A DNA stretch of 64,000 nt from positions 1 through 64,000 of the forward strand of contig JAUNCL010000008.1 of the NCBI GenBank assembly GCA_030535235.1, in the 5' to 3' direction. Each line of letters opens with the position of its first letter. Positions within the stretch are counted from its first letter, which is position 1. A program made the position numbers and the translations under genes. This document shows positions 1-64,000 of the stretch, piece by piece. A model generated the notes under the pieces. The model was not told the DNA's origin and made no database searches. It saw only the letters and a program-made list of their open reading frames with translations. This DNA comes from Bacillota bacterium. Its GTDB lineage: Bacteria; Bacillota; Clostridia; Oscillospirales; Oscillospiraceae.

Positions 1-9
1 CAAAACTTA

Positions 10-60
10 AACAAAATAGATTAAGATACAGATTAATCTTGCCGAGTGGGAATAATTGTC
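10..60. repeat. Diverged two-copy intergenic motif, copy 1
   Basis: This block shares an ordered set of words with 15288-15335: ACAAAAT, TTAAGATACA, then after 11-12 variable bases CGAGTGGGA and TAAT. In this copy the variable part forms a hairpin with arms AGATTAA and TTAATCT. As in the other copy, an intrinsic terminator follows (97-148). It may be the end of a mobile element or a small RNA. The identity is not established. Confidence 0.4.
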
Positions 61-96
61 ATCGTTCCAATCATTTTGGGCCATCATAATCAAATC

Positions 97-148
97 AAAA
101 CCAAACCCCAAGTAGTTCATCACTGAGCTGCTTGGGGTTTGGTTTTTC
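97..148. terminator. Bidirectional intrinsic terminator
   Basis: A 16-bp perfect stem (97-112 with 131-146) runs into T-rich flanks on both strands. It can end both the unseen upstream transcript and the dehydrogenase transcript. Confidence 0.8.
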
Positions 149-223
149 TTTTGGAGATAAGATGGTATTCATCCAGCTTGTCGAAAAAGCTTCGCAGCGT
201 CTGCTGGTACACCGTAGGGCGGA

Positions 224-250
224 GGCCTGCCGCAAAATCTGCGGCAGGCC
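224..250 (-). other. GC-rich hairpin downstream of the dehydrogenase
   Basis: The 11-bp arms GGCCTGCCGCA and TGCGGCAGGCC surround a 5-nt loop just past the dehydrogenase stop. There is no T tract, so it probably stabilises the mRNA 3' end rather than terminating transcription. Confidence 0.5.
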
Positions 251-258
251 CTGAAAGG

Positions 259-1428
259 TTATAGACTCTCTTTGAAAATTCCGATGATCTCCTCCCGGCT
301 GGGGGGATTGTAGCCCCCGGGGAGCACAAAGGTCACGTCGGCCAGGCCCTCCAGCATCTCCTCTGTGACGCCCAGCTGGGTCAGGTTCATGACCAGACCC
401 AGCTCCCGCATCCAGGCTTCCATGGCGGTCAGTCCTTCCTCCGCAATTTGACGGTCGCTCTTACCCTCCGGCCGCACATCCCATACATTGACAGCGAAGC
501 GCTTGAACCTGGCCAGACCGTGGGGCAAGAGGAACCGATAGTAAGGCAGAGAGACAGCCGCAAGGGTCATCCCATGGGCGGCGTCGGTAAAGCCCCCCAC
601 CGCCTGGCCCAGCATGTGGACCATCCAGTCGGTGCTCTTTCCCTTGGACACCAGGGTGTTCAGCGCCCAGGTGGCCGTCCACATGATGTTGCTGCGGGCC
701 TCGTAATTCTGGGGATCCACATTGGCGACCCGGCTGGCGTGGAGCAGAGAGCGCATCAGGCCCTCGCTGATATAGTCGCTGGTGTTGTCATCCTCCCCCG
801 AGAAATACTGCTCGCAGATGTGGTTGAAGATGTCATAAATGCCGGAAACCATCTGGTAGTGGGGCAGGGTCAGGGTATAGACCGGGTCCAGGATGGAGAA
901 CCGGGGCATGACCCGCTCATCCTCAAACACCTTGCCGATCTTCTGCTTCGTCTCCTGGTTGGTGATCACCGAACCGGCGTTCATTTCCGACCCGGTCCCC
1001 ACCATGGTGAGGACGCAGCCCACGGGGATCACCGGGCAGTCGGGCTCCTCCTGCCGCAGGAAATACTTCTCCCAGGGGTCCTCCTGACAGTGGACCGAGA
1101 CGGCCACTGCCTTGGCATAGTCACAGACAGAACCGCCGCCCACCGCCAGGATCAGGTCGGTGGGATGCTCCCGGGCAATTTGAATGCCCTCGTAGAGCTT
1201 TTCCAAGGTGGGGTTGGGCATGACGCCGGCGATCTCCGTCACCCATTTTCCGTTCTCCTTCAGGATCTCCACCACCGTGTCATAGATCCCATTCTTTTTG
1301 ATGGACCCGCCGCCGTAGATCAGGACCACGCCGCTGCCATACTTGGGCAGTTCCTCGTTCAGGGACTGAATGGAACCCTGGCCGAAATAGAGCTTGGTGG
1401 GATTGTGGTAGGTAAATGTTCCGAGCAT
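259..1428 (-). CDS. Iron-containing alcohol dehydrogenase (butanol dehydrogenase-like)
   Basis: A 389-residue group III (Fe-dependent) NAD(P)H alcohol dehydrogenase, which in fermenting Firmicutes interconverts aldehydes and alcohols in the cytoplasm. The N-terminal half has the dinucleotide-binding GGGS pair (YGGGSIKK and AVGGGSVCD). The C-terminal half carries the expected metal ligands: Asp and His in YDIFNHICEQ near residue 200, then His in MVHMLGQ and His in DAAHGMT near 265-280. The length matches BdhA/YqhD relatives. The start has AGGAGG nine bases upstream. It faces a MerR regulator across a promoter of MerR type (1477-1507), so induction by that regulator is likely. The substrate cannot be read from sequence; a role in detoxifying reactive aldehydes is plausible. 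Confidence 0.9.
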   Translation of the reverse strand: MLGTFTYHNPTKLYFGQGSIQSLNEELPKYGSGVVLIYGGGSIKKNGIYDTVVEILKENGKWVTEIAGVMPNPTLEKLYEGIQIAREHPTDLILAVGGGSVCDYAKAVAVSVHCQEDPWEKYFLRQEEPDCPVIPVGCVLTMVGTGSEMNAGSVITNQETKQKIGKVFEDERVMPRFSILDPVYTLTLPHYQMVSGIYDIFNHICEQYFSGEDDNTSDYISEGLMRSLLHASRVANVDPQNYEARSNIMWTATWALNTLVSKGKSTDWMVHMLGQAVGGFTDAAHGMTLAAVSLPYYRFLLPHGLARFKRFAVNVWDVRPEGKSDRQIAEEGLTAMEAWMRELGLVMNLTQLGVTEEMLEGLADVTFVLPGGYNPPSREEIIGIFKESL

Positions 1429-1476
1429 ATAAAAAACCTCCTCAGCTTGACAATGTTATGTTGGCTTAGTAGGATC

Positions 1477-1507
1477 ATCATAGCACCTAAACTTAACTTT
1501 AGGTCAA
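1477..1507 (-). promoter_or_regulatory. MerR-type promoter with 19-bp spacer and operator
   Basis: On the minus strand, -35 TTGACC (1502-1507) and -10 TATGAT (1477-1482) are separated by 19 bp, the over-long spacing typical of MerR-activated promoters. The inverted repeat ACCTAAA/TTTAGGT (1485-1491 and 1498-1504) lies within the spacer and runs into the -35. It drives the dehydrogenase; the regulator is divergently encoded next to it. Confidence 0.75.
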
Positions 1508-1550
1508 CCCCTATGTTGAGATTTTTTGCAATTCGATTGGAGGACAGCGT

Positions 1551-2006
1551 ATGTATACCATCGGCCAGGTATCCAAGCTGTGTGGACTGCCGGTTTCCAC
1601 TCTGCGCTATTATGATAAGGAAGGGTTGTTCCCGGCTCTCCGGCGGGACTCCGGCATCCGAAAGTTTGAAGAAAAGGATTTGGAAGCCATCCGGGTCATT
1701 GAGTGTCTGAAAAAGTCCGGTCTGGAACTCCGGGACGTCAAACAGTTTATGGAATGGTGTGTGGAGGGTCCTTCCACCTACTCCCAGCGCCTGGCGCTGT
1801 TTTACAAACAAAAGGAGCAGGTAGAAGAAGAGGTCGAACGCATGAATCGGGTCCTGGATATGATCAAATTCAAATGCTGGTATTATGAGACCGCCATCCG
1901 GGAAGGAAACGAGGACCGCCTGCAAAGCCTGTCTCCGGAGGAAATGCCGGAGGAGATCCGGAAGGCCTATGAAAACGCCCATCAATCCCCCGACCATGCC
2001 AGGTGA
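1551..2006 (+). CDS. MerR-family transcriptional regulator
   Basis: A 151-residue regulator. Residues 1-70 form the winged helix-turn-helix of the family (YTIGQVSKLCGLPVSTLRYYDKEG start, then the RKF/EEKD wing). A long dimerisation coiled coil follows at about 80-120 (FYKQKEQVEEEVERMNR). No clustered C-terminal cysteines for metal sensing are visible, so the effector is probably an organic compound. GGAGG lies just before the ATG. It is transcribed divergently from the alcohol dehydrogenase, whose promoter has the MerR-type 19-bp spacer, making that gene its likely target. Confidence 0.88.
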   Translation: MYTIGQVSKLCGLPVSTLRYYDKEGLFPALRRDSGIRKFEEKDLEAIRVIECLKKSGLELRDVKQFMEWCVEGPSTYSQRLALFYKQKEQVEEEVERMNRVLDMIKFKCWYYETAIREGNEDRLQSLSPEEMPEEIRKAYENAHQSPDHAR

Positions 2007-2043
2007 TTTCACCTCTATGCCAAAGGAACCGACCCAGTCTGAG

Positions 2044-2076
2044 AAAAAGCCGACGGTATAAAACCGCCGGCTTTTT
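2044..2076. terminator. Bidirectional terminator between merR and ddh
   Basis: A 14-bp stem with one A-C mismatch, 2044-2057 with 2063-2076, has A and T runs at its two ends. It serves the converging merR-like and ddh genes. Confidence 0.8.
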
Positions 2077-2092
2077 CCATTTCATGAAAGCA

Positions 2093-3079
2093 TTATAAGA
2101 GGTGGGCCCGCAGTTCCTCTCCGGACAGAGGGCTTAAGTAGGCCGGTGCAATGTCAAAGACGGTCTTGCACCCGGAGGCCCCCTCCTGACCCAGACGATA
2201 GACCGCCCGGGCATAGGCCACCAGCACGCTGGCAGTGAACTCGGGGTTGGAGTCCAGCTTCAAGTTGTACTCGATGATGTGGGTGTTCTCCCCCTCCCAG
2301 CCGGTCTTGCCGGAGCGGATCACAAAGCCGCCGTGGGGGATGCCGCTGTGGTCCCGGTCCAGCTCCTCCTGGGAGATGAAGTGGACCACGGTGTCGTACT
2401 CATCGAAGTAGTTGGGCATGGTCTTGATCTCGTTCTCGATCTTGGCCTTATCCGCGCCCTCGGTGGCCACCACAAAGCACTCCCGCAGGTGCTTCTGCCG
2501 GGTGGTCAGCTGGGGGTTGCTGCCGCTGCGGACTGCCTCCAGGGCGGCCTCAATGGGGATGGTGTACTGCTTGCCGTCCACCACGCCCTCCACCCGGCGG
2601 ATGGCGTCGGAGTGGCCCTGGCTGACCCCCTTGCCCCAGAAGGTGTAGTCCTGGCCCTGGGGGAGGATTGCGCCGGCGTACAGGCGGTTCAGAGAGAACA
2701 TACCGGGGTCCCAGCCGCAGGAGATCACAGCCACATGGCCGCTTTCCTTGGCGCTGGCATCCACGGCGGCGAAGTGCTGGGGGATCTTTGCGTGGGTGTC
2801 AAAGCTGTCCACAACGTGGAAGTTCTTTGCATACTCGGGTGTCTGGACGGGCAGGTCGGTGGCACTGCCGCCGCAGAGGATGAGAACATCGATTTCGTCC
2901 TTGTGAGCCAGGATATCGTCTGCCGCATACACCCCGACGCCCTTTGTCAACACGGAAACCGTCTCCGGCGGACGGCGGGTAAAGACCGCTGCCAGCTCCA
3001 GATCCTCGTTCTGCTTGATGGCGCACTCAATGCCCCGGCCAAGATTCCCATAGCCCATGATACCAATTCGAATACTCAT
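2093..3079 (-). CDS. ddh: meso-Diaminopimelate D-dehydrogenase
   Basis: A 328-residue enzyme that reductively aminates tetrahydrodipicolinate to meso-diaminopimelate in one NADPH- and ammonia-dependent step, supplying lysine and peptidoglycan. The N-terminus has the Rossmann motif GYGNLGRG, followed by family-typical SFDTHAKIP, SCGWDPGMFSLNR (substrate loop), FWGKGVSQGHSDAIRR and the C-terminal HIIEYNLKLDSNPEFTAS. The start at 3079 was preferred over one 16 codons upstream because AGGAGG stands about seven bases before it and the protein then begins directly with the first beta strand. An extended -10 promoter (TGCTACAAT, minus strand, 3118-3126) lies upstream. As an ammonia-fixing enzyme it fits the nitrogen theme of the window, but no ANTAR-like leader was seen here. 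Confidence 0.95.
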   Translation of the reverse strand: MSIRIGIMGYGNLGRGIECAIKQNEDLELAAVFTRRPPETVSVLTKGVGVYAADDILAHKDEIDVLILCGGSATDLPVQTPEYAKNFHVVDSFDTHAKIPQHFAAVDASAKESGHVAVISCGWDPGMFSLNRLYAGAILPQGQDYTFWGKGVSQGHSDAIRRVEGVVDGKQYTIPIEAALEAVRSGSNPQLTTRQKHLRECFVVATEGADKAKIENEIKTMPNYFDEYDTVVHFISQEELDRDHSGIPHGGFVIRSGKTGWEGENTHIIEYNLKLDSNPEFTASVLVAYARAVYRLGQEGASGCKTVFDIAPAYLSPLSGEELRAHLL

Positions 3080-3117
3080 TGTGTTCTGCCTCCTTTGGCG
3101 GAAATTTTTACTTTGGC

Positions 3118-3126
3118 ATTGTAGCA
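3118..3126 (-). promoter_or_regulatory. Extended -10 promoter of ddh
   Basis: TGCTACAAT on the minus strand, about 40 nt before the ddh start; no good -35 is visible. Confidence 0.5.
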
Positions 3127-3264
3127 CACTACTGCGCTGTTTTCCACTGTTTTTGCATGATTTTTTTCTTTCGTGTCATTTCTTCTCTTTGACAGACACC
3201 ATTCATTTGGAATCCCTGGCCATTCTGCCGCCCTTTCCCACCGCTTTTTTGTAAGGGTGGTCTG

Positions 3265-3293
3265 TTTACTTCGGTCAAATGATATGGTATGAT
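3265..3293 (+). promoter_or_regulatory. Promoter of the ABC-F gene
   Basis: -35 TTTACT (3265-3270), 17-bp spacer, -10 TATGAT (3288-3293), about 40 nt before the start codon. Confidence 0.7.
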
Positions 3294-3333
3294 AAAAATA
3301 ATTTGTCTCATTACTACTAATAAGGAGTTTGAC

Positions 3334-4938
3334 ATGATCACTGTTTCCAACCTGAGCCTTCAGTACAGCGGCCAGCCGCTGTTTTCCAATGTAGATCTGC
3401 AGTTCACCAAGGGGAACTGCTACGGCATCATCGGCGCCAACGGCGCCGGCAAGTCCACCTTCCTGAAAATCCTCTCCGGTGACCTGGACTCCACCAGCGG
3501 CGAGGTCTCCATTCTCCCCAAAACCCGTATGTCCGTCCTGAAGCAGGACCAGAACGCCTACGACGCCTTCAACGTCATGGACACCGTCATCATGGGCAAC
3601 AAGCACCTCTATGACATCGGCAAGCAGAAGGACGCCATCTATGCCAAGGAGGAGATGACCGACGAGGACGGCCTGCTGGCCTGCGAGCTGGAGACCGAGT
3701 TCGCCGAGCTGGGGGGCTGGGAGGCCGAGAGCGACGCCAGCCGCATCCTCCAGGGCCTTGGCATCGACGTGGACCTTCACTACAACGACATGGCCACCCT
3801 GGACGCCCGCCTGAAGGTGAAGGTCCTGCTGGCCCAGGCCCTCTTCGGCAACCCCGACATCCTGATGATGGACGAGCCCACCAACAACCTGGACATCGAC
3901 GCCACCAACTGGCTGGAGGACTTCCTGCTGGACTTTGAGGGCACCGTCATCGTGGTCAGCCACGACCGTCACTTCCTGAACACCGTCTGCACCCATATCG
4001 TGGATATCGACTATGGCAAGATCAAGATGTACGTGGGCAACTACGACTTCTGGTACGAGTCCTCTCAGCTGGTCCAGCAGCTGGTCCGGCAGCAGAACAA
4101 GCGCAACTCCGAAAAGATCAAGGAGCTGCAGGACTTCATCTCCCGGTTCTCCGCCAACAAGTCCAAGTCCAAGCAGGCCACCGCCCGCCGGAAGCTGCTG
4201 GACAAGTTGACCGTGGAGGAAATGCCCGCCTCCTCCCGCCGCTACCCCTGGGTCTCCTTCTCCCCCGACCGAGAGGTGGGCAAGGATATCCTCTTCGTCA
4301 CCAACGTCTCCAAGACCATCGACGGCGTGAAGGTCCTGGACAACGTCTCCTTCATTCTGGAGCACGGCGACAAGGTGGCCTTCATCGGCGACAACGAAAA
4401 CGCCCACACTGCCCTGTTCAAGATCCTGGCCGGGGAGATGGAGCCGGACGAGGGCACCGTCAAGTGGGGCCAGACCGCTACCTTCTCCTACTTCCCCAAG
4501 GACAACACTCCTTACTTCCAGGACAACGACGACAACCTCATCGAGTGGCTGCGTCAGTTCTCCCCCGATCCCCAGGAGCAGTATCTCCGGGGCTTCCTGG
4601 GCCGCATGCTCTTCTCCGGCGACGAGGTGTACAAGCCTGTGAAGGTCATCTCCGGCGGTGAGAAGGTTCGTTGTATGCTCTCCCGTATGATGCTCTCCGG
4701 CGCCAACGTCCTGATGCTGGACCAGCCCACCAACCACCTGGACCTGGAGTCCATCGCCGCCCTGAACAACGGTCTGGAGGCCGTCAAGTGCAACGTCATG
4801 GTGGCTTCCCACGACCATCAGCTCATCGAGACCGTCTGCAACCGGGTCTTTGACTTCACCGCCGACGGCAAGCTCATCGACCGGAAGATGACCTATGACG
4901 AGTATCTGGAGCGTCAGGCCGCAGCCAACAACCCCTGA
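3334..4938 (+). CDS. ABC-F family ATPase (YbiT-like)
   Basis: A 534-residue soluble protein with two ABC ATPase domains and no membrane segments, as in ABC-F translation factors that bind the ribosomal E site. Walker A motifs are GANGAGKST (domain 1) and the degenerate GDNENAHTAL (domain 2). The second signature is SGGEKVRC; the first is degenerate (LDARLKVKVLLAQ). Walker B/D-loops are MMDEPTNNLD and MLDQPTNHLD. A charged linker with a Lys/Arg-rich stretch (SANKSKSKQATARRK) joins the domains. The start at 3334 follows AAGGAGTTT. The missing Lys in the second Walker A suggests ATP hydrolysis is asymmetric, as seen in YbiT-type members. It is monocistronic, with promoter 3265-3293 and terminator 4946-4992. 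Confidence 0.9.
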   Translation: MITVSNLSLQYSGQPLFSNVDLQFTKGNCYGIIGANGAGKSTFLKILSGDLDSTSGEVSILPKTRMSVLKQDQNAYDAFNVMDTVIMGNKHLYDIGKQKDAIYAKEEMTDEDGLLACELETEFAELGGWEAESDASRILQGLGIDVDLHYNDMATLDARLKVKVLLAQALFGNPDILMMDEPTNNLDIDATNWLEDFLLDFEGTVIVVSHDRHFLNTVCTHIVDIDYGKIKMYVGNYDFWYESSQLVQQLVRQQNKRNSEKIKELQDFISRFSANKSKSKQATARRKLLDKLTVEEMPASSRRYPWVSFSPDREVGKDILFVTNVSKTIDGVKVLDNVSFILEHGDKVAFIGDNENAHTALFKILAGEMEPDEGTVKWGQTATFSYFPKDNTPYFQDNDDNLIEWLRQFSPDPQEQYLRGFLGRMLFSGDEVYKPVKVISGGEKVRCMLSRMMLSGANVLMLDQPTNHLDLESIAALNNGLEAVKCNVMVASHDHQLIETVCNRVFDFTADGKLIDRKMTYDEYLERQAAANNP

Positions 4939-4945
4939 TTTCAAT

Positions 4946-4992
4946 AAAAAAAGGATGCGCCACGGAAGAGCTTTCCGGGCGCATCCTTTTTT
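4946..4992. terminator. Bidirectional intrinsic terminator
   Basis: A long stem with arms around GGATGCGC (4953-4960) and GCGCATCC (4979-4986), flanked by seven A and six T. It ends the ABC-F gene and the converging membrane-protein gene. Confidence 0.85.
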
Positions 4993-5866
4993 ATTCCTTT
5001 TCACGATTTTGTATTTGAGTCAGGGCCAGGTAATCCTTGTCTTCCTCCTTTGGGCTGGGCATGAAGAGGGAAACCACCTTTTTCTTGCCGCTGCCCCGGG
5101 CATAGAAGTACCCGCAGGTAGAAAAGACCACGGCCCCCAGGAAGTTCACAAACAGGTCCTTCATGGTGTCCAGCAGGCCGATATCCAGATAGCCGCCCAG
5201 ACCCAGGGCCTCCTGGCTCCCGTCGCTGTGGACCAGAATGACATCCTTGATATCCGAAATATTGACCACCAGATTGGAATTTGTGGTGTCCAGCATCACC
5301 GTGTGGATGCCGCTGACGATCCGGTCCTTCTGCATATCCAGCAGGAAGGTCTGGTCCATGAAGCACTCGAAGAACTCCCAGAGGACTCCCACCGTCATAG
5401 AGAAGCAAAAAGCCACCAGCGCGAGAAAGAAGGGGGACAGATCAAAGGTCAGCTTGCTGTGGTTGTTCAGCAGCAGCACCAGGGAAAACCCGACCGCCGC
5501 GCAGAGGAATCCGTTGATGGTGTGGAGAACGGTGTCCCAGAAGGGGATCTTTTGATAGAAGGCGTTGATCTCGCCCAAAATCTCCGCCGCAAAGCAGAAG
5601 CAGAGGATGGCGATCTCCAGGCCTACCGGAATCTCGATCCGCAGCTTCACCTGAACCCAACTGGGCAGATACAGGAGAAGCAGGGTCAGCATCCCCAAAA
5701 AGAAGCCCTCATAGTTGTGCAGGAAGAACTGGCGGACCATACAGAAGATGACCAGGACCCGCAGAACGGAAAACACAAGGAAGGAACTCCTGTGCTCCTT
5801 CAGCTCCATCTGTACCGCCTGATGAAAATCCCGGCGGGCTTTTTTCTTTTCAGAATGTTTTTTCAT
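4991..5866 (-). CDS. Multi-pass membrane protein, DUF2238/YjdF-like
   Basis: A 291-residue integral membrane protein with about seven hydrophobic segments. After a basic, cytoplasmic N-terminus come paired helices near residues 30-70, 80-100, 110-135, 140-165 and a last pair near 225-255. Features reminiscent of DUF2238/YjdF proteins are FWDTVLHTINGFLCAAVG, the WEFFECFMDQ segment after MTVGVLW, and D-rich loop residues before the last helices (GLLDTMKDLFVN). The function of that family is unknown. The C-terminus is charged and cytoplasmic. It stands alone between two converging or divergent neighbours. The family assignment is from motif memory only. Confidence 0.7.
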   Translation of the reverse strand: MKKHSEKKKARRDFHQAVQMELKEHRSSFLVFSVLRVLVIFCMVRQFFLHNYEGFFLGMLTLLLLYLPSWVQVKLRIEIPVGLEIAILCFCFAAEILGEINAFYQKIPFWDTVLHTINGFLCAAVGFSLVLLLNNHSKLTFDLSPFFLALVAFCFSMTVGVLWEFFECFMDQTFLLDMQKDRIVSGIHTVMLDTTNSNLVVNISDIKDVILVHSDGSQEALGLGGYLDIGLLDTMKDLFVNFLGAVVFSTCGYFYARGSGKKKVVSLFMPSPKEEDKDYLALTQIQNREKE

Positions 5867-5954
5867 GCGCCCCTTCCCTTTCGTTCAGAAATCTGTCCTT
5901 GCATTGTATGATATCCCGCTGGCCCTGTCAAGAAAGACTTTTTCTTTCGGTTTC

Positions 5955-5983
5955 TTTACAGGCTCTCTTAGATCGGATATAAT
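5955..5983 (+). promoter_or_regulatory. Promoter of the GNAT gene
   Basis: -35 TTTACA (5955-5960), 17-bp spacer, consensus -10 TATAAT (5978-5983). Confidence 0.75.
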
Positions 5984-6095
5984 GCTCCTGGCGACCCCAA
6001 GGCTACTCGCTGAAAATCACGAACAGGAAGAAGATTGCATCATATTCATTCTTATTCAAGACCCTCCAACTCTGAACCCAAAGGACGTGTTGACT

Positions 6096-6581
6096 ATGAA
6101 CATCCGCACCGCATCCCTCCGGGATCTGGACGCTATTGCCGCCGTAGAGGCGGTTTGCTTCCCTCCGGCCGAAGCTGCCGACAAAGACGCTTTCCGCCGC
6201 AGGTTGACGGTCTATCCCGACCACTTCTGGCTCCTGTGGGAGGGTGATACCCTGGTGGGATTTGTCAACGGTATGGTCACACAAGGTCCAGATTTATGTG
6301 ACGAAATGTACGACAATGCCGACCTCCACGACGAAACCGGCTCCTGGCAGATGATTTTTGGGGTGGACACCATCCCGGCCTACCGCCGCCGGGGCTGCGC
6401 CGCACTTCTGCTGAACCGAGCCATCTCTGACGCCAAGTCCCAGGGCCGAAAGGGACTGGTGCTCACCTGCAAGGAGCCGCTGCTCCACTACTACGCCAAG
6501 TTCGGGTTTGTAAACGAAGGCATCTCCCAGTCCGTCCACGGCAATGTCCGGTGGTATCAGATGCGCCTGACCTTCTCATGA
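6096..6581 (+). CDS. GNAT-family N-acetyltransferase
   Basis: A 161-residue single-domain acetyltransferase. It shows the acetyl-CoA pyrophosphate loop IPAYRRRGCAALLL (R/Q-x-x-G-x-A/G) near residue 95, preceded by the beta-4 strand MIFGVDT and followed by LLHYYAKFGFVNEG, the usual beta-bulge and terminal strand. The N-terminus MNIRTASLRDLDAIAAVEAVCFP is the classic GNAT start. That start (6096) was chosen over a much earlier in-frame ATG because AAGGA stands before it and the consensus promoter at 5955-5983 lies between the two. The arrangement resembles arylalkylamine-type GNATs; the substrate is unknown. Confidence 0.85.
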   Translation: MNIRTASLRDLDAIAAVEAVCFPPAEAADKDAFRRRLTVYPDHFWLLWEGDTLVGFVNGMVTQGPDLCDEMYDNADLHDETGSWQMIFGVDTIPAYRRRGCAALLLNRAISDAKSQGRKGLVLTCKEPLLHYYAKFGFVNEGISQSVHGNVRWYQMRLTFS

Positions 6582-6582
6582 C

Positions 6583-6622
6583 AATGCCCCACTGACTCTG
6601 AAAAAAAGTCGGTGGGGCATTT
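6583..6622. terminator. Bidirectional terminator
   Basis: Arms 6583-6597 and about 6607-6622 (core GCCCCA/TGGGGC) around an A-rich loop. It ends the GNAT gene and the converging ABC permease operon. Confidence 0.75.
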
Positions 6623-6623
6623 C

Positions 6624-8756
6624 TTAGTTCTTGTCAATGGTGGCTTGACAGGCTTTGCGCAGCGTCAGCCGGTAGACACCGAAGAAGAGCAGAGAGACCA
6701 CGGCAACGACCACCATACAGGCCGCCATCCCCATTCCCTCGCTGGCAGTGATGCCGGCAGGGTTGCCATTGAAGTACATGATCATGGCATAGAAGGCGTA
6801 GATGAGGGCTGTGCCCACCAGGGCGGGTACCAGAAAGACCCGGCCTGCCTGGCCCCTGAGCGAGCGGTACAGATAGCCTCGGGGTGCGCCCAGCCGTTTC
6901 AGATCCTCATACACCTTGGCGTTTGTGAGGGCGATGGTCATGCAGCGGGTAAAGGCAATGACGATGACCGCCGCAAAGCACACAACGGAAATGAAGAGGA
7001 AGAGCACCAGATACACCGCCATGGTTTTCACGAAATCCGCCTGATCCAGCACCCGGAACTGGGGCATGTACTTCCAGAAAAGGCGGAAATTAGAGGAATC
7101 CCGCAGGTCGTAGTCAATGACCTCATAGCCTTCCCCTTCCAGGTTCTCCCGGGCGTAGCCGTAAGGCTCTCCCGCCTGGTTTGCCAGGATCTCCTGCACC
7201 TGGTCATAGGCATCGAACTGCTCTACCTCCGGGCCGGAGCGGTCCACGATCTCATTGAACAGGGCTTTGGCAAAGTCGTAGGTCTCGCCGCAGTTTTCCA
7301 CGTTGAAAAAGACCTGATTTTCCCGCCATATATCGGTGAGGCCCTGGGTGATTTGGGCATAGTCCCCGTCATCCAGCACAAACCGGCCTAAGAGCATGGT
7401 GTAACACAGGGGTTCCACCGGAGTCACCGCCATTGTTTGGCCGGTGACCATGTTGGTCAGCCGGGTGGCCTCCCCGCCGAACACGCCTTCGCCGCTGCCT
7501 TCGTCGTCCATGATCCCGGCGATGGTGCCGGGGGTCAGGTCGATGTGCTCGCCGGTGAGGGCGTTGTAGGCGCTCTCGGACAGCACGACATCCCCACACA
7601 GCAGCTCCCGATACTCCTTGGTATAGGTGATGCCGAACTTGGTCTCCGTCTCAACATGGGCAAAGCCGTCCACCCCCAGAACCGCGGCGGGTGCCATGGT
7701 CCAGTCGATGAGGGTCACACCATGTTGCCGGGCCAGGGCCTCTACCTCCTCCCGCTGGGGGATATCCTGGTCGGCCCGCCAGTGGTAAGCATAATCCACC
7801 GGACGGCTCTCATAGCCATGGGCCGCACCGGTGCCCAGCATGGGGACATAGAAGCTGGCAAAGAAGGCCCCGGCAATCAGGACGGTCATCACCAGCATGT
7901 TCCGCACCGTCTGCCGGCCCTGAAACCGCATCATGCTGGTGGCAATGAGGTCTTTATATCGGTTCCGTTTTCGACGCCAGCCGTTGACCACTGTGTGGAG
8001 GAGGATCCAATACAGCCCCACCAGGGCGGGCAGGTAGAAGATGGCGGTGAATCCATCGGGGGGATACCAGTGGAAAACGGTGATGAACAGCGACGGGATC
8101 AGATATCCCAAAAGGGCCCCGGCTGCCAGCAGGAAAATCCCCACCGGCCCATACCACCGGGGTACCGCCCGGATGGGCTCTGATTTCCGGGACTCCTGAA
8201 CGATGTCTATGATGTTGGTGCGCCGGATGGAGCGTCCCCCTTGGAAAAAGAGGACGGCGATCACGAACAGAGAGAAGGCCAGGGCCAGAAGATAGGCCTT
8301 GGGATCGAAGGTCAGGGCCATCTCCTGGGTGTCCACCACCACCGCCCGGAAAATCTGCCACAGGACCCAGGCCAGCGGGGCCCCCAGAAGGGCGCCTGCC
8401 CCGCAGGAGAGGACCGACAGCAGGGCCAGTTCCTTCCGCAGCTCCCCCTTCACCTGCTGGCGGGAGGCGCCCAGGGCCAGAAACACGCCCATCTCCCGGG
8501 ATTTGTTCCGGAAGAACAGGCTGGCGGCGTAGGCGGTAAACATCCCGCAGCCGATGACCACCAGGGCGAAAATCATCATCATCTGCTTGCGGCTGTCCCC
8601 CCCTTCCGGGAGGACATTCAGAACGGTGGGGGCCCGCATCATACACACATAGGCAGTGATGAGAAGGACAGAGAAGAAGCAGCACCCGGCCAGAAGGGCG
8701 TACTGCCGCCAGTTTTTTCGGCGGAGCCTGCCGTAGACTTGAGAAAAGCGCATCAT
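6624..8756 (-). CDS. BceB-like ABC transporter permease (FtsX domains)
   Basis: A 710-residue permease with the layout of peptide-antibiotic exporters/sensors: one N-terminal helix (about 15-38), a first FtsX set of three helices (about 55-190), further helices near 200-300, a large extracellular domain (about 310-560), and three C-terminal helices (about 575-700). FRNKSREMGVFLALGASRQQVKGEL is the typical FtsX coupling region facing the ATPase. The start at 8756 (Met-Met) follows a GGAGGG and lies just past the ATPase stop, so the two are translationally linked. The LytTR/GHKL two-component pair is encoded divergently next door. By analogy with BceAB modules it is likely for resistance to a cell-wall-active peptide; the ligand is unknown. 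Confidence 0.87.
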   Translation of the reverse strand: MMRFSQVYGRLRRKNWRQYALLAGCCFFSVLLITAYVCMMRAPTVLNVLPEGGDSRKQMMMIFALVVIGCGMFTAYAASLFFRNKSREMGVFLALGASRQQVKGELRKELALLSVLSCGAGALLGAPLAWVLWQIFRAVVVDTQEMALTFDPKAYLLALAFSLFVIAVLFFQGGRSIRRTNIIDIVQESRKSEPIRAVPRWYGPVGIFLLAAGALLGYLIPSLFITVFHWYPPDGFTAIFYLPALVGLYWILLHTVVNGWRRKRNRYKDLIATSMMRFQGRQTVRNMLVMTVLIAGAFFASFYVPMLGTGAAHGYESRPVDYAYHWRADQDIPQREEVEALARQHGVTLIDWTMAPAAVLGVDGFAHVETETKFGITYTKEYRELLCGDVVLSESAYNALTGEHIDLTPGTIAGIMDDEGSGEGVFGGEATRLTNMVTGQTMAVTPVEPLCYTMLLGRFVLDDGDYAQITQGLTDIWRENQVFFNVENCGETYDFAKALFNEIVDRSGPEVEQFDAYDQVQEILANQAGEPYGYARENLEGEGYEVIDYDLRDSSNFRLFWKYMPQFRVLDQADFVKTMAVYLVLFLFISVVCFAAVIVIAFTRCMTIALTNAKVYEDLKRLGAPRGYLYRSLRGQAGRVFLVPALVGTALIYAFYAMIMYFNGNPAGITASEGMGMAACMVVVAVVSLLFFGVYRLTLRKACQATIDKN

Positions 8757-8761
8757 AGCAG

Positions 8762-9505
8762 TCACTCCCTCCCCATTTCCCGGATGGAGTCCAGCAGCAG
8801 GTCCTGGAAGGCGGCGCGGTCGCCGGAGCCCTTCTCCAGGGTGCGCCACACCACGCCGTCCCGGAGAATGACCACCCGGTCGCAGAAGGAGGCGGCGAAG
8901 GAGTCGTGGGTCACCATGAAGATGGTGGCTCCCAAGGTCTCCTTGGCCTGCCGGAAGGTGTCGATCACCGCCCGGCTGGATTTGGAATCCAGGTTGCCTG
9001 TGGGTTCGTCCGCCAGGATCAGCAGGGGTTGGTTGATAAGAGCCCGGGCCACCGCCGTCCGCTGCTTTTCACCACCGGAGATCTCAGCGGGGTACTTGTC
9101 CCGGATGGCCGAGATCCCAAAGACCTGGCAGAGCTGGTCAGCCCTCTCCTCCTCTGCTGCCTCCGCGCTGCCGCCGATGATGGCGGGCAGGAGGATATTC
9201 TCCCGGACCGTCAGTCCGTCCAGCAGGAGGAAATCCTGAAAGACAAAGCCAAGCTTTTGGTTCCGGATCTCCGCCAGGGCGTCCTCTCCCAGCTTGGCCA
9301 GGGGTTGGCCCCCCAGGGTGATCTGTCCCCGGTCGACAGGGATGTAGCAGGAGATACAGTTCAGGAGGGTGGTCTTGCCGGAGCCGGAGGCCCCCATGAC
9401 CGCCACGAATTCTCCCTTCTTTACTTCCAGGGACACTCCCTTCAGGACTTCGTAGGTGGTCTTTCCCACCTGATAGGATTTGTGCAGGTTTTCTACCTTT
9501 AACAT
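8762..9505 (-). CDS. ABC transporter ATP-binding protein (BceA-like)
   Basis: A 247-residue ATPase of the LolD/MacB/BceA class that pairs with FtsX-type permeases. Walker A is GASGSGKTT, the Q-loop is GFVFQDFLLL, the signature is ISGGEKQRTAVARAL, Walker B is LILADEPTGNLDSKSS, and the H-loop is VTHDSF. The second of two adjacent ATG codons (9505) is taken as the start because AAGGAAGG is then seven bases away. The gene immediately precedes the permease. Its promoter (minus strand, TTGCAC at 9553-9558, TACCAT at 9530-9535, 17-bp spacer) lies beside direct repeats that may bind the neighbouring LytTR regulator. Confidence 0.93.
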   Translation of the reverse strand: MLKVENLHKSYQVGKTTYEVLKGVSLEVKKGEFVAVMGASGSGKTTLLNCISCYIPVDRGQITLGGQPLAKLGEDALAEIRNQKLGFVFQDFLLLDGLTVRENILLPAIIGGSAEAAEEERADQLCQVFGISAIRDKYPAEISGGEKQRTAVARALINQPLLILADEPTGNLDSKSSRAVIDTFRQAKETLGATIFMVTHDSFAASFCDRVVILRDGVVWRTLEKGSGDRAAFQDLLLDSIREMGRE

Positions 9506-9529
9506 GGTCATCCCTTCCTTTCTGTCTCC

Positions 9530-9558
9530 ATGGTATCCGGCGGAAGCAGGGTGTGCAA
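9530..9558 (-). promoter_or_regulatory. Promoter of the ABC exporter operon
   Basis: Minus-strand -35 TTGCAC and -10 TACCAT with a 17-bp spacer. Two repeats 21 bp apart (9564-9599) lie immediately upstream, the usual position for an activator. Confidence 0.5.
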
Positions 9559-9563
9559 CCGGG

Positions 9564-9649
9564 GGCGTCATTTCCGGTGGGTTTGGCGTCAACTTTGGTA
9601 TTATTGGAGAAGAGATGTCATTGTTTGCACATTTGCCGTCAAGTTTGGT
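9564..9649. promoter_or_regulatory. Direct repeats, candidate LytTR binding sites
   Basis: Three similar boxes: GGCGTCATTTCCGGT (9564-9578), GGCGTCAACTTTGGT (9585-9599) and GCCGTCAAGTTTGGT (9635-9649). The first two are spaced 21 bp apart, the period of LytTR half-site pairs (9 bp plus 12). The second and third are 50 bp apart. They sit between the ABC exporter promoter and the promoter of the LytTR regulator, so they could control both. Binding by that regulator is inferred. Confidence 0.5.
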
Positions 9650-9678
9650 TTGGCAGAGAGGGCAGGCTGTGGTAAAAT
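9650..9678 (+). promoter_or_regulatory. Promoter of the LytTR two-component genes
   Basis: -35 TTGGCA (9650-9655), 17-bp spacer, -10 TAAAAT (9673-9678). It abuts the last repeat box, so regulator binding there would affect it. Confidence 0.6.
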
Positions 9679-9716
9679 TCAAATCAGAAAGAACCCATCG
9701 GAAAGGAGTGATGTCC

Positions 9717-10427
9717 ATGCTTTCCATCGGCATTTGTGACGACAATTACGACGCCCGTTTCAGCCTCCGGTCTGCCTTAGAGCGACTGCTGGAGGAATCC
9801 TCCGGGCAGGCCCGTTTTTTGGAGTTCTCCTCCGGCGAGGGGCTGTTGGGGTGGCTGGACCGCCACCAGGGGGAGCTGGACCTGGTGTTTCTGGACATGG
9901 AAATGGGAGAGATGGACGGCATGGAGACTGCCCGCAGGCTCCGGCAGGCCCACGAGGGGCTTCAGCTCGTCTTTGTCACCGGTTTCTCCGACCGGGTCTT
10001 TGACGGGTACACCGTGGGCGCTCTGGGGTATCTGTTAAAACCCGCCCAACCCCAGCAGCTGGAGGAGATCCTCCAGCGGACCGCCGCAATCCTCCACCGG
10101 CAGGAGGAGCAGGTCTTTCTCTGCCGCAGCGGAGATATCACCTACCGCATCCCCAAAGGCAGCATCCTCTACTTTGTCTCGGACCGGCGGCAGGTCACCT
10201 GCGTCACGCCCCAGCGAAGCTATACCTTTTACGGTAAGCTGGACCAGGTAGCCCAGGAGGTGGGCCGTGGCTTCGTCCGCATCCATCAGCGGTATCTGGT
10301 TCGGGCGGGGGCCGTGGAGCGGGTCACAACCGGCGAGGTACTTCTGGGAGACGTGACCCTGCCCATCAGCCGTTCCTGTCAGCAGGCAGCCATGACGGCT
10401 CTGACCCGGGCTGCCCTGGAGGATTGA
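9717..10427 (+). CDS. LytTR-family response regulator
   Basis: A 236-residue two-domain regulator. The receiver (1-125) has the acidic pair in GICDDNYDAR, the phosphoacceptor Asp60 in VFLDMEMGEMDG, the conserved Thr/Ser region FVTGFSD and the Lys in YLLKPAQP. The C-terminal LytTR DNA-binding domain (about 135-232) shows IPKGSILYFVSDRRQVTC, YGKLDQVAQEVGRGFVRIHQRYLV and the closing LPISRSC. The second ATG (9717) is eight bases from GGAG and is taken as the start. The kinase gene follows after 3 bp. It is divergent from the ABC exporter, and LytTR-like repeats lie between. Confidence 0.92.
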   Translation: MLSIGICDDNYDARFSLRSALERLLEESSGQARFLEFSSGEGLLGWLDRHQGELDLVFLDMEMGEMDGMETARRLRQAHEGLQLVFVTGFSDRVFDGYTVGALGYLLKPAQPQQLEEILQRTAAILHRQEEQVFLCRSGDITYRIPKGSILYFVSDRRQVTCVTPQRSYTFYGKLDQVAQEVGRGFVRIHQRYLVRAGAVERVTTGEVLLGDVTLPISRSCQQAAMTALTRAALED

Positions 10428-10430
10428 ACC

Positions 10431-11690
10431 ATGCACCAGGTTTTGCTGTCGGTTTTCTCCTGCGGCGGATGGGTCCTGGTGAACATGATCAGCGGCGCCT
10501 GTCTCTATCTGCTCTGCGCCCCCTTTGTCCCTCTTCGGGAAAGCAGGGTACGAAAATTACTTCTGCTCCTGACCTTCACCGGGTCCAGCGCCATGGTCAT
10601 CTGGGTGGGTGATAACAACCTCCTCTTTACCCTGCCGGTCTTTCTGGGGGTGTTCTGGTGCTGCACCCAGGGCGACCGGGTGGGGCGGCTGTCCGTAGGT
10701 CTCATCTTTTTCTGCCTGATCATGTCGGTCTGCGCTCTGCTGGATACCTATTTAATATTTTTACGCAGCTATGATCTGATTACCCGGCTGGTCCGGCCTG
10801 TGGTCTTTTGCCTTCTGTATCTTCTCTCCCGCTCCAGACTGCCGGAAAGGCCGGTACATCTGCCCCGGCGGCTGTGGAAGCTGATCCTCGGTCTGTCTGC
10901 CATGCACCTGTGTGCCCTGGTGGCAGTAGTGCTGCTGACCTATCAGAAGTATGAATCCATGCTGATCAATTCCCTGGCCATGAATCAGGGGCTGGCGGTC
11001 CTTCCCTTCGTCCTGCTGACCGCTCTGGTCCTCCTTCAGGCCATCCTGACCCTGGCCGACCATGAGGAGTTGGAGCGGACCGCCCAGCTGGCAATGACCC
11101 GGGAGGTCTATTATCAGGGTCTCCAACGGGAGCAGACCCAGATCCGCACCCTGCGTCACGATCTGCGCAACCATCTCACCGTCTTGTCCGGCCTGCTGGA
11201 GCAGGGGGAAACCCGACGGGCCACGGCCTACCTGGAAGAGATCTCCGGATCCCCCGCCCTCAGGGGATCCCGTCGTTTCTGCGAGAACGAGACGGCCAAT
11301 GCGGTTCTCTCCTCCAAGGCTGAGACCGCCCAGGGGCTGGGTTTGACAGCAGACTTTCAAATTTCCCTCCCCAGGGACCTCTCCATTGCCGATACCGACC
11401 TCTGCGCCCTTCTGGGCAACGCCCTGGACAACGCCATCGAAGCCGCCCAGGATGCGGAGGACAAGACCATCCGCGTCCGCTGCCGGGCGGACAAAGGGCT
11501 GTTTATGCTAAAAGTGGAAAACGCCTTGACAGGCAAGGAAAAACCAGACCTCTCTACCACAAAACCGGACAAATCCGCCCACGGATTTGGGCTGACCGGC
11601 ATGAAGGAGATCGCCGCCCGCTGCGGGGGTTCCCTGGAAGCCGGACCGGTGGACAGCCGATTTGAGCTGGTGGTCTGCCTGCCCCTGTAA
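10431..11690 (+). CDS. GHKL-type sensor histidine kinase (AgrC-like)
   Basis: A 419-residue sensor with six or seven N-terminal membrane helices (about 5-200), no obvious extracellular domain, and a cytoplasmic kinase part. The phospho-accepting His243 sits in TLRHDLRNHL, followed by a leucine-rich dimerisation helix. The GHKL ATPase has the N-box LLGNALDNAIEAA near 325, KVENAL and the G-box HGFGLTGMKEIAARCGG. This is the LytS/AgrC/NatK architecture that partners LytTR regulators, as here (3 bp after the regulator gene). The signal is probably a peptide or membrane perturbation linked to the divergent BceAB-like exporter. ATG at 10431. Confidence 0.9.
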   Translation: MHQVLLSVFSCGGWVLVNMISGACLYLLCAPFVPLRESRVRKLLLLLTFTGSSAMVIWVGDNNLLFTLPVFLGVFWCCTQGDRVGRLSVGLIFFCLIMSVCALLDTYLIFLRSYDLITRLVRPVVFCLLYLLSRSRLPERPVHLPRRLWKLILGLSAMHLCALVAVVLLTYQKYESMLINSLAMNQGLAVLPFVLLTALVLLQAILTLADHEELERTAQLAMTREVYYQGLQREQTQIRTLRHDLRNHLTVLSGLLEQGETRRATAYLEEISGSPALRGSRRFCENETANAVLSSKAETAQGLGLTADFQISLPRDLSIADTDLCALLGNALDNAIEAAQDAEDKTIRVRCRADKGLFMLKVENALTGKEKPDLSTTKPDKSAHGFGLTGMKEIAARCGGSLEAGPVDSRFELVVCLPL

Positions 11691-11740
11691 AGAAATTTTT
11701 CCATCATTGTCAAAACCCCTACCAATCAGGCGGTGGTTTG

Positions 11741-11749
11741 TGCTATAAT
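11741..11749 (+). promoter_or_regulatory. Extended -10 promoter of guaA
   Basis: TGCTATAAT (11741-11749), a perfect extended -10 without a recognisable -35. Confidence 0.65.
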
Positions 11750-11797
11750 ATCCACGGAAAATAATCTCTTGTGAGATAGATATAGGGAGGAATGAAT

Positions 11798-12778
11798 ATG
11801 GCAGATAATATGCGTCCCGAGTCCATGGTTCGGATCACCACCCCCGCCCTGGCTGAAGCCTTCATCGCAGAGCAGGTGGAGGCCATTCAGAAGCAGGTCG
11901 GTGACAAGAAGGTCCTGCTGGCTCTGTCCGGCGGTGTGGACTCCTCCGTGGTGGCCGCCCTGCTGATCAAGGCCATCGGCCAGCAGCTGGTCTGCGTCCA
12001 CGTGAATCACGGCCTGCTGCGCAAGGGCGAACCCGAGCAGGTGGTGGAGGTCTTCCGCAACCAGATGAACGCAAATCTCATCTATGTGGATGCAGTGGAC
12101 CGCTTCCTGGACAAGCTGGCCGGCGTCAGTGACCCCGAGACCAAGCGTAAGATCATCGGTGCAGAGTTTATCCGTGTCTTCGAGGAGGAAGCTCGCAAGC
12201 TGGAGGGCATCGAGTTCCTGGCCCAGGGCACCATCTATCCGGACATTCTGGAAAGCGACGGCGTGAAGGCCCACCATAACGTGGGCGGCCTGCCGGAGGA
12301 CCTGCAGTTTGAGCTGGTGGAGCCCGTGAGACTGCTGTTCAAGGACGAGGTCCGCGTGGTGGGCGAGGCCCTGGGTCTGCCCCACAGCATGGTCTATCGT
12401 CAGCCCTTCCCCGGCCCCGGTCTGGGCGTGCGCTGCCTGGGCGCTATCACCCGGGACCGCCTGGAAGCCCTCCGGGAATCCGACGCCATCCTGCGGGAAG
12501 AGTTCGACAAGGCCGGTCTGGCCGGCAAGGTGTGGCAGTACTTCACCGCTGTGCCCGACATGAAGACCGTGGGCATCCGGAACGGCAAGCGGGCGGAAGA
12601 GTGGTTTGCCATCATCCGCGCCGTCAACACCACCGATGCCATGACCGCCACCATTGAGGAAGTCCCCTACGATGTGCTGGGACGGATCGTCTCCCGCATC
12701 GTCAACGAGGTCCCCGGCATCTGCCGTGTCGTCTACGACCTCACTCCCAAGCCCACCGGAACCATCGAGTGGGAATAA
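11798..12778 (+). CDS. guaA: GMP synthase, ATP-pyrophosphatase subunit only
   Basis: A 326-residue protein that matches only the synthetase half of GMP synthase. The PP-loop is [17 protein letters not shown] (about residues 40-56), followed by [34 protein letters not shown], the XMP-binding [15 protein letters not shown] and the C-terminal dimerisation domain ending [13 protein letters not shown]. The roughly 190-residue class-I glutaminase domain of the usual bacterial 510-residue enzyme is absent, and the protein starts with its own N-terminus. Either a separate amidotransferase subunit is encoded elsewhere or free ammonia is used. The start at 11798 follows AGGGAGG by seven bases; an alternative ATG two codons upstream is too close. 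Confidence 0.93.
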
Positions 12779-12803
12779 TCGCAAATTAGCTCACATTATC
12801 TCC

Positions 12804-12835
12804 AATAGCAGGTAGTTTTCGGACTGCCTGCTATT
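12804..12835 (+). terminator. Terminator of guaA
   Basis: Arms AATAGCAGGTAGT (12804-12816) and ACTGCCTGCTATT (12823-12835), then TCTTTC. Confidence 0.75.
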
Positions 12836-12874
12836 TCTTTCATTATTCGTATTATCATAATACGGAGCAAAATC

Positions 12875-13015
12875 TTGTCGCCGACAATATATCAGCGGTC
12901 AGAGCTGGACTATCTGATCTACAATGACCCTGTGGCATACGCTGATCTAATACTTAACGGTGATCCCGAAACCTATCTGAAAACAGTCACCGAATACAAG
13001 CCTTTGGATAGCTGA
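12875..13015 (+). pseudogene. Remnant of a small mobile-element protein (DUF6061-like)
   Basis: This reading frame is open from about 12842 and ends at 13015. It reads YQRSELDYLIYNDPVAYAD, then LILNGDPETYLKTVTEY and KPLDS. This resembles the C-terminal half of small DUF6061-type proteins carried by integrative elements of gut Firmicutes (from memory). No ATG precedes it; a TTG at 12875 with GGAG upstream is the only possible start, giving 46 residues. The N-terminal half is missing, so it is probably a leftover of the element that brought in the MATE/TetR pair. It lies in the AT-richer stretch that starts after the guaA terminator. Confidence 0.5.
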
Positions 13016-13023
13016 CCATACGC

Positions 13024-13057
13024 CGCCCGTGGGAGAAATCCTGCGGGCGATATTTTT
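13024..13057 (+). terminator. Terminator-like hairpin
   Basis: Arms CGCCCG (13024-13029) and CGGGCG (13044-13049), then ATATTTTTG. It follows the DUF6061-like remnant. Confidence 0.5.
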
Positions 13058-13104
13058 GTAACTTTTCCGTGAATACCATTGATTTTTTAGGACGGTTGTG
13101 CTAA

Positions 13105-13129
13105 TATAATTAGGACAACTGTCCTAATT
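13105..13129 (+). promoter_or_regulatory. -10 element and perfect palindromic operator of the MATE operon
   Basis: -10 TATAAT (13105-13110) overlaps a perfect inverted repeat with arms AATTAGGACA (13108-13117) and TGTCCTAATT (13120-13129) around 2 bp. A further half site TTAGGAC occurs at 13087-13093. The position suits repression by the TetR protein encoded as the second gene of the operon. Confidence 0.75.
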
Positions 13130-13162
13130 TGGGTTGATGAATAAAAACAGGAGGCTTTCCAT

Positions 13163-14551
13163 ATGACCGAAAAAATGACAATGGGGAATCCATTAGAAAC
13201 ACAGCCAATCAATAAGCTGATTTGGAAATTTGCGATTCCCGGTATTATCAGCCAGTTGGTAAACTCCGCACACAATATTGTTGACCAGGCATTTTTGGGG
13301 TGGGGTGTCAACGATCTGGCGATTGGTGCGACCAATGTGGCATTTCCCTTTACCACCATTATGACAGCAATCTCTGCGCTGATCGGAATGGGTGCCGTCT
13401 CACACTTTAGCATTCTTCTGGGAAAGAGGCAGACAAACGATGCCGCTGATTATATGGGGAATGCCATCACCCTGATGACAGCCTTTGGTATTCTGATTTC
13501 ATTGGTTTCTTCCATATTCCTGGAGCCGATTTTGTATCTGTTTGGTGCTACAGATCTGATTATGGAGTATGCCTTCCCTTATGCCCGTGTTATCTGCCTC
13601 GGTATTCCTTTTGGCATCTTTGCAACGGGTATGTCGTACTTTGTTCGTGCGGACGGAAGTCCTACTTTCGCCAGCGCCATTTTGCTGAGCGGTGCGATAT
13701 TCAATATCATTTTCGATCCAATCTTCCTGTTCCTGTTTGACATGGGCATTACGGGCGTGGCACTGGCAACCGTTCTGGGACAGGTACTTTCTGCTGCGTT
13801 GGCAGTATTCTATCTGCTGAGAAAAATGAAGACAGTTACCGTCACTGCCGAAAATTTAAGAATCCGACTGAACGTGGTCGGCGGCATTTTTGCCCTTGGT
13901 TCAGCAATCTTTTTCAACCACATTCTGGCAACTGTTGTCCAGATCGTCATGATGAACGCAATGAAGACCTATGGCGCACAGTCCATCTATGGCAGCGAAG
14001 TGGTCATTGCCGCATCCGGTGCTGTGTCCAAACTCTCCATCGTATTCCTCTCCAGTATCATTGGCATTGCCACCGGCTGCCAGCCGATTCTGGGATATAA
14101 TCTGGGCAACAAAAAGTATGACCGGGTTAGAAAAACATATTTGCTGGCTATTCGCTATGGCACAACTGTAGCGGTTACTGCATTCCTGCTGTTGCAGCTT
14201 TTCCCCGGTACGCTTTTGAAACTGTTTGGTTCGGATGACCCGATGTTTTATGAATTTGCCACCAGATACATCCGAATCTATTTTGCTATGATGTTCTTCA
14301 ATGCCTTGCAACCTATCACATCAACCTTCTGCACCGCAATCGGTAAGGCTAAAATGGGCTTTTGGATGACGATTGTTCGTCAGGGTATCCTGATGCTTCC
14401 GCTAATACTCCTGCTGCCCACATTTCTTGGAATTGACGGCGTTCTTCTTGCCGGCTCCATTTCGGACGGAATCACAGCCTTGGTCGTGATCGTAATCGGA
14501 TACAGAGAAGTGAAGCGATTGAAAAAACTTCAAGAAGAGGTTTCGTTATGA
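13163..14551 (+). CDS. MATE-family efflux transporter
   Basis: A 462-residue multidrug/toxin extruder of the DinF/MepA branch, with twelve hydrophobic segments in two six-helix halves. Family features are NKLIWKFAIPGIISQLVNSAHNIVDQ at the start, VSHFSILLGKR, the second-half GIATGCQPILGYNLG and ALQPITSTFCTAIGKAKMGF. It would exchange Na+ or H+ for cationic compounds at the cytoplasmic membrane. It overlaps the next gene (TetR) by four bases and follows the perfect palindromic operator at 13108-13129, so it is very likely autorepressed by that regulator. Its base composition and codon use are visibly AT-richer than flanking genes, a sign of recent acquisition. Confidence 0.92.
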   Translation: MTEKMTMGNPLETQPINKLIWKFAIPGIISQLVNSAHNIVDQAFLGWGVNDLAIGATNVAFPFTTIMTAISALIGMGAVSHFSILLGKRQTNDAADYMGNAITLMTAFGILISLVSSIFLEPILYLFGATDLIMEYAFPYARVICLGIPFGIFATGMSYFVRADGSPTFASAILLSGAIFNIIFDPIFLFLFDMGITGVALATVLGQVLSAALAVFYLLRKMKTVTVTAENLRIRLNVVGGIFALGSAIFFNHILATVVQIVMMNAMKTYGAQSIYGSEVVIAASGAVSKLSIVFLSSIIGIATGCQPILGYNLGNKKYDRVRKTYLLAIRYGTTVAVTAFLLLQLFPGTLLKLFGSDDPMFYEFATRYIRIYFAMMFFNALQPITSTFCTAIGKAKMGFWMTIVRQGILMLPLILLLPTFLGIDGVLLAGSISDGITALVVIVIGYREVKRLKKLQEEVSL

Positions 14552-15153
14552 GAAAAGACATTAGAGATGAAATTCTGGACGCAGCCAAAGCGTTATTTAT
14601 TGCAAAGGGCTATCACGGCGTATCGATACAGGATATTGCAGACGCTATTGGAATCAGTAAAGGAAATCTGACCTATCACTTCAACAAAAAAGAAACGATC
14701 ATGGAAGCACTGCTCTCCCGAAACGGAGAGAGAAAACACCATGCAGTGCCGACAACCTTGCAGGAACTGGATGATGTCTTTCTGGATATGCAGCAGGCTA
14801 TCCAGTGCAATGCTTATTATTTTCTACACCATGCAGAATTGTCCCAACTATCTCCCAAAATCGCTGAACTGCAAGCCGCAGCATACCGTGAAAGCATGGA
14901 ATTATTCAGGCAGGGCTTTATCAACCTTCATGCATCAGGTGTTCTTCGAGAAGAACTGTTTCTGGGAGAATATGATTGTGCCATTAATGCTCTTCACATG
15001 ACTTTTATCTATTGGCAGCCTTACTCGCACCTATGCAAGACCGATCATGCGATTGACGGATGCCGCAGACAGGCATGGAGCATCCTCTATCGGTTTCTGA
15101 CAGAAAAAGGTTTGTTGGAAATCAAGGCTGTTGATAAACACGAGTCGCTGTAG
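14548..15153 (+). CDS. TetR-family repressor of the MATE operon
   Basis: A 201-residue regulator. The N-terminal helix-turn-helix (about 8-52) has the TetR pattern ILDAAKALFIAKGYHGVSI, DIADAIGISKGNLTYHF and NKKETIMEALL. The C-terminal helical ligand-binding domain is of a poorly conserved type. It starts inside the MATE stop codon (ATGA overlap), so the two proteins are made together. The palindrome upstream of the operon is the probable operator, giving drug-inducible efflux with autoregulation. AT-rich like its partner. Confidence 0.9.
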   Translation: MRKDIRDEILDAAKALFIAKGYHGVSIQDIADAIGISKGNLTYHFNKKETIMEALLSRNGERKHHAVPTTLQELDDVFLDMQQAIQCNAYYFLHHAELSQLSPKIAELQAAAYRESMELFRQGFINLHASGVLREELFLGEYDCAINALHMTFIYWQPYSHLCKTDHAIDGCRRQAWSILYRFLTEKGLLEIKAVDKHESL

Positions 15154-15287
15154 TATAATACAATTAATATGATAAATTCCCCAAGGCAATTTATCACCGC
15201 TGATAAGATTTTGATAAGCATCCATCGTACAGCTATAATAATATGGGCAATCAAAATAATCAGAACAGCAGGTGCAATATCTTATAA
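15154..15287. other. AT-rich intergenic stretch
   Basis: No gene is visible. It holds a TATAAT-like word just after the TetR stop and an 8-bp inverted repeat GATAAATT/AATTTATC (15171-15178, 15188-15195). It is probably residual mobile DNA at the right edge of the MATE insert. Confidence 0.4.
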
Positions 15288-15335
15288 ACAAAATTGTTTA
15301 AGATACAAGTCCCTGCAACGAGTGGGAGTAATCGA
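15288..15335. repeat. Diverged two-copy intergenic motif, copy 2
   Basis: Same word order as 10-60: ACAAAAT, TTAAGATACA, variable 11 bases, CGAGTGGGA, TAAT. Here the hairpin is TCCC/GGGA around the variable part, so sequence and pairing both differ from copy 1. It lies at the right end of the AT-rich insert, 20 bp before a terminator. Confidence 0.4.
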
Positions 15336-15354
15336 AAAGCATATATTTCCTGTC

Positions 15355-15392
15355 AAAATGGCAGATGACCAATCGGGTCATCTGCCATTTTT
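15355..15392. terminator. Bidirectional intrinsic terminator
   Basis: A perfect 16-bp stem, 15355-15370 with 15376-15391, followed by T residues. Confidence 0.85.
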
Positions 15393-15466
15393 TAAGTGAA
15401 CGATAAGAGAGGGGGAAGCGGTCTGCCGCCCATAGAGTATGGGCACGGCAGACCGCAGATCAGAAC

Positions 15467-16840
15467 TCATTTCCCGCAGGTACCGGTGCACCCGAGGCAG
15501 TTGTGGCTCTCCTTCCAGAGTCTCTCCGCCGTGGGGATCCAGTTCTCCGCATAGGGGACGCAGCGGTCGCTGAGGGTATCCGCCGACTCGGGGGACTGGT
15601 AGTCGGTGTTCACTGCACCTGTGGCCCGTACCATGTCTTTGATCCGCTGGGGGTTCTCCAGCATGGGGCAGGGACGGAGCATGTTGTCGTTAAAGGGCTG
15701 GTTGTCGTGGTAGGCCTGGAAGATCGGGCTCTTCAGGGCCTCCAGCAGGGTGTGGTCGTGGATGTTCACGTTGGAGTAGTGGATGAACACGCAGGGCTCC
15801 ACATCGCCCTTGGCGTTGATGTGCAGGTAGCGCCGCCCGCCGGCGATACAGCCGCCCACGTACTCGGCGTCATTCTGGAAGTCCATGCTGAAAATGGCCT
15901 TGCTCTCCCGAAGGGCACGGATCCGGTGGTACATCTCCTCCCGCTGGGAGGGGTTGGGCAGCAGCTCGGTGGCGGCGTCATGGCCCACAGGCATGTAGTG
16001 GAAAAACCACACGAAGAGGGCCCCGCTGTCGATCATGAAGTCGAAGAACTTCTCACTGCTCAGGTCCTGATAGTTCTTGCTGGTGTAGCAGGCGGAGATG
16101 CCAAAGGGCAGCTTGTGGGACTTGAGCAGCTCCATGGCATGGCTCACCTTCTGGAAGACCCCGTCACCCCGGCGGCCGTCGTTGGCCGACTCAAAGCCCT
16201 CCAGAGAGATGGCGGGGACGAAGTTCTTCACCCGCAGCATCTCCTGGCAGAAGTCCTCGTCGATGAGGGTGCCGTTGGTGAAGGAGAGGAACTCGCAGTC
16301 CGGGTGCATCTCACAGATCTTAATGAGGTCCTTTTTCCGCACCAGAGGCTCGCCGCCGGTGTAGATGTACATATAGGTCCCCAGCTCCTTGCCCTGGCGG
16401 ACGATGGAGTCGATGGTCTCCAGACTGAGGTTCAGCTTATTGCCGTACTCTGCCGCCCAGCAGCCGGTGCAGTGGAGATTGCAGGCAGAGGTGGGGTCCA
16501 GCAGGATGGCCCAGGGGACGTTGCAGTTCTCCCGTTCGGCGATGGCGTCCTGGGTGGCACTGCCGTTGAGACTGGCGTTGACGATAAAATTACGGAAGAA
16601 TGTCTTGCGCACGCCGGGATCCAGCTCATAGAGCCGCAGAATCAGCTGATACCAGTTGTTCTTCTCCTGAATGGCTCCTCGGATGGCGTCTCTCTGCCCC
16701 GCATACCAATCCTTGGGGACCAGCTTATCCACCAGGCCCATCAGCTTGGGGATGTTGGTCTCCGGGTCGCTTTCCAGATAGTTGAGGGCCTGATTGACTG
16801 CAAAGGCCCGCACAGTTTCTTTAAGGCCGAGATTTCCCAT
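15467..16840 (-). CDS. Radical SAM/SPASM-domain protein
   Basis: A 457-residue radical SAM enzyme. An N-terminal helical region (1-115) precedes the SAM barrel, which starts LLDPTSACNLHCTGCWAAEYG with the CX3CX2C cluster motif near residue 125. GGEPL follows about 38 residues later, with SLEGF in the barrel. A C-terminal SPASM-like region carries GGCIAGGRRYLHINAKGDVEPCVF, CPMLENP and a final C-rich tail (NCLGCTGTCGK) for auxiliary clusters. The start (16840) has AAGGAG nine bases upstream; longer in-frame starts lack one. The minus-strand promoter ATGACA-17-TATAAT is at 16929-16957. A divergent gene encodes a related protein without cluster cysteines. The substrate is unknown; peptide or cofactor modification is typical of SPASM proteins. 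Confidence 0.85.
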   Translation of the reverse strand: MGNLGLKETVRAFAVNQALNYLESDPETNIPKLMGLVDKLVPKDWYAGQRDAIRGAIQEKNNWYQLILRLYELDPGVRKTFFRNFIVNASLNGSATQDAIAERENCNVPWAILLDPTSACNLHCTGCWAAEYGNKLNLSLETIDSIVRQGKELGTYMYIYTGGEPLVRKKDLIKICEMHPDCEFLSFTNGTLIDEDFCQEMLRVKNFVPAISLEGFESANDGRRGDGVFQKVSHAMELLKSHKLPFGISACYTSKNYQDLSSEKFFDFMIDSGALFVWFFHYMPVGHDAATELLPNPSQREEMYHRIRALRESKAIFSMDFQNDAEYVGGCIAGGRRYLHINAKGDVEPCVFIHYSNVNIHDHTLLEALKSPIFQAYHDNQPFNDNMLRPCPMLENPQRIKDMVRATGAVNTDYQSPESADTLSDRCVPYAENWIPTAERLWKESHNCLGCTGTCGK

Positions 16841-16928
16841 GACAAATTTCTCCTTTTCCTGTATTGATCTATTCTTTCTTCCCTGCCTCAGGAATCCGTC
16901 GGGGGCAGGGCCGTTCCTTTTCAAAGAT

Positions 16929-16957
16929 ATTATAGGAACCCAGGGGAGGCCTGTCAT
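16929..16957 (-). promoter_or_regulatory. Promoter of the radical SAM gene
   Basis: Minus-strand -35 ATGACA (16952-16957) and -10 TATAAT (16929-16934), 17-bp spacer. Confidence 0.65.
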
Positions 16958-17123
16958 GGGACATCTGTTGAAAGCTGTCTGATTTTTTGACAAAGTTGAA
17001 TTTTGTTACTTTTTTAGACACTTTCCCCTCTTTGTCCCTTGCCACTCCCCCTGTTCGCCCACTAAACTGTCAAGGAACCCCCTGCGCCTTTCGGCGTTGG
17101 GTACCCAACAAGGAGGCCGCCCT

Positions 17124-18119
17124 ATGTCTCATGCCGTATCCCCCCGCTTGATCGAGACCGTCGTGCGTAAAACACTGCGGGAAGCCAAGGACTCCCCGGA
17201 ACGAAGCCTGCGAAACCTGGTGGATCTGGCCCGATATTTCTCGGCCAGCCCTGCCCAGCAGCGATTCTTTGACTGCGCCCACCAGCTTCTGCGGGATGAG
17301 CACAGCCCGTACTATCCTCTCATTCGCGATCTCCTGTCCCATGTGGAGGAGGAACGGCTGATCTCCTTTGGCATGGCTCTGGGATACAACAGCTGCGTCG
17401 CCGGCTCCAGGACCCGCCGCGCCTTGGCCGACCAGGGAATGCGGGTTCCATGGTTCCTGACCCTGCAGACCCTTCCCGGCCGGACAGAACCCTATCAGGC
17501 CCTGGTCCGACAGGGGCGGGAGTTGGGGATCTATACCTACGCCCTTCTCCCCCGGGAAGCCCCCTGGGAGCTGCTGCCTCTGGTAGATCAGAACAGGGAC
17601 TGCGCTTTTATTCTATTCTGCTGTCCGGAGGATATGACCACCCCCTTTCTGGAGGAGGCGGAGTCCCTGACCAACCTGGTCCTGGCAGTCCGCTGTCAGG
17701 AGGAAGCGGAGACCGCCTGCCAGCGTCTGCGGGAAAGAAACTTCCTCTACGCCCTTTATACACTCTACGGAGAAGAAAGGGACCTTCCCGCAGAGGAGTT
17801 CTTCTGCTGGGCCGAGCACCTCCACGCCCCTCTGGCCCTCTTCCTGCCCCGCCCGGACTGTCCCACGGCGTCCCTCCAGCGGTGCTATCAGCAGGTGGAT
17901 GAGGTCCGCCGCTGTCAGCCCTTCCGGACCATCCCCTGGGACTTCCTCCAGGACGGCCTGACGGTGGACCGCATGATTGGCGGCGGGGTCGAGCCGGTCT
18001 GGTTCAACCGGGAGGGGTTCCTCTGCTCCATCCCCCATGAGCAGGCCTTATCCCACCACACCCTCTTCGACCGCACCTTAGAGGAGCTGTTTCGGGAGAG
18101 CGTTTCCAGGGCAAACTAA
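17124..18119 (+). CDS. Degenerate radical-SAM-like protein without cluster cysteines
   Basis: A 331-residue protein that seems to be a decayed relative of the divergently encoded radical SAM enzyme. Shared order: SPERSLRNLVDLA (partner DPETNIPKLMGLV), then about 85 residues on MRVPWFLTLQTL (partner CNVPWAILLDPT), then RQGRELGIYTYALL (partner RQGKELGTYMYIYT), then DCAFILFCC (partner DCEFLSFTN) and TNLVLAVRC (partner KNFVPAISL). The CX3CX2C motif is missing (LQTLPGRTEPY at that place), GGEPL has become PREAPW, and no SPASM cysteines remain. It cannot bind the catalytic cluster and may act as a regulator or partner of the active enzyme. The start at 17124 is set by AAGGAGG. Homology is judged by eye. 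Confidence 0.6.
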   Translation: MSHAVSPRLIETVVRKTLREAKDSPERSLRNLVDLARYFSASPAQQRFFDCAHQLLRDEHSPYYPLIRDLLSHVEEERLISFGMALGYNSCVAGSRTRRALADQGMRVPWFLTLQTLPGRTEPYQALVRQGRELGIYTYALLPREAPWELLPLVDQNRDCAFILFCCPEDMTTPFLEEAESLTNLVLAVRCQEEAETACQRLRERNFLYALYTLYGEERDLPAEEFFCWAEHLHAPLALFLPRPDCPTASLQRCYQQVDEVRRCQPFRTIPWDFLQDGLTVDRMIGGGVEPVWFNREGFLCSIPHEQALSHHTLFDRTLEELFRESVSRAN

Positions 18120-18175
18120 GACGGTCGGAGAGGGTTCCCCGGCCGTCTCAGACTGATGTATTCTGTTTTTCCCGG

Positions 18176-18700
18176 TCACAGCTCCCCCACCAGCTGCACG
18201 CAGGAGTGGAGGAGAGCTACAAATTCCTCCGGGGGCATACATTCCTTCTCCCGAAGCCAGCGCTCCACACTGCAGATGAAAGCGTCTGTATAGAAGACAA
18301 TGTGAAATTCCAGGATCTTCCGTTCCCGGAGGATCCCTCGCAGCTCCTCGGCAAACACAGGGAGGATCATCTCCCGAAAGTGCTCGGAAAAGGAGTTCTG
18401 CCCCTCCACAGCCAACACCCGGCGGTAAAACTCCCGGTTGGCATAAAAATACTCGCAGATATCTTCAATGCGGGCCCACTGACTCTCGTAGTTCTTGGCG
18501 TGGGCCGCCGCGATAAATTCCGTGTCATAGATCCAGTTGACCAGGTCATACTTGTCCTTGAAGTGGTAATAAAAGCTCTTCCGGTTCATGCTGCACCGCT
18601 CACAAATGTCCGCCACTGTGATCTTTTGAAAGGGATGCTCTTCCATCAGATCCTTCAGCGCATCCGCAAGAGCTCGTTTCGTGATGTGGGAATCAGGCAA
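18176..18700 (-). CDS. TetR-family regulator (TetR_C_8-like)
   Basis: A 174-residue regulator with an N-terminal HTH (DSHITKRALADALKDLMEE, FQKITVADICERCSMNRKSFYYHFKDKYDLVNWIY) typical of the DhaS/YbiH-like branch in Firmicutes. Its short helical C-terminal domain contains YESQWARIEDICEYFYANREFYRRVL. It is divergent from the VTT/HgdC-like operon with 145 bp between. Its own promoter (TTGCAA-17-TATAAT, minus strand, 18766-18794) lies in that gap, where it could also act on the divergent operon. The ligand is unknown. Confidence 0.85.
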   Translation of the reverse strand: MPDSHITKRALADALKDLMEEHPFQKITVADICERCSMNRKSFYYHFKDKYDLVNWIYDTEFIAAAHAKNYESQWARIEDICEYFYANREFYRRVLAVEGQNSFSEHFREMILPVFAEELRGILRERKILEFHIVFYTDAFICSVERWLREKECMPPEEFVALLHSCVQLVGEL

Positions 18701-18765
18701 TGCTCCCGCTCCTTTCTCTCCCTGTGGTCGCTGTCGTTTCCACTTTTGGAAGTTTAGATAGTCTT

Positions 18766-18794
18766 ATTATAACAGAAATACAAGATTTTTGCAA
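18766..18794 (-). promoter_or_regulatory. Promoter of the TetR-type gene
   Basis: Minus-strand -35 TTGCAA (18789-18794), 17-bp spacer, consensus -10 TATAAT (18766-18771). Confidence 0.7.
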
Positions 18795-18845
18795 TATTTG
18801 ACTTTTTAACGAAGGTCCCGGCTTCTTCGAAAGAGAGATGAGACT

Positions 18846-19556
18846 ATGAATGAATCTGCCCGGTCCCGCTGGCGGCTTCTGCTTAAGGCTGTCCCGGCGG
18901 TCCTCTGCGCCGGTCTGCTCCTGTGGTTTTTGCTGGCCGGAGACGGGCTGTCGGTGGAGGTTATCCTCGCCTACACCCCGAAAAAACCAGTCCTGGCCGC
19001 TCTGCTGCTCCTGGGCATGTACGCGGTCAAGAGCCTGTCCATCCTCTTCCCCATCCTGCTCCTCCAGGTGGCCGCGGGACATCTGTTCTCCACGGCGGCC
19101 GCCCTGGCGGTGAACCTGCTGGGGCTGGTCATCGACCTGACCATTCCCTTCTGGGTGGGGCGGGCTTCGGGGGTCGGTCTTGTGGAACGGCTGAGCCGGC
19201 GCTTCCCCAAGCTGGAGGGGGTGCTGGCCATCCAGCAGAATAATACTTTCTTCCTCTCCTTCTTCCTGCGGGTGATCAACTGTCTTCCGGGAGATGTGAT
19301 CAGCCTGTATCTGGGAGCCACAGGAACGGCTTACCCTGTCTTTCTGGCCGGTCAGATACTGGGGAGCCTGCCCAGCACCCTCTGCGCCACCATCCTGGGC
19401 AGCAGCATTTCCGACCCTCTCTCCCCCATGTTCGCCTTTGCCCTGGCCCTCACCATCCTGATCTCCCTCTCCTCCTCCGTGATTTACTATTTTTACAAAA
19501 AGAAAACCAAACCGCCCGCCGATCCTCCGACGCAGGAGGGCGGCACGTCCCACTGA
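18846..19556 (+). CDS. TVP38/TMEM64 (VTT/DedA-like) membrane protein
   Basis: A 236-residue membrane protein of the VTT family, with a start helix (about 12-33), a helix pair (50-95), the re-entrant core and three C-terminal helices (about 130-215). Family landmarks are PILLLQVAAGHLFSTAAALAVNLLG, FWVGRASG, FFLSFFLRVINCLPGDVISLYLGATG and LGSLPSTLCATILG. Such proteins act in lipid scrambling or transport at the cytoplasmic membrane. It is the first gene of an operon: the next gene starts 14 bp later and encodes a HgdC-system protein. Why a lipid-type transporter sits with a dehydratase-activator set is unclear. Confidence 0.85.
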   Translation: MNESARSRWRLLLKAVPAVLCAGLLLWFLLAGDGLSVEVILAYTPKKPVLAALLLLGMYAVKSLSILFPILLLQVAAGHLFSTAAALAVNLLGLVIDLTIPFWVGRASGVGLVERLSRRFPKLEGVLAIQQNNTFFLSFFLRVINCLPGDVISLYLGATGTAYPVFLAGQILGSLPSTLCATILGSSISDPLSPMFAFALALTILISLSSSVIYYFYKKKTKPPADPPTQEGGTSH

Positions 19557-19570
19557 TGAGGTGATTCCCT

Positions 19571-20506
19571 TTGACTGCATCCACACCCCCTACCATCGGC
19601 CTGCCCCGGGCCCTGCTCTACTACCGCTACGGCCCCCTCTGGCGGAGCTTTTTCCGTACCCTGGGCGTCAAAACCGTGGTGAGTTCCCCTACCAGCCGGA
19701 AGACCCTTGATCAGGGCTCTGCTCTGGCCGCCGACGAGACCTGCTTATCGGTAAAGATCTTTCTGGGCCACGTGCAGGAGCTTGTCGGTTCCTGCGACTA
19801 TATCCTCATCCCCCGAATCAGCAACTTTGGCCGGGGACGGAGCATGTGCGTCCGCTTTGAGGGCCTCTATGATGTGACCCGCAACCTCTTCCGGGGCTCC
19901 GGCCAGAAATTTATCTCCTACAATGTAGACCTTCTCCAGAATCAGGAGGAGGCCCCCGCCTTTCTGGCCCTGGGCCAGTCCCTGGGCTTCGCCCCCAAGG
20001 AGGTCAAAAAAGCCTACACCGATGCAAAAAAGCGGGAGCAGCAGGTGTGGAAGGCCCGGCTCAAGGCCCAGGAGCCTCTCTACCGGGACAAGAGCCTCAA
20101 GATCCTGGTGGCCGGACACGGCTACATTCTGGATGACCCCTATGTGGGCAAGGTCATCACTGACTTTCTCAGGCAGTCCGGGGTCACCCCCATTCGGGCG
20201 GATCTGGTGGACCGGGCCGCTGCCCTGAAGGCCAGCCCAAAGCTCTCCCCCACCTGCAAGTGGGAGTTCAGCCGGGAGCTGGTGGGGAGCATCGCCCTCC
20301 ACCGGGAGCAGGTAAGCGGCATCATTCTCCTCAGCGCCTTCCCCTGCGGGCCGGATGCCATGGTCAACGAGCTCCTGCTCCGCCGCCTGAAGGGCATCCC
20401 GGTGCTGAACCTGGTGCTGGACGGCCAGAGCGGCACCGCCGGGGTGGAGACCCGGCTGGAGAGCTTTGTGGACATCATCCGATTCAAGGAGGGGAGCCTG
20501 TCATGA
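19571..20506 (+). CDS. DUF2229-like protein of the HgdC/activator system, subunit A
   Basis: A 311-residue protein resembling the DUF2229/2-hydroxyacyl-CoA dehydratase-like parts of the very large BcrAD/HgdC fusion proteins of Firmicutes. Landmarks are TIGLPRALLYYRYGPLWRSFFRTLG, the Cys in ADETCLSVKIFLGHV, PRISNFGRGRSMCVRFEGL and a C-terminal Rossmann-like GIILLSAFPCGPDAMVNEL. Three conserved Cys could ligate an Fe-S cluster, as in HgdB-type subunits. Translation probably starts at TTG (19571) preceded by GAGGTGA. The next gene starts inside its stop (ATGA). Function unknown. Confidence 0.75.
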   Translation: MTASTPPTIGLPRALLYYRYGPLWRSFFRTLGVKTVVSSPTSRKTLDQGSALAADETCLSVKIFLGHVQELVGSCDYILIPRISNFGRGRSMCVRFEGLYDVTRNLFRGSGQKFISYNVDLLQNQEEAPAFLALGQSLGFAPKEVKKAYTDAKKREQQVWKARLKAQEPLYRDKSLKILVAGHGYILDDPYVGKVITDFLRQSGVTPIRADLVDRAAALKASPKLSPTCKWEFSRELVGSIALHREQVSGIILLSAFPCGPDAMVNELLLRRLKGIPVLNLVLDGQSGTAGVETRLESFVDIIRFKEGSLS

Positions 20507-21576
20507 AGACCCATCGGAAGATCGCCTTCCCCCGCTATGCCGAGTACAACTGCGCCCTGAAATACTTCGTGGAGCAGGGGCTGGACGCCGACTACATCCT
20601 GCAGCCCACCCTCACCCGGCGGACAGAGGAGCTGGGGGCCAAGTACAGCCCCGACTTCGTCTGCACCCCCTTCAAAACCCTCCTGGGCAGCATGATCGAA
20701 TCCCTGGAGGCGGGGGCAGACACCCTGTTCATGACCCACGGCTTCTGCCGCCTGGGGTATTTCGGAGAGCTCCAGGAGCAGATACTCCGGGATCTCGGGT
20801 ACTCCTTCGATTTTCTCAACCTGGCCGAGTACAGCACCGGCAAGAAAAAGGACTGGGTCCGGGCCATCAAATGGGTGAACCCCAAGGCCAACCTGGGCAA
20901 GCTCACCCTCCGGGTCAGGGACACCATGAAGATGGTCCGGTACCTGGACCAGGTCACCGCCTTCTACTATGAAAACTGCGGCTTTGACGCCACCGGCGGT
21001 ACCCTGCACGACATCTATCAGCAGTTCCTCGCCGCCATGTACACCGTCACCTCCAGGCGGGAGATCGAGGCCCTCTATCAGCGGACCATGGACCGGCTGC
21101 GCAAGGTCCCCCTGGACAAGCCGGCCCATCCCCTCCGGGTTGGAATCGTGGGGGAGCTGTACACCGTGATGGACCCCTTCTCCAACCTGGAGCTGGAGAA
21201 GAAACTGGCGGACATGGGTGTGGAGATCCACCGGTGGATGAACCTCACCAACCGGCTGATCGATTACCCCGGAGAGAAGAATCTCCACCCTGCCATCCAG
21301 GATCTCTGCACCTATGAGATGGGCCCCACCTCCACCGCCAACATCTGGTGCGCCAGGAAGTACGCCCAGCAGGGCTTCGACGGGCTGATCCACATCAAGT
21401 CCGCCAGCTGTACGCCGGAGATCGATGTCATGCCGGTGCTGCAGAACATCAGTTCCGACTGCAAGATCCCCCTGCTCTGCCTGACCTACGACTCCCAAAC
21501 CAGCGATGTGGGGCTCATGACCCGGCTGGAAGCATTTTACGACATGATCGACGCGAAAAAGAGGATGAGACGATGA
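20503..21576 (+). CDS. DUF2229-like protein of the HgdC/activator system, subunit B
   Basis: A 357-residue protein of the same superfamily as its upstream neighbour. HRKIAFPRYAEYNCALKYFVEQG starts the domain. Candidate cluster ligands are Cys in DFVCTPFKTLLG, THGFCRLGYFGELQ and IKSASCTPEIDVMP, spaced as in HgdB/BcrC-like Fe-S subunits. VGIVGELYTVMDPFSNLELEKKL is the typical second-half strand. It overlaps both neighbours by four bases (20503-20506 and 21573-21576), implying a stoichiometric complex with subunit A and the activator. In many clostridia these parts are one long polypeptide; here they are separate. Confidence 0.77.
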   Translation: MKTHRKIAFPRYAEYNCALKYFVEQGLDADYILQPTLTRRTEELGAKYSPDFVCTPFKTLLGSMIESLEAGADTLFMTHGFCRLGYFGELQEQILRDLGYSFDFLNLAEYSTGKKKDWVRAIKWVNPKANLGKLTLRVRDTMKMVRYLDQVTAFYYENCGFDATGGTLHDIYQQFLAAMYTVTSRREIEALYQRTMDRLRKVPLDKPAHPLRVGIVGELYTVMDPFSNLELEKKLADMGVEIHRWMNLTNRLIDYPGEKNLHPAIQDLCTYEMGPTSTANIWCARKYAQQGFDGLIHIKSASCTPEIDVMPVLQNISSDCKIPLLCLTYDSQTSDVGLMTRLEAFYDMIDAKKRMRR

Positions 21577-22526
21577 AGAACGCATACCTTGGCATCGACG
21601 TGGGTTCCATCTCCACCAAGGGTGTCATACTTGACGAGGATAACCAGCTCCTCAGCAGCTCCTACATCTGGACGGAGGGAGACCCCATCGGCGCGGTAAA
21701 GCGCCTCCTCCACCTGCTGGAGGCCGACTTCCCCAAGGAGACCTATACCGTCATGGGGACCGGCGTCACTGGCAGCGCCCGCAAGCTGGTGGGCGCCATC
21801 ACCGGAGCCACCATTGTAAAGAACGAGATCACCGCCCACGCCGTGGGTACCACCACCTTCTATCCCGACGTGCGCACCATTCTGGAGATCGGCGGCCAGG
21901 ACTCCAAGATCATCCTGGTGGAAAACGGGGTGGCGGTGGACTACGCCATGAATACCCTGTGTGCCGCCGGTACCGGGGCTTTCCTGTCCAGCCAGGCCAA
22001 GCGGCTGGGTATGGAGGTGGAGGAGATCGGAGACTATGCCCTTCGCTCCCAGCACCCCACCCCCATCGCTGCCCGGTGCACCGTCTTTGCCGAGTCCGAC
22101 CTGGTCCACAAGATCCAGATGGGCCACCCACGGGAGGATATCATCGCCGGCGTCTGCCGGGCGGTGGTGGCCAACTACCTGAACAACGTGGGTAAGGGCA
22201 AAAAGATCCTCTCCCCGGTGGTCTTTCAGGGGGGTGTCAGCAAGAACGCCGGGGTGGTGGCCGCCTTTGAGGACGCCCTGGGCTGCAAGGTCCTGGTGGA
22301 CCCAAACGGCCACCTGATGGGCGCCCTGGGGGCGGCCATCCTGGCCCGCCGGAGCCGGGTCCGCAAGACCTTTGACTTCGCCATCGAGGACCTGGAATTC
22401 CACACCCGGGAGGCCGCCTGCGGCCGCTGCCCCAACAACTGCGAGATCATCTGCGTCTACCAGGGCGACCGCCTCATTGACGCCTGGGGTAACCGATGCG
22501 AACAGGGGGCCGTGTCACCGGACTGA
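21573..22526 (+). CDS. HgdC/BcrD-type ATP-dependent activator (BadF family)
   Basis: A 317-residue ASKHA-fold ATPase of the activators that reduce 2-hydroxyacyl-CoA dehydratases or benzoyl-CoA reductases. The phosphate-1 loop is GIDVGSISTKG, followed by GTGVTGSARKLVG, EIGGQDSKI and GGVSKNAGV. Two Cys that bridge the dimer [4Fe-4S] cluster are present: Cys130 in NTLCAAGTGAF and Cys169 in AARCTVFAESD. A C-terminal addition CGRCPNNCEIIC (four Cys) could hold a second cluster. No hydroxyacyl-CoA dehydratase or CoA transferase is nearby, so its redox partner is presumably one of the two upstream DUF2229-like proteins. Last gene of the operon; a strong terminator follows. Confidence 0.88.
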   Translation: MKNAYLGIDVGSISTKGVILDEDNQLLSSSYIWTEGDPIGAVKRLLHLLEADFPKETYTVMGTGVTGSARKLVGAITGATIVKNEITAHAVGTTTFYPDVRTILEIGGQDSKIILVENGVAVDYAMNTLCAAGTGAFLSSQAKRLGMEVEEIGDYALRSQHPTPIAARCTVFAESDLVHKIQMGHPREDIIAGVCRAVVANYLNNVGKGKKILSPVVFQGGVSKNAGVVAAFEDALGCKVLVDPNGHLMGALGAAILARRSRVRKTFDFAIEDLEFHTREAACGRCPNNCEIICVYQGDRLIDAWGNRCEQGAVSPD

Positions 22527-22611
22527 TCAGACAAAATCCCCCTTACAGGGATCGACCATGCAATGCACGCTGCTATTTCCCGCCGTGTTGTTCCAGCTTC
22601 CTGCTCATAGC

Positions 22612-22659
22612 AACACCCCCTGATGTAGGTCTATTTTCCTACATCAGGGGGTGTTTTTT
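22612..22659. terminator. Strong bidirectional terminator
   Basis: An 18-bp perfect stem, 22612-22629 with 22638-22655, ends in TTTTTT and has an AA start on the other strand. Confidence 0.85.
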
Positions 22660-22727
22660 CTATTGTCCGTCCTCTAAAGATGATGGGACGGACGAAAAAT
22701 ACATCTTCCGAATACAGGTTTCCTGGG

Positions 22728-24467
22728 TCACATCTTCTCCACGATAGTCCCCAGCTCATCGCACAGGATCTTGGCCTCCTCGGTCTTTTCCGCCTGGAGA
22801 CAGCGGGCGATCCTGGTTTCCAGCTCCTTTTTTTTGGCCTCCAGCTCCAGGTATTCCAGGCTGTAGTGGCGTTTGTAGATCATTTTGCGGAACGCCCGGG
22901 CGCTCATGGGGCGAATGGTCCCGTTGTCCACATAGAGGATCCGGTCGGCGCAGTTGACGATGGTATAAAAATCATGGGACACCAGCAGGGCCGCGCCGCG
23001 ATAGTCGGCCAGGGCCTTCTCCAGGGCCATCTGGGCGTAGGTGTCCAGGTGGCTGGAGGGCTCATCCAGCAGCAAAAGGTTGGCGTCTCCCACCGAAAGT
23101 CTGGCCAGCTGCAGGAGATTTTTCTCTCCGCCGGAGAGCTGGCCGATCGTCCGGTGGAGGCTGTCCGGGTCAAAGCAGTACCTTTCCAGATAGGCCTCCA
23201 CATCGGCGGGCCGCTCAAATCCCAGGTCCAGGAAAGACTGAAGAATGGTCTGATGATTATCCAGGACCTCCTCCTGCAGCTGGGAAAAGAAGCCCACCCT
23301 GGCCCCATCACTATACTGAACCGACGGGTGTTCTCCCGCCCAAAGGTCCCGCAGCAGAGATGTCTTACCTGTTCCGTTGGGCCCCACCAGGGCCACCTTT
23401 TCCCCGGCGTGGACGGAGAAGCTCACGTTTTCCAGCAGCTTTTCCCCAAAGCTCAGGCTGTAGTCGGTCACCTGGAGCAGGACCTCCTGGTCCTCCCTCT
23501 CCTCCACCTCCGGCAGGGTGATCTCCGGCTGCCGCAGCTCCACGAAGGGGGCCTTGATATTCCGGGCCTCCAGCCGGCCCAGGTAGGAGACCTTCGCCTT
23601 CAAGGCCCGTCCCTTCACCGGATCCGCCACCAGGGTAGCCTCCTTGCGCAGCCGGACCACCATCTCCTCGGTGCGCCGGATCTCCGCGTCGTTGGCTTCG
23701 GCGGCCTCCTGGAGTTCGATCTTTCCCTGGAGCAGAGCGTAGTTGTACTCCAGGAAACTGCCGTCGAAGGTCTGCAGATCCCCGTTTTCCAGGTGCCAGA
23801 TCTGGTCAAAGCAGTGGGCCAGGAGGAACCGGCTGTGGGTGACCACCAGCAGGGTGCCCTCGTAGGCGTTGATCAGGTCCCGCAGGCCACTGAGATTTTC
23901 AAAGTCCAGGAATACGTCAGGCTCGTCCATGATGAGAAGCCCCGGGCGGCGGAGCATCTGCCGGATGACCTGCACCAGCTTGTACTCGCCGCCGCTGAGC
24001 TTGGACAGCTCCAGGCCGGCCTTGTTCTCCAGCTCGGCCAACTGAAGCTGGCGGCGGATATTCTGCTCGTAGTTGTCCGCGTCCATGGACTCCCCTTCGT
24101 CCAGCAGGCTCTGGTACCGCTCCAGCAGGGCCTCCAGGTCCTCCGCCGACTCCATCGCCTCACAGACGGCGGCGGTCTCCCGCTGCAAGTGGAGGAAATC
24201 CTCGCTGAGATAGTCCTGGACGGTGACCGCACGGTCCTTCTCCCGGCTGGCGAACTGGCTGACATAGCCGATGCGCCCCACCTCTTTTACCATCTTTCCG
24301 TCAAAGAGGTAGGCCTCCGGCCGTCGGATCAAATCCACCAGGGTGGTTTTCCCCGTGCCGTTGCCGCCGATCAGCCCGCAGTGCCGCCCCTCCTCCAGGG
24401 TGAAGGAGATGCTGCGATATAACTCCTTCTCCGGGAATCCAAAGGACAAGTTTTCCGCTTTTATCAT
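22728..24467 (-). CDS. ABC-F family protein (Lsa/VgaA-like architecture)
   Basis: A 579-residue protein with two ABC domains and no membrane helices. Walker A motifs are GGNGTGKTT and GPNGTGKTS; signatures are LSGGEYKLVQ and LSGGEKNLLQ; Walker B/D-loops are IMDEPDVFLD and LLDEPSSHLD. A linker of about 75 residues (ALLQGKIELQEAAEAND onward) joins them, and a C-terminal helix (LELEAKKKELETRIARCLQ) extends beyond domain 2. Unlike the ABC-F gene at 3334-4938, both nucleotide sites look intact, so the two are not recent duplicates. Members include ribosome-protection resistance proteins and housekeeping translation factors; which applies here cannot be told. The start at 24467 is preceded by AGAGGG; promoter at 24509-24537. 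Confidence 0.88.
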   Translation of the reverse strand: MIKAENLSFGFPEKELYRSISFTLEEGRHCGLIGGNGTGKTTLVDLIRRPEAYLFDGKMVKEVGRIGYVSQFASREKDRAVTVQDYLSEDFLHLQRETAAVCEAMESAEDLEALLERYQSLLDEGESMDADNYEQNIRRQLQLAELENKAGLELSKLSGGEYKLVQVIRQMLRRPGLLIMDEPDVFLDFENLSGLRDLINAYEGTLLVVTHSRFLLAHCFDQIWHLENGDLQTFDGSFLEYNYALLQGKIELQEAAEANDAEIRRTEEMVVRLRKEATLVADPVKGRALKAKVSYLGRLEARNIKAPFVELRQPEITLPEVEEREDQEVLLQVTDYSLSFGEKLLENVSFSVHAGEKVALVGPNGTGKTSLLRDLWAGEHPSVQYSDGARVGFFSQLQEEVLDNHQTILQSFLDLGFERPADVEAYLERYCFDPDSLHRTIGQLSGGEKNLLQLARLSVGDANLLLLDEPSSHLDTYAQMALEKALADYRGAALLVSHDFYTIVNCADRILYVDNGTIRPMSARAFRKMIYKRHYSLEYLELEAKKKELETRIARCLQAEKTEEAKILCDELGTIVEKM

Positions 24468-24508
24468 GGTTATCCCTCTGTCATAAAGTGTTTCATTCTT
24501 ATTTTTAT

Positions 24509-24537
24509 ATATTATCGGGAATTGTCGTACTTTGCAA
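24509..24537 (-). promoter_or_regulatory. Promoter of the second ABC-F gene
   Basis: Minus-strand -35 TTGCAA (24532-24537), 17-bp spacer, -10 TAATAT (24509-24514), followed by about 40 nt of AT-rich leader. Confidence 0.55.
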
Positions 24538-24579
24538 GGGTCATTTCCGGGATTCCACGGTTTTCCCATAACGTGAACA

Positions 24580-24611
24580 CTCCTGTCCGAGTGCGTATTC
24601 TCAGACAGGAG
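24580..24611 (-). terminator. Possible terminator of trxB
   Basis: Arms CTCCTGTC (24580-24587) and GACAGGAG (24604-24611). No T run follows, so termination may be weak. Confidence 0.4.
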
Positions 24612-24623
24612 CGTCATGATTGT

Positions 24624-25547
24624 TTACTGTTTGGACGCCAGATATTCATCGGCGTAATGGGAGGCCACCGCACCGTCGGCAGCGGCGGTGACGACCTGCC
24701 GCAGGACCTTGGTGCGCAGGTCCCCCACGGCAAAGACCCCGGGGATGCTGGTCCGGGTGGATTCGTCCGCCTTCACATAGCCGGCCTCGTCCAGCTCCAG
24801 GATCCCTTTCACCAGCTCCGAGGCCGGCGCACGGCCGATGCTCACAAAGAGGCCGTCGCAGGGGATGATCTCCTCCTGACCGGTGACGGTGTCCTGCACC
24901 TTCACGCCGGTGAGCCGCTCCTCCCCCAGGAGCTCCGTCACGGTGCTGTTCCAGCGGAAAGTAAGGTTCTCTGCCTCCATGAGGGGCTTGTGGTAGACCT
25001 TGGTGGCCCGGAGGGTATCCCGCCGGTGGACCAGGATCACCTTTTCACACACCCTGGCGAGAACCATGGCGTCAGCCGCCGCAGAGTTCCCGCCGCCTAC
25101 CACCACCACGGTTTTTCCCCGGAAAAACATGCCGTCGCAGGTGGCGCAGTAGCTGACTCCCCGGCCGGTTAATTCCTTTTCTCCGGGAAGCCCCAGTTCT
25201 CTGGTGGCTGCGCCGGTGGCCAGGATGACCACCCGGCCGGAAACGGTCCCGCCGGTGGTCTCCACCTCCTTGACCTCTCCCTCCAGGCGGACCGACAGGA
25301 CCTCCGCCGTCACGGTCTCCGCGCCGAACCGTTCCGCCCCGTTCTTCATCTGCTGGCCCAGGGTAAAGCCGTCGATGCCCTGGTCAAAGCCGGGGTAGTT
25401 GTCAATTTGCTCGGTCAGGGCCATCTGCCCTCCGGGCATCATCTTTTCCAGAAGCACAGTGCGCAGGCCGGCCCGGGCGCAGTAGAGAGCTGCGGTGTAC
25501 CCGCCGGGGCCGCCGCCGACCACGATCACATCATAGAGCTGCTGCAT
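24624..25547 (-). CDS. trxB: Thioredoxin reductase
   Basis: A 307-residue flavoprotein that passes electrons from NADPH to thioredoxin. The FAD motif GGGPGGYTAALYCARAG is at the N-terminus, the redox-active CATC near residue 135 (GVSYCATCDG), the NADPH motif GGGNSAAADA near 155, and the C-terminal FAD motif GVFAVGDLRTK near 275. Length and layout are canonical. No thioredoxin gene is adjacent. The start is Met in MQQLYDVIVVGGGPGG with a GGAGG upstream. Confidence 0.96.
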   Translation of the reverse strand: MQQLYDVIVVGGGPGGYTAALYCARAGLRTVLLEKMMPGGQMALTEQIDNYPGFDQGIDGFTLGQQMKNGAERFGAETVTAEVLSVRLEGEVKEVETTGGTVSGRVVILATGAATRELGLPGEKELTGRGVSYCATCDGMFFRGKTVVVVGGGNSAAADAMVLARVCEKVILVHRRDTLRATKVYHKPLMEAENLTFRWNSTVTELLGEERLTGVKVQDTVTGQEEIIPCDGLFVSIGRAPASELVKGILELDEAGYVKADESTRTSIPGVFAVGDLRTKVLRQVVTAAADGAVASHYADEYLASKQ

Positions 25548-25661
25548 AGGAATACCTCCACCCGTCAGTTTTTCTTTGGTTCAGTATACCCCGCAGAGGT
25601 CCCGGTCTTCCGTGATAACATCACGCAGGTCGATCCGTTTCCATGATAATCTACCCATTTC

Positions 25662-25690
25662 TTGACAAGGCCCCGGCAGCGGAGTAGAAT
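25662..25690 (+). promoter_or_regulatory. Promoter of the conserved gene/nuclease pair
   Basis: -35 TTGACA (25662-25667), 17-bp spacer, -10 TAGAAT (25685-25690). Confidence 0.7.
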
Positions 25691-25720
25691 GAAGCACACA
25701 TTGCAGGAGGTCCCATCCCC

Positions 25721-26134
25721 ATGATTTTGATCGTATGTGTTGACAACAAAAACGGTATACTCTTCAATCGGCGCAGGCAAAGCCAGGATCGCCTGCTGCG
25801 GGCCCGGGTCCTGGAGCGGACCGCCGGGTCCCGGCTGTGGATGAACGCCTATTCCGCCCAACAGTTTGGCGACCCCGGCCCCCAGGTCTGTGTGGCGGAG
25901 GATTTTCTCTCCCGGGCCGGTTGGGGTGAATCCTGCTTCCTGGAGAACACCGACCCCACCCCCTGTCTGGACAGGCTGGAGCAGGTGATCCTTTACCGCT
26001 GGAACCGGGACTACCCCGCCGATGTCCGGTTTAACCTGGACCTGTCCGGGTTCCGGCTGTGTCAGCAGACCGACTTTGCCGGTTCCTCCCACAAAACCAT
26101 CACAGAGGAGATCTATATCCCATGCGAAACATAA
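25721..26134 (+). CDS. Conserved uncharacterised small protein
   Basis: A 137-residue cytoplasmic protein with a family-like pattern seen in other clostridia (from memory): MILIVCVDNKNGILFNRRRQS at the start, LWMNAYSAQQF, a central acidic EDFL..AGWGESCFLEN, and the closing LYRWNRDYPADVRFNLDL with FAGSSHKTITEEIY. No catalytic motif is recognised; the first strand faintly recalls dihydrofolate reductase-like folds. It overlaps the following nuclease-lipoprotein gene by 13 bases and shares its promoter, so the two products may act together. AGGAGG precedes the ATG. Confidence 0.7.
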   Translation: MILIVCVDNKNGILFNRRRQSQDRLLRARVLERTAGSRLWMNAYSAQQFGDPGPQVCVAEDFLSRAGWGESCFLENTDPTPCLDRLEQVILYRWNRDYPADVRFNLDLSGFRLCQQTDFAGSSHKTITEEIYIPCET

Positions 26135-26985
26135 AACGACTTCTTCCCCTGCTCCTGCTGGCCCTCTGCGCCGCCCTGACCGCCTGTACCGCCAGCATCC
26201 AGATATCCGCCCCCGACGTCTCCCTGGACGCCATCCCCGCCTACTCCGGGGAACCCTACGTGGCAGTCAACGGAAACCAGCCCTTCTTTGAGGAGGGGGA
26301 CCTGACCACCACCTCCTACGAATCCTATAGTGAGCTGGACGCACTGAACCGCTGCGGCGTGGCCATGGCCTGCGTTTCCACCGACATCATGCCCACCGAG
26401 GACCGGGGGAACATCGGTCAGGTGAAGCCCACCGGCTGGCAGACCGTCAAGTATGACTGCGTGGACGGCAAGTATCTCTACAACCGCTGCCATCTCATCG
26501 GTTTTCAGCTCACCGGGGAGAACGCCAACAACCGGAACCTTATCACCGGCACCCGTTCTCTCAACGTAGACGGTATGCTCCCCTTTGAGAACATGGTGGC
26601 CGACTATGTGCAGGAGACCGGGAACCACGTGCTCTATCGGGTCACCCCTCTCTTTGAGGAGGAGGAGCTGGTGGCCCGGGGCGTGCTGATGGAGGCCCAG
26701 TCCGTGGAGGACGGAGGGGACAGCATCTGCTTCAACGTCTACTGCTACAACGTCCAGCCCGGCGTTGTCATCGACTACGCCACCGGGGACAGCTGGCTGG
26801 AGGGCAGCGCTCCCGCTGTCTCCGCACAGGTGGAGTATGTGGTCAACACCGACAGCGGCAAGTTCCACCTGTCCACCTGCTCCAGCGCGAAAAATCTGTC
26901 TGAGGAGGACAAGCTGGTCTATACCGGAAGCCGGGACGACCTGATCGACCGGGGATACATCCCCTGCGGCCGGTGTAAACCTTGA
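26122..26985 (+). CDS. Secreted DNA/RNA non-specific endonuclease lipoprotein
   Basis: A 287-residue predicted lipoprotein. The signal peptide (1-21) ends in the lipobox LTAC with Cys22 as lipid anchor, placing the enzyme outside the membrane. The nuclease domain of EndA/NUC type has the motif YNRCHLIGFQLTGENANNRNLITGT, where His and the following Asn residues should form the beta-beta-alpha-metal site. The usual DRGH reads NRCH here. The C-terminal part STCSSAK...PCGRC could be a small zinc- or disulfide-stabilised module. Likely roles are scavenging extracellular nucleic acid or DNA uptake. The gene begins inside the preceding conserved gene, with AGAGGAG upstream. Confidence 0.85.
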   Translation: MRNIKRLLPLLLLALCAALTACTASIQISAPDVSLDAIPAYSGEPYVAVNGNQPFFEEGDLTTTSYESYSELDALNRCGVAMACVSTDIMPTEDRGNIGQVKPTGWQTVKYDCVDGKYLYNRCHLIGFQLTGENANNRNLITGTRSLNVDGMLPFENMVADYVQETGNHVLYRVTPLFEEEELVARGVLMEAQSVEDGGDSICFNVYCYNVQPGVVIDYATGDSWLEGSAPAVSAQVEYVVNTDSGKFHLSTCSSAKNLSEEDKLVYTGSRDDLIDRGYIPCGRCKP

Positions 26986-27048
26986 TCGTTGTTCCTGTGA
27001 AGTCGAGGACTCTCTCCAGGAGACAGCCGCCTATCCCTCAAAACTCTG

Positions 27049-27085
27049 ACACGGAGGCTCCCGCTGTGGGCAGCCTCCGTGTTTT
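27049..27085. terminator. Terminator after the nuclease gene
   Basis: 11-bp arms ACACGGAGGCT (27049-27059) and AGCCTCCGTGT (27072-27082), then TTTCT. Confidence 0.75.
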
Positions 27086-27086
27086 C

Positions 27087-27935
27087 TCAGTCTGTCAATC
27101 GGTTCAGGATGGTCAACGCCTTCTCTGTCACCTCTTGTCCATAGGCGTTCAGGGTGCCCAGGGGAATGTCCTTGGCTGTGCCGTGGTAGTCGCTGCCGCC
27201 GCTGATCAGCAGGCCGTGGGTCGCTGCCTGCTCCCGAAGAAAGGCAACTTCCTCCGCTGTGTAGCGGGAGTAATGACATTCCAGCCCCTGGATCCCCAGG
27301 CCGGTCAGCACCCCAAGCTGGGCGGCGAAGGTCTCCCGGGACAGGTGTTTCTCTCCTTCTCCTCCCAGGGGATGAGCCCAGACGGGGATGCCCCCCGCCC
27401 CCAGGATTCCCTCGATGGCGATGGCCGCGTCGATCCGGTCATCGCCGCCCTTACAGCCGTCGATGTAGGCTCTGATGGCCTCGGCTCCCGTGGCCGCTCG
27501 CCCTTGCTTCACAATAAGCTCGGCCAGATGGGGCTTGCCCGGGCTGTGCAGGCTGTAGAGCCAGTCCAGCTCTGCCTGACTGAATCGGATTGCATGGACA
27601 GATTCCAGATGCTCCAGCCGCCGGGTCAGCTTGGCCAGCCGCAGGGTCCGTCCGGCCTCCAGGGCCCGGGCCATGGAGGAGGCGTCGGGCCGATATCCAT
27701 AGCCCAGGATATGGCACTTCCCTGCCCCGGTGATGCAGGAAAACTCAACGCCGGGAACAAAGGTGATCCCCTCCGGGGTGATGGCCTCCATCTGGGCGCA
27801 GCCGTCTATGGCATCGTGGTCGGTCAGGGAAAAGATTCGGATCCCCACCTGTTTGATCTGTTCCAACAGTTCCTCCGGCGTGTCGGTGCCGTCGGACGCT
27901 GTGCTGTGCATGTGCAGATCGAGTTTGCTCTTCAC
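27087..27935 (-). CDS. PHP-domain phosphoesterase (TrpH/YciV-like)
   Basis: A 282-residue metal-dependent hydrolase of the PHP superfamily. Metal-binding motifs appear in order: LHMHSTASDG (residues 5-16), LTDHDAIDG (about 37), GVEFSC (about 62), a central HILGYG, WAHPLG and GLECHYSRYT, then SGGSDYHG near 258. E. coli RNase AM (YciV), the best known relative, trims RNA 5' ends and degrades 3'-phosphoadenosine 5'-phosphate. The same activity is plausible here but not shown. The start is close to the opening motif, as usual. It is monocistronic and divergent from the amidohydrolase gene. Confidence 0.88.
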   Translation of the reverse strand: MKSKLDLHMHSTASDGTDTPEELLEQIKQVGIRIFSLTDHDAIDGCAQMEAITPEGITFVPGVEFSCITGAGKCHILGYGYRPDASSMARALEAGRTLRLAKLTRRLEHLESVHAIRFSQAELDWLYSLHSPGKPHLAELIVKQGRAATGAEAIRAYIDGCKGGDDRIDAAIAIEGILGAGGIPVWAHPLGGEGEKHLSRETFAAQLGVLTGLGIQGLECHYSRYTAEEVAFLREQAATHGLLISGGSDYHGTAKDIPLGTLNAYGQEVTEKALTILNRLTD

Positions 27936-28007
27936 AGTCTCCCTCCACTCCCCTTTGGGATTTTTTCTTGATTATACGACAGAATACCCTGGAAAGGAAG
28001 TCCGGCC

Positions 28008-29003
28008 ATGAAAATCATCACCACCGAAGAACACGTCGCCATTCCCCTGCTGGCCAAGGCGCTGCAGAAGTATCCCTCCCCGGACGCTGTGCGCAGCGCC
28101 GCCGCCACCTCTCCCGACCTGCCCTTCTGCCCGGATATGGACCTGTATCGGGATGTGGGAGACAAGCGCCTGGCCGACATGGATGCCCACGGCATCACCA
28201 GGCAGATCCTGTCCTGTCCCCTGCAATCCCAGCGCCTGCCCGCCGCCGAAGGGGTCTCCGTGGTAAGGGACGCCAACGATTTTTTGGCAGACGCCGTTTC
28301 CAGGCACCCTGACCGCTTCTCTGCCCTGGCCGTCCTCCCCTGGTCCAACCCCGAGGGAGCCGCTGCGGAGCTGGAGCGGGCAGTGACCCGGCTGGGGTTG
28401 AAAGGGGCCATCCTGGCGGGCAGGGCCTCCGGGGAAAATGCCTTTCTGGACGATTCCCGCTTCTCCCCCGTTCTGGAGGCCGCCCAGGCGCTGGAGGTCC
28501 CCATTTATGTCCACCCGTCGGCCACCATGGCGCAGGTACAGGACCTGTACTACGGCGGTTTGGGAGAGCAGCTCAGTGCCAGACTCTCCCTCTACGGCTG
28601 GGGCTGGCACCATGAGGCGGGGGTGCAGATCCTGCGCATGATCCTCTCCGGCGCCTTTGAGCGGTTTCCCCGCCTACAGCTCATCGCCGGACACTGGGGA
28701 GAGATGGTCCCCTTCTACCTGGCCCGCCTGGATCAGGCCCTCCCCCGAAAAGCGACCGGACTGAGCCGGACCATCACGGAGACCTTTGCCCAAAATGTCT
28801 GGGTGACTCCCGGCGGGATCTTTGACTACCACCAGCTTCAGTTTGTCATACAGACATTGGGGGCTGGCCGCATACTCCACGCCGCGGATTTTCCTTTCCT
28901 GGGAAATGACGGCGCAAAGACTTTTATGGAACAGGCCCCCATCCCGGAGGCGGACAAGACCAAAATCGCTTATCAGAACGCGGAAAACCTGTTCCGGCTC
29001 TGA
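28008..29003 (+). CDS. Amidohydrolase-2 family (ACMSD-like) protein
   Basis: A 331-residue TIM-barrel hydrolase or decarboxylase of the aminocarboxymuconate-semialdehyde decarboxylase superfamily. Visible elements are EEH at strand 1 (the usual pair of metal ligands is altered here to TTEEHVA), RLADMDAHGITRQILS, VYVHPS-like IYVHPSATM after strand 5, AGHWGEMVPFYLARLD and the terminal HAADFPFLGNDG. Relatives include 2,3-dihydroxybenzoate and resorcylate decarboxylases that act on aromatic acids. The substrate is undetermined. It lies directly before the thiamin promoter but is not part of that riboswitch-controlled operon. Confidence 0.85.
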   Translation: MKIITTEEHVAIPLLAKALQKYPSPDAVRSAAATSPDLPFCPDMDLYRDVGDKRLADMDAHGITRQILSCPLQSQRLPAAEGVSVVRDANDFLADAVSRHPDRFSALAVLPWSNPEGAAAELERAVTRLGLKGAILAGRASGENAFLDDSRFSPVLEAAQALEVPIYVHPSATMAQVQDLYYGGLGEQLSARLSLYGWGWHHEAGVQILRMILSGAFERFPRLQLIAGHWGEMVPFYLARLDQALPRKATGLSRTITETFAQNVWVTPGGIFDYHQLQFVIQTLGAGRILHAADFPFLGNDGAKTFMEQAPIPEADKTKIAYQNAENLFRL

Positions 29004-29031
29004 TCCGGCAAAAAATTCCGCCGGATTCCCC

Positions 29032-29060
29032 TTGCAGAACCATTCAGACCAGTATATAAT
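29032..29060 (+). promoter_or_regulatory. Promoter of the thiamin operon
   Basis: -35 TTGCAG (29032-29037), 17-bp spacer, -10 TATAAT (29055-29060), just before the riboswitch. Confidence 0.8.
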
Positions 29061-29073
29061 GAGAGAGAATTGA

Positions 29074-29163
29074 ACAGCGGGGAGCTTGTGTGACAGGCTG
29101 AGAGGAAGGTATCACCTTCGACCCTTGAACCTGATTTGGATAATACCAACGTAGGGAAGCCTG
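29074..29163 (+). ncRNA. TPP riboswitch (THI element)
   Basis: The conserved parts of the aptamer are present in order: GGGGAGC near the 5' end, CTGAGAGG (29099-29105 core) for pyrimidine recognition, CCCTTGAACCTGAT for the pyrophosphate arm, and ATACCAACGTAGGGAAGC closing the 3' helix. It senses thiamin pyrophosphate. The terminator at 29183-29217 is its expression platform, so high TPP should stop transcription before thiS. Confidence 0.95.
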
Positions 29164-29182
29164 AGTTCGCTCATGTGTGGAG

Positions 29183-29217
29183 CGGGAAGCTGCCAAATCG
29201 GTGGCTTCCCGTTTTTT
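29183..29217 (+). terminator. Riboswitch expression-platform terminator
   Basis: Arms of 12 bp with one G-T pair (from CGGGAAGC at 29183) around AAATC, followed by six T. Confidence 0.85.
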
Positions 29218-29243
29218 GTTTATGATATCCGGGAGGTGTACCC

Positions 29244-29438
29244 ATGATAACAATCAACGGCATCAGCACTGCGGCCGACGGAAAGACCCTGGCCCAGTAT
29301 TTGGAGACCACCAACTACGACCCCAAGCGTATCGCGGTGGAACGAAACGGCGACATCGTCCCCAAAGCCCAGTACGGGGAGACCCTGCTGCAGGACGGCG
29401 ATGTGGTCGAGATCGTCAGCTTTGTGGGAGGTGGCTGA
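29244..29438 (+). CDS. thiS: Sulfur carrier protein ThiS
   Basis: A 64-residue ubiquitin-fold carrier whose C-terminal Gly-Gly (VSFVGGG) is adenylated and thiocarboxylated to donate sulfur for the thiamin thiazole ring. MITINGISTAADGKTLAQYLE and IAVERNGDIVPKAQY are typical. First gene after the TPP riboswitch; the ThiF-like gene starts one base after its stop. Confidence 0.95.
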   Translation: MITINGISTAADGKTLAQYLETTNYDPKRIAVERNGDIVPKAQYGETLLQDGDVVEIVSFVGGG

Positions 29439-29439
29439 T

Positions 29440-30081
29440 ATGGCCCCACTCCCCACCCAGGAGGAAATGAGAACCGCCCTGGAGCAGCGGCAAGGGAAAG
29501 CCCTTCAGGAAAAACTGGAAGGAGCCACCGTGGCCGTCTGCGGCCTGGGTGGGCTTGGCTCCAACGTCGCCATCTCCCTGGCCCGGGCCGGCGTGGGCCA
29601 CCTGATCCTCATTGACTTCGATCAGGTGGACATCACCAACCTCCACCGCCAGCAGTACAAGGCAACCCAGCTGGGCCGGTACAAAACCGACGCTCTGGCA
29701 GAAAATTTACGGGAGATCGCCCCCTATGTCAGGCTGACCACCCACACCGAAAAGATTACGGAGGAAAACTACGCCCAACTCCTCTCCCCGGCAGAGGTCA
29801 TTTGCGAGGCCTTTGACGACGCCGGGGCCAAGGCCATGCTGGTCAACGGGGTCCTGGAGAACTTTCCGGAAAAATACCTGGTCGCCGCCTCCGGCATGGC
29901 GGGCCTGGGTCCGGCCAACGAGATCAGGACCCGGAAAATCACGAAACGATTCTATCTCTGCGGGGACGGCGTCAGCGATGTGGCTGACGGGATGGGGCTG
30001 GTCTCCTCCCGGGTCATGCTGTGCGCCGCCCATGAGGCCCATGCGGTCCTCCGGATCCTCGCAGGACAACACGATATTTAA
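29440..30081 (+). CDS. thiF: ThiF-family ThiS adenylyltransferase, short form
   Basis: A 213-residue E1-like enzyme. It has the ATP motif GLGGLGSNVAISLARAG, LIDFDQVDITNLHRQQYKATQLG and the Asp of CEAFDDAGAKAML near the phosphate site. It lacks the two CXXC zinc pairs and the C-terminal domain of full ThiF/MoeB proteins, matching the short 'family 2' ThiF common in clostridial thi operons. It would activate the ThiS C-terminus. ATG at 29440 comes directly after the thiS stop and uses the GGAGGTGG encoding the ThiS tail as ribosome-binding site. Confidence 0.88.
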   Translation: MAPLPTQEEMRTALEQRQGKALQEKLEGATVAVCGLGGLGSNVAISLARAGVGHLILIDFDQVDITNLHRQQYKATQLGRYKTDALAENLREIAPYVRLTTHTEKITEENYAQLLSPAEVICEAFDDAGAKAMLVNGVLENFPEKYLVAASGMAGLGPANEIRTRKITKRFYLCGDGVSDVADGMGLVSSRVMLCAAHEAHAVLRILAGQHDI

Positions 30082-30099
30082 GAAAGAAGGCTCTGTATC

Positions 30100-30873
30100 A
30101 TGGAGAACAAGGACAAGCTGATCATCGGCGGGCACGAATTCAACTCCCGCTTCATCCTCGGCTCCGGGAAGTATTCCCTGAAACTCATCGAAGCCGCCGT
30201 TCGGGACGCCGGGGCGGAGATCATCACCCTGGCCGTCCGCCGGGCCAACACCAAGGAGCACGAGAACATTCTGGACTATATCCCCCAGGGGGTCACTCTC
30301 CTGCCCAACACCTCCGGCGCCCGCACCGCTGAAGAGGCCGTCCGCATCGCCCGTCTGGCCCGGGAGCTGGGCTGCGGCGACTTCGTAAAGGTGGAGATCA
30401 TGCGGGACTCCAAGTACCTGCTGCCCGACAACTACGAGACCATCCAGGCCACCGAGATCTTGGCCAAGGAGGGCTTTGTGGTCATGCCCTACATGTACCC
30501 CGATCTGAATGTGGCGAGAGACCTGGTGAACGCCGGGGCCGCCGCCGTGATGCCCCTGGCCGCCCCCATCGGCTCCAACAAGGGTCTGGCTACCCGGGAG
30601 TTCATTCAGATCCTGGTGGATGAGATCGACCTCCCCATCATCGTGGATGCGGGCATCGGCCGTCCCTCCCAGGCCTGCGAGGCCATGGAGATGGGGGCCG
30701 CCGCCATCATGGCAAACACCGCTCTGGCCACCGCCGGCGACCTGCCCATGATGGCCTCCGCCTTCCGCCAGGCCATCGAGGCCGGCCGGAAGGCCTACCT
30801 GTCCGGTCTGGGCCGGGTGCTGGTCCGGGGGGCTTCCGCCTCCGATCCCCTCACCGGCTTTCTCCACGACTGA
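30100..30873 (+). CDS. thiG: Thiazole synthase ThiG
   Basis: A 257-residue TIM-barrel enzyme that condenses 1-deoxyxylulose 5-phosphate, dehydroglycine and ThiS thiocarboxylate into thiazole phosphate. The Schiff-base Lys lies in [19 protein letters not shown]. Family blocks are [60 protein letters not shown] and the phosphate-binding [11 protein letters not shown] and ANTALA. Length is standard. It lies between thiF and thiH in the riboswitch-controlled operon. Confidence 0.97.
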
Positions 30874-30884
30874 GGGGGGTAACC

Positions 30885-32138
30885 ATGGAAAACCAATTCT
30901 TTGTTGACTCCGAGCATCTCTCCCAGGAGGCTCTGGACAAAAAGCACCGGCTGGAGACCGACCCCTCTGCCCGAAAGAATCACATGGAGTACCTGCCGGG
31001 GATGGAGCAGATCCAGTCCGATGTCTGTGACAACGTCATGGCCCAGATGGAATCCTACGACTACAGCAAATACACCGCCCGGGATGTGAAGGCCGCCCTG
31101 GAGCATGACACCTGCACCGTGGAGGATTTCAAGGCCCTCCTCTCCCCGGCAGCAGAACCCTTCCTGGAGGAGATGGCCCAAAAGGCCAGGATCGAAACCA
31201 GCAAGCACTTCGGCAACACGGTCTATCTCTTCACCCCCCTGTACATCGCCAACTACTGCGAGAACTACTGCGTCTACTGCGGCTTCAACTGCTACAACCA
31301 CATCAGCCGCATGAAGCTGACCATGGAGCAGATCGAGCACGAGATGCAGGTTATTGCCGACTCCGGCATGGAGGAAATCCTCATCCTCACCGGAGAGAGC
31401 CGGACCCAGAGCAACGTGGCGTACATCGGCGAGGCCTGCAAGCTGGCCCGGAAGTATTTCCGCATGGTGGGCCTGGAAATTTACCCCGTGAACACCGACG
31501 AATACCGCTACCTCCACGAATGCGGCGCGGACTATGTGACCGTGTTCCAGGAGACCTACGACACGGAGAAGTACGAGAAGCTCCATCTGCTGGGGCACAA
31601 GCGGGTCTGGCCCTACCGGTTCAACGCCCAGGAGCGCGCCCTCATGGGCGGTATGCGCGGCGTGGCCTTCTCCGCCCTGCTGGGTCTGTCCGACTTCCGC
31701 AAGGACGCTCTGGCCAGCGCCCTCCATGTCTACTATCTCCAGCGGAAGTATCCCCATGCGGAGATGTCCCTCTCCTGCCCCAGACTCCGCCCCATCATCA
31801 ACAACGACAGGATCAATCCCCTGGACGTGGGAGAAAAGCAGCTCTGCCAGGTCATCTGCGCCTATCGCATCTTCCTGCCCTTCGTGGGCATCACGGTGTC
31901 CTCCCGGGAGAGCGCCAGCTTCCGCAATGGCATTGTGAAGATTGCTGCCACCAAGGTCTCCGCCGGGGTCTCCACCGGCATCGGCGACCACGAGAGCAAG
32001 TACACCGGCAAGGAGGCCGACACCGACCAGGGCGACGAGCAGTTTGAGATCAACGACGCCCGCAGCTTCCAGACCATGTACCAGGATATCTCCGAGGAAG
32101 GCCTCCAGCCTGTCCTGAACGATTACCTCTATGTCTGA
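30885..32138 (+). CDS. thiH: 2-Iminoacetate synthase ThiH (radical SAM)
   Basis: A 417-residue radical SAM tyrosine lyase that makes dehydroglycine for thiazole formation. The cluster motif CX3CX2C is in NYCENYCVYCGFNC near residue 127. Further blocks are EILILTGESRTQSNV, GLEIYPVNTDEYRYL, RVWPYRFNAQERALMGGMRGVAF and the C-terminal GDEQFEINDARSFQTM. Using ThiH rather than glycine oxidase ThiO fits an anaerobe. The stop overlaps the start of tenI. Confidence 0.97.
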   Translation: MENQFFVDSEHLSQEALDKKHRLETDPSARKNHMEYLPGMEQIQSDVCDNVMAQMESYDYSKYTARDVKAALEHDTCTVEDFKALLSPAAEPFLEEMAQKARIETSKHFGNTVYLFTPLYIANYCENYCVYCGFNCYNHISRMKLTMEQIEHEMQVIADSGMEEILILTGESRTQSNVAYIGEACKLARKYFRMVGLEIYPVNTDEYRYLHECGADYVTVFQETYDTEKYEKLHLLGHKRVWPYRFNAQERALMGGMRGVAFSALLGLSDFRKDALASALHVYYLQRKYPHAEMSLSCPRLRPIINNDRINPLDVGEKQLCQVICAYRIFLPFVGITVSSRESASFRNGIVKIAATKVSAGVSTGIGDHESKYTGKEADTDQGDEQFEINDARSFQTMYQDISEEGLQPVLNDYLYV

Positions 32139-32748
32139 TATCCTGTGTGTGACCAACCGGGCCCTCTGCCGGGGGGATTTCCTCCGGCAGCTGGAAGAAA
32201 TCGCCGCATCCAAGCCCGCCGGGATCATTTTGCGGGAGAAGGACCTGTCGGAAGCAGACTATAAAGAACTGGCGCGGCAGGTTATGGAACTCTGCGCCGC
32301 CCATCAGGTCCCCTGCATCCTCCACACCTTTGTGGGGGCGGCCAGGGAGCTGGGGGCGACGGCCATCCATCTGCCCCTGCCCATCCTGCGGACCATGACT
32401 GAGGCAGAAAAGACCTGCTTTTCTGTCATTGGGGCCTCTTGCCACAGCGTAGAGGATGCCCTGGAGGCCCAGGAGCTGGGCTGCACCTATATCACCGCCG
32501 GTCACATCTTTGAAACCGACTGCAAAAAGGGCCTGCCGGGGCGGGGAGTGGAGTTCCTGAACCGCGTCTGCCAGCAGGTCTCCCTTCCCGTGTATGCCAT
32601 CGGCGGGATCGCCCCCGGCAACCTGGACACCGTCCGACAGGCAGGGGCAAAGGGGGCCTGCATCATGAGCGGCCTCATGCAGTGTGAGAATGTCTCCGCT
32701 TTTTTTACTGAGATAGAAAGGACAAGGGAAGAATATGTCCATCCTTAA
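32131..32748 (+). CDS. tenI: TenI-like thiazole tautomerase
   Basis: A 205-residue ThiE-fold protein. It carries the segment ITAGHIFETDCKKGLPGRG, where the His after Gly is the residue that identifies TenI (thiazole tautomerase) rather than thiamin phosphate synthase. The phosphate-binding end YAIGGIAPGNLD is kept. It would isomerise the ThiG product to the carboxythiazole aromatic form that ThiE prefers. It overlaps thiH by eight and thiE by 14 bases, so expression is tightly coupled. Assignment over a second ThiE rests on that His motif. Confidence 0.8.
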   Translation: MSDILCVTNRALCRGDFLRQLEEIAASKPAGIILREKDLSEADYKELARQVMELCAAHQVPCILHTFVGAARELGATAIHLPLPILRTMTEAEKTCFSVIGASCHSVEDALEAQELGCTYITAGHIFETDCKKGLPGRGVEFLNRVCQQVSLPVYAIGGIAPGNLDTVRQAGAKGACIMSGLMQCENVSAFFTEIERTREEYVHP

Positions 32749-33376
32749 AGAACAACTGCTGCTGTATGCCGTCACCGACCGGGCCTGGGTGGGCAGACAG
32801 ACCCTGCTGGAACAGATCGAAGACGCCCTCAAGGGGGGCGTGACCCTGGTCCAGCTGCGGGAAAAGGATTTGGAGGAAGGGGAATTTCTCCGGGAGGCCA
32901 TCCAGGTCCGGGCGCTCTGCCGCCGGTATCATGTTCCCCTCATCATCAACGACAACGTGGACATCGCCCTGCAGAGCGGCGCAGACGGGGTCCATGTGGG
33001 GATCGAGGACGCCCCTGTGGCGGAAATCCGTCAGCGAGTGGGCAAAAACTTTATCATCGGCGCCACAGCCAAGACCGTCCAGCAGGCCCGGCTGGCAGAA
33101 GAGGGCGGGGCCGACTATCTGGGTGTGGGGGCGGTCTTCCCCTCCCCCACCAAGCAGAGCGCCATTCGGATCACCAACGAGCAGCTCAACGAGATCTGTT
33201 CCTCCGTGTCCATCCCCGCCGTGGCCATCGGCGGCATCACCCGGGACAACCTGTCCCAACTGAAGGGCAGCAGGATCGACGGCGTCGCCGTGGTATCCGC
33301 CCTGTTCTCGGCGGAGGATATCAAAGCCACCGCGGAACAACTGAAACAGGAAGCAGTCAGCGTGGTTTCCCGCTGA
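32735..33376 (+). CDS. thiE: Thiamin phosphate synthase ThiE
   Basis: A 213-residue TIM barrel that joins the pyrimidine diphosphate with thiazole phosphate. ThiE signatures are LVQLREKD, LIINDNVDIALQSGADGVHVG, IGATAKTVQQA, LGVGAVFPSPTKQSA (pyrophosphate loop) and VAIGGITRDN. All substrate-binding landmarks are present, unlike the TenI-like gene before it. A 78-base gap with no recognised element separates it from thiD. Confidence 0.95.
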   Translation: MSILKEQLLLYAVTDRAWVGRQTLLEQIEDALKGGVTLVQLREKDLEEGEFLREAIQVRALCRRYHVPLIINDNVDIALQSGADGVHVGIEDAPVAEIRQRVGKNFIIGATAKTVQQARLAEEGGADYLGVGAVFPSPTKQSAIRITNEQLNEICSSVSIPAVAIGGITRDNLSQLKGSRIDGVAVVSALFSAEDIKATAEQLKQEAVSVVSR

Positions 33377-33454
33377 TTCTTCAGCGGCAGATTGGGGGCA
33401 CCACCTTCTGTCGCTTAATAAAAATAATGCTGAAATTTGAAAGGAGCAACCTCA

Positions 33455-34261
33455 TTGAAAAAAGCGTTATCAATCGCTGGCAGTGACTGCAGCGGAGGCG
33501 CCGGTATCCAGGCTGATATCAAGACCATGTCCGCCCACGGCATCTATGCCATGAGCGCCATCACGGCCTTAACAGCCCAAAACACCACCGGCGTCACAGA
33601 CATTTTAGAGGCAACCCCCGACTTTTTATCCGCCCAGCTGGATGCCGTGTTTTCTGACATTTTTCCTGACGCGGTGAAGATCGGCATGGTTTCCTCTGCC
33701 GCCCTCATCGATGTGATCGCCCAAAAACTGCAGCAGCACCAGGCACGGCACATCGTGGTGGACCCCGTCATGGTGTCCACCTCCGGCTCCAAGCTGCTCC
33801 AGGACGAGGCCCTGGAGGCCCTGAAAACCAAGCTTCTGCCCCTGGCAGAGGTGGTCACCCCCAACATTCCCGAGGCGGAAATCCTGGCCGGCAGGAAGAT
33901 CGAAAGCCCCGCCGACATGGAGGAAGCCGCCAAAACCATCAGCGAGCAGTATCACTGCGCCGTGCTCTGCAAGGGTGGCCATGATTTGAACGATGCCAAC
34001 GACCTGCTCTGGAAGGACGGCGTGGGCCGGTGGTTCAAGGGCAAGCGCATTGACAACCCCAACACCCACGGCACCGGCTGCACCCTGTCCAGCGCCATCG
34101 CCTCCAACTTGGCCAAGGGCATGGAACTGGAGGAAGCCGTCCGCCAGGCCAAGGAGTACATCTCCGGCGCCCTGGCCGCCATGCTGGATCTGGGTAAGGG
34201 CCGTGGGCCTATGAACCACCTGTTCGACCTGGACAGCCGGTTCATCCGGGAGGTGGAGTGA
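33455..34261 (+). CDS. thiD: Hydroxymethylpyrimidine (phosphate) kinase ThiD
   Basis: A 268-residue ribokinase-fold enzyme that phosphorylates HMP twice. Landmarks are ALSIAGSDCSGGAGIQADIKTM at the N-terminus, AMSAITALTAQNTTGV, VVDPVMVSTSGSKLL, VVTPNIPEAEILAG and the anion-hole motif HGTGCTLSSAIASNLA with the catalytic Cys. A TTG start at 33455 is set by AAGGAG nine bases upstream. The tenA start lies one base past its stop. In the absence of thiC it would work on salvaged HMP. Confidence 0.94.
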   Translation: MKKALSIAGSDCSGGAGIQADIKTMSAHGIYAMSAITALTAQNTTGVTDILEATPDFLSAQLDAVFSDIFPDAVKIGMVSSAALIDVIAQKLQQHQARHIVVDPVMVSTSGSKLLQDEALEALKTKLLPLAEVVTPNIPEAEILAGRKIESPADMEEAAKTISEQYHCAVLCKGGHDLNDANDLLWKDGVGRWFKGKRIDNPNTHGTGCTLSSAIASNLAKGMELEEAVRQAKEYISGALAAMLDLGKGRGPMNHLFDLDSRFIREVE

Positions 34262-34262
34262 G

Positions 34263-34928
34263 ATGGCAGAATCCGTATCTTCCCGTCTTCACGAGGCCGC
34301 CGCACCCATCTGGCAGGCCTGCCTGGACCATCCCTTTGTCACCGGCATTGGGGACGGTTCCCTTCCGGTGGAGAAGTTCCGGCACTTCATGCTCCAGGAC
34401 TACCTCTACCTCTTTGACTACGCCCGGGTGTTCGCCCTGGGGGTGGTCAAGGCCCGGGACCCGGAGCTGATGCGGACCTTTGCCCAGAATGTGGACGCCA
34501 TTCTCGGCGGGGAAATGAACATCCACCGGGCCTATATGGCGCGCCTGGGCATCACAGAGGAGCAGGTGTTTCAGGTAAAACCCTCCCTCGATAACCTTTC
34601 CTACACCAACTACATGCTCTCCGTAGCCAACGCAGGCGGCCCCATGGAGATCGTGGCCGCCATCCTGGCCTGCTCCTGGAGCTACGCCGAGATCGGTCAG
34701 GCCCTGGCCGCCCGGCCCGGTGCGGCGGAGCACCCCTTTTACGGCGAGTGGATCCGGGGCTACGCCTCGGAGGACTATGCCGCCACCAACCAGGCCCTGA
34801 TCCAACTGATGGACCGGCTGGCCACCGATGCCACCGAAGAGCAGATCGCCTATCTGACGGACATCTTTGTGAACTGCAGCCGCTATGAGCTGGGGTTCTG
34901 GGATATGTCCTGGGAACTGCGCCTATGA
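34263..34928 (+). CDS. tenA: TenA/thiaminase II family aminopyrimidine hydrolase
   Basis: A 221-residue all-helical enzyme that converts aminomethyl-pyrimidine, a thiamin breakdown product, to HMP. The nucleophilic Cys is in AILACSWSYAEIG near residue 138. HPFVTGIGDGSLPVEKFRHFMLQDYLYL and the closing YELGFWDMSWE contain the other conserved active-site residues. Its place between thiD and the ThiXYZ transporter genes marks the salvage arm of the pathway. It overlaps the ATPase gene by four bases. Confidence 0.93.
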   Translation: MAESVSSRLHEAAAPIWQACLDHPFVTGIGDGSLPVEKFRHFMLQDYLYLFDYARVFALGVVKARDPELMRTFAQNVDAILGGEMNIHRAYMARLGITEEQVFQVKPSLDNLSYTNYMLSVANAGGPMEIVAAILACSWSYAEIGQALAARPGAAEHPFYGEWIRGYASEDYAATNQALIQLMDRLATDATEEQIAYLTDIFVNCSRYELGFWDMSWELRL

Positions 34929-35686
34929 GCATCCTGGACTTTGACCGGGTCTCCTATCAGTATCCCGGGGAGGACTTTGACATCATCGATCAGCTCTCCT
35001 TCTCCGTGGAGCCCGGGTCCTTCCACTGCATGCTGGGGGTCAGCGGCTGCGGAAAGAGCACCATCTTCCGCATGACCAACGGCCTGCTCCAGCCCAAGGC
35101 CGGCACCATCCGGGTGGGCGGCAGGCCCATCGGGGAACAGAAGCACTACTGTGGCTACATGCCCCAGAAGGACCTGCTCTTCCCCTGGCGAACCATTGGG
35201 GAAAACCTGGCCCTGCCTATGGAGATCCAAGGCGGTTTCTCCAAGCAGGAACAGCGGGAGCGGGTGGACGCCGCTCTGACCGACGTTGGGCTGGCAGGCT
35301 GCCGGGACAAGCGACCCACGGAACTCTCCGGCGGTATGCGTCAGCGGGCGGCTTTCGCCCGCACCATGCTCACGGGAAGCGACCTTCTCCTCCTGGACGA
35401 GCCCTTCTCCGCCCTGGACTTTCTGACCCGCATCACCATGCAGGAGTGGCTGCTGGACCAGTGGCAGCGACACCGAAAGACCATCCTCTTCATCACCCAC
35501 GATGTGGAGGAGGCCCTGTTTCTCTCCTCCAGCGTGCTGGTGGTGGAGTCCACCCCCATCCGGGCTCTGCGGGAGGTTCCGGTCCCCCTGGACTACCCCC
35601 GCAGCCGCCACGACCTGACCCGTCCCGAGATCGTGGACCTGCGGGAAGGTCTGGTTGAGCTGCTGAGAAAGCAGGTGAAGGAATGA
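34925..35686 (+). CDS. thiZ: Pyrimidine-precursor ABC transporter, ATPase (ThiZ-like)
   Basis: A 253-residue ATPase of the nitrate/sulfonate/taurine class. Walker A is GVSGCGKST, signature LSGGMRQRAAFARTM, Walker B LLLLDEPFSALD and H-loop ITHDVEEALF. It starts within the tenA stop and overlaps the permease start, both by four bases. With ThiX and ThiY it should import formylaminopyrimidine or a related HMP precursor. Confidence 0.92.
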   Translation: MSILDFDRVSYQYPGEDFDIIDQLSFSVEPGSFHCMLGVSGCGKSTIFRMTNGLLQPKAGTIRVGGRPIGEQKHYCGYMPQKDLLFPWRTIGENLALPMEIQGGFSKQEQRERVDAALTDVGLAGCRDKRPTELSGGMRQRAAFARTMLTGSDLLLLDEPFSALDFLTRITMQEWLLDQWQRHRKTILFITHDVEEALFLSSSVLVVESTPIRALREVPVPLDYPRSRHDLTRPEIVDLREGLVELLRKQVKE

Positions 35687-36438
35687 AAAAAGCCAACCGA
35701 AGCAATCTTCCGGCGCTGATCTTCCTCTTCATCCTGCTGATGCTGTGGCAGCTGGGGGCCATGAAGGTGAACGCCGCCTATATTCTGCCCACCCCAATTC
35801 AGATCCTGCAAAAGCTCTGGGATCTGCGGGAGGTTCTCTTTACCGTTCACCTGCCGGCCACCATGCTGGTGACCCTGGTGGGTCTTGCCATCTCCCTGGT
35901 GCTGGGTCTGGGTTTGGCTGTGCTCATGGATGCCAGCCCCTTCTGGCAGAAAGCCCTGTACCCGGTGGTGGTGGCCTCCCAGACCATCCCCACCACTGCC
36001 ATCGCCCCGCTTTTCGTGCTCTGGTTTGGGTACGGGATCTGGAGCAAGGTCCTGGTGACCGTCCTCATCACCTTCTTCCCCATCACCATCACGGTGTATG
36101 ACGGCCTCCAATCGGCCCGGGTGGAGATGGCCGAGCTGCTGATAACCTACGGCGCCACCAAGCGGGACATCTTTTTCAAGATCAAGGTCCCCTGCACCCT
36201 GCCCTACTTCTTCTCCGCCATCAAAATGGCCATCCCCATGAGCATCATCGGCGCCGCCATCGGCGAGTGGCTGGGCGCCCAGAGCGGTCTGGGCTACTTC
36301 TCCCGCCGGATGATGACCCAGTTGGACGGCGCCGGGGTCTTCGCCCCCATCGTTCTGCTGTCTGTGGTTGCCATGCTGGCGGTTGCCCTGATCTCCCTGC
36401 TGGAAAAGCGTGTGGTGCGCTGGCGGGGTGAATTTTAA
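35683..36438 (+). CDS. thiX: Pyrimidine-precursor ABC transporter, permease (ThiX-like)
   Basis: A 251-residue permease with six predicted membrane helices. The cytoplasmic EAA-type loop ELLITYGATKRDIFFKIKVPCTLPYFFSAIKMA contacts the ATPase. IGAAIGEWLGAQSGLGYF is typical of the SsuC/TauC/ThiX branch. Tightly coupled to thiZ; thiY follows after 26 bp. Confidence 0.92.
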   Translation: MKKANRSNLPALIFLFILLMLWQLGAMKVNAAYILPTPIQILQKLWDLREVLFTVHLPATMLVTLVGLAISLVLGLGLAVLMDASPFWQKALYPVVVASQTIPTTAIAPLFVLWFGYGIWSKVLVTVLITFFPITITVYDGLQSARVEMAELLITYGATKRDIFFKIKVPCTLPYFFSAIKMAIPMSIIGAAIGEWLGAQSGLGYFSRRMMTQLDGAGVFAPIVLLSVVAMLAVALISLLEKRVVRWRGEF

Positions 36439-36464
36439 CTCTGAAAAAAGGAAAGGTTTTTGTT

Positions 36465-37472
36465 ATGAAACGTTTACTCTCTCTCATCCTGGCCCTGTCC
36501 CTCCTGCTGCTGTGCGGTTGCGGCGCTGCCGGAACCAACGAAAGTGAAGATACCGCAGAAGACCTGAAGGAACTGGATGTGGTTCTGGACTGGTACCCCA
36601 ATGCCCTCCACGCCTTCTTATATGTTGCCATCGACAAGGGCTACTATGAAGAGGAGGGCCTGAAAGTCAACATCCGCTTCCCCTCCAACGCCAACGACGC
36701 CATCTCCCTGGTGGCCGCCGGTCAGGCGGACATCGGCCTGTACTATCAGCAGGATGTCATCCAGGCCCGTGCCGAGCAAAACGTGCCGGTGAAGTCCATC
36801 GGCGCCGTGGTTCAGGCCCCTCTGAACATCGTCCTCTCTCTGCAGGAGAAGAACATCACCAAGCCGGAGGATCTGGTGGGCAAGACCATCGGCTACGCCG
36901 GCACCGAGCTCTCCGAGGCCCTGATCCGCAGCATCATGGAGTATGCTGGGGCTGACTACAGCGATGTGACCATGGTGGATGTGGGCTTTGACCTGATGAG
37001 CTCTATGACCACCGGCAACGTAGATGCCACCATCGGCTGTCTGGTGAACCACGAGGTCCCCCAGATGGAAGAGGAGGGCTTTGCCGTCAACTGGTTCGAT
37101 CTGGACGACTACGGCGTTCCCACCTACTATGAGGGCATCTTCCTGGCCAACGACGAAATGATCGCCAACGACAGCGACACTCTGGCCGCCTTCCTGCGGG
37201 CCTCCGCCCGGGGCTTTGCGGACATGAAAGCCGACCCCGAGGCCGCTCTGGCCACCCTCCTGGCGAATCAGAACGAGGAGAACTTCCCCCTGTCCGAGAC
37301 CGTGGAGCGCAAGAGCATGGAGACTCTGCTGCCCCTGATGGAGACCGCCGAGGCCGCCTTCCTGTCTCAGTCTGACGCCTGCTGGCAGGAGAACATCGAC
37401 TGGATGCTGGCCCAGGGTCTGATCGAGACCACCGTTTCTCTGGATGACGTCCGTGTGAATCTGGAATTCTGA
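36465..37472 (+). CDS. thiY: Pyrimidine-precursor-binding lipoprotein (ThiY/NMT1-like)
   Basis: A 335-residue solute-binding lipoprotein. The signal peptide ends LLLLCGC with the second Cys as probable lipid anchor. The NMT1/THI5 domain begins DVVLDWYPNALHAFLYVAIDKGYYEEEGL, close to ThiY and THI5 starts, followed by FPSNANDAISLVAAGQADIGLYYQQD, AVVQAPLNIVLSLQ and GKTIGYAGTELSE. It delivers the pyrimidine to ThiXZ outside the membrane. Last gene of the operon, before a terminator. Confidence 0.92.
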   Translation: MKRLLSLILALSLLLLCGCGAAGTNESEDTAEDLKELDVVLDWYPNALHAFLYVAIDKGYYEEEGLKVNIRFPSNANDAISLVAAGQADIGLYYQQDVIQARAEQNVPVKSIGAVVQAPLNIVLSLQEKNITKPEDLVGKTIGYAGTELSEALIRSIMEYAGADYSDVTMVDVGFDLMSSMTTGNVDATIGCLVNHEVPQMEEEGFAVNWFDLDDYGVPTYYEGIFLANDEMIANDSDTLAAFLRASARGFADMKADPEAALATLLANQNEENFPLSETVERKSMETLLPLMETAEAAFLSQSDACWQENIDWMLAQGLIETTVSLDDVRVNLEF

Positions 37473-37494
37473 TGATTCCAAACTGACAAAATTC

Positions 37495-37543
37495 AACCAG
37501 CGCCGTGGTGAGCTGTCTGCTTGCCGCAGCGCTGGTTTTTTCT
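37495..37543 (+). terminator. Terminator of the thiamin operon
   Basis: Arms AACCAGCGC (37495-37503) and GCGCTGGTT (37529-37537), then TTTTTCT. Confidence 0.75.
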
Positions 37544-37632
37544 CCGGGTCCGTGTGCGGAACCCACACATAGACTGCTCCGGGAGGGACATACTATCCCT
37601 GCAATCCGTTCAAAGAAACAGGAGGAGCAACT

Positions 37633-39069
37633 ATGGAACAGCAGCATTCTTCCCATTACATGCGGGGATTTATCCCCTACGGGGCGGCGGCCTTCCTGGT
37701 GGGCATTGTCGGCGGCTTCACCACCGTCCTGTCCCCGGCCTTCGTCCAGGATATCGGCATCGCGTACAACAACACCACCTGGACCGCCCTGGCCATGGCT
37801 ATCTCCACCGCCACCTTCGCCCCCATCCTGGGGAAGCTGGGGGACATGATCGGGCGGCGGGTCACCCTGCTCCTGGGCATCGCCGTCTTTACCCTGGGCA
37901 ATATCCTGACGGCGGTGGCCCAGAACCTCCCCTTCATGCTGGCGGCCCGCTTCGTGGTGGGCATCGGCGCCGCCGCCATCGCGCCGGTGATCATGGCCTA
38001 TATTGTCACCGCCTTTCCCCCCGACGCCATGGCAAAGGGCTTCTCCCTCTATATGCTCATCGCCAGCGGCGCGGTGATCTTCGGGCCCACACTGGGTGGC
38101 CTGATGCTCCAAGCCGCCGGCTGGCGGTCCATGATGTGGGTCTGTGTGGGTATCTCCGTTCTGATCTTCGTTCTCTGTCTGTTTACCTGCGACAAGACCC
38201 CCTTTGAACGCAAGTCTCTGGCGGGGTTCGACTCCCTGGGCTCGGTCTTTATCGTCCTCTTTTTCAGCTTTATCCTCTGCATCCCCTCCTTTGGGCAGAA
38301 CTTCGGCTGGGCTTCCCCGGCCTTCTGGACCGTGCTGGTGGCTGCCGCCCTGTCCCTCTGGCTCCTGGTGCTGGTGGAAAAGCGGGCGGAAAACCCCATT
38401 CTGCAGGGCAGCTTTCTGGCCCGCAAGGCCTTTGTCCTCCCCATCCTGGCCCTGTTCCTGACCCAGGGGCTGATGCAGGCCAACATGACCAACATCATCG
38501 TCTTCGTCAACTACACCCAGCCGGAAAACACCCTCATCTCCAGCTACGCCATCTCCATCATGTATCTGGGCATGTCTCTGGGTGCGGTCATTCTGGGGCC
38601 CCTGGCCGACCACCGGGAGCCCAAAGACATTCTGACCGGCTCCCTGATCCTGACCGGCATCGGCTGTGGGGCCATGCTCCTCTTCTCCGCCCATTCCTCT
38701 GCCGTTCTGCTGGCCGGCGCCCTGGGCGTCCTGGGCTTTGGTCTGGGGGGCAACGGGACCATCTTTATGAAGGTCGTCCTCTCCGGCCTGTCTCCCCAGG
38801 CGGCGGGGGCCGGGACGGGGACCTATGGGCTCTTCCGTGACCTCTCCGCTCCCTTCGGCGTGGCCGTCTTCGTCCCCATGTTTACCAACGGGATCACCGC
38901 TCGCATCGCCGCCGGCACCACGGCAGGACTCAGCGAGGTGGCCGCAGCGGCGTCCGCCGCCGTCCACTCCATCCGGGTCCTGGCCCTCACCGAGCTGGCC
39001 TGCGTGGCACTGGGCATCGTTGTGGTGCGTCTGATCCCCAGGATCCACCCCAGAGCAGCGGCAGAATAA
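37633..39069 (+). CDS. MFS transporter (drug:H+ antiporter type)
   Basis: A 478-residue major facilitator with about fourteen hydrophobic segments, as in DHA2-type exporters. Motif A appears as GKLGDMIGRRVTLLLG between helices 2 and 3. The antiporter motif C region is SGAVIFGPTLGGLMLQAAGWRSMMW near helix 5. It stands alone after the thiamin operon terminator, with AGGAGG before the ATG. The thiamin riboswitch would not reach it because of that terminator. The substrate is unknown. Confidence 0.87.
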   Translation: MEQQHSSHYMRGFIPYGAAAFLVGIVGGFTTVLSPAFVQDIGIAYNNTTWTALAMAISTATFAPILGKLGDMIGRRVTLLLGIAVFTLGNILTAVAQNLPFMLAARFVVGIGAAAIAPVIMAYIVTAFPPDAMAKGFSLYMLIASGAVIFGPTLGGLMLQAAGWRSMMWVCVGISVLIFVLCLFTCDKTPFERKSLAGFDSLGSVFIVLFFSFILCIPSFGQNFGWASPAFWTVLVAAALSLWLLVLVEKRAENPILQGSFLARKAFVLPILALFLTQGLMQANMTNIIVFVNYTQPENTLISSYAISIMYLGMSLGAVILGPLADHREPKDILTGSLILTGIGCGAMLLFSAHSSAVLLAGALGVLGFGLGGNGTIFMKVVLSGLSPQAAGAGTGTYGLFRDLSAPFGVAVFVPMFTNGITARIAAGTTAGLSEVAAAASAAVHSIRVLALTELACVALGIVVVRLIPRIHPRAAAE

Positions 39070-39167
39070 CAGAGGGCAGGATGACGGCCCCCAGCCATTT
39101 TCTGATGAAATCTCCCATATTGACAAAAATAACGGGAAAAAAAACCAGCTTTTTTGCAAGTCTTTGA

Positions 39168-39196
39168 TTGACTCCCTGCGTTTTTGGGTGTATAGT
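39168..39196 (+). promoter_or_regulatory. Promoter of glnN-asnB
   Basis: -35 TTGACT (39168-39173), 17-bp spacer, -10 TATAGT (39191-39196). Its elements closely match the promoter at 43133-43161. Confidence 0.75.
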
Positions 39197-39206
39197 ATGC
39201 CGTATT

Positions 39207-39256
39207 AAGAGACACTGTCGTCTCAGAGGGATTCCTCTGCGCCAGTGTCTCTTTTT
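39207..39256 (+). promoter_or_regulatory. ANTAR-type leader: hexaloop hairpin overlapping a terminator (glnN)
   Basis: The terminator arms are AAGAGACACTG (39207-39217) and CAGTGTCTCTT (39243-39253), followed by T. Its 5' arm is shared by a rival hairpin, GAGAC-ACTGTC-GTCTC (39209-39224), whose six-base loop has A at position 1 and G at position 4, the ANTAR recognition rule. A second hairpin CAGAGG-GATT-CCTCTG (39224-39239) follows, with a four-base loop or, if the last pair opens, a six-base loop that does not fit the rule. Binding of an ANTAR protein to the first hairpin would prevent termination. Confidence 0.65.
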
Positions 39257-39294
39257 CTATTTTGTAATCCATTCTTTGAAAGGGTGAAAGCGAT

Positions 39295-41391
39295 ATGTTG
39301 ACCATACCGGAATATTTTGGGAGCCTGGTGTTTGACGACCGCATCATGAAGGCCCGGCTCTCCAGTCAGGTATACCGTTCTCTAAAGCAGACCATGGAAC
39401 GGGGGACCAAGTTGGACCTGTCCGTGGCTGACGCCGTGGCCGCCGCCATGCGGGACTGGGCTGTCGAGAACGGAGCCACCCATTTCACCCACTGGTTCCA
39501 GCCCCTCACCGGTATCACCGCGGAGAAGCACGACAGCTTCATCTCTCCCGCCCCCGACGGCCGGGTCATTCTGGAGTTCTCCGGCAAGGAGCTCATCAAG
39601 GGAGAGCCCGACGCCTCCTCCTTCCCCTCCGGCGGCCTGCGGGCCACCTTCGAGGCCAGAGGCTACACCGCCTGGGACCCCACCAGCTACGCCTTTATCA
39701 AGGGCAAGACCCTCTGCATCCCCACGGCTTTCTGCGCCTACGGCGGGGAGGCCCTGGACAAAAAGACCCCTCTGCTCCGCTCCATGGAGGCCCTGAACAA
39801 GCAGGCTCTGCGAATCCTGCGGCTCTTCGGCAGCACCGAGGTGAAGCGGGTCACCTCCATGGTGGGACCCGAGCAGGAATACTTCCTGGTGGATCAGGCC
39901 ATGTACAACGCCAGAAAGGACCTGGTCTACACCGGCCGGACCCTCTTCGGCGCCAAACCTCCCAAGGGTCAGGAGCTGGACGACCACTACTTCGGCTCCA
40001 TCAAGCCCCGGGTGGCCGCCTACATGGAGGATCTGAACGACGAGCTGTGGAAGCTGGGTATCCTGGCCAAGACCGAGCACAACGAGGTGGCCCCCGCCCA
40101 GCACGAGCTGGCCCCCATCTACACCACCGCCAACATCGCCGCTGACCACGACCAGCTGACCATGGAGATCATGCAGAAGGTAGCCGCCAGACACGGCCTG
40201 GTCTGTCTGCTCCACGAAAAGCCCTTCGCCGGCGTCAATGGCTCCGGCAAGCACAACAACTGGTCCATCGCCACCGACACCGGCATGAACCTCCTCTCCC
40301 CCGGTGAGACTCCCTATGAGAACGCCCAGTTCCTCCTCTTCCTGGTGGCCGTCATCAAGGCGGTGGACGAGTATCAGGGCCTCCTCCGCATGGCCGTGGC
40401 CACCGCCGGCAACGACCACCGTCTGGGGGCCAACGAGGCCCCGCCCGCTGTGATCTCCATCTTCCTGGGGGACGAGCTCACCGCCGTGCTGGAGGCCATT
40501 GAGAACGATGCCCCCTACGCCGGCATGGAGAAGAAGAAGATGCGGCTGGGGGTCAACGCCCTGCCCCGCTTCATCCGGGACACCACCGACCGGAACCGGA
40601 CCTCCCCCTTTGCCTTCACCGGCAACAAGTTTGAGTTCCGTATGCTGGGCTCCAGCAACTCCATCGCCTGCGCCAACATGATGCTCAACACCGCCGTGGC
40701 AGAGGTCCTCCGCCAGTTCGCCGATGCCCTGGAGGCCTCCACGAACTTCGATGACACCCTCCACGAGCTTCTCAAGAGCACCGTCATCGCCCACAAGCGC
40801 ATCATCTTCAACGGCAACGGCTACGACGACACCTGGATCAGGGAGGCCGTGGAGGAGCGGGGTCTTCTGAACCGGCCCACCACCCCCGACGCCATGGGGG
40901 CCGTGCTGGAGAAGAAGAACCAGGATATGCTCATCGCCCACCAGGTCTTCTCCAAGGCCGAGCTACTCTCCCGCTATGAGATCCAGATGGAGAACTACTG
41001 CAAGACCGTCCGCATCGAGGGTCTGACCATGGTGGACATGGTCAGAAAGGAGATCTTGCCCGCCGTAGAGGCCTATCTGGCCGACATCGGCTCCGCCGCC
41101 GCCGCCAAGCAGGCAGTGAGCCCCGAGCTTCCCTGTACTTACGAAAAGAAGCTGCTCAAGAAACTGGACCTGCTGGTCAACCTGATGGATGAGAGAACGG
41201 AAGCCCTGGAGCAGGCCATGGTGAACCTGGAGACCCTGGGGGACATCACCCAGGAGGCCTACGCCATCCGGGATGTGGTCCTGCCCAGGATGCGGGAGCT
41301 GCGGGCCGCCGCCGACGAGGCCGAGACCTGCACCGCCAGAAAATACTGGCCCTTCCCCACCTATGGCGACCTGCTCTTTGGGGTGAGATAA
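39295..41391 (+). CDS. glnN: Type III glutamine synthetase
   Basis: A 698-residue GSIII, the large dodecameric glutamine synthetase of Bacteroidetes, cyanobacteria and some Firmicutes, making glutamine from glutamate, ammonia and ATP. Recognised blocks are [35 protein letters not shown], the metal-site [60 protein letters not shown] and [21 protein letters not shown]. Length is typical. It is the first gene of a unit with asnB (45-bp gap). The leader in front has a hexaloop hairpin competing with a terminator, pointing to control by the ANTAR protein encoded at 51694-52290. Confidence 0.97.
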
Positions 41392-41436
41392 CAGACATCG
41401 CAACCATGACAACGAAAGAAAAGACGGAGGGGTTTT

Positions 41437-43017
41437 ATGTGTTCTATTATGGGATATTGCTCTGACAGCGTGGAACCGGAGCGGTTCCAGGAGGGCTTTG
41501 CCCGCACCAAATCCAGAGGGCCGGATGACAGCCGGGTCCTCTCTACAGGAAAGGGACTGCTGGGCTTCCACCGCCTGTCCATCATGGGCCTGCACCCCGA
41601 GGGGATGCAGCCCTTCACCCTGGACGGCAGTTATCTGGTCTGCAACGGGGAGATCTATGGATTTCAGCCCATCAAGCAGGAGCTTCAGGAAAAGGGCTAC
41701 GTCTTCCAGAGTGACTCGGACTGCGAGGTCCTCCTCCCCCTCTATCGGGAATACGGGGTGGACATGTTCGCCATGCTGGACGCGGAGTTCGCCTGCATCC
41801 TCTATGACGGGGAGCAGGAGACCTTTGTAGCCGCCCGGGACCCCATCGGGATCCGCCCCCTGTACTACGGCTACGACGAGAACTGCTCCATCGTCTTTGC
41901 CAGCGAGGCCAAAAACCTGGTGGGGTTGGTGGAGCACATCATGCCCTTCCCCCCGGGGCACTACTACAAAAACGGTCGGTTCATCTGTTACCATGACATC
42001 ACCGCCGTGAAGCAGGTGTCCCGGGATGACCTGGAGACCGCCTGCACCAAGATCCGGGAAAAGCTCACCGCCGGCATCCGGAAGCGCCTGGTGGCCGACG
42101 CCAAGGTGGGCTTCCTCCTCAGCGGCGGTCTGGACTCCTCCCTGGTCTGCTCTGTGGCCCAGCGGTACTCCGACGCCCCTATCCGTACCTTTGCCATTGG
42201 CATGAGCGAGGATGCCATCGACCTGAAGTACGCCAAGGAGGTGGCCGAGTACATCGGCAGCGACCACACCGAGGTCATCATCTCCAAGGAGGACGTCCTG
42301 GACGCCCTGGACACCGTGGTCCATCTGCTGGGGACCTTCGACATCACCACCATCCGTGCCAGCATCGGTATGTATCTGGTCTGCAAGGCTATCCATCAGA
42401 ACACCGACATCCGGGTCCTGCTCACCGGCGAGATTTCCGATGAGCTCTTCGGCTACAAATATACCGACTTTGCCCCCTCGGCAGAGGAATTCCAAAAGGA
42501 GGCCGTTAAGCGCTTGCGGGAGCTCCACATATACGACGTCCTCCGGGCAGACCGCTGCATCTCCGTCAACTCCCTGGAGGCCAGAGTGCCCTTTGGGGAC
42601 CTGGATTTCGTGGAGTACGTCATGTCCATCGACCCCGAGCTGAAAATGAACAAATACAACAAGGGCAAGTACCTCCTCCGCCACGCCTTCGAGGGGGACT
42701 ACCTGCCGGAGCGCATCCTGTACCGGGAAAAGGCCGCCTTCTCTGACGCGGTGGGCCACTCCATGGTGGACTACCTGAAGGAGTACGCCGAGAGCCGCTA
42801 CACCGACGAGGAGTTCCAGCAGAACCGGCTGGCCTACACCCACGCCCAGCCCTTCACCAAGGAGTCCCTTCTCTACCGGGAGATCTTTGAGCAGTATTAT
42901 CCCGGTCAGGGGGAGATGATCGTGGATTTCTGGATGCCCAACAAAGCCTGGGAAGGCTGCAATGTAGACGACCCCAGCGCCCGCGTTCTCTCCAACTACG
43001 GCCAGAGCGGCCTTTAA
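41437..43017 (+). CDS. asnB: Glutamine-hydrolysing asparagine synthetase
   Basis: A 526-residue class-II amidotransferase that makes asparagine from aspartate, ATP and glutamine. Cys2 (MCSIMGYC) is the nucleophile of the N-terminal glutaminase domain, which also has FHRLSIMGL, CNGEIYGF and SDSDCEVLL. The synthetase domain has the PP-loop LLSGGLDSSLVCSVA near residue 230, then HTEVIISKEDVLDALDTVV and LTGEISDELFGYKYTDFAP. A terminator follows at 43086-43121. Placement behind glnN puts both glutamine supply and use under one leader. Confidence 0.96.
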   Translation: MCSIMGYCSDSVEPERFQEGFARTKSRGPDDSRVLSTGKGLLGFHRLSIMGLHPEGMQPFTLDGSYLVCNGEIYGFQPIKQELQEKGYVFQSDSDCEVLLPLYREYGVDMFAMLDAEFACILYDGEQETFVAARDPIGIRPLYYGYDENCSIVFASEAKNLVGLVEHIMPFPPGHYYKNGRFICYHDITAVKQVSRDDLETACTKIREKLTAGIRKRLVADAKVGFLLSGGLDSSLVCSVAQRYSDAPIRTFAIGMSEDAIDLKYAKEVAEYIGSDHTEVIISKEDVLDALDTVVHLLGTFDITTIRASIGMYLVCKAIHQNTDIRVLLTGEISDELFGYKYTDFAPSAEEFQKEAVKRLRELHIYDVLRADRCISVNSLEARVPFGDLDFVEYVMSIDPELKMNKYNKGKYLLRHAFEGDYLPERILYREKAAFSDAVGHSMVDYLKEYAESRYTDEEFQQNRLAYTHAQPFTKESLLYREIFEQYYPGQGEMIVDFWMPNKAWEGCNVDDPSARVLSNYGQSGL

Positions 43018-43085
43018 ACTTTGCTACCCAGAGAAAAACCGTCTTTTTCAAGACATTTTTCTCCTTACCTTTTTCTTCCTCTCCC

Positions 43086-43121
43086 AAAACCGCCGTATCC
43101 ATTGAGATACGGCGGTTTTTT
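43086..43121 (+). terminator. Terminator of glnN-asnB
   Basis: A perfect 14-bp stem, AAAACCGCCGTATC (43086-43099) with 43106-43119, then T residues. Confidence 0.88.
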
Positions 43122-43132
43122 CCTTTTTATAG

Positions 43133-43161
43133 TTGACATCTCTCCCATTCCGCCGTATAGT
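43133..43161 (+). promoter_or_regulatory. Promoter of the fusion-protein operon
   Basis: -35 TTGACA (43133-43138), 17-bp spacer, -10 TATAGT (43156-43161), the same -10 word as the glnN promoter. Confidence 0.78.
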
Positions 43162-43171
43162 AAATATTGTA

Positions 43172-43227
43172 TTGAGACAAAGATGTCCCGGAAACTGTTT
43201 CTGCGGCGTCCTTGTCTCAGTTTTTAT
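43172..43227 (+). promoter_or_regulatory. ANTAR-type leader of the fusion-protein operon
   Basis: A terminator with arms near TTGAGACAA (43172-43180) and TTGTCTCAG (43212-43220) and a T-rich tail encloses about 30 bases. Its 5' arm can instead form a hairpin with loop AAAGAT (43179-43184; A at 1, G at 4) on stem GAC/GTC, extended by a G-C pair past one mismatch. A rival tetraloop fold GACA-AAGA-TGTC is also possible. The layout matches the glnN and glnA leaders. Confidence 0.5.
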
Positions 43228-43263
43228 TTTCATTAGAATTTATTTCTCCGGAGGTGGCAACCC

Positions 43264-46200
43264 ATGACAGATCCCATGGCAGCAAAGGACGCATTCAACC
43301 AGGCCCTGCTCCAGCTCTCCCAGGCTGCCCCGGCCGTCGGCGGCCTGCTCATCCAGGAGGCAGAGGCCCTGATGGCCCTATCCGCCCACGACAGCCGGGT
43401 TTGCCGACAGACCCTGGCCCTCTGCCAGCCAGCCATGGCGGCCCTGGGGGCCCAGGTGGACGACCGGTGGCTGGCGGCCCTGTATGACCAACTCACAGCC
43501 AACCTCTTCCCCGATGAGACCACCGGCCATGTGCGGCGCCCCCTGGACCCCGCCGAGACTCTGTATCTGGCCGTTCTGGAGCTGGTCCTCTCCCAGCCCG
43601 TTTCGGTCTCTGACTCTCTGCTGGACCTGCTTCCCCTCCCCGAGGATTCCATTCCCGGCAGCCGTGTGGAGCTCCAGTACCGGCGTTTCCGAAAACTGTT
43701 TGGAGAAAACCATGTGGTGACCCTCATGCGGCTGGGCCGGGAGATCATGCCCTTCGATCCGGCCTCCCACACCATCGGCGTCCACAACGTGGCCCTCCAC
43801 ACCGCCAAGATGGCCAAACTGGCGGGTATTCCCGTGGACCTGCCCCTGGTGAGCGCCGCCGCCCTGGGCCATGACGTGGGAAAATTCGGCTGCCGGGGGG
43901 AGGACGCCCAGCGGATCCCCTACCTCCACTACTACTACACCTGGCAGTGGTTCAGCGAGCACGACATGGAGGACATCGGCTACATCTCCGCCAACCACTC
44001 CACCTGGGACCTGGAATTTGAGAACCTGCCCATGGAATCCCTCCTTCTCATCTATGCGGACTTCCGGGTTCGGGGATCCAGGGAGAACGGAAAGGAGACC
44101 ATGGCCATCTACAGCCTGGCCGAGGCCTATGACATGATCTTCTCCAAGCTCTATAACATGACCGAAGAAAAGCAGCTCCGGTACCGGACGGTCTACGCCA
44201 AGCTGCGGGATTTCGAGACCTATCTGACCTCCCACGGGGTCCCGGTGGACCTGGATCGGGAACAACTGGAGGAGGTGCAGTCCACCGACCCCGCCCTCCT
44301 CTCTCCCGACCAGGCCCTCCAGGGTCTGCGGAACATGACCCTGGAAAACTCCATCCGGCTCATGAACATGGTCAGCACCGATGAGTCCTTTGAACAGCTT
44401 CTGGAACAGGCCAAGGGAGAAAAGAACCTCCAGCGCATCCGCACCTACCTTCACCTTCTGGAGGAGTACAGCACCTACATGACCAAGGCCAACAAGCAGA
44501 AGGCCCTGACCCTCCTCTACGAACTGCTCATGCACCCCGACGGGGACGTCCGCCGGAAGGCAGGCAGCCTCATGGGGCAGATCCTGGCCAACAGCGGCCC
44601 CAAGTATCGGAAGGAGCGGCCAGGAGGTGCCCGGAAGGAGGCCATCACCCCCACCATGATGGCCCTGTTGGACGAGTCCGTGAGCCTGTGGGAAAAATAC
44701 ATCCACCTGTGCCTCCGGCCCCAGCAGAGAGTCTCCCCCAGCCATGCCCTTCGAATTTCAAACTCCCTGAAAACCATCTGTCACAGTCTTTTCGCCCATT
44801 GTGACGGAAAGGAGGCCCAACCCCTGCTGGAGCCCCTTCTCCACCTGATCTGGGAGACCGATGACCCCCGGGAGCAGTTCATCCTGATCGACGCCCTGGG
44901 CAAGATCCCCTGGGCCTGTCTCCCCAAAGACGCCGAGGCCCCCACCATCCAGGCCCTGGGACGGATGCTCCACAGCCAGGAGGTGAGGCTCCAGATCGCC
45001 GCGCTGCTCCGCCTGGAGGAGCTCTGCCGTCAGCGGCCTGGGCTGATCCCCCAGATCCGCCCCCAGGCAGAGAGTTTTGTACCCTGGGATGGAGAGCACC
45101 GGTTGGTGCTGACCACCCTGCGCTGCCGGGTTCTGGGGCTGCCCGCACCCTCCCTCAGCTCAGAGGAGGCCTCTGAGATCTACCTGAGCAACCTGAAGGC
45201 TGCCGTCCACTGGATGGTGAAGCTGGTCCAGATCGACCTGCTCTGCGCCCGGGTGGATACCTGTCCCGACAGCATCTTTCACACCGCCATGCACCTGTCC
45301 AACCTTCTCTCGGTCAGCGAACACCTGCCCGTCCGGGAGTACGCCGGTCAGTGCCTGATCCGTCTGGCTCCCCGGCTGGCGGCGGAGCAGATCAACGAGA
45401 TCGCCATCGACCTGCTTCGGGAACTGGAGAGCGGGCAGGAGCAGATCTCCCAGTTCATCCCCCCCTACGCCGGCCCCATTCTCTGCCTGCTGCCGGAAAA
45501 GGAGCTGCGGGAGGCCATCGTGATCCTGGAAAATCTCGTGCGGCGCGCTTCCGGCCGGGCGGCCCGGGCAGCCCTGTATACCCTGGGAGAGATACTAAAT
45601 GTATGGACCGGAGACGAAGATATGGTCCACCGGGTCCTGGGGATCCTCATGTCGGGGGTCAGCCACTATGAGGAGGACATTCACCAGACCGCTCTGGCCG
45701 TCCTCTGCCGGGAGGTCTTCGGCAGCCGCCGCCTCTCCCCGGAACGGAAGAATCGCTGCTTCACCTTCCTGCATAAAAAGCTGCTGACCATCCTGTCGGA
45801 GCCCCGGGAGGGCCGGCTGACCTTCTTCAACCGGGCCGCCATGCTCAACCACCTCTACCGGTTCCTGGTCCAGTATGAGGTCACCCGGGGGCCCTTCGTC
45901 TTCCCAGCCAGAAAGCCCGCCGCCTTTTTCCCCGGCACCTTCGACCCCTTCTCCGTGGGCCACAAGCGCATCGTGGAGGAGATTCGGTCCCTGGGATACG
46001 AGGTCTACTTGGCGGTGGACGAGTTCTCCTGGAGCAAGCAGACCCTGGCCAAGCTCCTGCGGCGGCAGATCGTCAGCATGTCCGTGGCCGACCAATGGGA
46101 CACCTATCTCTTCCCCGACGATATCCCCATCAATATCGCCATGCCCCGGGATCTGGCCCGCCTGCGGTCCTTCTTTCCGGACCAGGACCTCTGTCTGGTG

Positions 46201-47964
46201 GCGGGCAGCGATGTGATCCGCCACGCCTCGGCCTACCGCAGCACCCTTCCCTGCTCCGCTCCCGACTTCGACCACATCATCTTCTGCCGGGACCGGGAGG
46301 AGGGTCCCCCCATGGAGGAGATCATCCGGGGCAAGGTCCGGCTGATCTCCCTGCCCGCCTTCTTTGACACGGTGAGCTCCACCCGGATCCGGGAGTATGT
46401 GGACCAGAACCTGGACATCTCCATGCTGGTAGACCCTGCCGTCCAGTCACTGATCTACCAGTACAGCCTGTACCTCCGCTCCCCGGAGCGAAAGGACATC
46501 CTCCGGCGGCAGGACCTCTTCTTCCGCACGTACCGAAGCCGGACGGGAGAACTCCCGGAAACCATGAACCGTCTGCTGACCCGGGGACGGGATGCTCTGG
46601 GGTCCGCCCTCTTCCTGCGGCCCTCCACCCTGTGGGGATGGACCGTGGGGCACACCCTCCACTCCGCCGACCTCTACGAGGTCATCGGCACCCTGGAGGG
46701 GGCCAGCTTCGTCCGGCAGAACACCTCCGGCCGCATCCTCTTTGTGGACCAGGTCTGCCTGGAGTGCCCCAAGGACCAGGAGCCAGCCGCCTGCCGGATG
46801 CTCCTGAACGAGCTGCTGGCCCGCAGTCTGGAGCGGGACCACACCTACGCCCTCTGCCGGTGCCAGGAGACCGAAGGCCCTCTGGCCTACGCCTTGGAGC
46901 AGCTGGGCTTTCTTCCCATTCCGGGGCAGGAGGATATCTTCTGCGTGGATATGCGCTCCCCCATGATGCTCCTCCAGGACGGCTTTCTCCACATCAAAAA
47001 GCCCTACCGGGACAGCGACCGGGTGAAGGCCGTCGTGGCCCGGATCCGCCCCCGCCTCCGCTCCACCCTGGCGGGCATGTTCCCCGGCAAGCTGGTGCTG
47101 TGCTTCGACTCCGAGATGCTCAACCAGGCCCTGATGGAGCGGGTAGAAACCCTCAACGGCGTCAAGGACGTTCCCCCCGGCCAGCGCCGGCTGGGGCCCT
47201 GCATGTGCGTCCCCTACGGCAAGATTCTGGCCGACGAGATCGTTCCCAACACTGTCACCAAGACCCTCCATGTAGAGAAGAGCTTTGACCCGGACATCCA
47301 CAGCTTCCAGGTCACTGAGTACCCCGGCTACTCCCCCCTGAAGAACCAGGTCCGCACACTCCTCTCCTTCCAGCGGCCGGTGATCCTGGTAGATGACCTG
47401 CTCCACAAGGGCCACCGCATGGAGAAGCTGGACCGCATCCTGAAGGAGGAGGGACTGGACATCCAAAAAATCATCGTGGCGGTCATGTCCGGCTACGGAC
47501 GGGATCTGATGCGCCTTCAGGGGCGGCAGGTGGACTGCGAGTATTTCATTCCCAACCTCCACTACTGGATGACCGAGAGCCTGCTCTACCCCTTTTTAGG
47601 GGGCGACAGCGTGGCCGGACGGCGGGTCACCGAGGGAATGCTCCCCTCCATCAACCTCATTCTTCCCTACATCTATCCCAACTTCCTGGCGGACGCCTCC
47701 GACGGCGCCATCCGCCAGCTCTCCCAGGTGGCCCTGGAAAACGCCTGCGCCCTGATGAAGGCCCTGGAGCAGGAGCACCAGCAGATCTGCAGCACCGCCT
47801 TATCCCTGCGGCGGCTGGGGGAGGTCCTCCAGCGGCCCCGTCTCCCTGACCGTGGAGGCTGCCTGGGCTATGACGTTTCCCTGCCCCCGTCGGCCTGCCT
47901 GGAGGATGATCTCATCCAGCTCCGGCGGCTCCATCGAAAGGAGGGTCACTATTATGAAGTATAG
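43264..47964 (+). CDS. Giant fusion: HD hydrolase, helical repeats, nucleotidyltransferase, GNAT-like and PRTase-like domains
   Basis: A 1,566-residue cytoplasmic protein without signal or membrane segments. In order: an HD phosphohydrolase domain (about 150-320) with His174, His203-Asp204 (GHDVGKFG) and Asp266 as metal ligands; a long helical HEAT-like region (about 370-870); a NadD/cytidylyltransferase-like domain with GTFDPFSVGH (891-900) and SSTRIR (1038-1043); a GNAT-like stretch (about 1155-1236); and a type-I phosphoribosyltransferase-like domain with the PRPP-loop-like VILVDDLLHKGHR (1373-1385). All key motifs look intact. The parts point to making and breaking nucleotides or NAD-like cofactors, but the reaction is unknown. 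It heads an operon with an LDH/MDH-like enzyme and a flavodoxin-like protein, behind an ANTAR-type leader among glutamine genes. GGAGGTG precedes the ATG. Confidence 0.8.
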   Translation: MTDPMAAKDAFNQALLQLSQAAPAVGGLLIQEAEALMALSAHDSRVCRQTLALCQPAMAALGAQVDDRWLAALYDQLTANLFPDETTGHVRRPLDPAETLYLAVLELVLSQPVSVSDSLLDLLPLPEDSIPGSRVELQYRRFRKLFGENHVVTLMRLGREIMPFDPASHTIGVHNVALHTAKMAKLAGIPVDLPLVSAAALGHDVGKFGCRGEDAQRIPYLHYYYTWQWFSEHDMEDIGYISANHSTWDLEFENLPMESLLLIYADFRVRGSRENGKETMAIYSLAEAYDMIFSKLYNMTEEKQLRYRTVYAKLRDFETYLTSHGVPVDLDREQLEEVQSTDPALLSPDQALQGLRNMTLENSIRLMNMVSTDESFEQLLEQAKGEKNLQRIRTYLHLLEEYSTYMTKANKQKALTLLYELLMHPDGDVRRKAGSLMGQILANSGPKYRKERPGGARKEAITPTMMALLDESVSLWEKYIHLCLRPQQRVSPSHALRISNSLKTICHSLFAHCDGKEAQPLLEPLLHLIWETDDPREQFILIDALGKIPWACLPKDAEAPTIQALGRMLHSQEVRLQIAALLRLEELCRQRPGLIPQIRPQAESFVPWDGEHRLVLTTLRCRVLGLPAPSLSSEEASEIYLSNLKAAVHWMVKLVQIDLLCARVDTCPDSIFHTAMHLSNLLSVSEHLPVREYAGQCLIRLAPRLAAEQINEIAIDLLRELESGQEQISQFIPPYAGPILCLLPEKELREAIVILENLVRRASGRAARAALYTLGEILNVWTGDEDMVHRVLGILMSGVSHYEEDIHQTALAVLCREVFGSRRLSPERKNRCFTFLHKKLLTILSEPREGRLTFFNRAAMLNHLYRFLVQYEVTRGPFVFPARKPAAFFPGTFDPFSVGHKRIVEEIRSLGYEVYLAVDEFSWSKQTLAKLLRRQIVSMSVADQWDTYLFPDDIPINIAMPRDLARLRSFFPDQDLCLVAGSDVIRHASAYRSTLPCSAPDFDHIIFCRDREEGPPMEEIIRGKVRLISLPAFFDTVSSTRIREYVDQNLDISMLVDPAVQSLIYQYSLYLRSPERKDILRRQDLFFRTYRSRTGELPETMNRLLTRGRDALGSALFLRPSTLWGWTVGHTLHSADLYEVIGTLEGASFVRQNTSGRILFVDQVCLECPKDQEPAACRMLLNELLARSLERDHTYALCRCQETEGPLAYALEQLGFLPIPGQEDIFCVDMRSPMMLLQDGFLHIKKPYRDSDRVKAVVARIRPRLRSTLAGMFPGKLVLCFDSEMLNQALMERVETLNGVKDVPPGQRRLGPCMCVPYGKILADEIVPNTVTKTLHVEKSFDPDIHSFQVTEYPGYSPLKNQVRTLLSFQRPVILVDDLLHKGHRMEKLDRILKEEGLDIQKIIVAVMSGYGRDLMRLQGRQVDCEYFIPNLHYWMTESLLYPFLGGDSVAGRRVTEGMLPSINLILPYIYPNFLADASDGAIRQLSQVALENACALMKALEQEHQQICSTALSLRRLGEVLQRPRLPDRGGCLGYDVSLPPSACLEDDLIQLRRLHRKEGHYYEV

Positions 47965-49195
47965 CGCCTGGCACGGCTTCTGCCTCTGCGGACAGGAGAG
48001 GCAATTCCCCCCGGAGGCCCGGCCGGTGGATGTCCCCTTCTCCCCTCTGGTCTTTCTGGTCACCCGGGACCCCAGAACCGCCCGGGGCTGGTTCACCATC
48101 TCCCACCCGGCGGAACTCTACGAGCCCGAAGGGCTGGCCGCTCTGACCCCCTGCGATGGTGAAATCCCCCGGGACTTCCCCCGGGAGCTGGTGGGTCTGG
48201 TGGAGGCCCACGGCGCATGCGTGCTGAACACCGCCTTCGCCCGGGCCTTCCCCTGGCTCCTCCACCAGAAAACAGTCCGCCGGGAGGGCTTCAAGATCAC
48301 CCTGGTGGGCCTGGGGGATGTGGGCGGCACCGTCCTCACCGGATTAAAGCTTCTGGGCCGGGAGTTGAGGGAGATCGCCATCTTCGATCCCAACGCCGCC
48401 CTGTGTGCCCGGTATGAGATGGAGCTGAACCAGATCCTCCCGGAGACCGCCGGCGGCACAACGCCCCGGGTCACCATCTGTCCGGAAGCCGACCTCTTTC
48501 ACTGCGACCTGCTGGCCTTCACCGCCTCCCGGGGCGTGCCCGGTCTGGACAGCGGCGTGCAGGATGTCCGCATGGCCCAATTTGAGGCCAACCGAGCCAT
48601 GATCGCCCCCTACGCCCGTCGGGCCAGGGAGGAGGGGTTCCTGGGCGTCTTTTGTCAGATCTCCGACCCGGTGGACAACCTGGCCCGGGAGGTCTTTCTC
48701 CAGAGCAACCAGACACAAACCGGCGACTATGACTTCGCTGGCCTGCTCCCCGAGCAGGTCCAGGGCTTCGGCCTGGGGGTCATGGCAGCCCGGGCGGCCT
48801 ATTATGCGGAAAAGGAAGGGGTGGACTTTTCCCAGGGCGGAGCCTACGGCCCCCACGGCCAGGGACTGGTCATCGCCAACCACAAGGGGAACGGGTACGA
48901 CGAGGCCCTCTCCCAGCGGCTCACCCGCCTGACCCGGGAGGCCAACCTCCGGGTCAGGGACCTGGGCTTCAAGCCCTATATCGCCCCGGGGCTCTCCTCC
49001 GCGGCCGTCTCCCTCCTCCAGCTCCTCCGGGGAGAGGAACACTACGGCGCCGTCCCCCTGGGGGGCGTCTACTTCGGCTGCCGCAGCCGGTATACCCCCC
49101 AGGGCCTCGCCATCCAACGGGAACCCATCAACCAGGGTCTCATGGCCCGTTTGGCCCAGACCCACCGCGCATTGTGGGAGTTTGATACACCATGA
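47954..49195 (+). CDS. LDH/MDH-superfamily dehydrogenase with altered active site
   Basis: A 413-residue protein. After about 110 residues of its own N-terminal domain comes a lactate/malate dehydrogenase-like body. It has the NAD motif ITLVGLGDVGGTVLTGL, Asp ending strand 2 (IFDPNA), DVRMAQFEANRAMIAPYA (the R..N segment), QISDPVDNLARE (usual vsNPVD), FGLGVMAARAAYYAEKEGV (usual GTxLDxxR) and GAYGPHGQGLVIAN with the catalytic-type His. The Asp that normally partners this His (in LDxxR) is replaced by Met, so classic 2-hydroxyacid chemistry is doubtful. The start at 47954 overlaps the fusion-protein gene by 11 bases, and the end overlaps the next gene by four. It probably acts with both. Confidence 0.75.
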   Translation: MKYSAWHGFCLCGQERQFPPEARPVDVPFSPLVFLVTRDPRTARGWFTISHPAELYEPEGLAALTPCDGEIPRDFPRELVGLVEAHGACVLNTAFARAFPWLLHQKTVRREGFKITLVGLGDVGGTVLTGLKLLGRELREIAIFDPNAALCARYEMELNQILPETAGGTTPRVTICPEADLFHCDLLAFTASRGVPGLDSGVQDVRMAQFEANRAMIAPYARRAREEGFLGVFCQISDPVDNLAREVFLQSNQTQTGDYDFAGLLPEQVQGFGLGVMAARAAYYAEKEGVDFSQGGAYGPHGQGLVIANHKGNGYDEALSQRLTRLTREANLRVRDLGFKPYIAPGLSSAAVSLLQLLRGEEHYGAVPLGGVYFGCRSRYTPQGLAIQREPINQGLMARLAQTHRALWEFDTP

Positions 49196-50259
49196 AACAA
49201 CCGACTATTACCCTGGTGCAGGTGGGCAACACCCACCGGCTGGAACAGATTTTGCCCAAAGCCTTAAAGGGGGTCTCCGTCCAGTGGATCCCTCCTCAGC
49301 TCATCGGCGTGGAGGACCTGCGAAACCGTCGGCTCCTCTTTGCCGTGGGCATGGACGCCTTCGGGCCGGACCCCTCCTTCTATCTGCTGGTCCGCCGCCT
49401 GCGCCAGCACCCCAACTGTCTGGCCGGCTGCGCCGCCGGGCTGGTGGTGGACGGCTGCGGAGAGCTCTACACCAAGCAGGCCGCCCAGACCCTGGTCATG
49501 GCCGCCAATCTGGCCGGCTGCGCCTTCCCCGGTAAGCCCCTGGTGGAGGGGACCGGCTCCCTGTACAACCAGCACATCCTGGCCAATCAGCTGGGGATCA
49601 CCTGGGAGGAGACCTATTTCCTCCGGGTCCGGGAGCTGGCCCAGCGGGTGGCTGCCTTCACCCCGCCCCGCTTCGACCACCCCAGGCTCCTGATGATCCA
49701 CGCCTCGGACAACGCCCGGTCCAACACGGTCTGGCTGGGACGGCAGGTTCTGCAGCATCTGCCAAAGCGGTTCTCCTTCCAGGAGGTCTCCCTCCAGAAC
49801 GGGACCATCCAGGACTGCCGGGGCTGCTCCTACAGGGCCTGCCGCCACATGGCCCGGCAGAACACCTGCTTCTACAGCGGACCCCTGTCCCAGGAGATCA
49901 TCCCCGCCATCAACGCCTGCGACGTCATGCTCTTCCTCTGCCCCAACTACAACGACGCCGTCAGCGCCAACATCATGGCTCTGTTCAACCGACTGACCAA
50001 CCTGCTCCACCAGCACGAGCTGTATGAGAAATACCTCTTCGGCATCGTGGTCTCGGGCTACTCCGGCAGCGACCTGGTGGCCCAGCAGCTTCTGGGAGCC
50101 ATGTGCTTTAACAAAACCGCCCAGCTTCCCCCGCAGTTCTGCCTGATGGAGACTGCCCACGAGTCCGGCTCCGCCCAGAAAAAGGCAGGCATCCAGGAGG
50201 ATATCCTCCGGTTCGCCTCCCACATCGAGTCCGCCGTTCTTCGGCGGACCTCCGCGTGA
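49192..50259 (+). CDS. Flavodoxin-fold NAD(P)H-dependent reductase-like protein with N-terminal extension
   Basis: A 355-residue protein. Residues about 165-345 resemble NADPH-dependent FMN reductases: LLMIHASDNARSNTVWLGRQVL (FMN phosphate loop), CRGCSYRACRHMARQNTC (a cysteine-rich stretch), INACDVMLFLCPNYNDAVSANIMALFNRL (substrate/FMN-binding PxY-like loop), and FGIVVSGYSGSDLVAQQLLG. Residues 1-160 form a separate alpha/beta domain (LLFAVGMDAFGPDPSFYLLVRRL) not recognised. It begins inside the dehydrogenase stop codon. It likely supplies or takes electrons for its operon partners. Reaction unknown. Confidence 0.75.
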   Translation: MKQPTITLVQVGNTHRLEQILPKALKGVSVQWIPPQLIGVEDLRNRRLLFAVGMDAFGPDPSFYLLVRRLRQHPNCLAGCAAGLVVDGCGELYTKQAAQTLVMAANLAGCAFPGKPLVEGTGSLYNQHILANQLGITWEETYFLRVRELAQRVAAFTPPRFDHPRLLMIHASDNARSNTVWLGRQVLQHLPKRFSFQEVSLQNGTIQDCRGCSYRACRHMARQNTCFYSGPLSQEIIPAINACDVMLFLCPNYNDAVSANIMALFNRLTNLLHQHELYEKYLFGIVVSGYSGSDLVAQQLLGAMCFNKTAQLPPQFCLMETAHESGSAQKKAGIQEDILRFASHIESAVLRRTSA

Positions 50260-50329
50260 CTTCGGAGAACTACCGGCTCTGCTGACAAAAAATCGGCAGA
50301 GCCGGCCGGTGCTTTTGCCAACCTGTCCA

Positions 50330-50358
50330 TTGACAAAATCCCCCACCGGGAGTAAAAT
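50330..50358 (+). promoter_or_regulatory. Promoter of glnA-ANTAR-pyrG
   Basis: -35 TTGACA (50330-50335), 17-bp spacer, -10 TAAAAT (50353-50358). Confidence 0.75.
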
Positions 50359-50367
50359 CTGCCTGTG

Positions 50368-50432
50368 AACGAGGATGTTCGGAGAGGGAAGCTGTGCGCT
50401 TTTTTACGGAACCATCCTCGTTATTCTTTTTG
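50368..50432 (+). promoter_or_regulatory. ANTAR-type leader of glnA
   Basis: Terminator arms AACGAGGATG (50368-50377) and CATCCTCGTT (50413-50422) are followed by ATTCTTTTT. The 5' arm alternatively forms GAAC-GAGGAT-GTTC (50367-50380), a hairpin with a six-base loop having G at position 4 but G rather than A at position 1. A second small hairpin (AAGC/GCTT) lies inside. It is the third leader of this design in 11 kb. Confidence 0.5.
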
Positions 50433-50461
50433 AAACAAGGGAAAGGACGGTGGGTTTGACC

Positions 50462-51676
50462 ATGAAGTTCACCCCAGAGGAAGTCATACAGTATGTGGAG
50501 GAGGACGACATCAAGTTCATCCGCCTGGCCTTCTGCGATATTTACGGCCAGCAAAAGAACGTCGCCATTATGCCCACCGAGCTCAGGCGGGCCTTCCGGA
50601 GCGGCATTGCCATCGACGCCTCGGCCATTGCCGGGTTTGGCGGCGAGGTCCGGTCCGACCTGTTCCTGCGCCCGGACCCCTCCACCCTGGTCCAACTCCC
50701 CTGGCGGCCGGAGAGCGGGAAGGTGGTCCGCATGTTCTGCGACATCACCCATCCCGATGGGACCCCACTGGCGTCCGATCCCCGGGGGATTCTGAAGAAC
50801 GCCATCCACGCCGCCGCTGCGGAGGGGATCACCTTTGACTTCGGCGCGGAGATGGAGTTCTATCTGTTCAAGACCGATGAAAACGGCGAACCCACCCAGC
50901 AGCCCTACGACAAGGCCGGCTACATGGACATCGCCCCCGACGACAAGGGGGAAAATGTGCGCCGGGAGATCTGCCTGACCCTGGAGGCCCTGGGCATCCA
51001 GCCGGAGAGCTCCCACCACGAGGAGGGCCCCGGCCAGAATGAGATCGACTTTCGCTATTCCGACGCCCTCTCCTCCGCCGACAACGCCATCACCTTCCGC
51101 TCGGTGGTCAAGACCGTGGCCCTTCGGAACGGCCTGGCAGCGGACTTCTCCCCCAAACCCCTCCGGGACCAGGCTGGCAGCGGACTGCACATCAACATCT
51201 CGGTGAACGACGCCGACGGGCGGGATCTCCTGCCCCACGTTATCGCCGGCATGATGGCCCATATCCACGACATGACGCTCTTTCTGAACCCCTGTGAGAA
51301 CTCCTACGAGCGTCTGGGCCGGAACAAAGCCCCCGGCTACATCACCTGGTCCAGAGAGAACCGCTCTCAGCTCATCCGCATCCCGGCGGCGGACAAGGAC
51401 CATCCCCGGGCGGAGCTGCGCTCGGCCGACCCCTCCGCCAACCCCTATCTGGCCTTCGCCCTGCTCATCCACGCCGCTCTGGACGGCATCAAGCAAGAGC
51501 TGACGCCGCCCCCCAGCACCGACGTCAACCTCTACGCAACCCCTGCCCACAAGCTGGCCACCTACCAGAAGCTTCCCTCCTCCCTGCAGGAGGCCAGATT
51601 CCTCGCCAAAGAGAGTTCCTTCCTTCGCGCCCATCTGCCGAACCCTGTGATCTCTGCCTATTGTGACCAGCCCTGA
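50462..51676 (+). CDS. glnA: Type I glutamine synthetase (short form)
   Basis: A 404-residue GSI-family enzyme, shorter than the usual 440-470. The N-terminal beta-grasp (VIQYVEEDDIKFIRLAFCDIYGQQKN) and the catalytic barrel are present: GAEMEFYLF, EEGPGQNEIDFRYSDAL, GSGLHINISV, NSYERLGRNKAPGYITWSRENRS and AELRSADPSANPYLAFALLIHA. The residue that Gram-negative enzymes adenylylate is not evident. It could be the main glutamine synthetase or a glutamylamide ligase of the same fold; the operon with the ANTAR regulator and pyrG favours nitrogen assimilation. The start is ambiguous: ATG 50462, or TTG two codons earlier. Confidence 0.9.
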   Translation: MKFTPEEVIQYVEEDDIKFIRLAFCDIYGQQKNVAIMPTELRRAFRSGIAIDASAIAGFGGEVRSDLFLRPDPSTLVQLPWRPESGKVVRMFCDITHPDGTPLASDPRGILKNAIHAAAAEGITFDFGAEMEFYLFKTDENGEPTQQPYDKAGYMDIAPDDKGENVRREICLTLEALGIQPESSHHEEGPGQNEIDFRYSDALSSADNAITFRSVVKTVALRNGLAADFSPKPLRDQAGSGLHINISVNDADGRDLLPHVIAGMMAHIHDMTLFLNPCENSYERLGRNKAPGYITWSRENRSQLIRIPAADKDHPRAELRSADPSANPYLAFALLIHAALDGIKQELTPPPSTDVNLYATPAHKLATYQKLPSSLQEARFLAKESSFLRAHLPNPVISAYCDQP

Positions 51677-51693
51677 CCCAAGGAGGGATCCCC

Positions 51694-52290
51694 ATGGTTT
51701 TTCAGGAGCGAACCTATCGTGTCCTCATCGTCTCTTCCTCAGAAAAATTCAATACCTCCGTCCGTCAGCTCCTCCCCACGGCGGAATACTGGCCCATCAC
51801 CACCGCACGAAGCGTCGCTGAGGCCAAGCGCTGCCTGCTGGAACAGCCCTGCGACATCATCCTCATCAACGCCCCCCTGCCCGATGACTTCGGCATGCGT
51901 CTGGCCATCGACATCTGCAACAGCAGCAACGCCGGCGTGCTTCTGCTGGTCAAAAGCGAGGTGTACAGCGGGATCTATGCCAAGGTCGTGGGCTACGGCG
52001 TCATGACCCTCTCCAAGCCCACCTCGGTGCAGATGATCGCCCAGTCCCTGCGGGTCCTCTGCGCCACCCGGGAACGGCTGCGGAAGGTGGAGGAGCGGCA
52101 GGCCTCTCTGGAGGAGCGCATGGAAGAGATCCGCCTGGTGAACCGGGCAAAGTGGATGCTCATCCAGTGCCTGGGCATGACCGAGGCCGAGGCCCACCGA
52201 TACATCGAAAAACAGGCCATGGACCGTCGTATTTCCAAACGAAAGGTCGCGGAAAGCGTGCTGGAAACCTACCAGTCCCAGACCCCGTGA
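51694..52290 (+). CDS. ANTAR-domain antiterminator with degenerate receiver
   Basis: A 198-residue two-domain protein. The C-terminal ANTAR RNA-binding domain (about 132-190) is clear: [48 protein letters not shown]. The N-terminal receiver-like domain has lost phosphorylation: the acidic pair is replaced by Ser ([10 protein letters not shown]) and the acceptor Asp by Asn ([13 protein letters not shown]), while the Lys-Pro remains (LSKPTS). A coiled coil joins the parts. It should bind hexaloop hairpins in nascent leaders and prevent termination, controlled by something other than phosphorylation, perhaps protein or metabolite binding. It sits 17 bp behind glnA and 20 bp before pyrG. Confidence 0.93.
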
Positions 52291-52310
52291 CCATTGACAG
52301 GAGGATCGTC

Positions 52311-53918
52311 ATGACAAAGTACATTTTCGTCACAGGGGGTGTGGTGTCCGGCCTGGGCAAAGGCATCACCGCTGCCTCCTTGGGCCGACTGTTAAAAGCC
52401 CGGGGGCTGAAGGTCGCCGCCCAGAAGCTGGACCCCTACATCAACGTGGACCCCGGCACCATGAGTCCCTACCAGCACGGGGAGGTCTATGTCACCGAGG
52501 ACGGGGCGGAGACCGACCTGGACCTGGGCCACTATGAGCGGTTCATCGACGAGGACCTGAATCAGTACTCCAACCTGACCACCGGCAAGGTCTACTCCAA
52601 CGTCATCGCCAAGGAGCGCCGGGGAGAGTATCTGGGGGCCACCGTCCAGACCATCCCCCATATCACCGATGAGATCAAGCGCTTTATCTACAGCGTGGGC
52701 AGCAAGACCAACGCCGACGTGGTCATCACCGAGATCGGCGGCACCATCGGCGACATCGAGAGCCAGCCCTTTTTAGAGGCCATCCGCCAGGTGGGCCGGG
52801 AGCAGGGGGCGGAAAACACCCTCTATCTCCATGTGACCCTGGTCCCCTACCTTAAGGCCTCCGGCGAGCACAAGTCCAAGCCCACCCAGCACTCGGTGAA
52901 GGAGCTGCAGGGGGTGGGGATCTCCCCGGACATCATCGTCCTCCGCTGTGATGAGCCCATCACCGATCCCTCCATCTTCCAAAAAATCGCCAACTTCTGC
53001 AACGTAAAGCCGGATTGCGTCATTGAGAACCTGACCCTCCCCATCCTCTATGAAGCCCCCCTCTATCTGGAGCAGTCCAACTTCTCCTCCATCGTCTGCC
53101 GGGAGCTGGGCATCCAGGCCACCGCCCCTGATCTGGGAGAGTGGATCCGCATGGTGGAGCGCATCAAGCAGCCGGAACACAACGTGGTCATCGGTCTGGT
53201 GGGAAAGTATGTTCAGCTCCACGACGCCTATCTGTCCGTAGCCGAGGCCCTGCGGCACGCCGGCTTTGCCCTCCACACCGCAGTGGAGATCCGCTGGATC
53301 GACGCCGAGACCCTGACCCCGGAAACCTTTGCCTCCATTTTGGGAGAAGTCCATGGCATCCTGGTCCCCGGCGGCTTCGGAGACCGCGGGGTGGAGGGCA
53401 TGATCCTGGCCGCCCAATACGCCCGGGAGCAGGCCGTCCCCTACTTCGGCATCTGCCTGGGAATGCAGATCGCCGTCATCGAATACGCCCGGAATATCCT
53501 GGGCCTGCCGGAAGCCCATTCCGGCGAGTTTGCCCCGGACTGCCCCTGCAAGGTCATCGACTTCATGCCGGGCCAGAGCGACGAGATCGACAAGGGGGGC
53601 ACCCTGCGGCTGGGCAGCTATCCCTGCCAAGTGGCCGCCGGCTCCGCCCTGGACCGGTGCTACGGCGCCGACCTCATCCGGGAGCGTCACCGCCACCGCT
53701 ATGAGTTCAACAACGACTACCGCACACAGATGCAACAGGCGGGGCTTACCCTCAGCGGTCTCTCCCCGGACGGCTCCCTGGTGGAGGCCGTGGAGCTCAC
53801 CGATCGCCCCTTCCACATCGGGGTCCAGTTCCACCCGGAATTCAAAAGCCGCCCAAACCGGCCCCATCCCCTCTTCCTGGGCTTTATCGAAGCCGCTTTG
53901 GGACAGACCAAGATTTGA
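52311..53918 (+). CDS. pyrG: CTP synthase
   Basis: A 535-residue enzyme converting UTP to CTP with glutamine or ammonia. The synthetase domain (1-265) has [47 protein letters not shown] in two parts, and [21 protein letters not shown]. The glutaminase domain has the oxyanion GGFGDRG, nucleophile Cys in [18 protein letters not shown] and the closing HPEFKSRP His-Glu pair. AGGAGG precedes the ATG at 52311. Being last in the glnA-ANTAR unit links pyrimidine synthesis to nitrogen supply. Confidence 0.97.
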
Positions 53919-53934
53919 TTTTGCAAAAATGAAC

Positions 53935-53976
53935 AAACGGGCAGGCCCACGGAACCAACCGTGGACCTGCCCGTTT
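53935..53976. terminator. Terminator of glnA-ANTAR-pyrG
   Basis: An 18-bp stem with one mismatch (about 53935-53953 with 53959-53976), with AAA and TTT flanks. Confidence 0.8.
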
Positions 53977-54029
53977 CCTCTGGCCGCAAAAGTTCAGACA
54001 ATCCAGCGGCACTGTCGAAGGGATGGGAC

Positions 54030-54058
54030 TTGACAGGAAAAAATGATTCGTGTACCCT
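54030..54058 (+). promoter_or_regulatory. Possible promoter of cls
   Basis: -35 TTGACA (54030-54035), 17-bp spacer, poor -10 TACCCT (54053-54058). Confidence 0.45.
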
Positions 54059-54110
54059 AAATGATACGATGGAAATGATTGGTACAAGCGTCCCGGAAGG
54101 GAGGTTCTAC

Positions 54111-55691
54111 ATGGAAACACACGAGAATGAGAGCACGGGAATCACCCTGCTGCAGCGGGGACGGAAAGGGTTATTGCGTGCGTTGTTCAGCCGGTTGGGG
54201 ATCATCGTCCTCCTTCTGCTGCTGCAAATTGCGGTAATTCTGCTGCTGTTCTACTCCTTCGCGGAATACGCCCCCCATATCTACACCGCTACCACGATCC
54301 TGGCCGCCGCTGTGGTCCTGTATCTGATCAACAGCGGCGTCGATCCCACAGGAAAGGTCACTTGGCTTATTGTGATTACTCTGATTCCGGTTTTCGGCGG
54401 TCTGCTCCTGCTGTACACCCAGCTGGATGTGGGGCACCGCACCGTGAAAAGCATGGTGAGCCACGCCATCGACAGCACCCGGGATGCTATCCCCCAGGAC
54501 CCCAAGGTCCTGGAAAACCTGGCAGCGGAAAACCCCGACGCCGCGGCCCTGGCCCACTATATCAGCCGAAGCGGATGCTATCCCGTCTATGACAGCACCG
54601 ATGTGACCTACTTCCCCCTGGGGGAGGATATGTTTGAGGCCCTTTTGCCCCAGCTGGAGCGGGCGGAGCGGTTCATTTTTCTGGAGTATTTCATCATTGA
54701 TGAGGGCCTTATGTGGGGCCGGGTGCTGGATATCCTGGCCAAAAAGGCCCGGGCCGGGGTGGACGTCCGGGTGATGTACGATGGGACCTGCGAGTTTTCC
54801 ACCCTGTCCCGGGACTACCCCAAGCTGCTGAGAGGGTTAGGAATCCAATGCAAGGTCTTCTCCCCTGCCACCCCCTTCCTGTCCACCCACTACAACTACC
54901 GGGACCACCGAAAGATCCTGGTGATCGACGGCCACACCGCCTTTACCGGCGGCATCAACATGGCCGATGAGTACATCAACCGCATTGAGAAGCACGGCCA
55001 CTGGAAGGACACCGCCATCCTGCTCCAGGGCGAAGCCGTCAGGAGCTTTACCCTGATGTTCCTCCAGCTCTGGAATCTCTTTGAGAAGGAGCCGGTCTAC
55101 GAGCCCTTCCTGTCCTGCCCCACCTATCCCCCCAGACAGGCCAAGGGCTTTGTGATCCCCTATGCCGACTGTCCTCTGGACCGGGACAAGGTGGGGGAAC
55201 GGGTCTACATGGATATCCTGAACCGGGCCCGACATTACGTCCACATCATGTCCCCCTATCTGATCCTGGACGGAGAGATGGAAACTGCACTGAAATTTGC
55301 CGCCGAACGGGGGGTGGACGTAGCCCTGATCCTCCCCGGTATCCCGGACAAGAAGATCCCCTTTGCCCTGGCCCTGACCCACTATGCCTCCCTGCTGGAG
55401 TCCGGGGTCCGGCTCTACGAATACACCCCCGGCTTTGTCCACGCCAAGGTCTTTGTCAGCGACGACAGCAAGGCAGTGGTGGGCACCATCAACATGGACT
55501 ACCGTAGCTTCTATCACCACTTCGAGTGTGCCGCCTATCTGTATGGGACCCCGTGCATCCTCGCCATTGAGCGGGATTTCCAGGACACCCTGCAAAAATG
55601 CCGGCCTGTCACCAGGGAAACCCTGAAAAACGAGAGCGCCAAAAGAAAACTCACCGGCTTCCTCTGCAAAACCGTAGCCCCCCTGATGTAA
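54111..55691 (+). CDS. cls: Cardiolipin synthase (phospholipase D family)
   Basis: A 526-residue membrane enzyme that joins two phosphatidylglycerols into cardiolipin. Two N-terminal helices (about 22-48 and 55-72) plus a third near 85-105 anchor it. Two HKD motifs form the active site: HRKILVIDGHTAFTGGINMADEY near residue 265 and HAKVFVSDDSKAVVGTINMDYRS near 445. GGGAGG lies before the ATG at 54111; earlier in-frame starts lack one. It is monocistronic, ending at the terminator 55691-55731. Confidence 0.93.
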   Translation: METHENESTGITLLQRGRKGLLRALFSRLGIIVLLLLLQIAVILLLFYSFAEYAPHIYTATTILAAAVVLYLINSGVDPTGKVTWLIVITLIPVFGGLLLLYTQLDVGHRTVKSMVSHAIDSTRDAIPQDPKVLENLAAENPDAAALAHYISRSGCYPVYDSTDVTYFPLGEDMFEALLPQLERAERFIFLEYFIIDEGLMWGRVLDILAKKARAGVDVRVMYDGTCEFSTLSRDYPKLLRGLGIQCKVFSPATPFLSTHYNYRDHRKILVIDGHTAFTGGINMADEYINRIEKHGHWKDTAILLQGEAVRSFTLMFLQLWNLFEKEPVYEPFLSCPTYPPRQAKGFVIPYADCPLDRDKVGERVYMDILNRARHYVHIMSPYLILDGEMETALKFAAERGVDVALILPGIPDKKIPFALALTHYASLLESGVRLYEYTPGFVHAKVFVSDDSKAVVGTINMDYRSFYHHFECAAYLYGTPCILAIERDFQDTLQKCRPVTRETLKNESAKRKLTGFLCKTVAPLM

Positions 55692-55731
55692 AACCATCCC
55701 CTCCGGAAAAACCGAAGGGGATGGTTCCGTT
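55691..55731. terminator. Bidirectional terminator
   Basis: Arms AACCATCCCC (55692-55701) and GGGGATGGTT (55717-55726), then CCGTTTTAT. It separates cls from the converging hydrolase gene. Confidence 0.75.
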
Positions 55732-55755
55732 TTATATATACAGTTCGGGAACGGA

Positions 55756-56271
55756 TCAGAGAATGTCGATCTGACACATGGTCATGGCTGACAGGGCGTT
55801 GTCGTGGCTCTCCGGCGTGACCCCGGCGCAGCAGGACTTCCAGACCCCGATGGGAGTCTCCCACAGCCGGGACTTCAGACACAGCGCGTTGGAAATGACG
55901 CAGATATCCGTGCAGAGACCCACCAGTTCAATGGAGTCATACCCGCCGGCGGCCGCGAAGTCGCAGAGCGCCCCGGAGCCAAAGGTGGGCTTGTTAATGA
56001 CGGCGGCGGTCTTTCCCTCCCCGGCGGCATACACCTCGGGATGGATCTGCCAGCCCTCGCTTCCCCGGATGCAGTGGGGGACCGGCAGCTTCCTCCCCTC
56101 TGCGGTGTCCAGGTAGTTCTCCTGGTGGGTATCCCGGGTGTAGACCACATCGCCGTTAAATTCCGTGATTTTCTCAATCACAGCCGGGACAATGGCCTCC
56201 GCCTCCCTGGTGCCCAAGGCGCCATGGATGAAGTCCACCTGCATGTCAATGACAACCAACAGCTTCTTCAC
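55756..56271 (-). CDS. Isochorismatase-family cysteine hydrolase (nicotinamidase-like)
   Basis: A 171-residue alpha/beta hydrolase with the Asp-Lys-Cys triad of the family: Asp in VVIDMQVDFIHG, Lys in NKPTFGSGAL and Cys in LVGLCTDICVISNAL. The metal-binding Asp-x-His of nicotinamidases appears as TRDTHQENY. Nicotinamide deamidation for NAD recycling is the likeliest role, though substrate range in this family is wide. Translation from GTG (56271) is supported by GGGAG seven bases upstream and by a consensus promoter (TTTACA-17-TATAAT, minus strand, 56308-56336) just before it. Confidence 0.82.
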   Translation of the reverse strand: MKKLLVVIDMQVDFIHGALGTREAEAIVPAVIEKITEFNGDVVYTRDTHQENYLDTAEGRKLPVPHCIRGSEGWQIHPEVYAAGEGKTAAVINKPTFGSGALCDFAAAGGYDSIELVGLCTDICVISNALCLKSRLWETPIGVWKSCCAGVTPESHDNALSAMTMCQIDIL

Positions 56272-56307
56272 ATGCTTCTCTCCCTTCTTTTTCGCAGGAT
56301 TCAACCC

Positions 56308-56336
56308 ATTATAACACTGGAATATTCAGGTGTAAA
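56308..56336 (-). promoter_or_regulatory. Promoter of the cysteine hydrolase gene
   Basis: Minus-strand -35 TTTACA (56331-56336), 17-bp spacer, consensus -10 TATAAT (56308-56313). Confidence 0.75.
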
Positions 56337-56348
56337 GAAGCGTGTCAA

Positions 56349-56912
56349 TCAAATTCCTCCGATGGTGCGGCTCCGCGTCATGTCATAACGGCGGAGGAAT
56401 CTGCTCACATCCAGCCCCTTCCCCAGATAGTTCAGCAGGAGCCGGGCGCAGCCCTCACTGTCGCTGCCGGCGTCGTGGTGGTTCAGGGGGATTTTCAGGG
56501 AATGGCAGAGGGTGTTCAGCCGGTGGTTTTCCAGGGCCGGATAGCAGGCCTTCCCCATCCGACAGGTGCAGGCGTAGATTGCCTGATCCGGCCACGGAAT
56601 GCCATAGGCCCGCAGGCACTTGGACAGGACCCCCATGTCGAAGGGAGCATTGTGGGCGATCAGAATGCCGCTGCCCAGCACAGGACCGATGGTCTCCCAG
56701 AGTTCCGGAAAGGTAGGGGCGGCCGCCGCCATCTCCGGGGTGATACCGGTAAGCTGAACGTTGAAGGGATGAAAATATGTCTCCGGATTGACCAGGGTGG
56801 AAAATTTCTCCACTATGGTTCCGTCCTCCACCACGGTGATCCCGATGGCACTCATGCGGTCGTTGGCGGAGTTGGGGGTCTCCACGTCAAAGGCAATAAA
56901 ACGGTCTGCCAT
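56349..56912 (-). CDS. DnaQ-like 3'-5' exonuclease
   Basis: A 187-residue DEDDh exonuclease. Exo I is FIAFDVETPNSANDRMSAIG, Exo II is ILIAHNAPFDMGVL, and Exo III is LNHHDAGSDSEGCARLLL with the catalytic His and Asp. It resembles the proofreading epsilon subunit and stand-alone exonucleases of Firmicutes, and could act in DNA repair or RNA trimming. The start at 56912 has GGAGAGGA upstream. It follows the FliB-like gene with 66 bp between and may share its transcript. Confidence 0.88.
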   Translation of the reverse strand: MADRFIAFDVETPNSANDRMSAIGITVVEDGTIVEKFSTLVNPETYFHPFNVQLTGITPEMAAAAPTFPELWETIGPVLGSGILIAHNAPFDMGVLSKCLRAYGIPWPDQAIYACTCRMGKACYPALENHRLNTLCHSLKIPLNHHDAGSDSEGCARLLLNYLGKGLDVSRFLRRYDMTRSRTIGGI

Positions 56913-56978
56913 AGTCCTCTCCCCTTTTCGGGTAAATTTGACACCATTATATTCCAATGGCAGAGGAGATGTCAAACC

Positions 56979-57914
56979 TTACATCAAACTGTCGAAGAGG
57001 AAATCCAGGTTTTCCTGGGAATACTCCACCTCCGCTGAGTACAGGCGGGCGTACTCCTCCTGGTCTTTCAGGGTAAACTCCCCGTGGCGCTGCCAGTGGA
57101 GGGCCCCCAGCAGGCGGAGAAAACGAAGGCTGCACACTGCAAAAGACACCTTGCTGCCCGGGTCGCCGTCCTCCCAGGCCGTCAGGAGATGGCGGTAGAG
57201 GAAGTAGACCAGCAGTTGCTCGTACTCGGTCTGCCGGTCCGCCATATACGCCGCAAAAGCGGCCAGGTCCAGGGTATCGCCCTCCTCTCGAAGGGCCTCC
57301 AGATGCCCCGTCCAGGACTCGTCCAGCCGCTCCAGCCCCAGGTAAACTTCCGCCCACTGGCCAGGGGACAGCGCCGGAACCCAGCCCTGAAACTGTGCCA
57401 GCAGTTCCTCCTCTCGCTGGGCGATGGATTTCGTTCTGTCCTGGGCGATGGACAGGGCCTGCTGTCGCAATGCAAGAAGTTCCTCCCCTTCCCCCTCATC
57501 CTCTTCTCCGGAAACCAGGAGTCGGACGGGGTCCTTCCGGGTCAGAATCAAGTGAGCGGCAGCCTCACAGCAAAGCCCTACTCCCAGCTCTGTCCGCCCC
57601 GGCAGGAAGTTCCGAAACCGGGGGTGGTCGGTGCAGATCTGGCAGAGAAGCGCCTCGCCGCCGTACAGAATCAGATCACAGAGGTTCTCCTGATTCAAAA
57701 AAGGACAGCGCTCCTCCTTGCCCAGAATGAAATGGGGGTCCTCTTCCTCCGAAATACAGGTTTTCAGCCGATCCCCCATGGGACCCTCCATAGACCGGTA
57801 CCGGGCCAGGGTCTCCGGGTCGATGTCGATCTCCCAGCCGATGCAGCAGCTATGCTGACAGCGGGAGGCAATGCAGGAAAATGCCGGGTAGTAGTCCGGC
57901 CAGACGTACCGCAT
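56979..57914 (-). CDS. fliB: FliB-like flagellin lysine-N-methylase family protein
   Basis: A 311-residue cysteine-rich protein. The N-terminal half has MRYVWPDYYPAFSCIASRCQHSCCIGWEIDIDPET, CPFLNQENLCDLILYGGEALLCQICTDHPRF and GVGLCCEAAAHLIL, the cysteine pattern of FliB, which methylates flagellin lysines in Salmonella and is thought to use Fe-S/radical-type chemistry. No flagellar gene occurs in the window. In clostridia many such genes stand away from flagellar loci, so the true target may be another protein. The start at 57914 follows AGGGG. Confidence 0.82.
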   Translation of the reverse strand: MRYVWPDYYPAFSCIASRCQHSCCIGWEIDIDPETLARYRSMEGPMGDRLKTCISEEEDPHFILGKEERCPFLNQENLCDLILYGGEALLCQICTDHPRFRNFLPGRTELGVGLCCEAAAHLILTRKDPVRLLVSGEEDEGEGEELLALRQQALSIAQDRTKSIAQREEELLAQFQGWVPALSPGQWAEVYLGLERLDESWTGHLEALREEGDTLDLAAFAAYMADRQTEYEQLLVYFLYRHLLTAWEDGDPGSKVSFAVCSLRFLRLLGALHWQRHGEFTLKDQEEYARLYSAEVEYSQENLDFLFDSLM

Positions 57915-58017
57915 CGTTTTCTTCCCCTCTCTCACCGTGCTTCCATTGTCCGGGCAGCAACAGAAAATTTTAGGTCACTGTAGCACCATCCTATGGGTTT
58001 GTCAACTCTTTTCGCTC

Positions 58018-58046
58018 TTGCATCCCAGGCCGATTCACGGTACAAT
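58018..58046 (+). promoter_or_regulatory. Promoter of the RsmH-like gene
   Basis: -35 TTGCAT (58018-58023), 17-bp spacer, -10 TACAAT (58041-58046). Confidence 0.7.
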
Positions 58047-58078
58047 AGCCAAGATATAAAATAAAGGAGCTGATCTCC

Positions 58079-59116
58079 ATGGAACAGGAGCACAAGCGCC
58101 GGGTCCGTTACAAAGGCACCCACCCCCGGAACTATCAGGAGAAATACAAGGAGCTGAACCCCGAAAAGTACCAGGAGGACGTGGAGAAGATCCTCCGCAG
58201 CGGCAAGACCCCCGCCGGGATGCACCGCTCCATCATGGTACAGGAGATCCTGGACTTTTTGGATATCCAGCCCGGGCAGACCGGCCTGGACGCCACCCTG
58301 GGCTACGGCGGCCACACCCGAAAAATGCTGGAACAGCTCCAGGGCCGGGGCCACCTGTACGCCACCGACGTGGACCCCATCGAATCGGAAAAGACCCAGG
58401 CCCGTCTGGCGGCCCTGGGCTACGGCCCCGAAATTCTCACCATCCGGCGGATGAACTTCGCCGACCTGGACCAGGTGGCCCCCGGGGTACCGTTCGACTT
58501 CGTCCTGGCTGACCTGGGGGTGTCCTCCATGCAGATTGACAACCCGGAGCGGGGATTTACCTTCAAGCACGACGGCCCCCTGGACCTGCGGCTGGACCCC
58601 ACCGCCGGGGTCCCTGCTGCCCAGCGCCTGCGGGAGCTGGACCGGGAGGAGATGGCCGCCATGCTGGTGGAGAATTCTGACGAGCCCTACGCCGACCAAA
58701 TCGCCAAAACCATCACGGCGATTTTCAAGAAGGGCGGCGCCATCGAGACCACCCGGCAGTTGGCCGATGCCGTGGAGCAGGCTCTGTCCTTCCTGCCCCC
58801 CAAGGAGCGGAAGGAAGGGGTCAAAAAAGCCTGTCAGCGGACCTTCCAGGCCCTGCGGATCGATGTGAACAGCGAGTTTGAAGTCCTCTACGCCTTTCTG
58901 GAAAAGCTGCCCACCGTCCTGAAGCCCGGCGGCAAGGCGGCAATCCTCACCTTCCACTCCGGCGAGGACCGGTTGGTGAAGCAATCCTTCCGTCAGCTCC
59001 AGCGGGAGGGAATTTACCGTGATGCGGCCAAAGAGGTGATTCGTCCCTCCGCCGAGGAGTGTTTTCAGAACCCCCGGGCCCGCTCCACCAAGCTGCGCTG
59101 GGCCATCAAAGCCTGA
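58079..59116 (+). CDS. rsmH: RsmH/MraW-family rRNA methyltransferase, outside the division cluster
   Basis: A 345-residue SAM-dependent methyltransferase of the family that N4-methylates C1402 of 16S rRNA. Landmarks are HRSIMVQEILDFL, LDATLGYGGHTRKML (SAM motif I), YATDVDPIE, FDFVLADLGVSSMQIDNPERGFTF, GPLDLRLDP and the C-terminal LKPGGKAAILTFHSGEDRLVKQSF. It has a basic N-terminal extension of about 45 residues and is not next to ftsL, pbp or mraY genes, as canonical rsmH is. It may therefore be a second, specialised copy with another target. Confidence 0.88.
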   Translation: MEQEHKRRVRYKGTHPRNYQEKYKELNPEKYQEDVEKILRSGKTPAGMHRSIMVQEILDFLDIQPGQTGLDATLGYGGHTRKMLEQLQGRGHLYATDVDPIESEKTQARLAALGYGPEILTIRRMNFADLDQVAPGVPFDFVLADLGVSSMQIDNPERGFTFKHDGPLDLRLDPTAGVPAAQRLRELDREEMAAMLVENSDEPYADQIAKTITAIFKKGGAIETTRQLADAVEQALSFLPPKERKEGVKKACQRTFQALRIDVNSEFEVLYAFLEKLPTVLKPGGKAAILTFHSGEDRLVKQSFRQLQREGIYRDAAKEVIRPSAEECFQNPRARSTKLRWAIKA

Positions 59117-59121
59117 CAGAT

Positions 59122-59167
59122 CCCCTTCCGGGCCACCTCTCTGGTGAACCCCGGAAGGGGTTTTCTT
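59122..59167 (+). terminator. Terminator of the RsmH-like gene
   Basis: 11-bp arms CCCCTTCCGGG (59122-59132) and CCCGGAAGGGG (59150-59160), then TTTTCTT. Confidence 0.8.
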
Positions 59168-59189
59168 ATGGGAAGTAGCCGGTGTCCTC

Positions 59190-59218
59190 TTGACAAAACC
59201 TTTCAGTTACCCTATGAT
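59190..59218 (+). promoter_or_regulatory. Promoter of the feo operon
   Basis: -35 TTGACA (59190-59195), 17-bp spacer, -10 TATGAT (59213-59218). No iron-repressor box was recognised with confidence. Confidence 0.7.
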
Positions 59219-59275
59219 AACTTACAGGCAAATTCGTCCATCCTTCGACTTTATTTCACAGAGAGGACACCTGCT

Positions 59276-61636
59276 ATGACCCTGAAAGATTTGGAGCTGG
59301 GCGCCTCCGCCGTCATTACGGCAGTGGGCGGCGAGGGCTCCCTCCGGCAGCATTTTTTAGATATGGGTGTGATCCCCGGCGCGGAGGTCACACTGATGAA
59401 ATACGCCCCCATGGGGGACCCCATGGAGCTGCGCATCCACGGCTATGAGCTGACCCTTCGGCTGGCGGATGCGGAAAAGATCAACATTCAGCCCGCCCCC
59501 CGGCGGGAAGCCAGACCCCAGGAGACCACCCCCTCCCAGGGTGAATCCCTGGCCCACCCCGGTCTGGGCGAGGGGGGCAAGTACCATGTGAAGGCCGATG
59601 AAAATCCCCTGCCTGAGGGGACCCAGCTGACCTTCGCCCTGGCCGGCAACCAGAACTGCGGGAAGACCACCCTCTTCAACCAGCTCACCGGCTCCAACCA
59701 GCACGTGGGCAACTTCCCCGGCGTCACTGTGGACCGGAAAAACGGCGAGATCCGGGGCCACGGCAACACCCTGGTCACCGACCTGCCCGGCATCTACTCC
59801 CTCTCCCCCTATACCAGCGAGGAGATCGTCTCCCGCCAGTTCATTTTAGAGGAGAAGCCCACGGGCATCATCAACATCGTGGACGCCACCAATATCGAGC
59901 GGAACCTCTACCTCACCATGCAGCTCATGGAACTGGACGTCCCCATGGTCCTGGCCCTGAACATGATGGACGAGGTCCGGGGCAACGGCGGCTCCATCCA
60001 CATCAACGAGATGGAGGAGTTTCTGGGCATCCCGGTGGTCCCCATCGTGGCCGCCAGAAACGAGGGCGTGGAGGAGCTGGTGCGCCACGCTCTCCACATC
60101 GCCCAGTACCAGGAGCGACCCGGCCGCACGGATTTCTGTGACAAGGACGACCACGGCGGGGCGGTCCACCGCTGTCTCCACGGCATTATGCACCTGATCG
60201 AGGACCACGCCAAAATCGCCGGGATCCCGGTCCGCTTCGCCGCCAGCAAGCTGGTGGAGGGGGATGCCCTGGTGCTGGAGGCCCTGAATCTGACCCAGAA
60301 CGAAAAGGAGATGCTGGAGCACATCATCTGCCAGATGGAGGAGGAGCGGGGCCTGGACCGGGCCGCCGCCATCGCCGACATGCGGTTCTCCTTCATCCAA
60401 AAGCTCTGCGGCCAGACGGTGGTAAAGCCCAGGGAGAGCAAGGAGCACGAGCGCAGCCGGAAGATCGACAGGTTCCTCACCGGCAAGTACACCGCCCTCC
60501 CCGCCTTCGTTGGCATCATGGCCCTGGTCTTCTTCCTGACCTTCAACGTGGTCGGTGCCTGGCTCCAGGGCCTGCTGGAGGAGGGGATCGGGTGGTTCAC
60601 AGCAGTCACCGACAGCGCCCTCACCGCCTGGAAGGTCAACGGGACCCTCCACAGTCTGATTATCGACGGCATCTTCAGCGGCGTGGGCAGCGTGCTGAGC
60701 TTTGTCCCCATCATCGTGGTTCTCTTCTTCTTCCTGTCCCTGCTGGAGGACAGCGGCTACATGGCCCGGGTGGCCTTCGTGATGGACAAGCTTCTGCGAA
60801 AAATCGGTCTCTCCGGCCGGAGCATCGTCCCCATGCTGGTGGGCTTCGGCTGCACAGTGCCCGGAGTCATGGCCAGCCGGACCCTGCCCTCAGCCCGGGA
60901 CCGGAAGATGACCATCATGCTCACCCCCTTCATGAGCTGCTCGGCCAAGCTGCCCATCTACGGGTTCTTCACCGCCATCTTTTTCCCGGGGCGGGGCGGC
61001 CTCATCATGGTGGGGCTGTACTTCCTGGGGATCCTGGTGGGCATCCTGGCGGCCCTGGTGTCCAAGAACATCATGTTCCGGGGGGAGGCCGTCCCCTTTG
61101 TCATGGAGCTGCCCAACTATCGGCTGCCCGGCCTGAAAAATGTCTCCCACCTCCTGTGGGACAAGGCCAAAGACTTTCTCCAGCGGGCCTTTACTGTTAT
61201 CTTCCTGGCCACCATCGTGGTCTGGTTCCTCCAGACCTTTGACTTCCACCTGAACCTGGTCAGCGACTCCCAGTTCAGTATGCTGGCTGTGGTGGCTGGC
61301 ATGCTCTCTCCCCTGCTGGCCCCCCTGGGCTTCGGCGATTGGCGGGTCTCCACCGCCCTGATCGCCGGGTTCATGGCCAAGGAGAGCGTGGTCTCCACCC
61401 TCTCCGTCCTCTTCGGCGACACCGGGACCATGCTGACTGTCCTCTCCCCCCTGGCAGCGGCCTCCCTGCTGGTCTTCTGCCTGCTCTACACCCCCTGCGT
61501 GGCGGCCATAGCCTCGGTGAAACGGGAGCTGGGGGGCAAGTGGGCCCTGGCCATGGTCATCGGGCAGTGTCTCATCGCCTGGGTCTGCGCCTTTGCTGTC
61601 CGGCTCGTCGGTCTGCTGCTGGGGGTGGGACTGTGA
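59276..61636 (+). CDS. feoB: FeoA-FeoB fusion ferrous iron transporter
   Basis: A 786-residue protein fusing FeoA and FeoB. Residues 1-78 are a FeoA SH3-like domain (TLKDLELGASAVITAVGGEGSLRQHFLDMGVIPGAEV). A 45-residue linker leads to the FeoB G domain, with G1 GNQNCGKTTLFN (serine replaced by Cys-Gly), G3 DLPG, G4 NMMD. The membrane part has the Gate motifs GFGCTVPGVMASRTL and CSAKLPIYGF, and about ten helices. It imports Fe2+ across the cytoplasmic membrane. The start at 59276 is after the promoter and puts Met at the FeoA start; RBS GAGAGGA. The next small gene overlaps its stop. Confidence 0.95.
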   Translation: MTLKDLELGASAVITAVGGEGSLRQHFLDMGVIPGAEVTLMKYAPMGDPMELRIHGYELTLRLADAEKINIQPAPRREARPQETTPSQGESLAHPGLGEGGKYHVKADENPLPEGTQLTFALAGNQNCGKTTLFNQLTGSNQHVGNFPGVTVDRKNGEIRGHGNTLVTDLPGIYSLSPYTSEEIVSRQFILEEKPTGIINIVDATNIERNLYLTMQLMELDVPMVLALNMMDEVRGNGGSIHINEMEEFLGIPVVPIVAARNEGVEELVRHALHIAQYQERPGRTDFCDKDDHGGAVHRCLHGIMHLIEDHAKIAGIPVRFAASKLVEGDALVLEALNLTQNEKEMLEHIICQMEEERGLDRAAAIADMRFSFIQKLCGQTVVKPRESKEHERSRKIDRFLTGKYTALPAFVGIMALVFFLTFNVVGAWLQGLLEEGIGWFTAVTDSALTAWKVNGTLHSLIIDGIFSGVGSVLSFVPIIVVLFFFLSLLEDSGYMARVAFVMDKLLRKIGLSGRSIVPMLVGFGCTVPGVMASRTLPSARDRKMTIMLTPFMSCSAKLPIYGFFTAIFFPGRGGLIMVGLYFLGILVGILAALVSKNIMFRGEAVPFVMELPNYRLPGLKNVSHLLWDKAKDFLQRAFTVIFLATIVVWFLQTFDFHLNLVSDSQFSMLAVVAGMLSPLLAPLGFGDWRVSTALIAGFMAKESVVSTLSVLFGDTGTMLTVLSPLAAASLLVFCLLYTPCVAAIASVKRELGGKWALAMVIGQCLIAWVCAFAVRLVGLLLGVGL

Positions 61637-61779
61637 ATCTCCCCTCCCTTGTCCTCCTTCTGCTCCTCCTGGCCGCTGTGGCCCTGGCCCTCCGGTCCAT
61701 CCGGAAAAGGGGGGCCTCCTGCGGGTCCTGCGACGGCTGCTGTGCCGCCTGCCGGAGGGACTGCGGCAAAGAGCAATAA
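61633..61779 (+). CDS. FeoB-associated Cys-rich membrane protein
   Basis: A 48-residue protein starting at GTG overlapping the feoB stop (GTGA). One membrane helix (about residues 4-20) is followed by a basic stretch and a Cys-rich tail CGSCDGCCAACRRDCGKE with six cysteines. This is the small partner often found behind feoB in Firmicutes, playing the FeoC-like role at the transporter, perhaps by metal or cluster binding. Confidence 0.88.
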   Translation: MNLPSLVLLLLLLAAVALALRSIRKRGASCGSCDGCCAACRRDCGKEQ

Positions 61780-61816
61780 GCCTCTTATTCTTTCTTCACT
61801 TTCTTCTTATAAAAGG

Positions 61817-61845
61817 TTGCAAAAAAGCAAAAAGTACGATACAAT
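61817..61845 (+). promoter_or_regulatory. Promoter of the NSS transporter gene
   Basis: -35 TTGCAA (61817-61822), 17-bp spacer, -10 TACAAT (61840-61845). Confidence 0.7.
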
Positions 61846-61901
61846 TCAACATACTGTCTGTATTGTTACAGAGGGATAATATTTTGTAGGGAGAAGAAAC
61901 T

Positions 61902-63272
61902 ATGGAACGAGAACGTTTAGGCAGCCGTCTCGGCTTTATTCTGCTGAGCGCCGGTTGTGCGATTGGTGTGGGAAACGTGTGGAAATTCCCATACATGGCA
62001 GGGCAGTACGGCGGCGGCGCCTTCGTGCTGATCTACCTGTTTTTCCTGGTCATCCTGGGCCTGCCCATGCTGACCATTGAGTTTTCCCTGGGCCGCGCCA
62101 GCCAGAAGAGCCCCGTCATGCTCTATCAGCAGCTGGAGACCAAGGGGAGCAAGTGGCACCTCCACGGCTACGCCTGCATGATCGGCAACTATGTGCTGAT
62201 GATGTTTTACACCACCGTGGCCGGCTGGATGGTCCAGTATTTCGTCAACACCGCCCGGGGTAAATTCACCGGTATGGACCCGGAGCAGGTGGGTGAGGCC
62301 TTCGGTGCGGTCTGCGCCAACCCCACCACCATGATTCTCTATACCTCTCTGGTGGTCATCATCGGCTTTTTCGTCTGCTCCTTCAGCCTGCAAAAGGGCC
62401 TGGAGCGGGTCACCAAGTACATGATGCTGGCCCTGCTGGCCATCATGGTCCTGCTGGCTGTTCACAGTTTCACCATGAACGGGGCCTCCGAGGGTCTGTC
62501 CTTCTACTTAAAGCCTGACTTGGGCAAGATGCGGGAGATCGGCATGGGCAACGTCATCGTGGGCGCCATGAATCAGGCTTTCTTTACCTTGAGTCTCGGC
62601 ATCGGCCCCATGGCCATCTTTGGCAGCTATCTGGACAAGAAGCGCTCCCTCATGGGGGAGTCTTTGAACGTGGTTTTGCTGGACACCTTCGTGGCTCTGA
62701 CCTCCGGTCTCATCATCTTCCCCGCCTGCTTTACCTACAATGTTGAGGTAGGAGCAGGCCCCAGCCTGATCTTTGTGACCCTGCCCAATGTGTTCAACAA
62801 CATGCCCCTGGGCAACCTGTGGGGGACCCTGTTCTTCATCTTTATGACCTTCGCGGCCCTGTCCACCGTCTTCGCCGTGTTTGAGAACATTCTGGCCTGC
62901 TGCATGGACCTGTTCGGCTGGAGCCGAAAAAAGGCCTGCGTCATCAACTGCGTGGCCCTGATCATTCTGTCCCTGCCCTGCGCCCTGGGCTTCAATGTCC
63001 TCTCCGGCATCCATCCCCTGGGTGGCTCCACCAACATACTGGATCTGGAGGACTTCCTGGTCAGCAACATCCTGCTGCCCCTGGGCTCCGTGGCCTTCCT
63101 CCTCTTCGCCACCTCCAAGCGTGGCTGGGGCTGGAAGAATCTTATGGCCGAGGCCAACGCCGGCAACGGCCTCAAGCTCAAAAACTGGATGCGGGGCTAT
63201 ATCACCTATGTGCTGCCCGTCATCGTTCTGGCCCTCTTTGTCATCGGCATCATCTCCTATTTCAGCCACTGA
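61902..63272 (+). CDS. Neurotransmitter:sodium symporter (NSS) family transporter
   Basis: A 456-residue Na+-coupled amino-acid transporter of the LeuT fold with eleven or twelve helices. Helix 1 has GFILLSAGCAIGVGNVWKFPYMAGQYGGGAF, which holds the Na+ and substrate sites of the family. Helix 6 and 8 regions appear as AMNQAFFTLSLGIGPMAIFGSYL and MTFAALSTVFAVFENILA. The length fits bacterial members such as TnaT and MhsT. The substrate is probably a hydrophobic amino acid but cannot be fixed. AGGGAG precedes the ATG. Confidence 0.93.
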   Translation: MERERLGSRLGFILLSAGCAIGVGNVWKFPYMAGQYGGGAFVLIYLFFLVILGLPMLTIEFSLGRASQKSPVMLYQQLETKGSKWHLHGYACMIGNYVLMMFYTTVAGWMVQYFVNTARGKFTGMDPEQVGEAFGAVCANPTTMILYTSLVVIIGFFVCSFSLQKGLERVTKYMMLALLAIMVLLAVHSFTMNGASEGLSFYLKPDLGKMREIGMGNVIVGAMNQAFFTLSLGIGPMAIFGSYLDKKRSLMGESLNVVLLDTFVALTSGLIIFPACFTYNVEVGAGPSLIFVTLPNVFNNMPLGNLWGTLFFIFMTFAALSTVFAVFENILACCMDLFGWSRKKACVINCVALIILSLPCALGFNVLSGIHPLGGSTNILDLEDFLVSNILLPLGSVAFLLFATSKRGWGWKNLMAEANAGNGLKLKNWMRGYITYVLPVIVLALFVIGIISYFSH

Positions 63273-63284
63273 GTTTTCCTGTTC

Positions 63285-63320
63285 ATCCCCACCGGAAACC
63301 AAGTCCGGTGGGGATTTTTC
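63285..63320 (+). terminator. Terminator of the NSS gene
   Basis: 12-bp arms ATCCCCACCGGA (63285-63296) and TCCGGTGGGGAT (63304-63315), then TTTTC. Confidence 0.85.
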
Positions 63321-63400
63321 TATACAAACACAGCGAACCTTGACGAAAAGAGGGGTTTTGGATAAAATAAAGCTGATACTCTCATAACCAGAGGAAGAAC

Positions 63401-63900
63401 ATGGAAAACGCAAAGATGTTACAGTTTCGCATGGCGGTTCCCGCAGATACCGATTGTGTAATTTCCATCGTCCGGCGGGCTGTCATTCACATGAGACAAC
63501 AAGGAATCGAGCAATGGGAGGAGATGTATCCCACCAAAGAAATCCTGGCCCAGGATATCCAAAATCACCACATGTATGTGGGGGTGCTGTCCCAGCGCAT
63601 CGTTTTATTGTATGTAATAAACCAAGCGTGTGACGCAGCGTACGTCAATGGAAGGCTGCGGATCCCTGGTGCGTAGTGCACCGTCTCTGCGTAGACCCCA
63701 ACTTTCAGAACCTTGGTCTGGCCGCCCAGGCAATGAAGCATCTGGAGCACCAAGCCTATACCCTTGGGTTTCGGTCCGTGCGTCTGGATGCGTTCCACTA
63801 TAATCCCTATGCCCTGCGTCTCTACCAAAGATTGGGATATACTACCGTTGGCTTTGCCCAGTGGCGGAAAGGAAGGTTTCACCTGATGGAAAAGGATCTG
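63401..63900 (+). pseudogene. GNAT acetyltransferase gene with a frameshift
   Basis: The first frame (63401-63676) gives a GNAT N-terminus (LQFRMAVPADTDCVISIVRRAVIHMRQQG and VGVLSQRIVLLYVINQACDAAY) and then runs into a stop. The next frame, from about 63649, continues the fold: WKAADPWCVVHRLCVDPNF, QNLGLAAQAMKHLEHQA (acetyl-CoA loop), NPYALRLYQRLGYTTVGF and FHLMEKDL. One base appears to be missing near 63645-63649. Intact, the protein would be about 165 residues. It could be a true mutation or a sequencing error. Confidence 0.8.
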
Positions 63901-64000
63901 ACGTCCCCTTTCTCCACTGCCTTCGCCCGGGGAGAACGCTTTCTCATGGAGGGGGCGCTGGGCGAGCGGCTGAAGCGGGAATTTGGACTACTCCCTCACC
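63886..64000 (+). CDS. Start of a homocysteine S-methyltransferase-like gene (cut by window end)
   Basis: In frame with the second half of the GNAT gene, without a stop, the sequence goes on to FLMEGALGERLKREFGLLPH, similar to the start of homocysteine S-methyltransferase-type proteins (from memory of the LMEGA...ERL pattern). Either a separate gene begins at an ATG at 63886, with AAGGAAGG upstream, or at 63946, overlapping the GNAT end, or the two are fused. Only 38 residues are visible, so the call is tentative. Confidence 0.45.
   Translation, partial: MEKDLTSPFSTAFARGERFLMEGALGERLKREFGLLPH

Follow-up and report, generated by a model that had tools for sequence, protein, structure and literature searches.

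Three overlapping genes of a Clostridia bacterium, here called P1, P2 and P3, tend to occur all together or not at all among its scattered relatives, a pattern that hints at metabolism of an unknown kind. The first of them, P1, encodes a giant protein that, judged from its sequence, looks able to join and cut two-part nucleotides. The genes lie in the window, by which we mean the whole stretch of 64,000 nucleotides that was analysed (Bacillota bacterium GCA_030535235.1, contig JAUNCL010000008.1, positions 1-64,000, forward strand; GTDB lineage Bacteria; Bacillota; Clostridia; Oscillospirales; Oscillospiraceae). Retention or loss of three genes as one block is the mark of a complete, undescribed biochemical function, and the putative dinucleotide-forming and dinucleotide-cleaving sites of P1, found beside an ordinary NadD-YqeK fusion, suggest a second, optional dinucleotide metabolism. 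Behind the system there could be a redox cofactor not seen before, a route of repair or an alarmone. No description of the P1 architecture or of the three-gene system was found among the titles and abstracts listed by searches of the CC-licensed literature, a body of work outside which most subscription journals fall.

Table 1. Positions of the P1-P2-P3 genes, the parts of P1 and the neighbouring features in the window
Feature	Position	Strand	Description
Glutamine synthetase type III (glnA3)	39295..41391	+	GSIII_N, E 1e-79
Asparagine synthase B (asnB)	41437..43017	+	NF006949 over cut-off
P1 leader	43133..43263	+	Hairpin and T-run preceded by a sigma-70-like promoter at 43133-43161; fold z -5.7
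P1	43264..47964	+	1566 aa; HD, helical repeats, NadD-like nucleotidyltransferase, GNAT-like, PRTase-like; ORF and alignment
HD domain, YqeK type, in P1	43711..44268	+	Residues 150-335; H169 H203 D204 K207 H222 H245 D266
HEAT-like helical repeats in P1	44362..45900	+	Residues 367-879; Pfam HEAT in relatives
NadD/NMNAT-type nucleotidyltransferase in P1	45901..46497	+	Residues 880-1078; CTP_transf_like, PDB profile match
GNAT-like region in P1	46498..47013	+	Residues 1079-1250, without acetyl-CoA loop; hhalign
PRTase-like region in P1	46996..47703	+	Residues 1245-1480, VDDLLHKGHR loop; hhalign
P2	47954..49195	+	413 aa; LDH/MDH-related dehydrogenase, catalytic core altered
P3	49192..50259	+	355 aa; FMN_red-type flavoprotein with C209 C212 C217 C226
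Type I-like glutamine synthetase (glnA)	50375..51676	+	Similar leader; Gln-synt_C, E 9.8e-91; below GlnA equivalog cut-off
ANTAR response regulator	51694..52290	+	ANTAR, E 2.2e-17

P1, P2 and P3 are genuine, overlapping genes. The last 11 nucleotides of P1 also belong to P2, and the last 4 of P2 to P3. These overlaps, the gene lengths and the size of P1 given in the original prediction were all reproduced, and its motifs were found in P1 at residues 891-900 (GTFDPFSVGH), 1038-1043 (SSTRIR) and 1373-1383 (VILVDDLLHKG). We aligned 31 P1 sequences, that of the window among them, end to end, with identity down to 33%. Because all of them align over the full length at this identity or above, chance is far from sufficient to account for the genes. 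What we observed directly is the order of the genes, their co-occurrence, the homologies and the invariant sites.

Our survey of the order used thresholds of E up to 1e-10 for P1, 1e-6 for P2 and 1e-20 for P3. The three genes were found in the same 10 of 394 genomes, the window's own counted, and neither P1 nor P3 was found in any other of the 394. An eleventh, weak P2 match (G254, E 2.3e-7) proved by its ORF motifs to be an ordinary lactate dehydrogenase. Among 44 P1 loci, which are not independent (several share a genus) and differ greatly in length, 34 have the three genes arranged and oriented as in the window, with an additional ORF in one case; of the remaining ten, two show P1-P2 before the contig ends, four are cut too early and four are split. 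In three genomes with split loci, all of one genus, P2 is encoded on another contig, and P2 was not found in one incomplete P1 genome (G835, 79%). Pairwise identities correlate between the genes, with r of 0.91 (P1-P2), 0.84 (P1-P3) and 0.77 (P2-P3). Within the genus the distribution is patchy, P1 being present in 3 of 16 genomes, some of which are incomplete, and a phylum survey returned nine matches, one of them (G459) a nucleotidyltransferase fragment only. The claim that the three genes travel together is thus borne out, and the comparison supports a single co-inherited system across scattered Bacillota. The three genes are also present in a record of Acetoanaerobium noterae, a culturable carrier. 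A mobile-element origin was considered and rejected: when viral contigs were scanned with two peptide patterns, only one contig responded, with two short nucleotidyltransferase fragments, and the single PLSDB match (91% of P1) lies in a record of 2.63 Mb which has the look of a chromosome despite its plasmid label. A role in anti-phage defence was likewise rejected, with 0 PADLOC families for P1, P2 and P3 at E up to 0.01.

The nucleotidyltransferase announced for P1 was confirmed. P1 passes the cut-offs of the superfamily model PF01467 (24.7 bits, cut-off 21) and of TIGR00125 (29 bits, cut-off 27.7), and NadD 5llt ranks first in a PDB profile search with this part (E 1.1e-9), the entire domain being covered. 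CTP_transf_like is present in all 31 P1 sequences, and the window's P1 exceeds its cut-off; the NadD equivalog cut-off TIGR00482 is missed by a wide margin (29.6 vs 112.45 bits). H900, G981, D983, R1009, S1038, S1039 and R1043 are invariant among the 31 sequences. The SSTxIR motif is kept (S1038, S1039, I1042 and R1043 in 31/31, T1040 in 29/31), and HxGH is not kept with both histidines, position 897 being Ser in 22 and Thr in 9 sequences, with H900 in all of them. Tyr991 (30 Tyr and one Phe) aligns to a Trp in the genome's own NadD. The NadD and CoaD models match P1 at E 6.3e-7 and 1.4e-6, respectively, and many CoaD chains occur among the PDB matches, covering the first part of the domain only. 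Ser or Thr in place of the first His of HxGH is also a CoaD trait, so that CoaD-like chemistry is conceivable, and PGTFDPF[S/T]xxH of P1 is similar to the CoaD signature. Enzymes of the NadD/NMNAT type transfer an adenylyl group to NaMN or NMN, and this part of P1 is a putative enzyme of that type.

The HD part carries a site of the YqeK type. The active site of YqeK consists of His29, His58, Asp59, Lys62, His91, His117 and Asp135 (excerpt of PMC11857287), and the equivalents of all seven (Table 1) are present in 31/31 P1 sequences. Of the HD residues named before, His203, Asp204 and Asp266 stand, but His174 is kept in only 26/31 sequences and the first His is His169 (31/31); Lys207, His222 and His245 are further members of the site. 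The overall likeness to a YqeK profile is modest (hhalign probability 41%, E 2.8e-4; all hhalign E-values in this work are for single comparisons), and the probability is 1.7% against the genome's single NadD-YqeK chain. The YqeK model TIGR00488, which matches in 23 of 25 relatives, is not among the families matched by P1 at E up to 1, and a PDB search with the HD part gave no significant match (best E 0.086). Dinucleotide hydrolysis by this part is predicted from the invariant site residues. The genome encodes an ordinary NadD-YqeK fusion elsewhere, apart from P1, and for this reason P1 is not the housekeeping enzyme. P1 resembles such a pair or fusion (TIGR00482 with TIGR00488; PRK07152) in joining a NadD-type nucleotidyltransferase and the seven-residue HD site of YqeK in one chain, but it has the reverse order, about 550 residues between the two, including the helical repeats, additional GNAT-like and PRTase-like parts, and two obligate partners.

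With an E limit of 0.1, Pfam HEAT is matched in 10 of the 31 P1 family members (lowest E 1.4e-4), the window's P1 remaining below the cut-off. The GNAT-like region aligns with a GNAT alignment (hhalign probability 83%, E 8.5e-6), and Acetyltransf_1 of Pfam is found in only 1/31 sequences. The acetyl-CoA loop of GNAT acetyltransferases, R/Q-x-x-G-x-G/A, was not found at the aligned place of the window's P1, and the consensus of the 31 sequences has no majority Gly there. Since the loop is absent, the region should not be counted as an acetyltransferase; the proposed GNAT-like part survives as a profile likeness, but a working acetyltransferase is not supported. The PRTase-like region matches 11 HPRT-type domains locally, over 33 columns (hhalign probability 84.5%, E 6.9e-6), and does not match a second PRTase alignment of two sequences (5.4%). 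It has no significant PDB chain (best E 0.24), and P1 does not reach the gathering cut-off of PF00156 (15.9 vs 26.3 bits), for which only 1/31 sequences gives a Pfam match. The PRPP loop of type I phosphoribosyltransferases reads D-D-x4-T/S-G-x-T. In P1 both Asp residues are conserved, each in 30/31 sequences, and the Gly in 28/31; the T positions are mixed and Arg, respectively, and Arg1385 is present in 30/31. The likeness to HPRT-type enzymes thus lies in the Asp-Asp loop and the local match, but with the phosphate loop altered to x-G-x-R a standard phosphoribosyltransferase is not supported. The statement that the P1 motifs are intact accordingly overstates the case for this region.

P2 is, as predicted, an LDH/MDH-like gene overlapping P1, but with an altered catalytic core. 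Its profile matches PDB LDH at E 1.7e-7, and Ldh_1_N is found in 19 of the 26 family members, the window's P2 not being among them at E 0.01. The catalytic set of lactate and malate dehydrogenases comprises the His195-Asp168 pair, Asn140, Arg109 and Arg171. In LDH numbering, the P2 equivalents of Arg109, Arg171 and His195 are kept in 26/26 members, and those of Asp168 and Asn140 are Met and Asp, both in 26/26, so that the catalytic Asp is lost. P2 therefore shares with these dehydrogenases the Rossmann domain, the His and both Arg, but differs in two catalytic positions and in about 105 additional N-terminal residues. The flavodoxin-like reductase said to overlap P2 was recovered as P3: FMN_red (PF03358) spans residues 165-319, is present in 28/28 family members and passes its cut-off in the window (E 1e-14, 54.8 vs 24 bits). 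Four cysteines are invariant in 28/28 members, with the spacing C-x2-C-x4-C-x8-C, which differs from that of the compact four-cysteine motif of iron-sulfur flavoproteins. P3 is probably an Fe-S flavoprotein, resembling iron-sulfur flavoproteins and NADPH-dependent FMN reductases in the FMN_red domain and four invariant Cys, but differing from them in this spacing and in an N-terminal half (1-160) with no Pfam match. A PDB search with P3 gave no match at E 0.01. The N-terminal half was also considered as a repeat of the C-terminal half, which was ruled out (probability 0.4%).

The operon is flanked by two glutamine synthetase units, as originally described, with the ANTAR gene after the second. 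Among the 44 P1 loci (window counted), asnB is near three (and one weak), GSIII near two, pyrG near three, and in four a glutamate dehydrogenase (GDH) gene is found no more than 0.5 kb away from the system; 0.19-0.56 GDH cases would be expected, assuming one to three copies per 2.3-Mb genome. Altogether, a nitrogen-related gene or pyrG is near 9 of the 44 loci, and 35 have none of the genes looked for. A background of 83 loci, which is not taxon-matched, gave 0 nitrogen-gene hits, as was to be expected because it covers so little DNA (262 kb). The rule that the system always lies near glnA and ANTAR genes fails, the ANTAR gene occurring only in the window among the 44 loci of very different length. 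The suggested nicotinamidase link (55756-56271) found no support either: a search of the 43 further loci, several of them short, gave no homolog of this gene at an E limit of 1e-4. With such a gene or pyrG near nine loci, none near 35, and the leader design found at none of 39 other loci by the scan described below, the nitrogen link is partly supported, but weaker than claimed.

The reading we favour, plausible but falling somewhat short of probable, is that P1 both forms and splits an adenine dinucleotide, by analogy with the action of NadD and YqeK on NAD, and that P2 and P3 are its redox partners in one obligate system; the chemistry as a whole, including acceptor and product, and what P2 and P3 do are our inference. 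P1 would act as a NadD-YqeK pair within one chain. Its nucleotidyltransferase would transfer the AMP part of ATP to a mononucleotide that bears an aromatic base, and the HD part would use its dinuclear site to hydrolyse the pyrophosphate bond in this product or in incorrect ones. Binding or preparation of the acceptor may fall to the PRTase-like and GNAT-like parts, and the helical repeats may keep the parts together. The P2 dehydrogenase and the P3 flavoprotein would make, reduce or use the resulting cofactor. In favour of this reading are the co-occurrence and correlated identities of the three genes, the NadD match over the whole domain, the invariant sites and the separate NadD-YqeK fusion; the missed NadD equivalog cut-off, the replaced first His of HxGH, the modest YqeK likeness, the sparse PRTase matches, the lost catalytic Asp of P2, the lack of a PDB match for P3 and the genome in which P2 was not found speak against it. 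It is conceivable, though rather unlikely, that this is a non-NAD adenine-dinucleotide redox cofactor, for which the PRTase-like part would supply a non-nicotinamide base ribotide, the nucleotidyltransferase would adenylylate it, the HD part would remove faulty dinucleotides, and P2 and P3 would be dedicated redox enzymes.

No new cofactor is needed if P1 edits and rebuilds damaged or wrong NAD-type dinucleotides, whose redox form P2 and P3 restore. In JCVI-Syn3A, erroneous NadD products are cleaved by YqeK and NadD-YqeK pairs proofread (excerpt of PMC9426524), and the redox-type folds of P2 and P3 would suit repair; but a NadD-YqeK fusion is already present in the genome, and the patchy spread (3 of 16 genomes of the genus, some incomplete) would be unusual for general repair, which leaves this explanation somewhat unlikely. 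The presence in a single chain of sites for making and for breaking a nucleotide might instead serve signalling, with a dinucleotide alarmone of nitrogen or energy state made by the nucleotidyltransferase, degraded by the HD part, and sensed or acted on by P2 and P3. Ap4A is hydrolysed by YqeK (excerpts of PMC8177086 and PMC11857287), nitrogen-related genes (pyrG counted) occur near nine loci, and the P1 leader design of the window is common to the glutamine synthetases. However, a Pfam search down to an E limit of 1 turned up no effector or receptor domain of a known kind, most loci (35/44) lack a nitrogen-related gene, and obligate dehydrogenase and flavoprotein partners suit metabolism better, so that we regard signalling as decidedly unlikely.

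The remaining alternatives concern what P1 acts on, or whether it acts at all. It is very unlikely that its nucleotidyltransferase uses a phosphopantetheine-like acceptor as CoaD does: the CoaD-like signature, the many CoaD chains and the nearly equal CoaD model would fit, but CoaD matches span only the first part of the domain and NadD matches all of it, and the SSTxIR motif and C-terminal stretch are of the NadD/NMNAT type. GlnD is a nitrogen-linked uridylyltransferase with an HD domain, and P1 is like it in design only, with a nucleotidyltransferase and HD in one nitrogen-linked protein. A comparable switch, in which P1 reversibly modifies a nitrogen enzyme (GDH or glutamine synthetase) bound by the helical repeats, might account for the GDH adjoining the system in 4/44 loci and for the two glutamine synthetases of the window. 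It is nevertheless highly improbable: the nucleotidyltransferases of GlnD and GlnE are of the unrelated pol-beta type, the nucleotidyltransferase family of P1 is known to act on small molecules, no ACT domain is among the Pfam matches up to E 1, and P2 and P3 would be left unexplained. Finally, most P1 domains might only bind ligands, leaving P2 and P3 as the working enzymes; the altered PRTase loop and absent GNAT loop would agree with such a scaffold, but the HD and nucleotidyltransferase residues are invariant in 31/31 sequences, and we give it little likelihood.

Promoter scanning and folding placed a sigma-70-like promoter, followed by a hairpin and T-run, upstream of glnA3, P1 and glnA. 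The scan gave five promoters in 13 kb against 2.1 expected (sd 1.3), and the three hairpins come from folding, a simple terminator scan listing none of them. ANTAR-controlled leaders have two hairpins with A1/G4 hexaloops that overlap a terminator. In the stretch from promoter to T-run, the leaders of glnA3 and P1 hold one A1/G4 hexaloop each (stem of at least 4) and that of glnA none; the + strand of the 64 kb holds 77 such hairpins. Rfam gave no match on the leaders, only a TPP riboswitch turning up in the search. To judge from context and leaders, nitrogen assimilation and the P1 operon are probably co-expressed in this genome. A first scan, over 33 upstream stretches, turned up only a single hairpin at each locus and did not recover the leader hairpin of the window itself. 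A second, which recovers two of the three window leaders (P1 and glnA3, not glnA), found promoter and hairpin before P1 at none of the 39 other loci, and the upstream region of the closest relative (L020) folds no better than shuffles (z 0.7). The shared leader design thus holds within the window, and the second scan gave no sign of it at the other 39 loci. Five of these (L005, L011, L017, L019 and L054) have a hairpin with a T-run about 100-160 nucleotides upstream of P1, without a recognised promoter.

P1, P2 and P3 constitute a real, co-inherited three-gene system. In the window they form an overlapping run of plus-strand genes, as originally noted. Among the 394 genomes of an order-level sample that includes the window's own, P1 (E up to 1e-10) and P3 (E up to 1e-20) were each found in 10 genomes and P2 (E up to 1e-6) in 11, and all three are present in the same 10 genomes, which bears out the expected co-occurrence. 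The eleventh P2 genome (G254) gives a weak match (E = 2.3e-7), its ORF carrying ordinary lactate dehydrogenase motifs. P1 matches are found in 9 of 398 genomes of a phylum sample (own included), one of them to the nucleotidyltransferase only, and P1 is present in 5 of 20 and 8 of 13 genomes of two further families, of which 3 and 2, respectively, were already in the phylum sample. Of 16 genomes from the genus of the window, not all of them complete, 3 carry P1. The same-genus genome G012 (locus L002) and Candidatus Evtepia faecigallinarum (L020) give an equal P1 match, 67.248% over residues 25-1566, and on this basis the window probably belongs to the genus of Ca. Evtepia faecigallinarum.

The three genes in the window and their neighbors
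Feature	Start	End	Strand	Length (aa)	Position
Type III glutamine synthetase	39295				upstream of P1
Asparagine synthase B (asnB)	41437				upstream of P1
P1	43264	47964	+	1566	
P2	47954	49195	+	413	
P3	49192	50259	+	355	
Type I-like glutamine synthetase	50375	51676			downstream of P3
ANTAR response regulator	51694				downstream of P3
CTP synthase (pyrG)	52314				downstream of P3

The three genes are adjacent, in the same order and direction, at 33 of the 44 P1 loci (window included), one of which (L046) has a gap of ~0.6 kb inside the run. Other arrangements are an extra 286-aa ORF between P1 and P2 (L012 12594-13454; 1/44), P1-P2 followed by the contig end (L016 and L044; 2/44), P3 ~6 kb upstream (L013; 1/44), and stretches cut too early to show gene order (L018, L021, L022 and L079; 4/44). 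P2 and P3 are absent from the fetched stretch at three loci of one genus (L050, L080 and L081; 3/44), whose genomes encode P2 on another contig. No P2 was found in the 79% complete genome that carries L079 (G835). Pairwise identities correlate across loci (r = 0.91 for P1-P2, 0.84 for P1-P3 and 0.77 for P2-P3), as calculated without a housekeeping control. At L016 (8001-12528), tblastn splits P1 in two (query 46-1245 and 1262-1560), which may reflect a frameshift or an assembly error. The three genes of Acetoanaerobium noterae (L139, NZ_CP154629.1) lie on a chromosome-like 2.63-Mb record labelled plasmid pTPELB2.

The Pfam cytidylyltransferase-like model matches every one of the 31 aligned P1 sequences with E no higher than 0.1 (lowest 2.3e-10), and P1 itself lies above the Pfam cut-off. 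Searched against PDB, the family profile of this domain ranks NadD 5llt first (E = 1.1e-9) with an alignment spanning the whole domain; human NMNAT (E = 4.9e-7) is aligned over the second half, and CoaD chains over the first part only. The catalytic positions H900, G981, D983, R1009, S1038, S1039, I1042 and R1043 are each conserved in 31/31, and Tyr991 (30 Tyr, 1 Phe) aligns without gaps with a Trp of the genome's own NadD, which presumably stacks on the nicotinate ring. In HxGH, Ser (22/31) or Thr (9/31) takes the place of the first His, a resemblance to CoaD. Given this homology, a score under the NadD equivalog cut-off (29.6 versus 112.45 bits) and a CoaD model that scores P1 nearly as well as the NadD model, the domain is a predicted NadD/NMNAT-like enzyme, not NadD.

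With 0.1 as the upper limit for E, the Pfam HD model matches 21/31 P1 members (lowest E = 2.8e-5), P1's own match being below the cut-off. For the HD profile the PDB listing comprises four chains, three of them HD proteins and none reaching significance (lowest E = 0.086). Compared with 16 same-order YqeK domains, the profile gives E = 2.8e-4 and a probability of 41%, with the His-Asp pair in register, as are the first His and the regions of the later His and Asp; a control against phosphoribosyltransferases gives 0.2%, and a single NadD-YqeK chain a weak 1.7%. Passages on S. pyogenes YqeK describe two metals, bound by His29/His58/Asp59/Asp135 and Asp59/His91/His117, and a requirement for Lys62 (PMC11857287); a review rates, in part of its text, such a dinuclear site as unusual for HD phosphatases (PMC8177086). 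P1 has a matching set of seven active-site residues, His169, His203, Asp204, Lys207, His222, His245 and Asp266, each conserved in 31/31 of the P1 alignment, and this residue identity is the strongest evidence for a predicted YqeK-type HD site. The invariant first His is thus His169, instead of the His174 named originally, which is present in 26/31.

Residues 367-879 are HEAT-like (Pfam HEAT in 10/31 members, best E = 1.4e-4). Residues 1079-1250 match a GNAT profile of 16 domains at 83% (E = 8.5e-6; as controls, YqeK gives 6% and phosphoribosyltransferases 0.8%), but P1 lacks the acetyl-CoA loop and Pfam Acetyltransf_1 is matched by 1/31 members. Residues 1245-1480 match HPRT-type phosphoribosyltransferases at 84.5% (E = 6.9e-6) in 33 columns at and near the PRPP loop, with controls of 0.3% against YqeK and 0.2% against GNAT. 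A second phosphoribosyltransferase alignment, of two sequences, gives 5.4%; PDB gives nothing significant, the best two being chains of this fold (E = 0.24 and 0.86), and Pfam matches 1/31 members. The candidate PRPP-binding loop had been described as intact; its Asp pair is conserved (30/31 each), but T/S-G-x-T is replaced by x-G-x-R.

The P2 profile matches lactate dehydrogenases in PDB (E = 1.7e-7). By that alignment and in LDH numbering, R206, R280 and H301 are the equivalents of Arg109, Arg171 and His195 (26/26), whereas Asn140 and Asp168 are replaced by Asp238 and Met277 (both 26/26). P3 is an FMN_red family member, with this domain in 28/28 members. The domain, together with four invariant cysteines spaced C-x2-C-x4-C-x8-C, suggests an Fe-S flavoprotein. 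At E 0.01 the P3 profile matches nothing in PDB, and residues 1-160 have no Pfam match.

P1 is not the housekeeping NadD-YqeK enzyme, because the same genome encodes a separate 402-aa NadD-YqeK fusion on another contig (C34; L094 1459-2667). The NadD part of that fusion has EIASRDLRR at the expected SSTxIR place. P1 shares both kinds of site with NadD-YqeK fusions but in reversed order and with three extra parts. In the JCVI-Syn3A fusion, according to sections of PMC9426524, wrong dinucleotides made by the NadD part are cleaved by the YqeK part. By analogy, P1 would most likely make an adenine dinucleotide and also cleave it, and P2 and P3 would be its two redox partners. The novelty is at the system level, with parts that fall within known superfamilies, because P1 departs from NadD, YqeK, PRTase and GNAT in a feature that defines each, as P2 does from LDH/MDH, and no model found in Pfam, NCBIfam or PADLOC spans the whole of P1. 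No description of the system was found in the literature searched.

The proposed nitrogen link is seen at 9 of the 44 loci, which have at least one of glutamate dehydrogenase (GDH), asnB, type III glutamine synthetase and pyrG nearby, but not at the others. GDH lies within 0.5 kb at each of four loci (4/44), directly upstream in the same direction (L013 and L041), divergent in two copies (L047) or convergent (L048); Pfam confirms the family at L041, L047 and L048, and the L013 assignment rests on 52% identity. The two L047 genes (3624-6308) are different, in tandem, and adjoin P1. Window included, asnB is near the system at 3/44 loci plus one weak match, the type III enzyme at 2/44 and pyrG at 3/44. 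The chance of at least four GDH loci is ~5e-5 to 3e-3, a rough range set by the assumed copy number, and 83 background loci (262 kb), too small a set to say much, contain none of these genes. In the window, the glutamine synthetase beside the ANTAR gene is a divergent form under the GlnA equivalog cut-off (336.9 versus 429.15 bits). Elsewhere in the window, an 830-aa protein (59144-61636) is a fusion of FeoA (45-116) and FeoB (from 163), and at 29069-37472 a TPP riboswitch precedes a run of thiamin-type genes, the five scanned being ThiF-like, BATS radical SAM, phosphomethylpyrimidine kinase, ABC transporter and NMT1/THI5-like.

A sigma-70-like promoter followed by a hairpin with a T-run precedes glnA3, P1 and glnA (leader fold z = -4.9, -5.7 and -2.0, respectively). 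The leader design claimed to be common to P1 and the glutamine synthetases therefore holds in the window, but it appears in 0/39 other loci by a scan that recovers two of the window's three leaders. Since ANTAR proteins exert antitermination control of nitrogen genes in many bacteria, as portions of PMC3369931 describe, it is plausible that the ANTAR protein of the window shares control of glnA3, P1 and glnA through a putative two-hairpin target. At five other loci (L005, L011, L017, L019 and L054), a hairpin and T-run lie ~100-160 nt ahead of the aligned P1 with no recognised promoter; these could be the preceding gene's terminator or another leader.
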